From Diphasiastrum complanatum (lineage: Eukaryota > Streptophyta > Lycopodiopsida > Lycopodiales > Lycopodiaceae), in contig CM055100.1 of NCBI GenBank assembly GCA_029204225.1, forward strand, positions 3,633,089 through 3,697,088: a DNA stretch of 64,000 nucleotides, given 5' to 3'. The notes below the pieces were generated by a model. That model was given only the letters and a program-made list of their open reading frames with translations, had not been told where the DNA came from and did no database searches. This document shows positions 1 through 64,000 of the stretch, piece by piece (position 1 is the stretch's first letter; each line of letters starts with the position of its first letter). A program made the translations under genes and the position numbers.

Positions 1-2085
1 ATTGTCACCTTCCCTTTTGACTAGTTGAAGTGCTTTGAGATCAACCTCTTGATCTTCAACTTGACCATCAAAGTCATTGAACAAACTTTGTTTTCCAGAT
101 CCATTACTTGATTTTACAGCAAGATAACATCCATCCACTTGCATAGCTCCATGTACACAAGAAGATCCTCCAAAAGATGTTTCACTCTTCATAAAAGCTT
201 GATACTCAAGATCCATTGGTTGGATCCACTCCTCTTCTTTCCTTGCTTGATCTACACTTGTAGGCTCATCCAAAGAGGTTAGGAAAGCAACATAATTTCC
301 AGAAACTACTTGCTTACCCTTTTGATCATATGTGAGCCTTGAAGGTACTTGTCTTTCTCTGGATGTTCTCCTTGGCTTTTGACTTGATGAAGGTCCATCA
401 TCACCACCATCCAAAGTAGGATCCTTCTCATCAACATCAAGAATGTTAGATCCATCTACTTTACCATCAATCATGCTTGAAGACACCTTTGGAATGTTTC
501 CCTCATAAAAAATGACATCTCTACCAACAATCACTTTGTTAGTAGAAGGAATGTAAACCTTGTAGGCTTTACTCACCTCACTATATCCAAAAATACCTCT
601 TCTTGAAGATGGATCCTCCTTGGTCCTATCATCAAGAGTAATGTTGACATAGCATGTGCATCCAAAGGTTCTTAGAAAGTTGACACTCGGCCTCCTCTTG
701 AATAGCATCTCAAAAGGTGTCCTTCCATCCAAAATAGCACTCAGCCACCTATTGCACAAGAAATTGGCACACAACAAAGCTTGATCCCAAAATGGTTTGT
801 CAAGATTAGCACTTAACCTCATAGCTTTAGCACTTTCACATAAAGTTCTATTCTTCCTTTCAGCCACTCCATTTTGTTGTGGGGTCCTTGATGTTGTATA
901 CTCCCTCTTGATCCCATGCTCATCACAAAAGGCCTTGAACTTGTTAGATATGTACTCACCACCATTGTCACCTCTCAAGCACTTGATCTTTGTGGAGAAT
1001 TGGTTCTCCCTTGCATTCTTGAACTTGACAAAGACATCATACACTTCATCCTTGCTCTTTAGTAGATAGATCCAACAAAATCTACTAAAATCATCAATGA
1101 ATGCTACATACATCTTAGCTCCACTATTGCTAATTGTAGTAAATCCATGAATATCCGAATGTACAAGTTGAAAAGGCTTTGTAGATCTAGAAATAGATCT
1201 AGTATAAGGTAGTCTATGTGACTTAGACAAAGCACAAGACTCACAAACATGCTTGTCATTACTTAAGGAACTTGGAAGACCAATCACAACCTTCTTCCTT
1301 GCCATTACCTCCAATGACTTGAAGTTGAGGTGTCGCATCCTTTTGTGCCAAACCTCTTGAATAGAAATTTGCTCCCTTGCAACACATCCAACTTGGTTAG
1401 CAATAACACAAGCATCAAGTTTGAACAACTTCCCTTGCCTTTTACCTTTTCCAATCAAGACATCCTTCCTTTTGATCAAACAAGCATCTCCATCAAACTC
1501 CACCTTGAGGCCCTTACTTAGCATTTGACTCACACTAAGCAAATTCTTGGTAATAGATGGAATAAACAAGACATCCTCCAAATGAACATTCCTATTTGTA
1601 GAGAGAGAAATAGGAATTGTGCCAATCCCTTTGATTGCACACTCACCATCATTGGCCGTGTAGATCACCCTCTTGTCATCTCCATATGCCAACAAAGAAG
1701 TGAAGTACTCTTTGTAAAAGGTCATGTGTGAACTTGCTCCACTATCAATCCACCAAGGATCTAGATCTCCATCATTAGCAAGCATACATGAAGACATCAC
1801 AAAAGCATCATCATTTGCATCTTGCACATCCAAACCATCCTCATCAAGAGTAAGATTACCTTGCTTGTCTCCTTGATCTCTCTTCTTCTTGTAGCACTCA
1901 CTTGCAAAGTGTCCTTTGATGCCACAATAGAAGCACTTGAGCTTTGATCTATCCTTCTTTTTGCCACTTGAAGAAGCATCCACTTGATCTTGCCCTTTAG
2001 ACCACTTGCTTTTGGTTTTGCCCTTGAATTTGCCCTTTGTGAACATAGCATCCTCTTGAAGTGTCGATGTAGATCCACCTCTTGA
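1..2085 (-). CDS. pol: Copia-1 protease-integrase region (partial)
   Basis: The - frame is open from the knuckle to the window edge, so it has no stop in view. Protease active site is WWIDSGASSHMT (around 1740). GAG-pre-integrase is seen as VWHKRMRHLNFKSLEV and CESCALSKSHRLPY. The integrase core has LVHSD, FIDDFSRF, RGDNGGEYIS and PQQNGVAERKNRT, so the D, D and E residues are all present. The region of 1-200 should approach the reverse transcriptase, but I recognise no RT motif there. Confidence 0.85.
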
Positions 2086-2654
2086 AGCCTATATTCCTCA
2101 TTGATCAAGATCTCTTGAAGATCCATCAAACTTGGCAAAGTCTTTTGAATAGCAATACTTTGAACAATGTTAGCATGAGCATCCAACAAGCCATTAAGAA
2201 TCACTTGAATAAGTTCTCCTTCCTTAATGCTTTCATCTATGCAAGCTAACTCATCATTCAATGCTTTCATTCTTAAAACAAAAGTACTTGGACTTTCTTC
2301 ATTCTTTTGCAAACAAGAAAAGATTTGCCTTCTTAGAGTCAACACTCTAGAAGTAGACTTGGATTCATAAAGCTTCTTCAATGAATTCCAAGCTTCCAAA
2401 GATGATGTGCACTTACCAACTTCCTTGAGAAGCTCATTGGTAACATTCATCTTTATCATGTGTAGAGCCTTCTTGGCCCTCTTGTCATACCTCAATTGAT
2501 CTTGTTGTGTTGCTGGTCTCTCCTCCAAACCTACAACAATATCCAAAACATCATTCATCTCAAGAAGTGACTCCATCCTCACTTTCCATAATGAATAGTT
2601 ACTTGAGGTAAGCCTATCATTGGCTTCCAACATGACTCCAATTGAGGTTGCCAT
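1797..2654 (-). CDS. gag: Copia-1 gag (UBN2-type), frameshifted near its C-terminus
   Basis: Starts MATSIGVMLEANDRLTSSNY, followed by WKVRMESLLEM and ALHMIKMNV, typical of the plant Copia gag (DUF4219/UBN2) that assembles the virus-like particle. After about 2090 this frame becomes meaningless. A different - frame continues with TKGKFKGKTKSKW and the zinc knuckle CFYCGIKGHFASEC near 1890-1935. A one-base deletion in the A/G-rich stretch near 2080-2090 would explain the switch; a programmed shift is possible but unproven. Confidence 0.85.
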   Translation of the reverse strand: MATSIGVMLEANDRLTSSNYSLWKVRMESLLEMNDVLDIVVGLEERPATQQDQLRYDKRAKKALHMIKMNVTNELLKEVGKCTSSLEAWNSLKKLYESKSTSRVLTLRRQIFSCLQKNEESPSTFVLRMKALNDELACIDESIKEGELIQVILNGLLDAHANIVQSIAIQKTLPSLMDLQEILINEEYRLQEVDLHRHFKRMLCSQRANSRAKPKASGLKGKIKWMLLQVAKRRIDQSSSASIVASKDTLQVSATRRREIKETSKVILLLMRMVWMCKMQMMMLL

Positions 2655-3242
2655 GTAGCAATGACCTGATCTTCTCTTTCAACCTGTTTCAATGCACAAA
2701 GCACTCCTTTGAACAACAACAAATGCTTTCAAAAGAAATCACCAAGATTTGAAACTATCTCACAAATTCTCTTCTAGCACTTATCCAAGCAAATCAACAC
2801 ATAGAATCATGGAATCTTGATCAACCTATGATCTATCCTCAATCTAATGACTTTTGCCACTTCCTAAGATTGAAACACACTCAAATGAAGTCCAGCAACC
2901 TCACTATCTAGAGATCCAATCAAAATTAGGGTTTTGACAAAATCACAAAAAATTGACTATTCCAAATCTACATGCAAATGCTGAAAATTTGATATGCAAT
3001 CTATAAGCCACCACTTAGGCTGAACCAATGATCCAAAAATCGGCCAAATCCAGCATGTGAATTCAAAAAATGGAATTGAACAAGTATATTGACCTATTTA
3101 GTGTTTTGATCTACAAAAGATCCAATCTACAAAAGCAAAAAATCCGATTTTGGTGTAGAATCCTCTCTAGCATGCTCTAGACTTGATATCTTCACCAAAT
3201 CATTGATAGATCTGATTTCCTCCTTCATAACCTGAAACCCAA

Positions 3243-3254
3243 GCTCTGATACCA
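3243..3254 (-). other. Copia-1 primer binding site (initiator tRNA-Met)
   Basis: The - strand reads TGGTATCAGAGC, the canonical plant Copia site complementary to the 3' end of initiator tRNA-Met, immediately next to the LTR. Confidence 0.9.
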
Positions 3255-3762
3255 TGTGAAAGATTTCAGATCCTTAAGATCCAATCTACTTGAATCATCT
3301 TTGGTTAGAAAGAAAAATACACTATCAATTTAACCAATGTAGAAAAATCAGCATCTACACACAATTTGAGATGCAAACACTAGTAGAACTTGATCAAACT
3401 TGAATGAAATGATTATGTATTGTTGCTGTCCGTACAAAACCAGCAAGCTACTGTATTTCACACGTGTGGATCCAAAAATAGCAAATATAGATCATTCTAC
3501 ACATAGAATTGCAAGCAATCACCAAGATAGTGCACCAATGGATAGTAGAACCCAAGAGAACCATGTATAAGCATGAAATGAGATAAAGAAGAGAGAAGAT
3601 GACTCTCTCCACGAGTTACATCCTTTTATAGCAGGTCCAAACCCTATTTGGCCACTTGGCTTTCCCACCAAAATGCTAACCCTACCAATTTTGGGTCTAG
3701 ATTCAATGTACCCAACTTATTCAAATTGAATCTACTCAAACTCGCATTCTATCTTTCCCACA
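3255..3762 (-). repeat. 5' LTR of Copia-1
   Basis: Begins TGTGAAAGA and ends TCTTTCCCACA on the + strand (imperfect terminal inverted repeat), 508 bp. It abuts the primer binding site directly, as plant Copia LTRs do. Confidence 0.75.
3621..3630 (-). promoter_or_regulatory. TATA box in Copia-1 LTR
   Basis: The - strand reads TATAAAAGGA inside the LTR, in the expected position for U3-driven transcription of the element. Confidence 0.6.
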
Positions 3763-4681
3763 CTTTCAAAAAGTGTTTATTCAAATGAAATTTAGACTAA
3801 TGAACTTTGAAAAGTCAACCTCTAAGTCTAAAACAAGTTTTGGCCTCAATATGCCAAATATGGAAATATTGCAAAATGTGATGAAACTAGTTGAATCTTT
3901 CACAACCAGTAGGTCGAGGAAACGGATTAAAACCAAGAGTCAGAGTGGGAGAAGCATAAGCTCTCCAGTTGACTCAGATTTTTGAAAGCTTATAATTTTT
4001 TCACTCACACGATTCACCAACGAGCCAGGCTACCCTAAACCATGGCATGTATTCAAAAGAGCTTTCTGAGAATTTGTGGGAAAATTCTATTACAAGTGAG
4101 CTCACATCAAGGGAGGTAGAACCCATAGGGATTTCAAGCCTTGTCTTAATTTTGTAAGAATCTACACAATTAATACATGAAGAGTTGCAGTCTGACATTC
4201 AGGTTGTGATGTTCATCATGCACCATGTTTACCAGAATCTAGTTCACAGTTTTTTATACCTGCATGACGTCTTTAATTCGACAATTTCACTTACTTTTTC
4301 TAAATGAACTGATGTAGATTTGAAAGGTGTAGTGCTCATTAATCTACTCTGCTGAAAGCTCTTTATAGAAGCGCTAATTATCAAGCACTCAAACTTGGAA
4401 ATAGAGAAGGTATTCTTTGAATTTGTGACATTTGTTTCAGAAGTATTTTCAATCAACCGAACTTTGTTTCAGCATTGATGGTTGCTACCAAGCTTTTTTC
4501 CCCTTCCTCACGTTGTTGTACATGTGCAGTGCTTTTTCTGCTTTGTGTATGAATTCACTTTGAATTTTCTATGAAATCAGTTGCGTTGGCAGAATGACTA
4601 AGACTGTCCAATGTGGTGGCACACTGAGATTGACTTGTTCTAAGAATATGCAGATTATAATGACATAGAATATGGATGCAG
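3763..4681. other. Presumed ISA3-like intron, no feature seen
   Basis: AT-rich sequence between the Copia LTR and the first visible isoamylase exon. I see no exon, repeat or transposon domain in it. Short open frames on both strands lack recognisable content. Confidence 0.5.
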
Positions 4682-4782
4682 GCCATTGCCAAGGATCCAG
4701 TCTTGTCCAAGTGCAAACTGATTGCAGAGCCATGGGATTGTGGAGGCTTGTATCAAGTAGGAAATTTTCCTAACTGGGACAG
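4682..4782 (+). CDS. ISA3: ISA3-like exon with acid/base Glu
   Basis: Encodes [20 protein letters not shown] and the following [14 protein letters not shown]. Acceptor is ATGCAG and donor GTAGAA; it ends in phase 2, completing AG|G (Arg) with the next exon. This is the most 5' exon I could find; the preceding exon is presumably beyond the window start. Confidence 0.9.
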
Positions 4783-7700
4783 GTAGAATGCTGGAAAAAT
4801 AGTATAACATTTTTTTAGGGAATGGAAGTGGTTGAGACGCATTGGATAAGCCTTAAATTCTATAGCTTTTCTGTGCATGCAGATGTTGAGGTTCCCATTA
4901 TCATTTGTATCTGTTGAAATTTAAATTCTAGCAGATGTTTTTTTTCCTCTCCTCTGGTTTACTATCTTTTATAGAATTACTGTTTTTCAGGTTGAGATTT
5001 TACAAACTTGAGTAGTTGAAGCTTTTCTGAAATATGAGTATGAGAGCACCTGACATTAGAATGCTATTCACATACACAAAGACAAGAAAGAAGCCTTCTA
5101 AAAGACCAATTGGCAACAGCAGGAAATGCTTGCTCTTGCATAGACTGTACCTGTTCTAGTAACTCTTGACGTTATTGTCAATACAGGTGGGGCGAATGGA
5201 ATGGCATGTATAGGGATGCTATACGGAGGTTTGTTAAGGTATACCATCTGAAGTGGATTCTGTAACTTTATAATCAATAAAGTACCTAAAGCAAACGAAA
5301 GGATTATTGGGACAATGACTTTCAAAAGGTTCCACTCAATCTGCACATGCTAACTTTATGCTTTAGTACCTAGGGAGATGAAATTTGAATTTTGCATTCT
5401 GTATGCACATGTGCCTCCTCTCTAGATAATTCTTCTGAATAACATCAATTGGAATATTGTGAAGTTAGCTTTGACTTTAACGCTACAAATCAAACGGACT
5501 TCTCAAATATTGGAGTCGTGAAATATTCACTTTGAGTGTTGTATTGGTGAAAGTGACAATTTATATTAGCATGCCAAGCACCACATTCTCCTAAAGGATC
5601 ATGCTGCTGAACAATGGTAAGTATAGAACTCAACCTGTACTTTGTTATGTTGGCAGGGGGATCCTGGAATGAAGAGTTCATTTGCCACGCGACTTTCTGG
5701 TTCTGCAGATCTATATAATGTGAGTTGTGATTCTATATACAGTATACATATTAATTGGTATGCTTTTGACATGTGTATATGTACCAGCTTCATGTGGAAT
5801 GTTGCTATTTTACCAACCTCAAGATTCTTGAGGAGAAGTTGAGCATCATATACTTAAATAATAAGCTACTTAACATAAGGTAAATTTTGAATCCAAGAGA
5901 GTACTCTCACTAGCATACACACAGTATTGGGCCATAAACATTCCCCCATCCCCCATCCTTTCAAAGCACAGATTATAGCATATTACTCTCTATTTTTGTA
6001 GTTTGATTCACCTATGCACATGTATATTGAAAGGCCATAGAACAACATAATGATATTAGATCAATCTCAGAATTGCTGTTTGTTTAAATACAGAATTGCT
6101 CAATAACAAGAAAGCCACGTTCCCAATCAAAGTTGTTATGCTCCTTCCCTGCCTATAGGTCTCAAACTTCTGTAAAGTATTCAGGGGGAAAAGCAAATGG
6201 TAAGTACAGAGTCTTGGATATGATACTTGTGAGAATGACATAGCTATGGATACTAGAAAGGTTATATGATGCAAGCATGAAATCATCCAAGTACTGCTTA
6301 TGGGTGAAGACGTTCAAGGGAGAGAATTTTTTAAATCAGAAATTAACCAAATTAAGTGCCCATGATTAAGTTTTTGTCAAATTAGTTACTTCAGAGGGTA
6401 ACTAATTACTTGAGCAATGAATATATGATCGTGTTTCAAGTATGGCCACAAGTCCTATCATGTCTTTCAATTTTGACACTTTCATTTCTGATGAATCCGA
6501 CAAAGAAAAAAAGAAGTTATAAGCTTAAGTCAGTCATAAGCTGAATTGAGATTCATTGCATCATGGTTCTGATGGAAAAGATATGTTGAATGTGGTGTCT
6601 GATCTTAAAATGGACGCAACTTCGGAATGATTAAGATCTCTTGTCTGTCTGCGCAGCTGATGAAGCTCACCCATTATAAGTTTTGACAATAATGCTGGGG
6701 TAAGTTTTTATTCAATTTATTGACCTCAAGAAATTTGGAGTAATCTCTTGGGCACATTTCTTAAGGAAGCACAGTCCGAGCATGTACCTTGGTGAACTAA
6801 AGACTTTGTGAAATACATTAGGATCTCATTCTCACAATAAAGGAAATAGTCCATTCATGAAACATACAAATGTGTGGTACTGGATCTCAACACAACAATC
6901 AAGCAGAGCATGCCCAAATATATGTATTATCATACTTAACCAGAAAAGTAGATTCAGCTCATCGTTTCTACACCATATATGTATTGAAGTTTGGAAGCGT
7001 AATGGTATACATCCATCATCTATTGCTAGAGATATAATAGATTTCATTATAGGAACAGATAAATTATTTTTTTTGAGACACATGAGAAGAATATGTGCAT
7101 TCTTGGGATATAGGCGGGATTCAGTATATAGGACAGAGGTGAGATCCACGAGTGTCGAAAGGTTTAGGTGGGGTCACATGCTTATATAAAGTCATTACAT
7201 CTGATCATGGAGTTAATCAGACATGATGAGTATGCACAATATATCTAGGTTCACCTCATATGAGTGATATTGGATTGGACGGGAATCTCTTTATCGCAGC
7301 TTGCTACTTTCCTCTAGATTCCTTTGTGGAGGCATTGATTCTCCTTGTGCTAATCTTTCCGTAGACATTTTCGGATTCGTAGGTTGAGGGTATGTTCTTC
7401 TTACTGGCAATCTTAATGCTAGGACCGCCGTGAGATAGACTTTCATGATGCTACCGACCAGTTACGCATACGAGCCATGACATGAGAGTCGCCAGACCTC
7501 AGCGACCTCAGCCAACACACTGGTACTATCACTAGTTATGGTGATTTTTTGTTGCAGCTAGTTGAAGCCCATGAGCTAGCAATTTGTAGTGGCCTGGCTT
7601 GTTGGCCTGATTCGAGCAGTTACACATGCCATCCTCATAGTGGCGGACACAATCTTGGCAACTACCCCTTGGGAGCACCATCTTTCATTCCATTGATATC

Positions 7701-10700
7701 CCATTTCCAAATATTCGCTACTACTTCTAATCACTCTTTTGTCTTTGATTTGCCAGCTGTGTTCCCTATCCGAGGTGGAGTTTGGGGATCACTTCTTATT
7801 TAGATGTCCAGTCTACTATGAGATCAGAGGGAGGTATCACTGCCTCTTCTGTGATTCACTTGTCACACATTGAAGTCCATTATAGCATGTGAGGATCCAC
7901 ATTGTGTTGCACTCATGGTCAGGGAGATGTTTCTACTATGACGGATCTATGTTTGCCAGTCCACTCTCTAACGTACGACTCCAAATTAGATCTTCTTCTC
8001 TCATAGGAGATCACGGATCGATCTAGCCTCAGTTGCCAATGGGGATGACAGTGGCACTTCCCGACATAGAGACCAGAGACTGTGTACTACCATATTCATG
8101 CTACTGGTAGAGCCATAGGTCATACCATGAGGAGACACACATCTCGTAGACAACCTTCTAGACAACTGGCACCCTTCCTCTCCCTCTCGCAACAACTTGC
8201 ATCATGTGCTTTTCTCATTCCCAATAGGACATCATGATGACATTATATCATTTGACTATCATTTATATCAACACATACTTTTACATTTCATCCCTCATTT
8301 AGTCTAGTTCAATTTAGATTATTTAGAAGTTATATCTACATGTACTTTTCATTATTTGTTTTTGGAGACGTTCCATGTGCTCCCATTGATGCCACATATT
8401 TGACATATATTCTTTTTGTCTTATATGCCGATGTGAATCCTTCATCTGTTGCTGCTGCTGTGCATCAACAACAATCTTTAGCTGATGCTGCTACTACAGC
8501 CCATCCGCTCTCCCTCTCCACTTTCCCTTCACCCTCACCCTCTTCCCCTCCATCTTCTTCTCTATCAGCATCTTATGTTACCTCTTCTCCTTGATCTTTC
8601 TCTGCTTCATCTTTTTCTTCTTCTTCTTCTTTTTTGCTGCCTCTTCTTCTTCCTTGCGTATCAATACTCCTACTCTCAAGAACCCTACACTCCCACAAAG
8701 ACAATGGAGTCCTATATTGCATCTAGGCATACTATTGCATGATTTTCAATGTTTGAAGATAGAGTTACAAATGGTTCAGACTGAGATGGCCTGTCTCAAA
8801 AAGGCTAATACCAAGTTGCATTAAGAAGTGGATATGCTGAAACAAGAATTCATATCCGAGCTGCTCCTTGCTACATTGAACCATCACATAAACTCAAAGA
8901 ATTGGCGAACTAAATCGAGAAGCAACAAGAAGCTCTTTCTTGGGTGACAATTCTCAAAAAAGGTAGTAAGCCAAGTGCTCCTATTTCTTCAGTTATTTCA
9001 GCTACTCTTTTTGCAAGGAAATCTAGGGAGTAGAAAGCACTCTGCATTAGAGTAAGAGGCATTGTGGATACTCATAATGCTCTTGAAGAAGCAAAAAATT
9101 TCCTTGAGGTTACACTAAAGATTTGGATTCAGCTTGGAGAACAACACGGATAATGCTACCCCAATCATTTGTGTTGAGAGTCGTCGAGTTGCTTTACGTT
9201 GTAGAGCCAAGCTATGAGGTTATCAAATCTATACGATGATGATCTTGCATACATGCAGGTTGAGGAGACGCCTAAAGCCTTCCAGGAAGCTAAAGTGTCA
9301 TGCAGACATGCTATCTACAGGGATGGTCGAATCCGATACATTGACAATACGTCTAGAGATTCCAACAAATAGGAACTCGAGGTGCCTGGTATTTAGAGCA
9401 TACTAGGGCCCCATCCACGTCATTTGCAGATTGGGCTTTGGAACTATAATGAAATACATTCATCATCCACTATTAGTGATTTGATTGACTTCATTGGTGA
9501 GAGAGATCTATTACTTTCCATGGAGACTCATGAGAGTCAGGAGAGACAACTAACTACTTTTTCAACTTACAGATGGGACGCGGTCTATTGACATGAAATG
9601 AGATCCGCCAGTGGTAGTGGTTCAGGAGGGGTTGCTTGTTTATAGAGGGAGTTGCTACATCCTATCTTTGAGTTTTTCATCCATGATGAGCACTCACGAT
9701 ACATTCGGTTCCGCATCAATGGACATAGCATCAATTCAGACAGGGACTCCCTCCCGTGTTACTTCCCTCCAGTGTCCTCTTCCTTTGTGAATTGTGTTGG
9801 TTCACCATACAATGATCTTTCCACGGGCATTATTATAGATATGCAGAGGGAGATTATATCTTTCTCATTGTTGACTTTAATGCCAAGATAGCTTAGACTT
9901 CTATGATCCTACTGACCAACTTTGTGTACATGCCCTTGATGGAGATGACTCGAGAGTTACCAGGACCTCAGAGGTTATTTTGGGTCCTACTACCACCTAT
10001 GGAGAGTACCTATTGTAGCTGGGAGAAGAATCGGCCATTTTTAATGGTCTAGCGTGCTAGCCTAATTCAAGTAGATATACATGTCATCCTCACAATGGTG
10101 GGCAGAGTGTAGTTGCCATTTCCATCTCCCCTAAACCCTTTGAGTTCACGGTCTTCACTGCTGATATGGTCCATTATCCTAGAAGGTGAACTAGTAATGT
10201 TGGAGGATACTGCCAACCCATGGAACCTGCAAAGGCCAAGGATACGCGACCAGATCAGTTGAGAAATTGTTTGGTTTCTAAACGTCTGATTTGTTGGAAA
10301 GGTAACTCAGATGATGAGGACACTTGGGAAGAAGGAAGAAGACCTTCGACTAAAATTCCCTAGATTTCTACCTTGAGAAGGAATTTTTTAAGGGGGAGGG
10401 AATGTCATGTACCATAACGATATGACTATGAGGTGACAACGTCACCATGAGGTGGAACACTAGATTGACATTGTCAATAGTTTTACTGCTATGTGTCTGC
10501 ACCTCAGGCTATCTCGTGACAACAAGACCCATTTGTACTTTGTAGATAGAAGTGGGAGAACCCTTTATGATCCATTCAATTTACTTGAGGAGTGGTGGAT
10601 GGGATGCTGGTTATCATAGGGGTCTTGGTTAGCCCAGTTGTGTCAACATTTCCGATGCACGGGGGTGAGTTGGGAATGGCTCTATAGATGGGCAGTAAAA

Positions 10701-13700
10701 GCGTTTGTCACTTGTTGTTTGAAGTCCACCTTATGAAGATTGGTCAAGTAGTTTATAACATAAATGGTACCTAGACATTAGTGCATCATCACATATGACA
10801 TCTCATAAGGAGTGGTTTATTGATCATGTGAACGAAGGCAACAAGAATGAAGTAATTTTGGGTGATCATAGCACACTAAGCATAAAAGTAGCTAGCAACA
10901 TAAAATTTGGACTTCCTTTTTCTCTTAAAGGGATGGTCAAGAATGCTCTATTGGTGCCCAATCTTGAATTTGTTCTTTGTAGGTTCTTACAGATCAAGGC
11001 CTTAATTATGAATTTTATAAGGATAGATTTCTTGTGAAGGATATTAAAGCTTACTTTAAAGTGGTTGTTTAGGGCTTTGGGTGTGAATAAATTGTTTGTG
11101 CTTGAGATTCTTTTAGTGCATCATGCCTATGTTATTCAAGAAAATCGTCAAAGCACTTTGTGGCATGAAATGTTTGGACATCCTAAATTCCTAACTATGG
11201 TAGCGTCAAGCTACTGCATGATAGAGGGATGGTGTGGGGAATTCCGAAGATCATTCAAAACACTAGCAAGCCTTCAAAGTAGGTACATATTGTGCCAAAG
11301 ATGTATTGGGGCTAATAAATTGTGAACTTTGGAGACTGGCCCAAACACAATCACTTGGAGATTTATACTATTTTCAATCATTTAAAATGATTTCTCTCAA
11401 ACAACTTGGTTCTAGTTTCTAAAGCATAAATTTGAAGCATTCTCTTTCTTTGTTGAATTTAGAACCTTGTGGAAAATTAAACCGGAAAGAGAATCAAAAC
11501 ACTAAGGACAGATGGTGACGTTGAATTCAACTATGGTGATCTTATTCCTTTTGTAGAGCACATGGAATTAGACATAAGTTCATAGTCTCATATACTCCAC
11601 AGCAAAATGGAGTAGCAAAGTGAAAGAACTGCACTCTTGTGAAGTGTGCTCAAAGCATGATGATGGCATGTGGCTTAAGCAATTTTATATGGAGTGAAGA
11701 AGTTCAAACAACAACATACCTACAAAATCGGTCTCTGACTAAATCTTTGAAAGGTACGACTCCTAAAGAAGCTCATATTGGACATAAGCCAAGTGTCGCA
11801 CATTTTAGAGTTTTTGATGCTTATGTGCACATTCTAGATGAGACACATAGAAAACTTGTTTCAAAATCTCTAAAATGCATTCTTGTTTGATATTCTCTAA
11901 CTTCTATAGAATACAAGCTATCTGAACCCCAGACAAGAAGCTCATTATAGGTTGTGACATCATTTTTGACAAAGGAAGATCTGCTCATTATCCCCAGGAG
12001 GTTACTCAAATAAACACGTAATCCTACATGACAAAGAAGAGGATACAAGTGGTGAATTTACCAATCCTATTGACGCTAAAACTCAACCTATTGACGATGA
12101 GGTAACAACTCCAGCCCTATCATTCATTATTCAATTCAAGAAGTTCCTAGAAATGATTGAAATGAGGCTTCTACTTCCACAACTCCTACTTGTGTAAAAA
12201 AGAGAGTTAAATTTTGAAGCTAGTTGAAAAAACTATACAAGAATCAACTAGAGAGTCAAGCAACGACAACCAAAGAAGTAAAATGATACATGGGATCTTG
12301 TGGAGCTAGCCCAACATGACTAAGTAGATTTATAAGTTGAAGTATGAATCTGATGGTTCACTTGACAAGCATAAAGCACTTCTCGTAGCAAAAGGTTATG
12401 TTCAAAAGGAAGGTATTGATTACAAAGAATATTTTTTCCATGTTACGATGAACACCATTTGTTGTATATTGGCTATAGCATTTCGTTTTGATTGGCATAT
12501 TGCTTAAGTAGATTTTAAAAGTGCATTCTTGAAGGAGAAATCTACATATCTCAACCTCAAAGTTAAAAGGCAAAAATTATCTTGTTTGTAAACTCAAGAA
12601 AGCATTTTATAGTCTGAAGCAAAGTTGAGGGTCCGGGCCGGAATGCCCGCGTCCGTGTCCGGCGTCCGGACCCGGATGCGTCCGACCCCGGACGCAGGGT
12701 CGGACGCGTCCAATTTTTTTTTTTTAAACTAAAAATTAAAAAAAAAAAAAAAAACTGATGCGTCCGGGGTCCGGACGCACGCGGAACTTATTCAATCACT
12801 CTGTAGTCATTCAGTGAGTGAAAAGAAGTCTGTTTACAAAATCCTGTATCCATATAGACTCCCACGAAAACTCAATTACATGGTGACAGTATTGGAACTG
12901 CATTGGAATCTGAATGTCTGATATCAAGGATTTGCATGTTGGTACGCAGGTAAATAAAAGAAAACCTTATCACAGCATTAACTTTATCACGGCCCATGAC
13001 GGATTCACCCTTTTTGACCTTGTTGCGTATAATGAAAAGGTGAGCTCTTACACGTGGAAGCTTTTGTCAGGAAGGGATGTTGGGTTGTTGACTCCAAAAA
13101 TGCTTTGTGGCATACGTCTCCTTTATAGTGAGCTTAGTTTTAGAGAAACTTACACTTCACTGTATGGTGAAAGTTCATTGGCTATTTGTGCATTTTACAT
13201 CGAGCAGCATAATGATGCCAATGGAGAAGATGGCAGAGATGGTAGCAACGATAATTTCAGTTGGAATTGCGGCTTTGAAGGTAATGGGTGTTTACAGTGC
13301 TCAAATTGAATAGATAAACTATGCAGAATAAGATAAGATAAATGGCACACTAATCATATTGCAATGTTCTGGTTGATTTTCTTTGGTTTATGACAACTTA
13401 CTGAAGACTATATTTTGCATCAACAATGTACACTGAAGCTGACATTGAATGCTATCCGAGAAGACTAGTAAATGTCTGCTATTAATTTCACTAAAAGTCT
13501 AAGCAAAGTGGAAATACAATAGTATCGTGACTATAGTCTATTCAATTCAAGCATCTCATGGTGAATCTTATCCTTCAAATAATATTAGTCTATACGACTT
13601 GTGAAATTATGGCATATGCAGGTGAAACAAATGATTTCAGCATAAATGCTTTACGTCAGAGGCAAATGAAGAATTTCCTTCTAGCACTTATGCTTTCACA

Positions 13701-16700
13701 GGTTTGAAGTGGGGCACAGTCTAGATAAGGAAATTGAAGGGCTAAGATATTTTAGAGACTACCTTTGTTCAGCAATTTATAATCAACGTGTGTCTATTTG
13801 AAATATTGTTCCAAATTCGCTTGTAATATCATTCATGTTAGTCTGTTGTGCCTGTTCCTATTCTTTCAATAAGACTTTAGCATCATTACTGGCAATGTCA
13901 TATATAGTTTTAAGCCCAATGGGAAAGTTATTTTCCTGAAGGAGCTATATGGAGCTCTTTTAGATGCAATGTTAGGCACTTTGACAAACATTTAACCGAT
14001 AAATTTGGACCTTGATAATTTTGCACCTTACCGCAGAGTCCACTTTTGGCAGTTTAATTAGTGGGTCATTGTCCCAAGTACTTTCAGAGGCACTTCAGGA
14101 GGCAGGTGGCCTTCTAATGGGTCCCCTGAACCATCCAAAACCCCGATCTGATCTCCTCCTAGAAGATTAATAGATCTCTACAGTGGAATCTTCTAGGAGG
14201 AGATCGGGTCATCGAAGAAAAGGTGTGCAAAAACAATCTCTCTTCCTTGTTTGGTTACTTCGCTTCTTCGAAGTTTTATCTTTTTTTGGGGTTGAGCCTC
14301 TGTAGCAGGGTTCTTCAAGGCAGTCTAGTGCCAAGTTTTCTGTGTTTTTTTGCTGGAGAATTATCAAGACGTTGGAAATTATTGCTACCTTTGTGTGATG
14401 GCGATAAGTTGCTATTGTGTAACACCCAGCTCATAAGACTTATCAAGACTTATCATGAAGCTAGTATGGCTGAATTGAAAGGAGAAAGTTTTTTAAGTAT
14501 GGGCTCCCTTGAGTTTGACGACAAGTGCCTTCATTTTTCTATGCCTTAGTTTCTCTCAGAGACTCCACCTGACTATTAGCCATATTTTGTGAGCTCCTAA
14601 ATCTCTGGCATATGGTGCTAGCATGATTCAAAGAAATGATGTCCATTTTACACCAGTTGCTCTTCAAACTATGTCCTTTCTTATGACTCTATGCTAGACG
14701 CAGCTATGAACCTCCAGTGTAGAATCAAAGATGGCTATGACCAGTCGCAGGACTCTTCAAAGAGAATCTGTATCTTCTGGTGATGGGCATGGTACAAACT
14801 CACAAACGAGTAAGACCGCTTGTTAAACATAAATAGAAAGCAAGTATAACATTAGATAAAAGTTAAAACCCCACGGTCCGAAATAAACAGAAGCTAGATT
14901 CTTTGACTTGGTCATGACAATTTAAGATTATATTTCAGGCGGATGTTATAGGTGACATGTCCAGGTGCAAAAAGCCCATATATCACCTTACAAGGAGTTA
15001 GGCTGCGATCAAGAATGAGATATAAAAGATAAGCATGGGTACTTGAGATAGCAAATAATAACTTAAGTCCTATAAAAGGACATATACATATTATAATGTG
15101 AAACAGGTTAATATAGTCAAAATTACCTATCAAATATTTTGTTGAAAAAACTTTGTACCTGATTTTAGACTCGCAGAACCCAGAACTGATGGACTGCAAC
15201 TGTGGTTTTCATTGTATTTCTACTTTACTTTTCTCATACTCTGGCATGGACTGAGTTGAGAACATACAGGGAACACCCATGGTGCTAATGGGGGATGAAT
15301 ATGCACACACACGATTTGGAAACAACAACAGCTATGGCCATGACAGCTTGATCAACCATTTCCAGTGGAATCAGGTTTGATACCTGATGAACATTGAATA
15401 TTTCAGTATCACTATAATAAAACGTGGTGATTTTCAGGTCTCCATGACACTTAATTAGTTTCCGAAAGAAAAATTACATTAAAAAAAGGAAATTTTGTTT
15501 ATACAAATCTGTAGCGTACACTCATAGTAATTGTATTGTTTTCGTATTGATTTGATTCTGCAGTTAAGGAGTAAACACACAGACCAGTTTCGATTTTTTG
15601 CCGGCATCATCAGGCTACGGAGACGGCACCCACTTTTAGGACGTGCTAATTTTCTCTTAGAAGTATCTTCATCTCCATTATTTCTGTATCATGATGTCAC
15701 ATATTTCCATGTTTTCTGCTTCTCCTTGATGCGCTTCTCTCAACATGATTAGGGATTTGTCAAATGTTGTCTGAGATTGCATCAGAGTAGAAGTAAATCA
15801 ACATGTATGACAAACTGGTATTCATGAGGGGTCCATCTACAAGGAGCTCACAATTGTGGGATGAGATGCTAACAAGTAGATAGTAGCTCTTATTAAGAGT
15901 CAGAACATAATGGCAGTTAAGGCCACCTAAAGCCCTCTGAACATATCAGAATCCTTATAAATTGTGTATCTTTATCTGAGCAAAAAAAGCCCTCTGAACA
16001 TTCCAGAATCCTGTACCAAGATTCATAAATTGTGTATCTTTATCTGTGCCATAAAAAGCCTAACTGACAACAATACAGCTGAGCTCCAATCTTGTCTGAC
16101 AAGGGTTCATAAAATAATGCAAGCAGATATTTCAAGAGAAACTGGAATTACAATGTGATATATTGGCTAGAATCATAGACTTTATACTGAGGTACCAAGA
16201 GAATCGTCAGTCCATAATACTTGATCACCGTGGCTGTTAAGAAACTGAAGATCAAACCTTAACAGCTTCACCCATGCTGAAAAAACCGAAGATCAAACCT
16301 TAACAGCTTCACCCATGCTGAAAAAACCGAAGATCAAACCTTAACAGCTTCACCCCTTAACAGGTTTGATCGTTAGTTTTTTTGGTTGGGTGGTTTGGCT
16401 CCACAACTATCCTTTTGGTGTTTGCAGTAGGATCTTTACAGTGGTATCAGAGCCTAGGCTTGCATCGATTAGAAGGTGAACACGCTTTTTAGGGATTAGT
16501 GTTATGGACGTTTTTCATAGCCATAATTGTATTTCACTTGAAATTTAATGGCTTTTTGACTAGCATTTATAGTTTTAGCTTGAATTTCATGAAACGTACT
16601 GTATGTTAATGATTATAATGGGAGTACTTGCTATTTTTCAGTCATTATGATTGATTCTAATCATTGCATGCCGCTTATACTCAGTGTACACACTTTCAGC

Positions 16701-19653
16701 TTTTCTTTGACATTTTTGGCTAAAATTTGATAGTAAGAATTGGAGCGGGATCAGACCTTTCAGAGGTTGATCTGAGGTAATAAAGGTTTGATTTCATGTG
16801 CATGAGAGAAGTATCCATCGAAATTAGTCAAAAATATCGAATTTTGATCAAAAGACATGGTTTTTTTGAGGTTTTTTTCACTTTTTCGATAGATCAAATC
16901 ATTGTCCTTGATGTGAATTTTGCATGCTTGCTCTTTGAGATGAATTGAAGCTATTCAGTACCATGATCAAGATTACTAGGCTGTAGGAACTTTATGGGAG
17001 ATTGAAAAGTCAAAATTTAGTGTATTTTTGTGTCTTTGTGAGCGCTTATAACTCTCTATATGAACCTGAAGCCTAAGGGACAGTATATAGGCTGAAAGGT
17101 TGAATGAATTACTCGGATTCAAGCTATCATGCACCTGTTTTGGTGGTGGAAGACTTAGGCACCGTTCACTTGAAATTTTCATACTTGGCACCCTCCAAGA
17201 AAACTTAAAACGCTTGTTCATAGATCATTGTTGGATCTAGTTGAAGCTTCTATAGGTCTCTAATGAACCTAATTTGACTACTTGTGATGTCTCTTTGATT
17301 CCATATCTTACAAGATTTTTGGGCCTCTACTTCTCGCACATGTGAATAATATGGCCTCTGAGGCAGTCCTCTTGCTAACCTCACCTCACATTTCGCATCG
17401 TTGCCGAGGAGTTATGCCAATTTTTCATTTTCAGCATGTTTATGATGCTTGGATGGATGTTAGCTTGCATTTAGGCATTGTGGTTTTTGCATGATAGTGT
17501 TAGAATTGCATTTTTAGGGTTAGTTTTGGGAAATTTTTGTGATTTTGTGTGGATTTCTTGCTTGTAATCACTTGAGATTGATGATCAAGGAAGGTCAAAC
17601 AGTACACCATTCTTAGTGTCCATCTGGATTTCAAGAAATCAAAGAAACATAAAAAAATCACTCATTTTTTATAATTTGGAGACAGAAGGGGGCAAAATCT
17701 TCATCAGACATTGATAACTGTCTATTCCCTTGCAACCAACCTTTGCTAACTTGCAAGTAGGACCGCCTTGATGCAGTGCAGCTATTGTTTGAAGGGCGAA
17801 GGTTACTTCCCAGCCATTTTCTAGAAACTTGAGAAAAATAGGTAAAAACAGTGAAAATATACATAAAACCCCTCGCCCAACCTACTGTAGTTACATTTGA
17901 CCCAGATCTACTCACAACCAGGTCGACGAAGGTTAATTCTAAAAATAGAAAGTACAGTGAAGGTTTTCTAGTTTTTGGTAACCTTTTGTTGGAAAGTTCA
18001 ACTTTTTTCCAACAATATCAAATCTCGGAAAACAACCTTTGCCAGCTCCATTTATCATTGCTTTATACTATTTTTGGTCATCAGTGAGTCAGGCGAGAGC
18101 TAGTGAAGGTTTTATGAGCTTCTAATCATTTTTTGAAGAAAATCTGCAATTTTTCAACAAAAATATCAGTATCTCTCTTCCAACCTTCGCCCAACCTTCG
18201 CCAATCCTACTAAAGGCTTCCAAATATAGTAATATGCCATCATTCAGTTCGGATCCATCAAATGTTTTCCAGTAAAGGTTATTTTTCCAAAATATCACTT
18301 TGAACTCTCGCCAAGCTGAAAACAAATCCTTGTCTCACCAAAAGAACCTTCGCAAGGCCTACCATATATCTATTTTTTTCAGATGTATCTCCGATTAGAA
18401 GGGCGAAGGTTAGTTTTTCTAGATTTGTGAGAAAAAGCCATTTCAATGAGTTTTTACCCAAAATGGCAAGTGAGAATTCTTGTCTAGTTAACCCTCGCCT
18501 AGGCAACCTTCCCCAAGAAAGGGTAGCAGCATCAGAAGACCAACACCAAGGAGTAGGAACATAAGCAAAACAACAGTCACACTGCAATATCTCATCCTGA
18601 CAACAAACAGTAGCTGGGACGGAGGCAATAACCCAAGCTATCAGGAGATGCCAAGCCTGACACTTAGCAACAATAGATAAAGAGTCATAGGCATAATCAT
18701 GGAAACCAAAATATCTACACCACGAATGATTAGTAATATTGAAAACCAGTACCAATCAACAGGTCCAAATGAAATCCAAGCTACACGTAATAACTAGGAA
18801 TGCCAAATATCAAGAGGTAAAAATGAATCAGTTGAAAAGCTTCTAGTGCATATAAGGCCCAAAGTCGTATACCATCGGCATTGACTGTAGCAAGCCTATA
18901 TGTAGAAACACAAGGAGATTGAAGGATACTTGTATACTCATCTAGAAAGATCTACAAGGTGCTGCTGAGTGCCTTACGCCTATATGCCTTGATTCACAAA
19001 TATCGTGTTCAGTGGCCATTCTTGGTTTCATTGATACCGATGCCGCATACCTTGATGGTGTTTCTATCATTGCTCTTGTGCATACTTCAGATATCCCTCC
19101 TAGTTCAGTGGTTGGTGTAGTATCTTTTACATTGGTCTCTATATCTCCTCTCGATTCCGTTATGGTTGATGTTCTTGCTGATTTCTCTAGGGTTCTTCAC
19201 AGTTCCATGGTTGATGGTTCCCTCGCTATTGGTGATCAGGTTGTATCCTCTTTAGCTTTACTCCATGGATCTCTACTTGAGGTTTGTGAGCTGCCTCATA
19301 AGATTTTTACGTTCTTTACGTGATTCATGCGCCTATGGTTCTTACCATTGTGCATTTTCCATCCGAGGATATTTGCCAGATGGACTGTATTACTTATCTA
19401 GGGTATTCATATGGATACGTTACTCTGTACTTCTCCTCCTTCACAACGCTCCAATAACGGATCTACGGATCTTTTTTAAACGGGTATTAATCATCTTGTA
19501 AACTGTAAATCAAAAGACTCTGACAGCTATAAACATGTATCTGAGCGAAGAGAAGGGGTGATAGGTGTTGTTGAGTTGAACAATCTGTAGATGCACAGAG
19601 TGATCAAACAACCAAAAGGTCTTAAATAGCTAGCTCCTTAGAGTTAGTGATTT

Positions 19654-19688
<35 letters not shown>

Positions 19689-22539
19689 AAGAAAGAAAGA
19701 AAGTAAGAAAGCTTTATTAATGTCTTTTCCATGCCAAAAGGCATATAAGACTAATGAAGTACAAGCGTATAAAAAACGTCTCCAAACTGTAATAAAGAAA
19801 AACATCTGGTGCAACCTAAAATAGACACGTATGCGAGAATGTGCATAATAATAATCATATGTGTCTCGGGTAAGATGTCAAGGCTGTGTTGCATCTGCTG
19901 TGCTGCTACTGTAAAAAGATGTAATGCGAGCCACAATATGGGAAAGCACTGAACTCTGCCGGCGGCGTCTGTGAGTATGAGCACGTGTATGTGTGATAGT
20001 AGTAGTAGTACGCCCCTGCGTAGAATGTCTAGTAATCCTGGTGGTATCCTGATGGTGAGAGGTACACTGTCTCTGATCTCTATGAGCATGAGAGCGGCCA
20101 ACACCCTCGTCGTCATCCTCATCATAATCCTCATCCTCAGGTACTAAATCATGTGATCTCCGTCTAGTAAAGAACGAAGTAATCAATGGCTGTGAGGTAA
20201 AATGCTGGGGTGTCTCGTATAGATCTCTCAGTAGTCTGGACATCTCGTGTACCATGAGAGCGACACACCGTGGGTCCTCATAAGCTATGAGAGATCGTAG
20301 AGTGTTAGGCATCTCTCGGAACAGGCAGTGATATCGTCCTCTAATGTCATAATATACAGGGCACCGAAATATAAAGTGCTCCTCAGACTCCACCTCACCT
20401 AGGGAGCAGAACTGGCAAATCCGCTCCTCTCTGGGAATACCGTGGAACCTCCCAGTCTCAATAGCTAGCTGATGAGAGGACACCCTGAGTTGCCCCAATG
20501 TGAATTTGAGGCAGTGTGACAATCCCGAGTCCAAGTAGCGTGGCATGACCGGGGTCCCTGATGCATCTAGCTCCAAGAAATGAGTCCGATAGAAAGTTGG
20601 CTTAACCCCTAACTGGTTACGCCAAGTCCGCTCTAGATATGTGCGATAAAGGAAGCGTCTGATATACTGATGTGTGCCGGAGGGGAGCTCTGTGATGGAG
20701 ATGCCAAATGATACAAGTAGGAGGTGAGAGGCCTGAGAGAACCATGATAGCCTGTAGCCCTGATCATGAAGACGCTGTGAGGAGGATAGTGCAACCTGTA
20801 TGTATCGCCTGTCTATCTCTGGTAAAGCCTGTATCCTTTGTATATAGGTGATAAGCTGAAGAACTGCCTCGATCTGTATAGGTGGAACTACAAACTCGGC
20901 CAGGAGAATCTCATGGGGAACAGAATGCTTCGCTCGAATCAACCGAGCTAGCATGGTGGTCTGTAATCGTGAGAGACTGGCCCAGTGTGAAGAAGGAAGA
21001 CCTACATACCATGTCTCTGCCGCATATAAAGCCGTGAGGTTAACAATGGTATCGAAGAGGTGACACTTACTGCGAGCATCCTGGATGGACTTGCGGAAAC
21101 AAAATCGCTCTAGCTGAACAAGGGAGGCATGTCCTTTCCCTAGTCGAGTGGTAGCGGCCTGTCTCATGTTAAAAGTAGGACCTGAGAAAAGGACCCCCAA
21201 GTATGTGTAGGAAGGGACCACCTCTAGAATTTGTTCGCCCAAAGTAAGCTCCTGTCGCTGCATGAATGCCCTCGAAGTGTTGAAGACCATAACCTTGGTC
21301 TTCCCAATGTTCACCCCTAGATCTGCTAGGTGCACTATTAAGAAAGCGCACTCGTCCATCTCGGTAAATGACTCGTCTGCCAGACTCACAGGCTGCCTGA
21401 AAGGCCTTACGCCTCTCCTCTACGTGGATATATGTGAGGTCATCATCCATATAGATAGTGGTGCCCACGAAGCTTAGCTCTGCACCGCAGAGCGTCTCGG
21501 CGACTCTCTAGAGAGGTGAAACGTATAATGAGTGTAGCGGCATCTCTGGAGGTCCTCCAAGCTGTATCTAGCCCATGTGTCATATGTCCTAAGGTGGTCT
21601 CAAGAAATCTCGTGGCCTCGGCAGTGGCATCCTGTGTGTCTGGTATCCCACGAACCCTGATGTTGTGGGCCTTTTGCTCCTCGACCTCTCTTCCGAAATG
21701 GTGGCGAAGATGATGGAAGAGATGGGGGCGCTAGGTTTGGTGCCTTTCTGCAAGACTGCTGCCCATGAATCTTTATGCTGCTCTATTTTATTCTCAAGAT
21801 CCTTTATCTTGGTGGTGGTTGATTCCGATGCTGCAACCTGCTTAGTGTTGATCACCTACTCTAATGAAGCGACTTTGGACTTAACACATTTTTTTCTTTG
21901 AGTAAGGAGACCACTATTCCTTTCAGTTGTGATAGTTCATGTTTCAAAAGCTGGAAATCGGCTTTCATTTGGTCAGCTTCCCAGGAAGAGAATAGTTCCG
22001 TTGATTTGGAGGGAGTGTATGGGATGGGTGCGCAGATGGGGGAGCTGTGGGTTCTTGAGGAATAGGGATAGGAAGAAGGCCTGTAGGAGTGGTCAGAGCA
22101 ATAGGGTGGGAGATTGATGGAGATGAGGAAGATGCAGAAGAAGAAGAAGATGAAAGAGAGGGAGGAACCACAGAGGATAAAGAAGAGAGTGAGAGTGGGA
22201 AGAAGAAGAGGAGGAAGAAGAAGGTGCCACACCATCTGTATGGCAGGTCTGAGGACAGCGAGGGGGCAGCAATGGGGGAGGTATTAGTGTCTGCAAAGAG
22301 GGGGGGGGGGGGTTGTTTCCAGCAGCGATGGAGCAGCTGTCTCCATCAGCGATGGAGGAACTGTTGTTTCCAGCAAGGGAGGGGATGTTTCCAGCGAGGG
22401 AGGGGGAGGAGACAGGAGCGATTTCAGCGAGGGAGGGGGAGGAGACAATAGCGAGGGGGGAGCGGGTGGTCCGACGTGGAGGGAGTGAGGAGATGGCGCG
22501 AGAGACAGGAGGAGCAGATCCAGATCCGCGTGGAGCCAT

Positions 22540-22573
<34 letters not shown>

Positions 22574-25500
22574 TGTAGCCATTGTTTCAGAATCTGTAAG
22601 TAGGAATACGCGCTTATCAACGCTAGAAAAAATAATCCTCAAAATTTTCACCCAGTCGGTGAATTCAACAATGCCACAAGATGTAAGGGAAAAGCCAAAA
22701 TACTTAGGAAAAGAGAAGTGGTTTAAGCCGTTTGCTTGTAGGTTACAGTATGAAGTGAGCTGCGCTTTTAGTATAGATACGATGTCATCATTTTGTCATT
22801 TATAAATTTTTTAACAAAACGGAAAACAAATAAAGGAAATGGAATCAAAACGGGAAAATGTAAAGTGTTAAGGAAAACGAATAGGAAATGTTACGAATGA
22901 TCCAATGGTAGTAGAAAGCCAACAAACAATAGGTGGTGAAGGGGCTGCTGAAAAGTGAGTGAAGGCGTTGGACAGCCAATAAGTAGATGTGCAAAAACTG
23001 GAAAATTGGCCGCTCAACGTGGGCAGCAGGGCCTTGGACAGCCACAAAGCAAATGGGTGGTGAAGTAGGGCACAACTTCAAAGTGTAATATCTCGAGGAT
23101 GAGACATCTGTTTGGCAAACCGTGAAGTGCAATGAACTTCTTGAAAAACAAAGTATGTAAAGATCCAAAAACAGAATGTTTTAGAACAGAAAACAGAATA
23201 TTCCAATTTGACCAAGGTTTGACCTTTCAAAATTTTCACTTTTAAAAGGTCAAAAATGGATACAAAATGGATCGTAATAATTAAGGAACGATAGGAAAGA
23301 ACAAGATCCAATCACATATGCAAAACGAACAACTAAACAAAATGAAATGAACACCCCTTTGGAAAACTTTGCGAGATCTTAGGATGTAGTCCTCCGTTTG
23401 ACATAAAACATGGATCAATAGTCTTGTCTCAGCCTAGCACCCTCATCCATATGATTATTTTGAACTTCTATCATGGAAAAGGATACAAAAGATGAGTTTT
23501 TGCAAAAACTAAAAATTAGGGTTTTCGAAAAACGGCCAGCAAAAAAAAATTCATCTAGGTGCCGACTTGCTACGACACCATTGCAACTAACAAAACTTAA
23601 GTCCGATCACAAATAAAGAAGTTATGACAAAAAATGTGAAAAAGAAAAAAAAAATCTAGAGAGAGAAAAACAGCCAAAACACTGTCTAGAGAGAGCTGAA
23701 GATCCACCAAAAGATGAAGATCCAACTAGAGAGAGATAAAGAGAGAAAACAGATAGCAGATCTTAGTCCTTCAATGAAGCTCCTTAAACCTGCAAAGAAA
23801 CCATAAAACAAAAAAGCACTCCTAATCGCTCAGGAAAGTGTTTTGATACCATGTTATGAACAAATTCATAGGTATTAGTATCAATGATGCATAAAAAAAC
23901 AGGCATTCACGTAGCTTTCTCCAACTAAGAAACTGAATGAATATCGATGGTCGCCGATAGCTTAGGCAGATCTCCAACTAAGATCTCCGAAATAGTACAC
24001 CTCCCCTACAAGAAGTTCAAGACTCAAATGATCAAAATCTAGCAAATGACTAGCCTTAGTGGCTATCTATAGTGAACAAACCCTACCTTCCTTCATATAT
24101 TTGGAGGGAAAGTGAAGTTCAAAAATTAGGGCCAAAAATAGAAAACCATGTAAAATAGTATTTCTAGGCCCGTCACGTGTAAATATAAATTGCGTGTCCA
24201 CTAATATTGTCGAAAGTAGAGATGGACTATAATGTGTGTCCATAACAATAACTCATGTACTCTTGGAGTGTAAGGTCAACACCAATTGAACAGTTGAGTT
24301 GATTGCAATCTACTACAAAAACATTCCGGAATGTGCTTCCCAAAATGCCAGTGGTTTATTATTTTTATTTTCTTTGGACAAAAGAGTAATGGCTGAAACT
24401 TTGTTTGATAGTTTAGTTAGTGTTAGCTGAACTTAGAAATGATCAATCAATGCATGTGAAGAACAACGTATTAACAACTTGGAAAGAGGCAAAAATAACA
24501 TTGCACAGAGCTATATTGATTCAGTGAATTAGAGATAGAGATACATTGTAAACCAAAGACATGTTGGAGTGAAAACAGTCAACGCTACAAGCATAGTGCT
24601 GATAAAAGTTGGTTTATTTATTTATTTATTTGGAATGTACTACGTTCTAGGGAATTTTTAGGGCCAGAAAATTCCAGAACGAACAGTACGTTCCAAGTCC
24701 CAACCCATCCTGGCGGAACCAGTTTCTGAGGACCCTACAAAGCTTTCTTTGAAAGCAGTCATGGGTTTTTAACCCTAATATTCCTGATTTGGTCCTAATT
24801 TGATAATTCTGATGATAGGGATTGTGAGCTTCTTCGCGGGAGACATAGATAGTGCTTCTTTGTATGAGGACCTACAAAGTGCGTTAGCGATTGTTCTTGA
24901 AATCTTAATTGGAGATTACTAAATAAACTGAAAGCTTTACTGCTGTATTGTTGCATGGTTCTTTGAGAATGTGATCAGTAACTGTGGGTCACCTTGTATC
25001 GTTCTGGGCAACCTGAAGTGTCAATAGACATAAAGCATTGGTCAGTACAATCAATTGCTACTTTGACAATGAAAATGATCATTTCAAAGGCTGGCAACTC
25101 TCGGCTTTTCATTACACAAGTGCTATTCATAGGTCTACCTTTAGGTATTAAATTGGGCCTTGGATGTTGTTTATACTCTTATATTTTTAATTAAGAAAAT
25201 TTGGAAGATGTGACTGTGTCTGTTTATTATCTTTTCATGTCTTCTTTTACTCATTTGTCGTTCCCTGATATGATTGATGTACTTCCTTTTAGGAGCCAGT
25301 CCTATATTTTTACAGATTGACTTTACATGTGTAACTTAGGAGGACGTCACGTGGCATGAAGACCAGTGGGACAATCCAGATGGTCGATTCCTGTCATTCA
25401 CGTAAGTTCCTGTGAGCATAGCATGGGGAATAAACTTTAGGATGAAACACAGATTTCATACCATAGATTACCGAGCATTAGATATGTTCTTGACAATTAT

Positions 25501-26281
25501 ATTAATATCTTTTGTTGTTTCAAACTTGTGAAGGCTACATGAGAGAGATCTAGGCGGTGGGGATCTGTATGCAGCTTTCAATGCACATTCATATTTTGTC
25601 AACACAATTTTGCCGTCTCCACCAGATGGAAAACATTGGTACCGACTGGTAATGACATATGTTATCTTTCTTCAAGATTGTGAGGAATCTTGTTCAAAGG
25701 ATTTTCTTTCTTGGATGAAGAGAATGCACATGTTGCAGTACATAGACTTAGTGTGTACAAATTTTGTAGCTTGTTGACGTATCCTTCATCCAGTGATGTG
25801 CAATACATAAAAAAATTTGATTGCTTCCGGCCTTCATGTTACAGGAGCATTTCTGGATTGTGTTTTAATGGAACTCTAACCTCGTATCTAATGAAAGAGT
25901 TCATGTTACTCATGTTCATGTCATAATCAAGCTGTAACTATACATTAAAAAAAAATTCTACTCCTGGTCTAAATCTGGGTTTCCAGAGGAGGTACTATAA
26001 GAGATCACATGGTATTTTATCTTTTCTGTCTTTTAAAGATTTCTACTTCAGCATGCAAGGATATAATCTGCACAAATTGATAGGTCATGTTTCATGATGG
26101 ATAGTGAGCTTCTAGTGCTGATGAAGTCAACAAAGCTCACTTAAAAGTTTGTGAAATGTCTGAACAGGTTGACACAAATCTTACCTCACCTGATGATTTT
26201 GTGGAGGAAGGAGTCCCTGGTGTACTTGGTACTTACAATGTTGCTCCATTTTCATCTCTGTTGCTTCATGCAAAGGCATAA
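4682..26281 (+). CDS. ISA3: Isoamylase-type starch debranching enzyme, ISA3-like (3' part of gene, 11 exons)
   Basis: A GH13 isoamylase hydrolyses alpha-1,6 branch points of plastid glucans; the ISA3 class is known for starch breakdown. Exons: 4682-4782, 5187-5238, 5657-5719, 12950-13039, 13208-13280, 13622-13701, 15270-15374, 15564-15662, 25340-25401, 25534-25648 and 26168-26281. They total 954 nt, 317 residues plus TAA. All introns are GT-AG and every junction keeps phase. Visible motifs are [11 protein letters not shown] (general acid/base Glu), ITAHDGFTL (transition-state Asp), [23 protein letters not shown] and [10 protein letters not shown]. The nucleophile motif GFRFD is expected in an exon left of the window. 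The tail [14 protein letters not shown] and [15 protein letters not shown] resembles ISA3 as I recall it more than ISA1 or ISA2. No stop or frameshift occurs in any exon, so the gene looks functional. Introns 3 and 8 (7.2 and 9.7 kb) are filled with transposons. The class call (ISA3) is less certain than the family. Confidence 0.9.
5187..5238 (+). CDS. ISA3: ISA3-like exon ([10 protein letters not shown])
   Basis: Encodes [17 protein letters not shown], the conserved stretch after the active-site Glu region. Acceptor is ATACAG and donor GTATAC; it ends in phase 0. Confidence 0.88.
5657..5719 (+). CDS. ISA3: ISA3-like exon ([13 protein letters not shown])
   Basis: Encodes [20 protein letters not shown] plus N, 21 codons. 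Acceptor is GGCAG and donor GTGAGT. The following intron is 7,230 nt and full of transposon debris. Confidence 0.9.
5720..6979. other. ISA3-like intron 3, left part, no feature seen
   Basis: AT-rich intron sequence before the first LINE fragment. No motif or exon recognised. Confidence 0.5.
6980..8200 (+). mobile_element. LINE fragment A: endonuclease fused to RT C-terminus
   Basis: Endonuclease-like sequence starts near 6990 ([23 protein letters not shown]) and continues through CYFPLDSF and LNART near 7400. It ends at YTCHPHSGG, the endonuclease C-terminal block. At about 7700-7770 it jumps to the C-terminal cysteine/histidine tail ([15 protein letters not shown]), which matches the tail of LINE-C on the - strand. 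The reverse transcriptase between them is missing. Frameshifts and stops are frequent. It is non-functional and sits in ISA3-like intron 3. Confidence 0.7.
8430..10140 (+). mobile_element. LINE fragment B: ORF1 followed by endonuclease, truncated
   Basis: A low-complexity Ser/Pro-rich N-terminus near 8430-8600 is followed by a coiled-coil-like stretch (8740-8900) and an ORF1 C-terminal domain near 9100-9340 ([24 protein letters not shown]). The endonuclease starts near 9440 ([27 protein letters not shown]) and reaches [12 protein letters not shown] near 10080-10110. No RT follows. It is the same family as LINE-C: IYRDGR(V/I)R and DD(D)L(T/A)Y are shared. Many frameshifts; dead copy. Confidence 0.7.
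10190..10402 (+). mobile_element. Gypsy 3' end: chromodomain remnant and polypurine tract
   Basis: Around 10250-10350 the + strand reads [20 protein letters not shown] then [12 protein letters not shown], resembling the C-terminal chromodomain of plant chromoviruses (WKG, D..TWE). A polypurine tract AGGGGGAGGGAA at 10391-10402 is followed by TGTCAT at 10403, an LTR-like start. There is no integrase upstream, so only the extreme 3' end remains. Confidence 0.55.
10403..10740 (+). repeat. Probable Gypsy 3' LTR fragment
   Basis: Starts TGTCATGTACC right after the polypurine tract. The right edge is unclear, because Copia sequence begins near 10741. No second copy is present for comparison. Confidence 0.4.
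10741..12625 (+). mobile_element. Degenerate Copia element (Copia-2), no LTRs seen
   Basis: Protease remnant [18 protein letters not shown] near 10768-10825 (the DSGA motif is mutated to DISA). GAG-pre-integrase [11 protein letters not shown] is near 11155. Integrase tail PQQNGVAK and [17 protein letters not shown] is at 11600-11735. An RT fragment with many stops spans 12290-12625. The frame is interrupted throughout. It lies in ISA3-like intron 3. Confidence 0.8.
12626..12785. repeat. GC-rich GCGTCCGG-type repeat flanking an A/T tract
   Basis: Repeated GCGTCCGG/CCGGACGC words lie on both sides of an A/T-rich tract of about 45 bp (12713-12758). The block can fold on itself. Composition is sharply unlike the AT-rich surroundings. 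Confidence 0.6.
12950..13039 (+). CDS. ISA3: ISA3-like exon with AHDGFTL motif
   Basis: Thirty codons starting [20 protein letters not shown] and ending AYNEK. It carries the His-Asp pair (AHD) that contributes the third catalytic carboxylate of GH13. Acceptor is ACGCAG and donor GTGAGC. Confidence 0.92.
13208..13280 (+). CDS. ISA3: ISA3-like exon ([11 protein letters not shown])
   Basis: Encodes [20 protein letters not shown] followed by CGFEG. Acceptor is GAGCAG and donor GTAATG; the Gly codon is split G|GT with the next exon. Confidence 0.92.
13622..13701 (+). CDS. ISA3: ISA3-like exon ([17 protein letters not shown])
   Basis: Encodes [20 protein letters not shown] and ALMLSQ after completing the split Gly codon. 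Donor is GTTTGA; phase 0. Confidence 0.9.
13702..15269. other. ISA3-like intron 6 with one hairpin
   Basis: Apart from the inverted repeat at 14141-14208 I see no coding or transposon motif in this 1.57-kb intron. Confidence 0.5.
14141..14208 (+). repeat. Inverted repeat, 19-bp perfect arms, 18-nt loop
   Basis: Arms 14150-14168 (GATCTCCTCCTAGAAGATT) and 14187-14205 are perfect reverse complements. The outer CCCGAT/ATCGGG can extend the stem past a 5-nt bulge. It lies inside an intron. It could be a small RNA hairpin or a transposon remnant. Confidence 0.7.
15270..15374 (+). CDS. ISA3: ISA3-like exon ([11 protein letters not shown])
   Basis: Thirty-five codons with [20 protein letters not shown] and [15 protein letters not shown], a highly conserved isoamylase block. 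Acceptor is TACAG and donor GTTTGA. Confidence 0.93.
15564..15662 (+). CDS. ISA3: ISA3-like exon ([14 protein letters not shown])
   Basis: Thirty-three codons beginning [20 protein letters not shown] and ending ANFLLE. The donor is GTATCT, and the next exon lies 9,677 nt downstream. Confidence 0.88.
15663..16246. other. ISA3-like intron 8, left part
   Basis: No gene or element recognised. A phrase containing AAGCCCTCTGAACAT occurs twice (about 15927 and 15988), a short local duplication. Confidence 0.45.
16247..16372 (+). repeat. 41-bp tandem repeat, about three copies, plus inverted partner
   Basis: The phrase GAAGATCAAACCTTAACAGC recurs three times with a 41-bp period. It is followed at 16360-16385 by its partial reverse complement (AGGTTTGATC). 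It lies just before an LTR-retrotransposon primer binding site. Confidence 0.8.
16442..16454 (+). other. LTR-retrotransposon primer binding site, + strand
   Basis: TGGTATCAGAGCC follows an LTR-like end (CTTTACA at 16434-16440). An LTR should lie to the left, overlapping the 41-bp repeats, but its start is unclear. The internal sequence to the right has no recognisable gag. Confidence 0.7.
16455..17690. other. Leader-like sequence of the element with site at 16442; nothing recognised
   Basis: No ORF of recognised content. It probably is the untranslated leader or a decayed internal region of an LTR element. Confidence 0.35.
17690..18520. repeat. Cluster of GGCGAAGGTT / AACCTTCGCC motifs
   Basis: About a dozen copies or near copies of GCGAAGGTT occur in both orientations, for example at about 17795, 17926, 18182, 18344, 18404 and 18506. 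They alternate with unrelated sequence. Neighbouring inverted copies could pair. Confidence 0.6.
18521..19655. other. Intron sequence, no recognised gene
   Basis: A 103-codon + frame at 19012-19323 and a 158-codon - frame at 18279-18755 are open, but neither has a recognisable domain. I do not call them as genes. Confidence 0.4.
19657..19705 (+). repeat. (GA)n(GAAA)n microsatellite at LINE-C 3' end
   Basis: GA repeats are followed by GAAA repeats, which on the - strand form the pyrimidine-rich tail of the LINE after its AATAAAG signal. Confidence 0.9.
19878..21389 (-). pseudogene. LINE-C reverse transcriptase C-terminal half
   Basis: A 503-codon open frame. The first 20 or so residues are out-of-frame ORF1 sequence. 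[20 protein letters not shown], the TYLGVLFSG block and YAAETWYVG are classic non-LTR RT thumb motifs. A zinc-finger-like tail [20 protein letters not shown] and YYDIRGRY follows. The YxDD palm motif and the endonuclease are missing, so the protein cannot retrotranspose. The frame is well kept although the element is deleted, suggesting either a young deletion or trans-mobilisation. Confidence 0.8.
21330..22539 (-). pseudogene. LINE-C ORF1, frameshifted
   Basis: Starts [20 protein letters not shown] in a Ser/Pro-rich repeat region. It continues in other frames as the coiled coil [20 protein letters not shown], then [33 protein letters not shown] and [17 protein letters not shown] to [12 protein letters not shown]. 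The last part resembles the L1-type ORF1p C-terminal RNA-binding domain. At least two frameshifts are present, including one near 21450. Confidence 0.65.
22300..22312 (+). repeat. 13-bp poly-G run
   Basis: Thirteen G in a row within the low-complexity part of LINE-C ORF1. It is a likely site of length error. Confidence 0.9.
22541..22571 (+). repeat. (GA)n microsatellite at LINE-C 5' end
   Basis: About 15 GA units; read on the - strand it is a CT tract directly upstream of the ORF1 ATG. Confidence 0.9.
22600..24247 (-). mobile_element. LTR-retrotransposon leader and 5' LTR, interrupted by LINE-C
   Basis: An LTR at 23852-24247 has TGTTATG...CATAACA termini. The adjacent - strand primer binding site reads TGGTATCAAAAC (23840-23851), a two-mismatch version of the usual site. 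Leader-like sequence runs left to about 22600, where LINE-C begins. No gag or pol of this element was recognised beyond the LINE. Confidence 0.65.
23852..24247 (-). repeat. LTR, 396 bp, TGTTATG/CATAACA ends
   Basis: Terminal inverted heptamers and an adjoining primer binding site define both edges. ATAAC follows on the right as the candidate target duplication; its partner was not found. Confidence 0.7.
24248..25339. other. ISA3-like intron 8, right part
   Basis: No exon or element domain seen. A short ATTT repeat (about 24617-24632) and the pair ATTCCAGAACG / ACGTTCC near 24680 are the only structure noted. Confidence 0.45.
25340..25401 (+). CDS. ISA3: ISA3-like exon ([15 protein letters not shown])
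   Basis: Encodes [20 protein letters not shown] plus a split Thr codon (AC|G). The donor is GTAAGT. The WHED.WDNP motif is the strongest pointer to the ISA3 class. Confidence 0.9.
25534..25648 (+). CDS. ISA3: ISA3-like exon ([15 protein letters not shown])
   Basis: Encodes [20 protein letters not shown] and then [18 protein letters not shown], the C-terminal beta-sandwich domain. Acceptor is TGAAG and donor GTAATG. Confidence 0.9.
26168..26281 (+). CDS. ISA3: ISA3-like terminal exon
   Basis: Encodes [20 protein letters not shown] and then [17 protein letters not shown], followed by TAA at 26279-26281. The VAPFSSLLL ending is the usual C-terminus of plant isoamylases. No clear polyadenylation signal was identified. 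Confidence 0.92.
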
Positions 26282-26746
26282 GGTGGTCATTTTCAGTTGA
26301 GCATTTGGGAAAAGCCTGGCCATGATACAAATACTATTATTTGCTCTCTTCTGCTGCTCAGAATCTTATCTTCAATTGCAGTATTTATGTGCACACTGTA
26401 CATGGCATGCTACAATATAGTTTCACCTTTGATATATCTCTACTTGTATTATTCTACCTGCATACTAGCAGTTTGAGATACTTCTGAATGCTGTACTTCA
26501 AATGTTGGCCTTTAGAGACAATAATGTGCTACCAATTTGCATGAACATATTTTTGTTCTCCAAAAGCACTATGTTGGTGAAGACCAACTCCTCTTTTCGG
26601 GTCCACAACCACACACAGCTACAATATGACATATCAGAAAGACATATTTTTGCTCAATGACACATACAAAACCATCATAAGTTCTCAAGACTAAAGCATA
26701 CCCCAACATATGTAAGGTCTGTTATCAGCTGTTTTGCAAAAAGTAC

Positions 26747-27082
26747 TTATTTTATGGCCTAGCATCTGTGGCTTGTGGATTTTCTATTCTAATCTCACTG
26801 CTGATAACAAGCCAAAGCAACATATCTAGTGAGTTCAAATCTGGTATAAATTGCGAAACTTTTCGAGCCAAAAGAGAAGCTTTGAACATCAATATGTAGA
26901 ATCTGTTTATCAGCCGTTTAGCATTAGAGGTACTTAATTTATGGCCCATATCTTTGGCTTTGTGGATTTTCTATGCTAATCTCAAACTAAAAAAAAGCCA
27001 AATCAACATATCTAGTAAGATCGAATCTGGAATAATCTGCAAAACTTTTCAAGCTGAAAGAGAAACTTCTTACATCAATACG
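26747..27082. repeat. Diverged tandem duplication, about 150 bp, downstream of ISA3-like gene
   Basis: 26747-26898 and 26936-27082 share long phrases, such as GTGGATTTTCTAT, CAACATATCTAGT and ATCAATA, in the same order and orientation. Confidence 0.75.
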
Positions 27083-28425
27083 TTTTATAACAATCTGTTT
27101 CAAATAGATGTGAAAGAGGCGATTAAGGCAAGAATTACAATAAATTGTATCTGACATGCCTCTGTAAATAGTTTCTGTGGCAATCCTTGTTTGTAAGCTT
27201 TCCAATAAATTACATGAAACATGGTAGAGTTTTTTTTTTAAACTTCTGCTTTTCATAGAGAAATTCTGTGTGCATCAACCTGTCATTGGAAGTCTACGAT
27301 GAGATATTGGCATTCTTGTGTTGATGAGTCGTTTCTTGTGATGAGCTGCTATACTCTGAACTTGATATCCTTTGTAACCTAAGTGTCAACAATAAAACCT
27401 CGAAGATTTCTAGCAGCTTAAAACAGATTCTGGGAACATATTCATTGCGTTATTCATCAGGTTCCTAGATAATGGATGAAAATGTACACATAAGCATATG
27501 CATGACAACCCCAAGGCTCAAGCTAATGTTGTGCCTTTTTCGTTATCTATATATCATAATTGCAGATTGAGGACTTTTATATATAATGCAATTTGTCCGA
27601 ACTATGGCATTACAGTTCAAAACTTCATCAAGAAAGCTTGAATGATATCATTAAGATGAAAATACTGCTCTACTTGGTGCTATACCTCGTAGGACCATGT
27701 TTTATCTCCAAGGATATAATCATGTTTATTTAGCATTTATTATCACATGTGCAAGTCTTCCAAGCAGTCACTTCTCTTAACCAAACATGAATATTCCATT
27801 AAAACAAAGAATATGCATGGATACACAACTTCATGATATAACTAGGAATGAAACAACAACATATGGAACTCTACAACAATAGGCAAGGATGTATCTCCTT
27901 AAGCAACAGTGGAAGCTTTCACGAATCAAACAAATACACAAGTCTGCAATTCATTTCAATAGAGATTTAGTAAGAAAGGAAAAGCTAGATCTCAAGTATT
28001 GTGATCCCAATATAATGTTGGCTTATATTATAACTATCCTTTTTCCTAAAGAAAGGTTCAAAGGAGGGCTAAAACATGAAATTGAGAGAGGAAGTTAAAA
28101 GTAGTTGGTTGATTGTTGACTTTCAACTTTCAGTTTATTCTGACCTCATCAAGTAGATGTGGCCTGCGAGGCCTCACATTTTAAACATGTCTTGGTGAAC
28201 TATGTAAAAACGTAGGGATATCACGTTTCTTGATGCTATTTGCTCTCCATGTACAAATGCAATGAAGGAATAGATGGATGATGTACACTTTTCAATTGTT
28301 ATTTGTCTTTTATGTGTTGCTTGTGGGTTGTCGTTGTACATAGATTATTGAGCACTCAAATTTATGGAGCAATTGTGCTCATTTGTCACTTGTGAGTTAT
28401 CACTTCAAAAACATAGTGATTGAAA
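27083..28425. other. Convergent intergenic region or intron, nothing recognised
   Basis: AT-rich sequence with no exon or element motif. AATAAA near 27392 is too far from the ISA3-like stop to assign. Confidence 0.4.
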
Positions 28426-28518
28426 CTCTCTGAACTTGAGCAACAGGTTGAACAAAGACCTACTACTTGCTCCCATAGTAGTAGGTCTTTGTTCAGCCTG
28501 TTGCTCGAGTTCAGAGAG
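28426..28518 (+). repeat. Near-perfect hairpin, 42-bp arms, 9-nt loop (candidate small-RNA precursor)
   Basis: Arm 28426-28467 pairs with 28477-28518 over 42 positions. The only two differences (T opposite G) become G-U pairs in a + strand RNA, so the transcript would fold without mismatch. Pairing stops abruptly on both sides. The arm contains CAAAGACCTACTACT. It has the size of a compact plant MIRNA foldback or a young inverted duplication. I recognise no known microRNA in it. Confidence 0.75.
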
Positions 28519-30640
28519 GGGTGGCGGGGGGGTGCAACTACTAATTTATGTCTCCTAAACCCTATGCAAAATAATCACTGGGAATCGACTTCAGGACACG
28601 TTCTGGTTGTCTAACAGTCCTTTAGCAGCTCTCCTGATGTTTCAGAGATTCAAAACCGAGTTTGAAAGGAGGACTACCGGCTTGTATGGCTGCACTCCTC
28701 TCAGGATCACAACATGCTCCCTGCATAGATACTCAGGTTCTATCAAAACAAAAAGAGTAAAATAGAACTGTCTTGTAGGGAACATCAAATTCCAGGGAAC
28801 TCTTACTAAAATTTCAGCTTTCACTTCTGCTTAATGTTAGTATAACTGCCTTCCACCTATGTTCCTTATCATGCAAGTTCACATGAGGATTTTGGGTATA
28901 GAGAACCAAAAAAATGACATGATTTAGAACATTATGGCCTTAAGCATGTATCCTAAACATTAACCAAGTATAATCCAGCCATGAAACAAGCAACTGGATC
29001 CACCACAGTAGATCATTCTACAACAATTGAAAGTTTCCTCAAGAAAATGGGAACTTCACACTAATTCTCAGCAGCTTTAACAAAATCGAACATGTAGAAG
29101 AGCACTCTACCACCAATTTTGAAAAGCATGCCTCACTCAGGAATTAAGGAATCCATCCGTACTCCTCTTGTTGCATTCTGATTTTTCCTGATTGGTCTAA
29201 CATGGCAAACTCAAAATGTCAACTATGGTTTACTTCCATGGCACAACCTGACAACTTGTTGCACTTCACGGCTTTCTCAACACACAGGACAAACCTTGTC
29301 TTGTGTGTCTTCTAAATCAAGCTTGTCGACAAAGCTTGGGTCAAGAAACAAAAAGAGATGACCTAGAAATTTGTTTTTTCAAAAAAGTTATATATTTTGT
29401 ATAGATTGTCAATATTCAAAATGCTTAATAAACAATTGTTGGGTTAATTTATTATTTTATCTTATTAAAAATTATGACAATGCTAACCAAAAGATTTATT
29501 AATTCATTTTTTATATACCTATATTTGTATCTGAATTTTTTATTTTTATTTCTTCAAAAAATTCAAAATAAAGTTGTTTGTTGTGATGGTTAAGAATATA
29601 GAAATTTTAGAACTATAAAACACTTTAATTTGATTATTTAAATTACACAACATACATTTCAAATATTATGATATAGAAAACTTAATATTATTATGCATGA
29701 ACTTAAAATATTCCATGTGATTTTTGAAATTTTGAATGTCAAACAAAAATATATATGTTTCTTTTATCTTCAACAAAAACTAGATATAAAACAAAATAAC
29801 ATTATAACATTAATCTCAAATAAATAACAATAAGAAAAAAGATAAAATACTTTTTCCTTTTTCACAAAAGGAGAAATCCATTTCAAGATGTCCAAAAGTC
29901 ATCGAGTTTACTTGGGCTTTTTGTTTTTTAGGAAAAGCGATAGTTGGCTCTTTGGTTATGATATTTTAAATCAAAAATTTACAATCCAATTCTAAGACAT
30001 TTGACAAATCTTCCATGTCACCAACCTTCTCACTAGTAGGAGGTTGTGGCTCCTTAGACAAAACAATTGTAGAGTCATCTAATCTATATTTTTTCTACTT
30101 ATGTACATTTCGGAGAACATTAATAGACGCCATTCTCAATTTAATATTTTGTACTAATTTACTCTCTAATATCACTACAACAACATTGTTAAAACTTGCA
30201 TTTTAAAATGTCTATTAAGATCTTTAAGCATGAGAGATTGCACACTACCAAAACTATGATGATCAAACTCGGATTTTGAAGAGCTATCAAACTAGCTTCA
30301 TATCTTGGCAATAGCTCTTGTACACAAATAGAGATCATTCATCAAAGACAAGCAAGAGAAGAGTACATGAGCTTGTGAGATTACAAGGTAAAAGTAGAGA
30401 GAGAAAAAATCTCTCGATTTTCTACAACAAGAGAATTTTGTGACTCAAAAATTCTCTCTCAAAAGTATGTACAATGAGCTCTCCATCAAGAATATTATAG
30501 TGAGAGCTTCAGCTTCTACTACAATTAGCACGTGGTGGACCTTAGAATGTGAATGGACCTCTCATTGTGAGCCTCAAAGTGATAGAATAAGGTGCACCAC
30601 TTCCACTTTTGCATCACCTACAAAATAGGACATCTGTTGA
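28519..30640. other. AT-rich region, no recognised gene
   Basis: The stretch 29350-30250 is very AT-rich. Short open frames show no domain. I see no splice-consistent match to the missing last exon of the SNARE-like gene. Confidence 0.4.
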
Positions 30641-31784
30641 CCCTTCAAGTCGTTGGGGTGATCTTGAATAGATTAGGTGCGGAATAGCAACATAGAGAAA
30701 TTTTCAAGATCTTTATCAACGCTGCAATATCAATATTGACTTAGATCGAATGGAGGAATGCCTTGGTAGGTGTCATAGACAACCATGAAGGGAGCGAATA
30801 ATTAGGCATCTGAGACAGACATGCTTCCTTCGAGATTAGACATTCCGAATAGAGTGTGTGTCAATAGAGAAAGAAATTTATCAGAAAGCATTCATATGTC
30901 AATAGTGATGAGAATCGTTGGAACGAACTCTTGCATTGGCTGCTTCTGCTTGAAGTCGAAAAATTTGTCTTCGAGAAAGACGACATCTCGACTAACTGAG
31001 ATTCGGCTCGTTTCGACATCGTAGATTCAATATGCCTTGTGTGATGTCGAGTATCCAATGAAGATGCTCCTGCAGCTAACAAGGTCAAGCTTCTTTCTCA
31101 GATCAGAGGGAATGTGTACATAGCAAAGACAGCCAAACACTCGAAGGAGTCGTAGACTCGGTTTGTAGCCATAGAAAGCTTTGAAGGGAGTCTTTGAATT
31201 GACTGCTTTGGTACTCGAATAGTTCTACAGATAGCAAGTTGTTGAAATAGCTTCAGCCCAAAAAAAATTTGGTGAGCTGAGCATTTGACATCATTGATCG
31301 TGTTGCATTTAGTAATGTTCGGTTCTTCCTTTCGGCTACTCCATGCTGCTGTGGTGTGTAGCTGGTGGTGAAGTGATGATGAATGCCGAATGATGCAAGA
31401 TAGTCAGACATTTCGTCTGACAGGAACTCTCCACCATTGTCTAAACAAATGGTCTTGAGTCATTGGCCAGTCTGTGCCTCAACGAACTGTTTGAAGTCTT
31501 TGAAACAGTTAAAAGCCTCAAACTTGTTCTTAATGAACATAATGTTGGTAAATCTAGAATAATCATAAAATATAGTGCTGAACCCATAGAGGGAGTACTC
31601 ATAGGGCCACACAAATCACTATGTATCAGTTCTAGAACAGACTTAGCTCTAGTGGCTTGCCCCTTTGGGAATCTTGATCTAGGCAGTCTGCCTAGTAGGC
31701 ACATCTCATAGACATGTTGAATGTCAGTGGAAACAACATTAAGATTTAAGTCCTTGACCATTCTATTACGATGCATATACAAGA
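30641..31784 (-). mobile_element. Copia fragment (Copia-5): integrase
   Basis: On the - strand, EMCLLGRLPRSRFPKGQA and HSDLCGPMSTPSMGSA (GAG-pre-integrase to integrase) lead to CLDNGGEFLSDE, SYTPQQHGVAERKNRT and the post-integrase GYST block near 31040. Frameshifts are present. It ends abruptly at about 31784 against the Gypsy reading frame. No LTR was identified. Confidence 0.8.
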
Positions 31785-33690
31785 TTGACTGCACCAAATC
31801 AGTACCAACCACCACGTCAACAATTTGTCATTAATCAACCTGCCCCACAACAAGCTGTCCATTATCTTGATCCAAATACCATCGATCCGGCAACCTACTA
31901 TGTGGAAGACAATACTCAACCGCAATACTCTACTGAAATGGTTGTTTATTATACATATGATTCTAATGCAGTGGATCCCAATGCCCAAGCTTACAATCCA
32001 AACCAAGTTGTCTTTGTCACGCATCAACTCCTCGCAATACGAGAATGTTTTATCTGTGCAGGTAAGCATCCTAGTATTCACTGCCCATATATACTCTGTT
32101 TTTCTCCAGCTTGTGAAAACTGTGGTATTGAACATCATGTGGAGGACTGCCCATCCTGATCGAAACTTGTTGCTCCTGTCTGTTCAGGGCAAGTAGAAAC
32201 TTTACCAGTTGAAACTCATGTTGCTTGGGTCTTGACTCGTGCACAAACGCAACGCCAAGCCCCTACACTTGCACCCAGCAAAACTCAACAGTAGGTTGTC
32301 CCTCCAAGTGAAGATTCAACCCCGATAGTTTATCCTCACCCATTTGAAGAAATTCAGTTGCATCATCAGTATCGTCAACAAATCCGCAATGTCGACCAAC
32401 AGTCTTCCACCTCCCATAAAGTACCTCACAGGCCTTTTGAAAGAAAAACCCTTGAAGGTACCGAAGTCTGGGGAGATTTATTGCAAGCCAATGTCACTCT
32501 TCCTTTCCATGTTCTCTGGAAGCAAGCTGGCAAATGGAAACACCAGATCCAATCCAATGCAACCACCAGCCTTGATGAGTTTTTTGAAATGCTCTTACAC
32601 CTAACCAATCCACTCAACGAACGAGGCAACATCAAAATTCCAGCTATCCATCACCAATCATGTGAAGTTTTAGCGGTTCTCGATGGTGGCTCCGGTGTCA
32701 ATATCATTTCCACATCCCTCATGATAGAATGGAATCTGAGAAACAAGCTGGCCAACCCTACTTGTCAGCTTTAGATGGCTAATCAAAGTGTGGTCCGACC
32801 TACCGGTTTCCTTCCACAAGTGCTGATCAAACTAGAAGGTCTCAAGTTTTCTATAGATCTAGTAGTACTTGATATTCTTAATAATGCCTATTCATATGAA
32901 TTACTACTTGGTCGTCCGTGGCTCACCAATGCAAGAGTCGTTCATGACTGGAGCAAAGGACGAGTCACTTTTGAAAATCATGACAGTTTTGTCACCATTG
33001 ATTCAACGGGCAAACTCAAACCTGCACGCATCCATGACGAAGGGTCCTCGACCACTAACTCAGTGTTTGAACCATACCAGTCCAGCCATGAAAAAGGTCA
33101 TTATGTTAAATCTACTGATATCATAAACTGGAGTCACAGTCTAGCTATCATTAATTGTGTGAATGTCGATTACTGTGCTCAGCATCAGGATGATTGTACG
33201 TCTTCACTCTCAATCGATCACGACCAATTACCTGATCTTGATACACCTATCATCAATATCAATTTTATTGATATCCTTCCACACAATGATGAGTTACTAA
33301 ATGTTCCATGGCTACCTACTAATGAATCAAAAGATTTATTTGTCGATGACGAGAATGTCTTACGAATTCATAATTGCCTAGAAGATTTGGACATTTCTGA
33401 TCTTCAGATCCTCAATTACATGGAGGCACTTCCACTTAGGGCCTATCCGCAACATGCTTTCAAGGTGGAACCGGTTGCCAAGGTTACAGTTGAAAAGCCT
33501 ATTACAAAATTCTATCGTGCCAAACGCCCAAACTATCCATGGGATCTCTGCGAGGAGGAGACCATCTTTCAAATTGATGACGAGATCTTCCATGACGTAC
33601 CATCCGTTCCTCATCCACACACCTCCCCACAGCCAAAGCCTCAACCATGTGGCCATGCTATGAAAGAAAAGATGAAATAACTGCTTCAAA
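31785..33690 (+). pseudogene. Gypsy-like gag-protease frame with three stops
   Basis: One continuous + frame (about 630 codons) is broken only by TGA near 32157, TAG near 32292 and TAG near 32773. Near its start are two zinc knuckles of spacing CX2CX3HX4C, CFICAGKHPSIHC and CENCGIEHHVEDC. Near 32670 lies a retroviral-type aspartyl protease (VLDGGSGVNIISTS), followed by YELLLGRPWLTNARVVHDWS, the conserved protease C-terminal block. No reverse transcriptase follows. This points to a Ty3/Gypsy gag-protease. Confidence 0.7.
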
Positions 33691-33789
33691 TTCAACCGCC
33701 TGGCGACCTTCCCATCAACAAGCTTCAAAGGTGAGGAAGAACCTTGGTGAATATATAGTGGGGCAAGCTCTCATCTGACAAGTCACAAA

Positions 33790-34135
33790 GAGTATTTCTC
33801 TCAACTCATACCTTTTGTTGGATCCAAAAAGCTTATTCATACAACGAATGATCTTGAATGCAAGATTGAGGGAGTAGAATCAGTTCCTATATGTCTTGGA
33901 TCCACCAAAAAAGTCAAAATTGAAGGTGTCTTGTATGGTACTAATATTAAAATAAACTTGATTAGCGTTGGACAACTTTTGGACAAAGGCTTTTTTGTTA
34001 GATTTGATGCAAATGCTTGTTTTATTATGAAGAGTGGAAATGTTACATAAAGAGGGACAAGATTTGGGAGGTTTTTCAAGTTGGATGCTTGTGTAAAAGC
34101 TAACCATTATGAATTGATGGTAAAGGAAAAGACAC
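33790..34135 (+). mobile_element. Copia fragment (Copia-7): protease to GAG-pre-integrase
   Basis: VKIEGVLYGTNIKINLISVG then QLLDKGFFVRFDANACFIMK is the Copia block after the protease active site. One stop lies near 34049. Both flanks are cut by unrelated sequence. Confidence 0.7.
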
Positions 34136-34148
34136 CATAAGTGAAGCC

Positions 34149-34556
34149 ATGTTACAACATATGGATCACTCCAATCACAATTTCATGGAGGTTTTGAAGG
34201 ATGCAAAGGCAATAAAGTTGAATGCTTTCCAATCTACATCTTTTGTTGATAAAACAACTTCATGTGATAACTATGATACAACTTTGGGATCAATGATCTT
34301 CTTCAAGCATGGAAGGAATCAATGGCAATGGTTTTGGGATGATGGAATGCCATTCATAGTGTTTGGAAATGGATTTCCATCAAGGAGATCATATCATGGT
34401 TATGGTAATTTTGCATCAGCTTTAGGTTTATTGATTGGTTTTCTCACTAAATCCATGCCAAAGGATCCATTTAAGAAGCTAAGATTAGCCCTTAAGGGTA
34501 TGGATAGACCTTTATCAAGCTATTTTTTGAAGAGTGTGAAAAATTCAAAATATTAG
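34149..34556 (+). CDS. Unrecognised 135-aa open frame
   Basis: A clean open frame from ATG to TAG, rich in aromatic and Gly residues in its middle (QWQWFWDDGMPFIVFGNGFP) and basic at the end. It lies between a Copia-7 fragment and the truncated gag of Copia-8. No domain is recognised and no splice sites stand out. It is probably a transposon-linked fragment, and expression is unproven. Confidence 0.3.
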   Translation: MLQHMDHSNHNFMEVLKDAKAIKLNAFQSTSFVDKTTSCDNYDTTLGSMIFFKHGRNQWQWFWDDGMPFIVFGNGFPSRRSYHGYGNFASALGLLIGFLTKSMPKDPFKKLRLALKGMDRPLSSYFLKSVKNSKY

Positions 34557-34794
34557 CTCGATTAGGCATCAAAATCATGTACATAAGTCAAAACCACATG
34601 TGTGGAGCTTGTTCTCCTAGCATGAAGAGCTTTCTTTGCCCTCCTATCATACCTCATTTGTTTTTGAGGTGCCAAAGGTCTTTCCTCCACACCTACAAAA
34701 ATATCCATCAACTCATTCATCTCAAGGAGAGACTCCATTCTCACCTTCCAAGTTGAATAGTTGCTTGAGGTAAGCCTATCATTGCTCTCCAACT

Positions 34795-35283
34795 TGGTGC
34801 CCGTGTCTTTTTCTTTGGCTTTCTCTCTTGTCGACGGCTCAGCTACGCCCGTATCTTGTCTGGGTGAGAACCTTCTTGTCTCTGGTTGATCTGCCAGGAA
34901 GTCATCATCACCCCCCCATGTTTTTGGAAGGTCAGGGATGAAATGATCTGGAGAGAGAGGTGCGAGAACGACATGTTTTGGAGGTGGTGGGTTTAACAAA
35001 TTATACGCCGGACCGGGGGAGTGGAGTTATTGGAGGAACTCGTCCCGTCGGGCCTTGTATGTGTCAGCTGGACCTTTTGATGGGCCCATTATTTTGCTAG
35101 GAGGTGATGGAAAGAGAGAAGATGAAAAAATCGGGTAAGTTGGAATAAATGTTTCGAAAAAATTAAATGCAGAGTAGGAGGAGGGGTTAAAGGTGGGAGG
35201 GGGTCGGGGAAAAGTCCTGAAAGCAGCATCGGCTCTCTGGCCACCCGATCCCGAGCTACCGTCTGAAGATTGGGTTTTTTTTA
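34795..35283 (-). other. Unrelated GC-rich, protein-like segment replacing Copia-8 leader and gag start
   Basis: Copia-1 and Copia-8 align on both sides of this segment, but not across it. It is GC-rich. On the - strand it reads as Pro/Ser-rich protein (SAFNFFETFIPTYPIFSSSL, MGPSKGPADTYKARRDEFLQ then a stop, then NPPPPKHVVLAPLSPDHFIP) running straight into gag LESNDRL. It could be a captured host gene piece or a recombinant leader; I do not recognise the protein. Confidence 0.6.
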
Positions 35284-35531
35284 ATCACAAAGATATGAAA
35301 CCTCTCAAATCTCTTTCTTGCACAAAAACTAGGAAATCCAACACAAAGAATTGATGACTGTTGATTCAACAAATGATCAATCTACAATATCATGAACTTT
35401 TGCACTCTCTAAGATTGAAACACACTCTTGAAAAGTCCAGCAACTTCAAACACAAGAGATCCTATCAACTTTAGGGTTTTCACAGAAGTACACAAATTGA
35501 ATCATTCACATTCTACATGCAAAAGCTAGAA

Positions 35532-35812
35532 GGCTAAAAGCATGGTTTGGTGGTACAACATGGACTGTCGAGGACACTACCTATATTGGATAGAAATACA
35601 CTACCTTTTTATTGAAGGAGAGAGAGTAGGCCCACCACTTACCCCCGAATACTCCAAGAAGGTAGGCTCATCATTACTAGGAATGCCTTCATTGCATTAA
35701 CTTGTGGGTAGCATATATCAAGCTCTCTCCTAAATCCTCAAAAAGTGAAATGTACTATCAAAAGGTACAATGAAAAATGGGTTCTTTTTTTGTACCACCA
35801 AATCATGTTTTT
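35532..35812. mobile_element. MITE (281 bp) inside Copia-8 leader
   Basis: Terminal inverted repeats contain TTTGGTGGTACAA / TTGTACCACCAAA, extendable to about 25 bp with two mismatches. The 8-bp AGCTAGAA flanks both sides (35524-35531 and 35813-35820). At the same point the related Copia-1 leader (around 2980) has no insert. An 8-bp target duplication suggests hAT-type mobilisation. Confidence 0.75.
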
Positions 35813-36069
35813 AGCTAGAAACTTAATATAGAATCTTGGAGAATGATATGAATCCTTTCTTATGCATCAAAACTTGCGACAATCTAACTAGTAGGGAGAG
35901 AAATTGGCCTACTACAAGTATTCTTCCCTAAATTGAATTTTGGATTACAAAAATCCCCATGGAAATGCTTGATTTTGACAAGGAATCAACCTAGCATGCT
36001 CTAGAATTAAAGGCGCCTCCAAATTGCTCACTAGATTTGGCTTCTCCTCCAAATATAGCCTGAAACAAA

Positions 36070-36081
36070 GCTCTGATACCA
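36070..36081 (-). other. Copia-8 primer binding site
   Basis: The - strand reads TGGTATCAGAGC, identical to the Copia-1 site. Confidence 0.9.
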
Positions 36082-36083
36082 CG

Positions 36084-36717
36084 TGAAGAAATTAGATCAC
36101 AAAGATCTAATTATGCCCTTTGATCTTTGGCTAATACTAAGAGAACATCTAGCATCATTAACAATGTAAAAATCTTGTATCTACTACACATAGAAGATGT
36201 AAACTCAATAAGAACTTGTCAAAAACACTTATTAAAGTTGATTTACTGTTCCATTCCATACAACAGTCGTGTGGATCCATAAACACAAGAAAAATAACAT
36301 TCTATACACAAGATCTCATTAAATCACCACCAAGATGCAACAAAAATGGATGTAGAAACCCGAAGAGATATCTTCCATAAGAATGAATGAGAGAAGAATG
36401 AGAGATATCATGACCTCCCATTCTTGTAGAATATTTATAACAGCCCCTTTCCCGATTTGAATGCTCTTACATAAGCTTATCAACTTATGGAAGTTTCTAG
36501 ATCTCTTCCAGAAAGATCTATCATGACTAGATTCAATGCATGTAAATGAACCAATTAGAGTAGGTCTATATGCGACCTTATCAACATGCCTAAGTTTCAA
36601 AAAATAGTAAATCCCTTATTAACTTTGTAAAGTCTATCTTTAATATGAAAATGCATATTGGCCTCAAAATTGCCAAATAAGCTCAACATAAAGAACTCAA
36701 ACTAGTTGACGTTTTCA
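36084..36717 (-). repeat. 5' LTR of Copia-8
   Basis: On the + strand it runs from TGAAGAAATTAG to GTTTTCA. It adjoins the primer binding site after two bases. A - strand TATAAATA lies near 36430. Confidence 0.6.
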
Positions 36718-39267
36718 CACTTTTATCTCATGTTAAGATCAAATCATGAAACACATGTACTTTTATATAAAGTTTTTTTTTGGATGTTCAATCCACAACA
36801 AAAATATTGCATTAGTTGTGGATGGTACACCATTTTTAATGAAAAAACATTTTTTGAGTGGCTCTCCAAGCAAGATAAATTTGTTGATCTGTGAAAGGTA
36901 ATATTTTTATGTACTATATTTCTCATCTCAATAAATTGGTTTTTGTTCTTTAAACATCTTTATTTTCTAATTGTCAAATTTTATGGCTTGATTTTGTAGT
37001 TCTCTGGTTCAAGTGTTACTCCAAATGAAATCGCCAGGTTTCGACAAAAGATGATTAAAATTATTATAGAGAAATTCAGTGCCTAATGTGGATACATCAT
37101 CTCCTCCTACGAAATATTTTCGTAAGAGGAGTCCAAGGCTAGCAAGCCTTTATCTTGATAGATGATTGACACTTAAACAGAGTTCAAAACACATGCTGCA
37201 AGTTATCTAAGAAGTGTAAAATTGTTGAACATTAAAATAACAAAAAATAAAAACTTCAAATAACAAAAATGGATGCTTACTCTATTGTTTGGCTCCAACT
37301 TCATCACATTGGCTTGAAAGCAGCCCAAAGATAACATGTTGCACCTTTTCATCACAATTTGGTAGAAATCTTGGCAAGGCATATGTAGATAGTGGTGTGG
37401 CAAATCTTTGATGGTTGACAATAACTGCTAGTTTTCCCTTCACACCTTTTGAATTCCAATTCTTTACAATGCGTAGGTCATGTTATCCCTTGAAATCAAT
37501 GGAGATCTCATTGTAGCAAACTTTAATAGCTCACTATGAAGATGAATGTGACTAATAAACTTCTCAAGGAAGTTGGTAAGTGCACGTCGTCTAGTGAGAC
37601 TTGGTTGTAAGAGAAGAACCAAGGACAACAAAAGAACCATTCAATAATGATGGATGTGGGAGAAGAACCAATGACAACAAAAGAACTATTCAATAACCAA
37701 GAACAATCCTCATTCTCATAGATAAATGAGAGCTCGCAAATTCCAAACTGTGCCCTAAAAGATATTAGTACTTTTGTAGAATTTAAAACACCAAGAACCA
37801 CAAAGATGGGCGGTGGTGTGCATAAAAATAGAGTCTAGAGGTTGTCTATGGTATGAGCTAAAAAAAAAAAACCTCCATTCCCAAATCCATTGCAAAAAAT
37901 ACTAGATAAGATTAGCTTGGGCAACATCCCTTGCCTCAACTACCACAAGTGTGGCATAGCTATGGGGCTATACCTTTTTTCCTTGATACTTGCAAGAATG
38001 TGAATAAAATCTTAAAGGATAACAAGAATTTTTTTATATAAAATTTTATAAATTATGGTTATATTAAAAAGAAGCACATACACATTTCATGTGCAAGCAA
38101 TGAAAGCATACAACTATGTACAAGTTTGATTGAGTAGGTTTGCATGGATATATCTAAAAACAACTTAGTTCCACACAATAATTGCAAAATATAATCTTAT
38201 ACCATAAAGAGTTTTAAGTATCTCTCACAAACTTACAAAAAAGTTGCAACAAATCCATTGTTATGAGAACATAAACCAAAACTCTTCTATGATTCTTACT
38301 CATATTGGTCTGTCGTTCTTATATAAGAAAACTCACATTCTGAATCAAATCCGTGTGTTGCTTATACACACCTTAACAAAAAAACAATATAACTAGTAAA
38401 GAATGACAGGCATAATTGAATTTAGATTGGCTAAAAACAACATGAACTTGGTAGACTTGAAATGTTGCCATCAACGATGTGCATCAATTACTACAAATTA
38501 TGTATGTGACAAAAGTGTATTGTTGTGTACACGTGCAAATATACACCTATGGGTACATAGGCATTCGTGTGTATATGTAATTTTACATGAAAGTAAATGT
38601 TTGCTTTCACATATGTTAATATGTATTTCATTGTATAAGAATGGACTATGAGATTAAGACATGCCATAGAAGAAGCAGCTCAAGCCAACTTCTACCAAGG
38701 AATGCCCTCAAATGAACATACAAGTATGTACAACAGGCCCCAATTAGATTTTCGATGTTTAAGCCCAATAATAGCTAGAAAACTTAGATCAACAATACTA
38801 GAGGCCTAAAAGATATTTTGAAAGCTTAAAAAAACATGCTCGCCAAGCAACATAATCAAAATAAACCCATCTCAAAATGAAGAAAAACTCTTCAATTCTA
38901 CTCCAAGATGAATAATCAGAAGACTAGAAGCAAGCATCAAAAATATCGATGACCTTGACAACAAACCTTGTCATAACAATAGCTACTCACTATTAGAATT
39001 TTAGCTACAGCATGCAACATCTATTACAATCTCCAAGAAGCCAAATCTTTGCTCTTTAAACTCTAACACTTGGATACTCTTTGCCGAATTGTCGCATGTC
39101 ACTCAACAAGTGGTCTCAAACGTGTCAATCTTCTCACACGATCTTTGTCAGTGTGCTCCAATATTCCCTAGGATTGAAAATACAACCATACACTATTATA
39201 AGACATTCAACAACTTCCTCGAACACTATGAAAGACAAAAGCAAAAATAGAAGTTTATTCAGCCCAC
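36718..39267. other. AT-rich region, presumed intron or 3' side of SNARE-like gene
   Basis: No transposon domain or exon recognised. The terminal SNARE-like exon (expected to read like GLLENT...RLKPP) should be here or further left, but I did not find it. Confidence 0.4.
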
Positions 39268-39392
39268 CTGTGAAAAGATCTCATCCAAACCAAGGCAAAC
39301 TTTCCCATACTTATCTAGAAAGACTCGTTCGCTTGGTGCTTTCTTGCAAATGTCCTTCACAGATGAAGTTATGGCATGAAGCACTTCCACCA
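39268..39392 (-). CDS. SNARE-like gene exon 4
   Basis: Encodes VEVLHAITSSVKDICKKAPS then ERVFLDKYGKVCLGLDEIFSQ (written in parts). Acceptor is ATGCAG and donor GTGGGC; it ends in phase 0. Its helix and strand pattern matches the C-terminal half of the family. Confidence 0.88.
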
Positions 39393-42300
39393 CTGCATGG
39401 GTAAAACATCCATGTTGGTGGTTATAAACAAAGAAATTTAGCCTCTTCATATTCCAATCTCAAACTAACAGCAATCTTGTTCTATTCACAACCATACAAT
39501 AAGTCGTCAAGTCTTATCCAAATACCATTCAAATAATATATTAGTTTGGGTACAATCATGCATCACTTTAAGCTCCCCTTCTTCTTTCCTCACCTTTGTA
39601 GAATTGACTTTTAATCTTAAAATACCACGAAAACCAAAAAGACTATTTAACATGCAACAAATAAGCAAGTAGGTAATTCATTCATACTTACAAATGTCTT
39701 AGACATTGAAGCCAATAAAGAGAAACAACAAAAAACAAAGTGAGTAGGATAGCATTCCTAAAGAACAAGGTGTTCATACAATATCAATAGATTCCAAGCC
39801 ATAGTTTTGGGAAACACTTTCCACCCAAAAATGTATGTCCCCTAAAAATGAAAAACAATAAATGGGAAGCGAGATATGAGAAACACATTGGCACACCATC
39901 ACATTGTGATGAATTACAATCCTCAATTGAAGAGTAAAGTCTTCATAAAGTCCATCCAATTAAAATTTGTAAGATTTTCAGACAAAATGTGTCAACATAC
40001 ATTTCCTATGTAAAAGAACTTGTTTCCCCATATCCACATGCAAAACCCCTCAATGATGCATTGTTTTAAAAAACAATATTTCCCAAGTGGTGTTGCGAAT
40101 CGTGTTGTGTGTCTTGGTTTTGCGGAAGCGCTGCTGTGTGATGTGCGTAATTGCAGGAACTAGATATGCTAAAACTAATCACAAACAATGAAGCAATCAA
40201 TCAACAATAGATACAATGCAAAAACACTGCTGGAAGAACATAACATCTTTGTATTTTCTTCTCTTAGAGTGAGTCAACAGTGCAACGCGATAGTAACGGC
40301 CTGACGCGCCTCTTAAGTTTCTATCTCTCAAACTTTGTCTCATTCTGTCTCTATTTACTTTTTTATTTCTGTTCTATACTTATATTCCTCTAAAGGGAAT
40401 TAAAAGATAATTTAACTAATCATTACAAGAGAGGTTTACGCTAAGCTATCAGTTAACTACGTCTCTCCTCTTGTAACGTTGCCTACGCCTGAGCGTGATA
40501 GTTTTGTGCCCCACGACCGCCAAGCTTCAAATTCGATAATTCCAATCACTCGACAGTTCGTTTGTTCATAGCCCGTTTCAGCGCTTGTAGACATTCGATA
40601 ATTCGGAAGTTGTCCGAACTATCGGATCTTCAGATGTCGGTATCGATGGTGTGTTGAACTATCGACTGTTCAGGGAATGTGTTGAAAAAAAAAAAAGGTT
40701 GGTTGAGTTCACCAATCTCCAACACTCCCTCTTGAACGATACAGCATTTTTCTTTTCATCCGACTCCGATTGATCTCCTTGTTTTGTGAACAGTGGCTTG
40801 TCCAACGGTTTGGTCAAGAGGTCTGCGATCATGTCTTCTGATTTCACGTATTCGACACAGAGTTCTCTTTTTGAGATCAGATCTCGAATGTAATGATACT
40901 TTAGAGATATATGCTTGGTTTTCAAATGGAGGCTGGATCTTGGGCCAAATAAATAGCACTCTGAGAATCCATCTTCATGATGTAGGGTTCTGAATGTGGT
41001 ATGCCAATTCCTCCAATCATCATCTTCAACCACATTATCTCGTGTGCCACCTTTGAAGCTGCCACATATTCGACTTCACATGAAGACTGAGCTACCAATG
41101 TCTGCTTCTTGCAGGTCCAGCTGATCGTAGCTCCACATAGTATTGAGCATCCACCAGTTGCCGACTTGATGTCGTCCTTACAGCTAGCCCAACTTGCATC
41201 GTTGTAGTGTTGTGGGATAAATCATATTTGCTTTCGTAGATCAACCCAAAGTTGTGGGTGCCTCTCATATACTGCAGGCTTCTTGATTTAGTGCGTAGAC
41301 AGAAAATGCTAATTCGGGTCTTGTGCACACCGTGAGGTACATGAGACTCCCAATTAAATTCTGATATGGGATTCTTTCCATCTTCTATTTTTTCTCATCC
41401 GTTGTTGGGCCATCCTGCTTCGACAATCTGGCTCCGACAATCATTGGTGTTGCCTTCTCTTTGCAATCGATCATCCCATATTGCTTCAAAACTTTTTCAG
41501 CATACTCGGACTGGTTTCAATGTATCGTTCCTTCCTTCTTGTTGATTTGCAGCCCTAGACATTTTGTTGCTATTCCTAGATCTATGATTTCATAATTTGC
41601 AGATATCTGATAATTCGTTTCATTGATTAACGTCAGACAGTTTCCCATCATCAAAGAATCATCCACAAATATTATGAGAATCATGAACTTTCCTTCTATC
41701 CTTTTAATGTAGACATTGCAGTCAGTTTGTGTTGGATAGAAGCCCAAAGACTTCAGAAGACTATCGAGCTTCTTATACCAAGCCCGCGAGGCCTGCTAGA
41801 CCGTAGATACACATGTGTAATCGATAGGCATAATCTCGATTATTGGGGTCTTCATAACCTTCAGGCTACTCCATGAAAATTTCTTCATCTAAGTCTCCAT
41901 GGAGGAAGGCTGTTTTGACGTCTATTTGATGTATCTCCAAATTATATTTTGTAGCATACGCAAGGAGTAATCGGATGCTTGACATTTTTACCATCGGGGA
42001 GTATGTATTGAAGTAGTCGATACCATACCTCTGAGTGTAGTCTTTCGCGACAAGTCGAGCAATGTATCTTCCGACACTGCCATCCAACTTTAGCTTTTTC
42101 TTGTGTACCTATTTGCAGTCGACTTTCTTCTTTCCTTCAAGTAGTATTGCTTCCAAATATGTCGTTGGTTCCTCCGTGAAACCGCAGAATTCGAAGTTTG
42201 TGACTTTAGTCGATTGAAGGCTGTCGATGAATTTGTCGAGGGGTCTTCGAATTCTTGTCGACCTTCTTAATTGGATTTGTGGCTGCTGGGTGCGTTTGTT

Positions 42301-45300
42301 CTTCGAATTCTTCGACAAGCTGATCTTTTGTCTCCTATTTTGGAGTTGGTGGTTCGACATTCCGATTCGACGTTTGGCCTTGAACTCCCTCTTTGATTGG
42401 CAATATTGAGAAGACTTCATGGCCCCTTGATTCTTTCACTTCTAGAAATGTCGATTCATCAAACTTCACATTTTGCTCATCACCACCTTCTTTGAGGTTG
42501 GATTGTAGAGCCAATAGATCTATGAGCCGTTCGAATATCCGACCATGACAGTCTGTATCAACTTTTCATCCAGTTTGCTTCTTTTCTCCTTTGGTACGTG
42601 CATGTACACTGCACATCCAAACACTCATACATACAATAGATCGGGCTTCTCACATGTCCACATTTTGTATGGTGTTTGTTCTCCATTGTTGTCATTATCG
42701 ATCGATTTTGTAGATGAACTGCAACTGCGATTGCTTCAGCCCAAAATTGGCTCGGCAATTGTGCTTGAGCCATGATGCATTTTGCTCCTTCGACAAGGGT
42801 CCTATTTTGTCTACTACCAGGTCCCAATCTGTAGGGCTCTGATAGTGGTATCCAGAGATACTATCCCTAATGAGGTCCACCTAGTGAGTCAGATATCATC
42901 GGGCAATACCTCTGAGGGTTTGAAATATAGGCCATGCCATGTAGAGGCAATCTCAACCTCTAACTCTTAGTCTCCTAGCTACAAAGCATCTCAAAATAGA
43001 AGTAGGATAGTAACATATCGAGGTCTTCCATAATCAAGGATGGGCAAGATGCAAGAATCGAATGATCTAAGGAACTCTCCTAGTTGTTTTGGACCTAGGA
43101 TAGGCACAATCCTTTGGGTATTGCTCGCCTTTTGACAATTATCTTGATTCTTTCAATTTTTATTTCATTTAAATCGATTCAAAACAATTCTGGATTCAAA
43201 TCTCGATTGTAATTTGTCCAACAAACATTTGTATTGACCCCATTTTTTCCAATTTCTTGTCATTTTGAAAACAAATATGTGGAATTTTGAGTCGATAGGC
43301 AAGAGCTCAATCCAGTGTTTAGGGAAGTTTTGCAACAATTCAAATCAATCTGAATCTCCTCAATAAGAAGTTCCTGAGAACTATACATTTTTCTACTCCA
43401 GCCTTTGTATCAGCATTCCTGCCAACCTTGAAACGTGCTGTTGACTCAATTGCTACCAAGACTTCACACATCACAAAGTGCAAGCAAACAAAACGAGGAA
43501 GACTAAGACATAGCCAGCCAGAATGCCCACATAAAATTTTTCAATAAGGAAACTGGGAAAAATTGGACTCTCGTGCGAACTAGAACTCAGCCACCAGCAT
43601 CACACTGGAAATGCACTGGAATAGGCATATTCATCGACGCTTGGACTGCCATGCGCATGAAACCGTATCCACGGACTATGAGGAAAGTCATGCTACATGA
43701 TGTAAGGAGACTGCTGCTTAAGGATAACTATCCTCACAAGAAGATGAAGTCATTACTTTCTAGCACACTGTTTGGTTGCTAAATATATCACTTTAAGAGA
43801 ATTTATCACCTTAAAGATTTGGGGGGAGAGATCAACAGACACCCCCATGAGAGTTGTGGCTGATATCTAGCTAGCACCCTAGTGTGCAAGTTCACGGCAC
43901 TAGTTGAGTGACCAAAGCTTTCACACCTTTCTGTGTGTTCACAGACACTGCCTATTTGCTCAGTTTTACTGACCTCACATTTGCCAAAGTCAGTTGCATG
44001 GCTAACAAGTCATTGAGGGCAATGGCTTAACATCAGTGAGCCTATCAACAGAAAATAGATTTTGGCTTCCTCAAATTTGCTTTGTGTTGAACTGAAGCTT
44101 TGAGGCCAATAGCCTGCAAGCCATACTTTGGTTGGGTGTGCATGATGGAGGTGAAAGTCTAAGATAAAGTCGTGACTTTTTTGCTATGATCAGGTACTTT
44201 GCTAGCTTTATCATCAATATATAGAGAATGGTGCTTTGCCAATGCATGGCTATGGGTGAGCCGAGTTTACCCTCGGCGAGCGGTAACATCAGGTGATAGC
44301 CTCAAGTATTTACTTCAATTCTGAGAATATAAAATAACTACAGAGAAAATAACCTTGAACAGAACTTATTTTGAATTTCAGCAAACAATATCAAAGCTTC
44401 ACTCCAACATTGCATGAAAGGCATCATAACTTTGTTTGAAAAGCTTACACGTTAGCTCATCGTATTCATCTTTGCCGACCGTGAAAACCCAAATGTCTCC
44501 AATCACAGTGTAGACAATGTAGACAGACCTGATTTCAAGATCGCAATAATGCAAAAGTGATTACTCACAAAGACTCTAAATTCATCCCACTTGTTATTGA
44601 GAAAACTACTATGTGATTTGATGTGTTATGCTGAAACCAAAACAACTCTAAACCAGAAACTCTTGAGCACAACAACAAACACAATATTCAATGATAGAAA
44701 TGGAAAGCTGCCATTTTGGTAACATATCGTTACAACCATCAAAGAAGCAATAATTGGCTTGCATGTTCATTAGAAAAGTATATTTGCTTAGTGTTTCTAA
44801 TGTGACTAATTAAGCATTTTATGCCTAGTGTTTTCAAATGTGAATTTATCTTGAAATCAGTTCAAAAGAACAGTAAAACAAAATAGCAAATTGGTTCTCA
44901 ACATGACAAAGATAAAAATTTGCAGATTATATAAAATGCAATAATTTATTGCTTAAAGATTACCTATGTAAATATTCTCCTGATTAAAAGTGACTCAACG
45001 AATGAATTGTTGGAACCTTTTCATGTGTTGTATACCAAATTTTAGCATTTTGTAGTTGTTAAACAGCAATCAAGAACAGACTTGTCATTAGTCTTCCAGA
45101 ATAATTCCGAGACTTTACTGCCCCACTTTTTCATTTTGTAGTTGTTACATTTATTTGGACCTCTTTCTTAGCATTCAGAAAACTTCATTTACTAGGTACT
45201 TGGCCATATGATATTGGAGTGGGGGCCCTCTTGTATAGGAGGGCGCACTATTATCCCTCCTTATCCATTTTGATTAGGTTCACTGACATTATCTTATCTT

Positions 45301-48300
45301 CTGGAAAGCTCCATGAAGGTTCCATTGTGGGTCTAAGTAGGACTATTGTCATTCATTTGATAGCTGATGATATTAATCTCTCTCTTTAGTCTCCTTAAGC
45401 ATACTCCCTGCTGCTTTCTAGAGCTAGTTTCTGCTTATATTTTGCTTTCTTAGCCTAGCTATTGATCTATTGTAAATCCATTCGTAATTTAGTATCAGAG
45501 CACTTTCCTTGGCAGATCTTTAGCGGAAAGCACTTCCGCTAAACTTCACGGCCCAAAAAAAGGAAAAAAAATTGGCAGGTTATTTCCGACGGCTATTTCG
45601 GCAGCCGCTATCTTTTCTGGCAACTATTTTGGCAAATTTTTCTGAGCAGTCCTGTCAGACTCCCAATCTGAAACTTCACTCAAAACTTAGAATATCATGT
45701 GCACAGCGATCTGAAACTTCGATCCCTATTGATTTCCCTACATGTACAAACATCAGAAAGCATGAAACATGGTGGAGCTAGCTGCCTTGTCTCCTCCCAA
45801 CCTTTGCTGCATAGATAATGATGAGGAATACCTCTCTATAGGTTCACCTATGGACAATCCTCAAGCACCCCTTAACCCTGACCCTTCCTGACGTCGACAC
45901 ATGGCCAATTCCATGCACAATTGACACTTGCCACTTGGCAGTACCCTGACACATAGGCAAGTGAGTAGGCTGACATGTGTCACTCATACATTGGACCAAG
46001 TGTCCCATTGAGCATGTGACACGTGTCATCTTTGTCCCCCTTCCTTTACCTTTCTCTTTTTTCTCTCTCAAGCTATCTTTTATTTTCTCTCTATCTTCCC
46101 TTCCTTTCATGAACCTGACTCAATATCGAAGCAAAGCATCAAAAGTTCATTACAAATATGAGAGGTTAAATGTGAGTTGCATCGTTGAAAGAGTAGAACA
46201 AGAATGAACTAAATTGTAGCCAAAGCTCTATACGTGGCAAAAGTGTTTTATTCATTGATCTACCCATTTGCATTGAGAAAGCATCAATGTCATTTTTTGT
46301 GGATTAGTAAGTAGAAGGAGATAATTTTGCGAACAAGGAGATAATCATGCAGGTGTTTGTAAGATCATGCTAGTAAAGTGCAATGCAATGAGGAACTCTT
46401 TGAAATTTTAGAAAAAGGATGTGCCATTCAAAGCTTTGGCCTAACTAGATTCAATTATGCTTCAAGTTGTAATCACAGTGTATTATTGGTGACCATCACC
46501 ATACGAGGAAAACTCACAAATGGAAAAGTCAAGCATTTTCTATTCAGCAAGAATTGAAGATAATTGAAGACATAGAAACAAAGGCGTCTATTTAGCAGAG
46601 AGTAGCCAAATTAACCAATCCATTTTTTCACTTAAACCCTACCAATGTTGTATACCCATTGGGGCCTTTATTTTTAATGTTAATTCAGTTCATGGGGTCC
46701 ATTTTATAAATGGCCTTTAGAGTCCATACGAGTTCGACACTTCATATTCACTCCCATGAGGAGTTACATCTGTTGGCTATTCAATTCCATGGGTTGTTGA
46801 TGTTTGGCTCACCATTCTTGAGCCTTTACATTTACCATGTCTCATCTATTTGTACCTCTCCACATTAGGAGGATTGAGAGGGATTCATTTGTGCAATACA
46901 AGCTTTGAGTTTTCTCTCTCAATTTTGGCTTTCTCTTTCTTGAGAATTGTTGTTCTATGGCTTGTAGGAATCCAGAATCAAGACTATTCATTAACACAAA
47001 GTATTCTCAAAGAGAAGAGAGAGACGGTTAGACGACCCTCTTGTAGAAACTTGTGGATAGTCAATATGAACAGTAGATTGATTAACAAAAGTGTGTCACA
47101 TACAAATGAATGGCTACATATAAGTAGTCCAAGATGGCTATCTACCTTGTTGGCCATCCAATAACTTGACTAATGGCTATCTAGCTACCATAAGTTACAT
47201 AGAATAATTAAGTACCCCAAATAACAAGTTAGGTACTTAATTCACATGTATAGGCCCCTAGTGGACCCACGAGTCCCTACAAGTTAGTTTCATACTAACT
47301 TGGGCCTAAAATATAAATGACCATAGTTACACAGATCTCGACCTTTTGGGTCATAGTAACCTATGACTTCTACATCATTTACATTTATTATTCTAACACC
47401 CTCCTTAAATGAAAATGACATGTAGAAATGACATGTATTCACTAAGTAAGAAAATCAGCATGTTGCTTTAAATTTAAAGCTTCACAAAGACCTTTAAATC
47501 GAACTTGATCTTATAAACCCATTTACAGCCAATTGCTTTCTTTCCATGTGGAAGATCAACAAGAACCCATGTTTGGTTCTTTATGAGTGAGTCATACTCC
47601 TCTTTCATCGCGTCCTCCCAACATTTTACTCCTCTGGCCTGCTCATAAAAAACAGGTTCTATTGCACTATCCTCAATAGATGTAAGAGCAAAATCAGAAA
47701 AATCAGCAAATTCTACTGATTTAGATGAGGCACGAGTCTTCCCTTCATAGAAGCGGTTCACTTTGTTGTCCTGCAAAGTCTGCAACAGCCATTTAGGGAC
47801 TGGTTTAGGCTGTCCAACAGCCTTACTTTGATCAACGCTTTGCTGTCCAAAGTGATCTCAACTGTCAACACTTTGCTGTCCAAAGTGCTCTGAAATTGGA
47901 CTATGTTGTCCAAAGTTTTCAACAGGCCGTTCCTCTTCATAAATCTGCTCCTCTTGATGAATTATGGGTTGTTCGCTTGAAGAACCAGTGGGCTGTCCAT
48001 TAGAGGATGATGGCAGTCCCTCCTCTTCAACATTAGATGGTGATACCAAATCTGGAAACACTTCAACATAGTCATCTTGGGGGATGTCCCCTTTCATGAT
48101 ATGAATGGGCGCAAGATCATAGGAGTTCTTCTCATCAAAATGAACATCACGACTCACTATGATTTTGTTAGTATCCACATTAAACAATCTATAGCCTTTA
48201 CTTTCACTACTATAGCCCATAAGAAGGCATTTTACTCATTTATCATCTAGTTTGGATCTTAGCTTATCGGGAATAAATGCTTAAGCCGTGCAACCAAAAG

Positions 48301-51300
48301 TGCGAAAGTGAGAAACCGATGGCTTCTTACCATACCAAACTTCATAAGGAGTCAAAATCTTCAAGGCTTTAGTCGAACACAGATTACTAATGTATGCCGC
48401 CGTAATAACCGCTTCAGCCCAAAACTTGTGGGGAACGCCCTTTGCCTTAAGCATACAATGAGCCATCTCCATGATTGTGCGATTTTTCCTCTCAGCAACA
48501 CCATTTTGTTGCGGTGTGTAAGGTGTAGTCATTTGATGTAGAATGCCTTTGCTTTGAAGAAACGTGCCGAACGTACTTTTAATGTATTCCCCTCCTCGGT
48601 CGGTGCGTAGTATTTTCAAAGTATGCCCAAATTGATTTTCTATCATAGCTAGAAAATCTTTGAAGCGTTGAAAAACTTCAGATTTTGCCTTCATAGGAAA
48701 GTCATATTGCAGGTAGCTCAGCTATCAATCACCCAATCAATGGAAGAAAAAACAGCAACCTGCAGTAGTGTTGTTTTCTGCTGAAAAACCAGCAAGTCGA
48801 GAAGTGGTAGAAATCTCATTTTGATTAGAGATGAGATTGTTAGTGACAAAAGCAAAATCACCATTGAAAGAACCATCCTCCTTTTGATGTTCTAATGAAA
48901 TCATGGTTGTATTTGTATCAATACCTTTCTCTTTATCCTTAGTAAGCTTCTTCCTACATTCCTTTATGTGGTGCCCATACTTTTTACAATAATGGCACTT
49001 ACCCTTCTTTTTGGATCCTTGATCTTGGCCTTCCTTGGATTTTTGATCCTTGGAAGAAGAAGGCTTACCTTTCCACTTGCCCTTGCCTTTGCCTTTGGTG
49101 AAGAAGGCTTGATCTTCTTGTTCACCAAAATTAATCCTTGTTAGCTCTTCTTGGAGAAGTAAGCCAACAAGCTCTTCAAAGGAGATTTGTTGTCCCCTAA
49201 GAGATATGCTTAAATTAGACACAAATGGAAGATAGGAATGAGGAAGTGAATTAAGAGTAATTGAAGCAAATTGAGAGTTCTCGACAATTTCGTCAATGCT
49301 AAGAAGCTCTTCACGAAGATCCTTGATCTTCATTAAGTGATTTGAAAGCATATCACCCTCTTGCATCTTCAATGTTGAGAGTTGATTACGTAGAAAAAGC
49401 ACTTTCGCTGTATTCTTCACTTGGACCATCTTGGCAAGCACTTTCCAAGCACTCTTGGAAGTCTTGCATGATCGAATGTGAGGTAGGATTGATCTCTTCA
49501 CGGATAGTAGCTCTTGACGGTGTAGTAGGTGCCAAACTAGGTGGCCTCTCTTCATCACCACTTACAACTTCAAAGAAACCTTTAGCAATAATGAGGTTTT
49601 TGATCATATAGCACCACAAGGAGAAATTAGTTCCATCCAACCTATCTTCATTGAACAAAGAACCTATAGATTCAAATTCTTTAGCCATTTCTGAAAATTC
49701 AGCTAATAGTAGATGGGAAAAACAGATTCCAAGCCAAAATCTACTAAAAAATCAGCAAAATCAAACTGAATTAATGAGCACTATAGATTGCAATACACCA
49801 CATGCAATAGCTCATTCACAAGAAGATATAGGTGGCTGTATTCTGCTGAAATAACAGAATACTAACTAATATGCAGGCTTCCAATGAAGCCAAAACCACA
49901 ACCAGAACTTTTGTGGTAAAATGGTGTGCACTCAATGTGCTAATGGAGCAGATGGTAGGACCTTCTTGCAGGCTCAAAAACAGAAAAATTTCAGCCACTA
50001 AAAATGTGTTAAAAACACATTTGTCTTCAAGGTAGATGGGCGCCCTCCTCCAAAAAGAAAATCTGAAATTTGAAGCATGTAATCTGATTTCAATCACATG
50101 AAAATTAGTTGAGCATGGGCGCCCTACTGCTGGCTCCTAAATGAGTGGAGGTTCCAAGCTTCTCCCTGCAATTTCCTGCACAAAAAACAAGGAGCCGAAC
50201 AGTTCTCTCTCCACAAAAATCAGAAAAATTCTGATTTTTATGAACCAAAAAAAGTGTGTCACATACAAATGAATGGCTACATATAAGTAGTCCAAGATGG
50301 CTATCTACCTTCATGACTGTTGGTCGTCCAATAACTTGACTAATGGCTATCTAGCTACCATAAGTTACATAAAATAATTAAGTACCCCAAATAACAAGTT
50401 AGGTACTTAATTCACATGTATAGGCCCCTAGTGGACCCACGAGTCCCTACAAGTTAGTTTCATACTAACTTGGGCCTAGAATATAAATGACCATGGTTAC
50501 ACAGATCTCGACCTTTTGGGTCATAGTAACCTATGACTTCTACATCATTTACATTTATTATTCTAACATGGCTGTCCACTATTTTCCAGATTTGAAAGTG
50601 TTCAATGTCCTTGATTGTTAGCATCTTAAATTCAGCCCAATAGCAATTGAAATAGCCTACATTTGGTATCAGAGCAACTAAGATCCAATCTCCTCCAAAC
50701 TTTGCATTTTTCAGGATAGGACTCTTGGCATCCTTGAAAGGTATCTTTGTTCATATCACATTTTTGGTGCAGATTTCTATCAAAAGTATTATGCAAGGCT
50801 CTTAGCCACTCAAAGGGGCAAAGTTTGATCTATAATTTGCATCCTACAACTGAAATTTCGGTAAGTTATGGAGATTCTCTCTCTCTAGAGGGAGCAAAAG
50901 GGATTCTCTCTCTCTCTAGAGGGAGCAAAAGGAGCAGGAGGCAAATCTGGTTTTCTAATCAAATTTTGCCTATGAGGTCTTTTCTAATCTTTTTGTGTGC
51001 TTTATAGGAAGATGTTTACATATACTTCATGGCTGAAAAGGGAGAATTTATTTTCCTTGGTGAAAGTTCCAAATTAGATAGTAATAATTACATGATTTGG
51101 AAATTTAAATCAAGAATATTTGGTTATGGTAGATCTATGGGATTTGACAATTGAAGAAGAAGAATCTCCTTCTCTTCCTGAAAATGATACATCTGATGAG
51201 GAGGATACAACTTTCAAGAGGAAAAAGGTTTTTGATAAAAGAGCTGATAGAGCACTAGCCATAATCAATGTCTATTAAGGATAGCCTTATTCCACATGTC

Positions 51301-54300
51301 ACTAATGTCAAATCACCTAGGGAGGCTTGGGAGAAATTCCAACAAATGTTTTGAGACATCTTCCCCACTAGGATCCTCTTCCTCAAGCAAAAGTTTCATA
51401 CCTTGAAGATGAGTGAGGGAGAAGCTATGACACCATACTTGATAAGAATCAAAGATGTGGTAGATCAATTGAAGGATGTAGGGAAGGATGTAGATGACCT
51501 CGACATGGTTAGTGTCACCCTCAATGGTCGTCCTCCACAATTTCAGCATCTTGTCACCACATTAAATGTTATAAAGAAACCGCCAAAATACGATCATGTG
51601 GCTAGAATTCTTCTTCAAGAAAAATTAAGATCCCAAACTTATGAGACAGCAAAGGTTATTGCACAATCTCAGCTCTTGTTGCATACAACAACAAGAAAAA
51701 TCCAAAGAATAAGAAGAAACAAGGTTCTAATGCTTCTAACAATTCCAAGTGTTCTATTTGTGGTAGGAAAAGCCACAAAGAAGCAGATTGTTGATTCAAG
51801 GACGATCCTGTTGAATTTCACACGTGTGGGAGTGCCACAAAGTGTGATTTTGATCTCCTAAGATGTGGTGATTGCACATAGATCATACATAGATTGAAAA
51901 CCAAGATCTATTCCATCAATCTAAGGCAAGAGCACTTTTCTACATGCATAAATCAATCATACAAGTACATTCACAAGTGTGGAGACCTGAGTATGAAAAT
52001 GCCCTCCTCTCGAGTAGAGAGAGAATCAACCATCAAAAACTCGAGTAGAGAGAGAAACCAATTTTGACTCAAAATGTGTAGAAATCTCATAACTCCAAAA
52101 AACTTAATTACAAATGAAGTAAGTCACATATAAGTAGTAATCTAGGGTGACGGGGAGTGAAACATGATTGGACCCTGTTAGACATAACTAAACATTCACC
52201 TCTCAGTTTAGTAATCACTAGTTATCCGTGAGCTCAAATTTGTAAGGCCCACGTTATGAGGAGAAGCCATAATTGAGCACGCTTGTTAGTATGGGGTATG
52301 GGGTCTAATGTGAGACTATGATGGTTATGAGATGGCTGGATTGCATATAGCAGGAAGTCTAGGGGGGTTCGGGGGCAGAGCCCCCCGAGAAACAGGGGGT
52401 CCGGGGGGCGGTAGGCCCCCGGCGGGGAGTTTGGGGGGCAGAGCCCCCCAACGGCTGTTCGCTCTCTCTGATGGTGGTTGCCACTATATAACTACCACAT
52501 TGAGAAGCATTCCTCAGCAGTTGGAGCATTCTGTTTATTGTAGATCAGTCGTCCAGAGTCTATTCAAGATCGCCATTGAAGCCCTTCTCCAGAGTGCACA
52601 GATTGGATAGCACCATCATCATATGTACTGGCTTTATTATCAGATTCGAGTTTATTGTCTCTTGTCTATGCTGAATTCAATTGTCAATTATAATAGACCC
52701 CTTCTTTCCCTCCTCTAAATCCTATTGGTTGAGTGACATATGAGCCCTCAAACTTGATTGGGCCAAATTGATGAATATCTCTCTTTTGATTGGACCCTAA
52801 CTCTCATGCCAACACATAGGGACATGTCACACACCAAATCTTTACTTGACAAATGTTATAAGCCTAACTTGACTCGAGCTACATCACAACCTACTTTAGG
52901 CCTAATCATGCTTTGACATGTGTGCTTGCCTATTTTGCCTCTAATACCAAAAATGGCCCTATCACCTACTTACACATAGATGTAGGAAAGCAAGAGACAA
53001 GTCACCAAGATCTAGTTATCAATCAATCTCCACAAGAAACAAGAGAGAAGAGGCTGGGCGCCCAACTCTAAGAGAGAGAGAGAGAGAGAGAGAGAGAAAA
53101 CAGCAACAAGAGCAATGGAGAGCCAAACTGTATAAAATGGAATACACAATGAGCATCTAAGTACTCTACCTGGATGTGACCAAATGCCAGCAAACCCTAA
53201 GGTAAACCACTTCCTAAATGTAGGGCACCCCCAAAAGTCAAGATAGGGCCCTCATTCTTCCCAATGGAGAAGAAAAGTACATTCGAAATGTACTTTATAT
53301 TCCTAAGATTAAAAAAAATCTCATTTCGGTCTTTACAATCATGAATCAAGGATTGATTGTAGAATTTAAAGAAGACAAACGTCTTATAAAAGACCCAAAG
53401 AGATCACTTTTAATTGTTGCTTCGGGAACATTGCGAGGAGGTTTGTTTTTGTTGGATATTTATGAACCTAAAGCTTTGACATCCTTTGGTCTTGTTGCTA
53501 CTAATTCACATGCATTGGAGTTGGCTAAACTATGGCATGCGAGGTACGGGCACCTCAATTTTGGAAGTTTGAATGTGTTAAAGAAATTCAACATGGTGGA
53601 AGGCATTCCAAATATGGAGCATCCCGAAGGACATGTATGCGAAGGATGCATACTTGGTAAGTTTCAACAGAAGCCTTTTCCTATTGATGGGACTATCAAA
53701 GTTGGTGATAAGTTTGCCTTAATTCATAGTGATGTATGTGGTCCAATGAGGACCGAATCCATTGGTAAATGCTACTTCGTTACTTTTATTGATGATTTTT
53801 CAAGGTTTACATGGATCTTTCCTATGAAGGCAAAATCTGAAGTTTTTCAACGCTTCAAAGATTTTCTAGCTATGATAGAATATCAATTTGGGCATACTTT
53901 GAAGATACTACGTACCGACCGAGGAGGGGAATACATTAAAAGTACGTTCGGCACGTTTCTTCAAAGCAAAGGCATTCTACATCAAATGCCTACACCTTAC
54001 ACACCGCAACAAAATGGTGTTGCCGAGAGGAAAAATCGCACAATCATGGAGATGGCTCATTGTATGCTCAAGGCAAAGGGCGTTCCCCACAAGTTTTGGG
54101 CTGAAGCGATTATTACGGCGGCATACATTAGTAATCGGTGTCCGACTAAAGCTTTGAAGATTTTGAGTCCTTATGAAGTTTGGTATGGTAAGAAGCCATC
54201 GGTTTCTCACTTTGGGGACATCCCCAAGATGACCATGTTGAAGTGTTTCCAGATTTGATATCACTATCTAATGTTGAAGAGGAGGGACTGCCATCATCCT

Positions 54301-57300
54301 CTAATGGATAGCCCACTGGTTCTTCAAGCGAACAGCCCATAATTCATCAAGAGGAGCAGATTTATGAAGAGGAACGGCCTGTTGAAAACTTTGGACAGCA
54401 TAGTCCAATTTCAGAGCACTTTGGACAGCAAAGTGTTGACAGTTCAGATCACTTTGGACAGCAAAGCGTTGATCGAAGTAAGGTTGTTGGATAGCCTAAA
54501 CCAGTCCCTAAATGGCTGTTGCAGACTTTGCAGGACAGCAAAGTGAACCGTTTCTATGAAGGGAAGACTCGTGCCTCATCTAAATCAGTAGAATTTGCTG
54601 ATTTTTCTGATTTTGCTCTTACATCTATTAAGGATAGTGCAATAGAACCTGTTATTTATGAGCAGGCCAGAGGAGTAAAATGTTGGGAGAACGCGATGAA
54701 AGAGGAGTATGACTCACTCATAAAGAACCAAACATAGGTTCATGTTGATCTTCCACATGGAAAGAAAGCAATTGGCTGTAAATGGGTTTATAAGATCAAG
54801 TACAAGTCCGATGGTACTGTCGAAAGGTACAAGGCAAGACTTGTTGCCAAAGGTTATGCGCAAAAGGAGGGCATTGATTATGAGGAAACTTTTGCACCTA
54901 CCGCACGAATAACTACCGTAAGGATAGTCACTGCTTTGGCTGCCCATCATGGTTGGCGTATGCACCAACTTGACATAAAGACAGCCTTCCTCAATGGTGA
55001 TCTTAATGAGGAAGTTTACCTTCAGCAACCTGCTGGTTTTTTGGCTGCAGGTCAAGAAGACAAAGTGTGTCTTCTCAAGGAGGCTCTCTATGGACTAAAA
55101 CAAGGCCCAAGGATGTGGTATCAAAAGATACACACATACTTTTGTGATCGTGGGCTTTCTAACAGTCCTAGTGAATCTACGCTTTATGTCATGCATACAT
55201 CTGAGTTTATCATCATCATTTTGCTATATGTTGATGATATTATCATTACGGATAGTAATGAACAATATATTGCAGCCTTAAAATCTGATCTTGCTTCAGT
55301 TTATGATACATCAGATTTAAACCAATTGCATTTCTACCTTGGTCTTGAGTTTTTGCAAGGAAAGGCTAGAATCTTCATTACCCAACAGCGGTACATTAAG
55401 CAGATTTTGAAGCGTTTCAAAATGGAAGATTGCAAGCCGGTTGCTACACCAATTGAGACGGGCCTGAAGTTAAGTAATCAAAGTGGTGGTGAACCATTTG
55501 ATACTACACTATATTGTCAAGCGGTTGGAAGTCTCATTTACTTATGCAACTCAAGACCAGACATATCTTATAGTGTTTCCCTCATGAGTCAATTCATGCA
55601 TGCTACGTTGACATCACATTGGAAAGCATTGAAGAGGATCCTTCGACATCTTCAAGGAAGTAAAACACTTGGTCTGTTTTATCCTTCTAGTGATGATGCA
55701 TGTTTGGCTGGTTTTTGTTACTCAGATTGGGGTGGAGATCAAGACACTAGACGCTCTACTATTGGTCATTGCTTTTTCATTGGAGATTTTGCAGTTTCTT
55801 GGTTAAGCAAGAAGCAGCCCACCGTTGCTACATCCTCAAGTGAAGCAAAATATAGAGCAACGTTTTCAGCCACTACAAAGTGTATTGGCTGAGACAATTA
55901 CTTGTCGATATGAAGCATGGCCAGCCCTCAGCTACTCTCCTATTTACGGATAGTCAAAGTGCTATCGCCATTGCACGAAATCCAGTATTTCATGCAAGAA
56001 CAAAGCATATTGAGATCCACTATCACTTTGTTCGGGAGAAGCTTCATAATGGCGACATCACGCTTGAATATTGTCCCATGGAGGATAATATTGCAGATGT
56101 GTTCACTAAGGCATTGCCAAGAGTTCAATTTAAAGGTCTTTGTGAAGCTTTAAATTTAAAGCAACATGCTGATTTTCTTACTTAGTGAATACATGTCATT
56201 TTCATTTGAGGGTGTTAGCATAATAAATGTAAATGATGTAGAAGCCATAGGTTACTATGACCCAAAAGGTCAAAATCTGTGTAACCATGGTCATTTATAT
56301 TTTAGGCCCAAGTTAGTATGAAACTAACTTGTCGTGGGTCCACTAAGGGCCTATACATGTGAATTAAGTACCTAACTTGTTATTTGGGGTACTTGATTAT
56401 TTTATGTAACTTATGGTAGCTAGATAGCCATTAGTCAAGTTATTGGACAGCCAACAGTCATGAAGGTAAATAGCCATCTTGGACTACGTATATGTAGCCA
56501 TTCATTTGTATGATACACACTTTTGTTAAGCAATCTACGGTTCCTATTGGCTGTCCACAAATTTCTACAAGAGGGTCATCTAACCATCTCTCTCTTCTCT
56601 TTGAGAATACTTTGTGATAATGAATAGTCTTGATTCTGGATTCCTACAAATGTTTCTTATTGATAACTAGTAAAATTCAGGAGATATGTATTTTACCTTA
56701 CCTTCATTTAAGTAAACAGCGTAAAATATTCGAATATCAATTTGATATTATTATTCTTTCATTTCATATATTCTGCTTGTTATAATTTATATCTAAGCAC
56801 TGACGTAACCTCACTAGTAACAAGCTAGTTCAAATACTGCCTCCAGGTGAGGCAAATTCTAACACAACCAGATTGCCTTCTCAAATATATCATGATTTAA
56901 ATCAAACCATGAGGTCTTCCATAATGAAATCAATAAGGTTCGAAATGAGATGGGAATTTTTGAACAACTTCCCTCAAGTTTGAATATTTTAGGTGAGTTC
57001 TGATATCCGCCAGCCGTTTCACTGGATCCTCAAGTGCAACCTTTCCGTCAATTACCCACAGATTAGTACCTCACCAAAGTGTTTGTGTAGGTAATTGAGG
57101 AACCAAATATAAAATGTGCTCATTTGCAACCTATTTCAAGCTATAATCTGAGAGGCTTTTTCGATTTGTGCATACAGTAGGCTAATGATCGCATCCAGCT
57201 AATGAAGGCAGGAGATGAGCTATGCTACACTTTATCAAATCTCTTTGGTTACGTTTACATAGCCTGCTCATCACCATATTTGGAAACAAAACCCCAGAAA

Positions 57301-57652
57301 GTATTCAAATAAAATGCGGTTAGAATAATGAGGAGGAAAGGAAACAGTACTTATGAGATGCAACAAAGAGTTCATCATCTCGAGCACCGTTGAGATTATC
57401 CGTGCCCAGCTTCACCAGAAAGGATCTCCAATGCAACCGCTCTTCTCCCGGCACACTATGGAACCTATGCAAACACAACCCACAACACAAAAACCCAAAA
57501 AAGGAAAAATGAGCAAGGCTGGCTGTAGATCTGTAGTATCCTATAACTATTACTCCTACAAGGAGGATGAGCAAAAACAAAGAGATGCATAGATTTTACC
57601 GTTCAAGGAGAACATTTCCTGAGGAATTGGCAAACAGCACACTCATCAACAT
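39268..57652 (-). CDS. Longin/SNARE-like small protein (4 exons found, last exon not located)
   Basis: Small plant SNARE-like (longin-fold) protein. As I recall the family (Arabidopsis At1g15370 type), it is about 150 aa and is annotated as SNARE-like superfamily; its cellular role is poorly defined, and a trafficking role is inferred from the fold. Exons in coding order are 57600-57652, 57351-57464, 44449-44528 and 39268-39392, giving 372 nt and 124 residues. All four fit end to end in phase across three GT-AG introns of 135, 12,822 and 5,056 nt. Characteristic blocks are LLERFHSVPGEERLHWRSFL, then VGKDEYDEL, then SERVFLDKYGKVCLGLDEIF. The start is the Met of MLMSVLFANSSGN. No stop or frameshift is seen. 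Introns 2 and 3 host Copia elements. The final exon of roughly 25-30 codons should lie left of 39267 but was not found. Confidence 0.85.
39393..40090. other. SNARE-like intron 3, left part
   Basis: AT-rich, no feature recognised up to the Copia-6 LTR. Confidence 0.45.
40091..40724 (-). repeat. 3' LTR of Copia-6, 634 bp
   Basis: Ends are TGTTG and CAACA. The polypurine tract AAGAGGGAG (reverse of 40725-40733) lies directly upstream on the - strand. AGTGG at 40086-40090 is the candidate target duplication, with no partner seen. Confidence 0.75.
40091..42880 (-). mobile_element. Copia fragment (Copia-6): integrase to 3' LTR
   Basis: On the - strand: integrase tail NRTLVEGAKCIMAQAQLPSQ and FWAEAI (about 42800-42730), post-integrase LRRSTRIRRPLDKFIDS, RT start YFNTYSPMVKMSSIRLLLAY and IHQIDVKTAFLHGDLDEEIF, RT VDDS motif (41660), and RNase H end KHISLKYHYIRDLI and DLLTKPLDKPLF (40870-40780). 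A purine tract and 3' LTR follow. There are many frameshifts. The 5' half is missing. It is inserted in intron 3 of the SNARE-like gene in the same orientation as the gene. Confidence 0.88.
42881..44448. other. SNARE-like intron 3, right part
   Basis: No element or exon recognised. A 69-codon + frame at 43573-43782 is rich in basic residues but has no recognised domain. Confidence 0.4.
44449..44528 (-). CDS. SNARE-like gene exon 3
   Basis: Encodes SVYIVYTVIGDIWVFTVGKD then EYDELT. It completes AA|G (Lys) at its start and leaves T| for a Leu codon finished by the next exon. Acceptor is ATCAG and donor GTAAGC. It sits 12.8 kb from exon 2. Confidence 0.88.
45180..45840 (+). mobile_element. LTR end and leader of a + strand LTR element
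   Basis: AGTATCAGAGC at 45491-45501 is a primer binding site variant. It follows LTR-like sequence (about 45180-45488) with pyrimidine-rich U5-like text. The leader after it reaches about 45840 with no gag. Edges are uncertain. Confidence 0.5.
45841..46750. other. SNARE-like intron 2, no recognised gene
   Basis: Contains short words such as GACACGTGTCA near 46018 and repeated GACACATG-like phrases (45895-46025). Nothing else is recognised. Confidence 0.4.
46963..47398 (-). repeat. Copia-A1 3' LTR, 436 bp
   Basis: Runs TGTAGGAATCC to TTCTAACA on the + strand. A polypurine tract (AAGGAGGG on the - strand) adjoins at 47399. It has the same length as the Copia-A2 LTR. Confidence 0.85.
47474..48694 (-). 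pseudogene. pol: Copia-A1 integrase C-terminal part, linker and RT start
   Basis: Begins FPMKAKSEVFQRFKDFLAMI. The catalytic block LRTDRGGEYIKSTF and QQNGVAERKNRTIMEMA follow. The Asp of HSD is deleted. Then GYSSESKGYRLFNVDTNKII, a repeat-rich linker (FGQQSVD) and the RT start WVLVDLPHGKKAIGCKWVYK. A stop and frameshifts separate the pieces. Confidence 0.8.
48740..49688 (-). pseudogene. gag: Copia-A1 gag, one frameshift
   Basis: Starts MAKEFESIGSLFNEDRLDGT at 49688. The frame shifts near 49520 into ILPHIRSCKTSKSAWKVLAK, SNHLMKIKDLREELLSIDEI and the zinc knuckle CHYCKKYGHHIKEC (about 48990-48950). Otherwise it is well preserved. The gag ends at a DSGA-type protease start with a stop in place of the Gly. 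Confidence 0.8.
50253..50568 (-). repeat. Copia-A1 5' LTR, truncated
   Basis: Nearly identical to 47086-47398 of the 3' LTR but lacks the inner ~120 bp. The primer binding site that should follow is also absent. Confidence 0.85.
50664..50675 (+). other. Copia-4 primer binding site
   Basis: TGGTATCAGAGC, three bases after the LTR end CTACA. Confidence 0.9.
50870..50932 (+). repeat. Tandem duplication of a CT tract plus TAGAGGGAGCAAAAGG
   Basis: Two adjacent copies of GATTCTCTCTCTCT...AGAGGGAGCAAAAG lie in the Copia-4 leader. Confidence 0.8.
51029..51794 (+). pseudogene. gag: Copia-4 gag, frameshifted
   Basis: Starts MAEKGEFIFLGESSKLDSNN then YMIWKF (51029 on). A long open part at 51403-51700 (KMSEGEAMTPYLIRIKDVVD, VSVTLNGRPPQFQHL) is the UBN2 gag domain. 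The zinc knuckle CSICGRKSHKEADC is at 51750-51791 in another frame. At least two frame changes and several stops are present. Confidence 0.75.
51841..53230. other. LTR-like, GC-rich repeat region
   Basis: Contains two copies of GGGGCAGAGCCCCCC (near 52369 and 52434) within a very GC-rich block (52358-52452). TATATAA at 52486-52492 and a transcribed-LTR-like downstream section follow. It may be a solo LTR, but its edges were not found. A (GA)n tract lies at 53071-53097. Confidence 0.4.
53341..54258 (+). pseudogene. pol: Copia-A2 integrase
   Basis: LWHARYGHLNFGSLNVLKKF and CEGCILGK form the zinc-binding HHCC part. The core shows HSDVCGPM, FIDDFSRFTWIF, RTDRGGEYIK and NGVAERKNRTIMEMA, so the D, D, E residues are all kept. 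The frame runs into a deletion at about 54214 and then ends out of frame. Confidence 0.88.
54519..56185 (+). pseudogene. pol: Copia-A2 RT-RNase H, one stop and one frameshift
   Basis: After the stop at 54735 the frame continues with ARLVAKGYAQKEGIDYEETF, MHQLDIKTAFLNGDLNEEVY, LKQGPRMWYQKI and the RT active site LLYVDDIIIT (about 55227-55255). RNase H begins GFCYSDWGGDQDTRRST, and shifts frame near 55880 into WLRQLLVDMKHGQPSATLLF, TDSQSAIAIARNP and DVFTKALPR. It is close to intact. Confidence 0.88.
56213..56648 (+). repeat. Copia-A2 3' LTR, 436 bp
   Basis: TGTTAGCATAATAAATG to ATTCCTACA; preceded by the tract CATTTGAGGG. It is the reverse complement, with scattered differences, of 46963-47398. 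Confidence 0.88.
56649..57350. other. SNARE-like intron 2, right end
   Basis: No element or exon recognised between the Copia-A2 LTR and exon 2. Confidence 0.45.
57351..57464 (-). CDS. SNARE-like gene exon 2
   Basis: Thirty-seven full codons, FHSVPGEERLHWRSFLVKLG then TDNLNGARDDELFVASH, flanked by split codons at both ends. Acceptor is GCATAG and donor GTACTG. Confidence 0.87.
57600..57652 (-). CDS. SNARE-like gene exon 1
   Basis: Encodes MLMSVLFANSSGNVLLE plus two bases of a split Arg codon (CG|G). The donor is GTAAAA. The ATG at 57652-57650 begins the hydrophobic first strand expected of a longin fold. The alternative Met two codons later is possible. Confidence 0.8.
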
Positions 57653-58149
57653 CGTGGCGATCCAGAAAAGGCAAACTGAATGAATAGCAAGCTCTTGATG
57701 CCTCCTTTTCAAGTTCCACCATGAGTATTGCACATCCTAGATGGGCATCTGGATGTAGATGCTAGGGTTAGGGTGGCTTGGCCCACATGCCCTACTCACA
57801 TCCACATCTAGGAACTACACCATTGCTCCAAAAAAATCGATAAATACAAACAGGCCAATTGTTACATTTTGTTTCGCCTCTTTATTTTAGATTTGTAGGT
57901 TTATGAATTTGGCTAGATTTAAGGTCCAAAAAAAACTTTAGTTGTTAATAAATATTGGATAAGTTTTTTATCTTTAAAAAATGTAAGCAAAAAATTTTGT
58001 TTACGGCTTAGTCGGGACCTCTAGATTCTAACTTCTATGCTAGACTATCTCTAACCTAACACAATGCATCTAAACAATAATCAGACTAATCAACAATTAA
58101 TGTATGTTAACGTCTATTTACTGGCCGTCTAATGTATTTACTATTTAAC
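57653..58149. other. Region upstream of SNARE-like start
   Basis: Presumed 5' flank and promoter of the SNARE-like gene (- strand). GATGTAGATGCTAGGG and its near reverse CCACATCTAGG at 57745-57815 can pair. No TATA box was assigned. Confidence 0.4.
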
Positions 58150-59575
58150 ACGGACCGTGGAGCAGGCCTGGTATAAACTTCTAGAAAAGATATGAAAAAT
58201 ATCATTCACAATTGTATCCATATATTGAGTATATTCATTATTTTTTATTGCATTAACAATACAAAGATTTGTTCTATGTGCAACACAATGAATCGAAGTT
58301 AAAAAAAGACAAAAAAAAATTTTAAAAGTTGCTACTACACATTGAGATCCAATCAAAGATGAGGAAGCAAAACTAATATAATCTATCAAAGATGGTCCAT
58401 TTGAACATGCAATTCATTCAATGCTTGTCGCGACTCATCAAATACATCAATTAAACCCAAAAAACAAACTTTAGACAAGTGTTCTTCCAAACGAACTATT
58501 TTACTACGCTCATTAGAAGAAGAGTTTGACTGTAGTAACTATAAATTACAATCTATCCATAGCATTCATTGGCTAAGTCCGCACAAAGTACTTCGTAGTT
58601 TTTGTGAAGTTTCAGAACCTTTGCTAGTATATTTGAAACAAAAAATCACAATATGTTTTTAAAAGCTGGAAATTTTAAATTTATTTATTGTGTCCATTTT
58701 TTAGCTGACATATTGGAGTACATGTCAACTCTTCGTCAGGTGTTTCACAGGGATCATGTTGACGTCATAGCAATTCCAGTTTTGATATTGTCTAAGGTAG
58801 CAACTAGAAATTTGGAGTTCATTGATGATCCAATGATTGATATGAACTCAAATAACTTAGATAGTAAGAATTATCCTATATTACCTGATTATGGATCTAC
58901 TACTGGATACCTTGCAGCTTTGCGAAGTTCCTCAAAAGCCAAGTCATATAGAAGTGTTGATATCTATGGAGACTTAGTGAAGCAATAGAATTTCAAAAGG
59001 AATTTTCTAAGTCTATTGTAAAAAATATTGAAAAATATTTAAAGACACATCGATTTTAGCTTCATTAAGAATTTTGTCTCCTCCTACTTTTCCTTCTGGA
59101 AATTATTATGAGCTAAAAACATTTGGTGAAATTGATGTCGATAAACTTCTTGAATTTAATGGTCGTCCTAAGTCATTACATGATGGAGAGATCATTCCAC
59201 CACTTATTGAGGATCTTGCATTTAGAAAGGAATTTGCTCGATTTAAAACTCAAGTGTCAAGCGAGTGGAGAAGTAAGATTCTTAAAGATACATGGACATA
59301 CATTGGATGTAGTGAGACCTTGAGTCAAAAGTTTTCCAATTTGCTTAAGTTAGCTGAGGTTGCTTTGTTGCAATGTTGTAATACTGCTATTTGTGAGCGA
59401 GGCTTTAGTATCAAAAATGCATAAAAGATAAGTTGAGGAACTCTTTAGTGACAAAAACAGTTGATGCACTTATGAGGGTGTCGATTGAAGGTCCACCGAT
59501 GGAATTGGTGGACCTTTCACAATCCATTGAGCTGTGGAAAAATGACATGATGACCACAAGGCATATCTATACTTA
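58150..59575 (+). mobile_element. hAT transposase pseudogene with inverted 5' segment
   Basis: The + strand carries SIHSIHWLSPHKVLRSFCEV (about 58555), LADILEYMSTLRQVFHRDHV, ALRSSSKAKSYRSVD, and the hAT C-terminal dimerisation block SNLLKLAEVALLQCCNTAIC then ERGFS, KDKLRNSLVTKTVDALMRVS and ELVDLSQSIELWKND. Frameshifts occur near 58990 and 59420. The preceding catalytic part, LTSIHCVAHRTNLCIVNAIK, is on the - strand at 58150-58390, so the copy is rearranged. Terminal repeats were not found. Confidence 0.75.
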
Positions 59576-61135
59576 AGAAAATAAAAATTGTTGAAATTGC
59601 TAAGCATAGTTCTTGTCTATTGTATGAATTAAATTTGATAAAGTTTGTTTTTTAATGGCCGATGATGAGATCATTAAAAATGACATGGTAAAATGTCAAA
59701 TCCAATTTTGTTGTAATTTGTGAGTCAAATTTGACATGCATGGTTTAACTTTGCCTCCATGCATTGCTTGATTAATTCTGCTTCCATGCATTGCTTGATT
59801 CAACATTTTTTATGCATGCTTGTCTATTGTTTTCACATCAAGTATTCTTCCATTAAGTATATCATGTGTTATTTGGAGCATATCTTTTTTATTTTGGTTA
59901 GATTTTTTAGCTTATGTTGCTCATGCCAATGTTGCTTACTTGTTTTATGTTATTTGTGTTTTGATGTCTTTTACCTTATGCACTCATGCTATGTTGTTTT
60001 TGTTATGATATTCGTGCATGTGTTTTTTATATCACAAAGAACGATCTTCTGAGGCCAAACACAACTCTCCAACTAATGTACTTTGTGTCATTATTCTAAT
60101 CTTTATTGATAATAAACACTTATTATTCTCTAAGCATAAGTACTCTTTTGAGCTTTAAAATGAATTTTTTTTTGCAAATTTCCGTCATGAAATTGTTATT
60201 ATGCAGATTTAAAGACACCACGGCTCTTCTTTGTGGTAAGTTAATTTGAGATTGTAATCGTTGTAATTAGCTTGAGATTGTATTTGTTGTTCTAGTTTTA
60301 GATTAATGCTAATATTGAATATCGATTATCAAAGGCTTTGAATCGATCATTTTGTTAATAAGCATTTATGTTGTCACGGTCGTAAGTGGGAGATTACTAA
60401 TTCAAAGAAAGTGGCCTATTATTATTCAATATTGTGGCAATAACTAGTTGCTAGTCTGAACTAAAACTACAACTATGATCGTATTGTAGTTAGATCAAGC
60501 CTCAAAGGTCAAATTCTATCTAAGGGCATGCACGTTAGGGCTTTTAAGCATACCTCGCAACAAGGTTACTTTAATACAACTCCCAAAGGTTGAATACCTA
60601 AGGCTTGGACATTTTGGTTTTAAACAAGCTTACAATAAATTTATTTGAATAATCATCCTAATTTATGAACAATGTAAGTTTTTATTCTTACTTCCTCTCA
60701 TTCCTTCCTCAACATAGGTATACATAGTATGGGGGAGCATCTAACATAAGGCCCTTAGGTCTAAATCTTCAAGATTATTGAACTCTTCAATATTTTAATT
60801 ATGACAAACTTGACTAATCACACTCTTATTATCAAAACTTAACTTCATTGATTTACCTCCTTAAAATATTTTGGATTTATGGAGTGGTGCAAGTTTCGTC
60901 TCTAGGTAGAGACAATAATTGGTCTTTGGAAGAATATTTACAAGGAATGTGTTGCGAATGTGGTGCGTAAGACTATCAGGACAAGTATTTTGTACTTTGT
61001 ATTGATTGTAGAAACAATTGCTTATGAAACTCTTTTCGGGTTTTGACATTCTGCAAGTACATCATTTGCAAGTTTTTTTCATATCTTGCTTGCGAAATTT
61101 CATAGCACATGGCATGCTAGCAAATGTAGGCCGTT
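59576..61135. other. AT-rich region right of hAT, nothing recognised
   Basis: A 20-bp phrase, CTTCCATGCATTGCTTGATT, is partly duplicated in tandem at about 59755-59800. No gene is seen. Confidence 0.45.
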
Positions 61136-61235
61136 GGGACTTCTGGGAAAACCAAGTCCGGGGCTAGGGCCTGGTGCATTAGCTAGGTCCAGAGGGCTAG
61201 GTCCAATCTCATGGTCAGGTAAATCCCAAGAGGGC

Positions 61236-61612
61236 TATGAACGCAAGAAACCGCAAGAAGGCTCCGTGTGGTTCCATGTAGTCTAGCCACCACAAGAAAC
61301 CGCAAGAAGCTTCTTGATGTCCCTTGCGGTGGGCTGACCGCAAGGAGCCTCCTTGTGGTCCCTTGCGATTCGCAAGGACCCTTCTTGTGTCCAGCCCACC
61401 GCAAGGAAGCTCCTTGTAGTCCCTTGCGCAACCACAACGGATCGCAAGGAGCCTCCTTGAGGTCCCTTGCGGTCCAGACCACCCCAAGAAGACTCCTTGT
61501 GGTCCCCCATGGTTTAGGGTACCCAACCCAACGGACCATAAGGAGCCCACCCCAAGAGACCACAAGGAGCCTTCTTGCGGTCCAGACCACCACAAGGGAC
61601 TGCAAAAAGTAT
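61236..61612. repeat. Array of degenerate inverted repeats, CCGCAAGGAG / CTCCTTGTGG
   Basis: About ten alternating copies of CGCAAGGAGCC and its reverse complement (CTCCTTGTGGTCCCTTGCG) are spread over 380 bp. Any single-stranded form would fold into successive stems. The many open frames across it are by-products of the repeat. Confidence 0.75.
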
Positions 61613-61639
61613 TCACAACTCTTTCTACAATTGTGACTA

Positions 61640-63060
61640 TACACGTGTAATCATCTAATTAGTCTATGGTGACATATGCCTGAAAATCAATCTCAGCAAT
61701 CTATACACATGTCAACATTCCATTGATTAGACTGTTGCAGGTCTGATGGAGGTGTATGTCGTGACGGTGGTGGTGGAGATCAAATAAGTGATGTGTGGAT
61801 GTTTGTCAAAAATTATTCTTGTATTGCAGCTCTTGTGCAAGTAGAGGTTGTGTTTCAGATATCAGAGTGCATGGTCAGGAACAGTGAAGGCTAAGAACAG
61901 CTCAGAGGTGTGCAAGGATGGAGCGAGTATGGGAAGGATCTCGAGTGTGGGCAGCATTACAGTAGTCTATAGTTTGATTATGTGTTGGTCCAATTAGTAA
62001 CAGCGCCAAATGTTGACAGATCCTTTGCTTGGGAGGATCTGTTTACTGGTTTTTTATTTCTTTACTTTACTCTCTGCTTACAGAACTATTTTCTACTTGT
62101 TTAGAGGCTTGTTAGGCATTTTCTTGAATGTTAGCTTCTTAGTTCAATACCGAAACTAAGCAGAAATGGACTGGTATCATCGTAGTGACAATGTCCTGCC
62201 TGTCTGAGGACAAACCAGATCTGTCTCTCTTGAACCCTGTCACATGCAATCAAACCAACATGTTACCAGAATGTTCAACCAATAGATCAGCACACAAAAT
62301 CGTTGAACAATGACTGAAAGCCTACTCTAATGCTGCAAAAACAAGCTACAATCAGATCCTTACAACTAAAACTAATCTACACATACATTTCACAAAACAC
62401 GAACAAGAAATGAACTATTCTAGCAGCATTTTAGAAGTCCAAGAATCAAGAAACCAACCAGTCTTTTGATTATTGGACATCCCAAGAATGTCAAGAATAG
62501 GATTATAAGGGGATATGCAAGAATTACATCACAAACCCAGCCTATTTAGTTTACGTGAATGCTGATTCCTACATTAATCCACACTGGAAGATACAAACTT
62601 CAACAGAGCATCAACACATTGTCGATTGCTTTACAAGGCAAGAGAAGATCATCTTCTTAAAAGGCAGTGACAAGTCGGACCTCTTTGATAAGTCAGATTG
62701 TGAAGAAGCTTGAAGTTTCTACCCACAAAGCATTGCTAGCTTATGAACCAAAACCTGCAGAAATACACGTGAAGGGCCAATAGGCCTTACCTACAAAAAT
62801 ACACGGGAACTGCCCATGGGCAAAAACCGTAAACAAACGCAACTGCAATACAAATGGCTTTAACAAAAGCAACTACAGGCAACCGCTAAGTCATGCCAAC
62901 ATTTTCAACAAAGGCAACAAAGGCCATCGAAGACAACCTCGAAGCAAAGCATGCGGTTCATTACGAAACCAAGGCAAACCAAAGGAAACCGCAAGTACCC
63001 ACTTGAGGTCAACAAACAAAGACTATAGTGTTACATACCTATGTAACTAGCAGTACTTCA
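61640..63060. other. No recognised gene
   Basis: Mixed sequence with short phrases typical of LTR-element flanks (near 62030-62200). No primer binding site or domain was found. Confidence 0.4.
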
Positions 63061-63115
63061 GACCCCTATTAGTCCATTTAGTGTTGGGGGCTATATGGCA
63101 AGGTACCCTTAGGAT

Positions 63116-63294
63116 TAAGGGTATGTGCCCTTGGATAAGGGCAGGCAAGTGACTATACGTTAGTTGGAGGTATGGGGTCACGTGACCCTTGGATAAGGGG
63201 TACCCTTACTATTAAGAGTAGGTGCCTTAGATTAAGGTACTAGTGTCCTTGATTAAGGGCAGGTAGGTGTCTATGCCTTGGATGGAGGTATGGA
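63116..63294 (+). repeat. Tandem repeat, period about 117 bp, two diverged copies
   Basis: The phrase AAGGGCAGG..AGTG/GTGT..CTAT....GGAGGTATGG occurs at 63139-63177 and 63255-63294. Shorter GGATTAAGGG words lie throughout. Confidence 0.7.
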
Positions 63295-63299
63295 ACCTA

Positions 63300-64000
63300 G
63301 TGAGGTGTTAGAAAGTCATTGGATGACTATTTTTCTAAACCTTGGGCCTCAAACTTGAACCATATCACTTTATTGGTCTAGGACCAAAGTATACTTGCAC
63401 AACTTGGGCAATGGGACCTAGTAGGAGGGCGCCCTTCTAAAGTGTCCATTGAGTTCCCAACTCCCACAAGAAAGGCATTCAAAGAGTCATAGGTTATGGA
63501 AGGAGTCTCTTGACATTCCATAAGCCTATGGAGGCTCTTGGAGATTCTTTAACTCCCCTAGGCTTCTCTCTCTCTCATTGGATGAGCATGGAACTCCATA
63601 GTGCATTGGAGGGGTCCATGGGCCATCTATATGAGGGTAGTAGGGCGCCCATTGTGGGGGGGGAGATCTCTCTTGTTTGCTTGGCTTATGCTCTAGTGTT
63701 GCTACTAGTGTGTAGAGTGCTTTCCTGTGGTAGTATGCTTGAGGTTTGGATCTTGCTTATGGTATGGAACATAAGTAGGGTTTGGATCTTGAGTATGCTA
63801 TGGAGTGTTGTGGTATGCTTGTGATTTGTTTATGGTTAGCAAGGGGGTGCTAGATAGGTCTTGCTTGGAGCTTGGATCTAGCTATGGTTAGGTGGTGAAT
63901 ACTTGAGGCCAGCTTGTTATCTATCTTTGTGTTTAAAGAGTAGGGACACAGGTGGAGGAGAGATCCTTGGAGGCTTGCAGATCCTTACTTGCAGGTGGAG
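63300..64000. other. No recognised gene
   Basis: Contains two GGGCGCCC words and G/T-rich sequence with repeated GGTTTGGATCTTG phrases (about 63740-63790). The open frame at 63510-63824 has no recognised domain. Confidence 0.4.

Follow-up and report, generated by a model that had tools for sequence, protein, structure and literature searches.

A long, nearly perfect hairpin in Diphasiastrum complanatum as the probable result of a local template switch in the remnant of an old dispersed repeat

The isoamylase gene and the surroundings of the hairpin

The window, i.e., the whole stretch of DNA analyzed here, comprises 64 kb (C9:3633089-3697088) of the 1.74-Gb genome of D. complanatum. It contains a plant starch-type isoamylase (starch-debranching) gene on the + strand between positions 4676 and 26281. 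Exons of this gene were detected at 4676, 5188, 12953, 13175, 15216, 25532 and 26168. The upstream exons (4676-15377) are GlgX-like and were identified with GlgX using tblastn, and the C-terminal exon starting at 25532 matches the Pfam family Isoamylase_C, with plant isoamylase 2 as the PDB match. The last two exons lie within 25532-26281 on the + strand, their limits being read from the sequence: the first ends with ...WYRL followed by gt, and the last spans 26168-26281 with the stop codon at 26279-26281. The large introns of the gene contain retrotransposon debris.

The hairpin (28426-28518) starts 2,145 nt 3′ of the isoamylase stop codon on the same strand. The interval between the two harbors two tandem units of ~190 bp, which are 80% identical (26708-27084). 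The first coding stretch found 3′ of the hairpin is integrase-like debris of a copia-type retrotransposon at 31253-31456 on the − strand, and the remaining long reading frames with matches in the window are retrotransposon debris as well. An initial sequence-only reading had placed the hairpin in a convergent region between two host genes. This is correct for the upstream side, where the isoamylase gene is located, but a second host gene was not found downstream of the hairpin, as the − strand neighbor is the copia-type debris. Overlapping CCGCAAGGAGCCTCCTTG-like repeats, some inverted and others direct, are clustered at 61322-61582. A tRNA search gave no hit and a plasmid collection no match.

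Structure of the hairpin and its copies in the genome

The hairpin consists of arm 1 (28426-28467, + orientation), a loop of 9 nt (TGCTCCCAT; 28468-28476) and arm 2 (28477-28518, − orientation). In the stem, 40 of the 42 positions form Watson-Crick pairs, and the other two are G-U pairs in the + RNA. The hairpin is the strongest inverted repeat of the window. Folding of the + RNA resulted in 42/42 pairs with an MFE of −76.5 kcal/mol (z −18.3). In the − RNA both G-U positions become A-C mismatches, and the corresponding values are −69.6 kcal/mol and z −15.8. Folded in a wider frame, the hairpin has a z of −11.9. The 42-bp hairpin is real and far beyond chance, with stems this good expected ~5e-15 times per 64 kb and 1e-10 times per 1.74 Gb for uniform random bases. 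The arm length, the loop length and the two wobble-compatible differences described from the letters alone were thereby borne out by the inverted-repeat search and the + RNA fold.

Genome-wide, the hairpin is present at two places, the window and C9:4663602. The latter copy belongs to a duplicated region of ~35 kb or more, which is 99.8% identical apart from two large indels (window 2545-37558 vs. C9:4638600-4678599, ~1 Mb apart). The duplicate lacks a piece of ~0.9-1.2 kb (about 21365-22255) and carries an insertion of ~5.85 kb at 32595/32605, where an 11-bp overlap resembles a target-site duplication. It probably represents either an allele that was not purged from the assembly or a duplication of very recent date; the former appears likely since numerous other loci of the assembly are also doubled, on unplaced contigs. 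The hairpin sequences of the two copies are identical, so the duplicate adds no information on age or selection.

A search of the 1.74 Gb with a 26-nt core of the arm, allowing up to three mismatches, yielded 12 sites. Four of these are the hairpin arms, and the other eight are solitary matches from four separate loci (C12, with two further unplaced copies; C4; C6/C2438; a pair at C9:17.2 Mb). Folding of these single-arm loci gave z values of −0.3, −0.05, +0.4 and −0.8, i.e., no foldback in those checked. The near-perfect inverted arms, the short spacer and the TE-rich plant genome would fit a MITE or another foldback transposon, in which case the hairpin would represent a complete mobile element bounded by terminal inverted repeats. 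However, a genome filled with identical hairpins, which the sequence-only reading had named as the mark of a transposon family, was not observed, the only second foldback being that in the near-identical duplicate of the whole region. In addition, both arms lie within the sequence of a longer repeat family, which extends further to the right. A MITE or foldback transposon family was therefore rejected as extremely improbable.

Rearrangement within a dispersed-repeat remnant

The hairpin lies at the left end of a ~745-bp repeat piece (28426-29170), the remnant of an old dispersed family for which more than 30 matching places (a lower bound) with 67-88% identity were found. On the right the remnant is also cut, at 29170, where relatives extend further. 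No LTR or terminal structure of the family was evident when four 10-kb neighborhoods were compared with each other and with themselves, and no coding domain was found in 28426-29170; the family is unclassified. The relative on C4 reads ...SEPEQQVEQRPTT... and differs from arm 1 at four positions, three of which are synonymous changes in this frame. An origin of the arm as captured coding sequence was dropped, as a Pfam search of the window frame gave no domain and the relatives represent a dispersed family diverging with many indels.

Arm 1 is a forward copy of a repeat segment, referred to as A, with forward-order homology to the loci on C12 (L010), C4 (L007), C6 (L027) and C9 at 17.2 Mb (L029), and arm 2 is the inverted copy of this segment. 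The closest relative, L010, has the order U - arm - TGTTCTCCCATAGT - about 18 nt - D, where U is the family sequence just upstream of the arm. The order in the window is unique DNA - arm - TGCTCCCATAGT - arm inverted - U inverted - D. The loop plus the next AGT corresponds to the family sequence normally following the arm (TGTTCTCCCATAGT in L010). Inverted U (28519-28556, − orientation) lies outside the present stem, and its left partner is lost. Compared with L010 in inverted orientation, it reached a score of 33, whereas the maximum of 2000 shuffles was 31 (mean 12.8). The U match derives mainly from C12; C4, C6 and C6:74 Mb support it less strongly, and a MAFFT alignment placed related sequence in the position of U in L007, L027 and L039.

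When 28477-28556 was re-inverted, the local score against L010 rose from 13 to 62. The inverted match to L010 continues for 38 nt beyond the current stem, giving an inverted tract of 80 nt in total. The first junction (CATAGT/AGTAGT) shows a 3-nt overlap, AGT, and ~18 nt of the L010 order are skipped before the normal order resumes; since the relatives are 10-25% diverged, the junctions can be placed only to within a few bases. The rest of the remnant (28557-29170) is in normal orientation on the + strand, with 88% identity to C12 over 28558-28674 and 69-86% to other copies. A template switch with four switch points would leave collinear ancestral sequence on both sides of the inverted tract. 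Here, collinearity with the ancestral order extends on the right from 28557, and on the left it comprises arm 1 and the loop, with unique DNA in place of the family sequence beyond arm 1. In sum, a reverse-complement copy is located beside its source, whereas the related loci have the forward copy alone.

The two arms also share derived changes. Both have T28436, A28452 and A28455, the corresponding bases of all relatives being C, G and G. The arms differ from each other at 2/42 positions and from the relatives at 4-11 of 40-41. A chance head-to-head insertion of two independent repeat copies, to which the dispersed nature of the family would lend itself, is contradicted by the three changes absent from all relatives and by the low divergence between the arms, compared with 10-27% between family members and arms; we regard it as highly implausible. 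As the three shared changes occur in no relative, the arms are copies of each other. Together with the single arm of the relatives, this supports a young local inverted duplication, in agreement with the young origin suggested earlier.

The most probable explanation (a probability of about 0.8) is that the hairpin was left behind by a local template switch, i.e., by a short inverted duplication, inside the repeat remnant. While the anatomy, the homology, the direction of change and the uniqueness of the hairpin can be read directly from the comparisons, polymerase template switching is the cause that we infer from them. During replication or break repair, the growing strand would have copied the arm and the next ~12 nt, and would then have jumped back and, with the opposite strand as template, added a second arm together with the adjacent 38 nt (an inverted tract of 80 nt, 28477-28556), before copying resumed about 18 nt further along. 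The original palindrome would have had ~80 bp per arm, and the loss of its left outer flank, in the same event or later, would have left the 42-bp stem.

The left flank of arm 1 is unique DNA without the U that would be expected there from a single simple switch, and a second breakpoint is required because of this absence. The pairing was correctly described as ending sharply on both sides. As the U left of arm 1 was lost, the sharp left end of the stem represents a breakpoint and not a processing signal, which is also the position where the homology to the surrounding repeat stops. A repair-coupled sub-case of the template switch, in which the ~745-bp repeat piece is a filler copied from a repeat elsewhere into a double-strand break and the hairpin formed at the invading end, would account for the missing U in one event. 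It fits the identical left edges of repeat homology and stem (both 28426) and the cut on the right at 29170. However, no donor closer than 88% was found, although the divergence values do not clearly separate the ages of the hairpin (arms 2/42) and the capture (donor ~14/118). This sub-case, whose likelihood overlaps with that given for the template switch as a whole, is possible but doubtful.

Wobble pairs, small-RNA potential and related loci

The two differences between the arms had been taken as a hint at selection on the RNA fold, as both are wobble-compatible. At 28437/28507 all relatives match arm 1, so that arm 2 changed, and at 28448/28496 the relatives disagree. If drift is neutral and 60-75% of changes are transitions, both changes would keep the pairing of the + RNA with a probability of about 0.09-0.14, or of about 0.18-0.28 when pairing on either strand is accepted. 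Since two pairing-compatible changes are thus expected by chance in 9-14% of cases, the wobble argument is weak and selection on the fold is not supported. We infer that a selected function is absent.

The structural criteria for plant MIRNA genes comprise a hairpin of <300 nt (50-300), at most five mismatches and no large asymmetric bulge, and the expression criteria comprise miRNA and miRNA* reads with 2-nt 3′ overhangs and a precision of at least 75% (PMC12594335). The hairpin agrees with the structural set, with no bulges and no mismatches in the + RNA. A young locus functioning as a MIRNA or hairpin-siRNA gene, which is transcribed, cut by DCL, silences targets and has its fold kept by selection, would be consistent with this structure and with the location 2 kb 3′ of a host gene on the same strand. 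Moreover, it is accepted that plant MIRNA genes can arise by inverted duplication (PMC1790633; PMC3237417). On the other side, no Rfam family reached its gathering threshold (best 32 bits vs. 74), and weak matches occur on the + as well as on the − strand, which would be expected of any perfect stem. The 26-nt core search for a target or parent sequence did return matches, but these are repeat-family relics, and no genic site was found in the 1.74 Gb at up to three mismatches. The wobble pattern fits chance, and the nearly perfect stem would be a poor substrate, as DCL1 acts poorly on perfectly paired dsRNA (Fahlgren et al., PMC1790633). We consider such a functional locus improbable.

A + transcript across the hairpin, if made, could be cut by a Dicer-like enzyme into siRNA-like pieces, which would match relic repeats only. 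A role as proto-miRNA or siRNA source is given little weight, and the likeliest state of the hairpin is that of a neutral scar. For new foldbacks, drift and death have been described as perhaps the commonest fate (Fahlgren et al., PMC1790633). There is a slim chance that the locus is a newborn small-RNA gene, caught soon after the creating mutation and with unfolded relatives still in the genome, whose siRNAs act on relic repeats or on isoamylase read-through.

Template-switch mutations have been described as creating perfect hairpins, including those at human microRNA loci such as MIR633 (Monttinen and Loytynoja 2022, PMC8794818). The locus probably belongs to this already described kind. It shares with these hairpins the inverted local copy where relatives have a single forward copy, the nearly perfect stem from one event, the short junction overlap and the skipped bases. 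It differs in being a plant repeat remnant, in the missing left outer part of the palindrome and in being at most a candidate source of a mature RNA. As in young plant MIRNA and siRNA loci (Allen 2004 model; Fahlgren 2007, PMC1790633), both arms resemble other loci of one family and the pairing is near-perfect, as expected of a new locus; here, however, the source is an old dispersed repeat and not a protein-coding gene. Compared with the TE-derived plant miRNA loci described previously (PMC3086885, PMC3237417), the foldback likewise arose from repeat sequence by inverted duplication, but it is not a MITE. In contrast to both groups, the locus is at most a candidate small-RNA source.

The locus illustrates particularly clearly how a single copying accident gives rise to a long and almost perfect hairpin, and its unswitched relatives, present in the same genome, give the direction of change. 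It also calls for caution, as a near-perfect stem whose only changes are of the wobble type is not in itself evidence of selection. New plant microRNA genes are assumed to develop from scars of this kind, and the locus could therefore serve as a test case.
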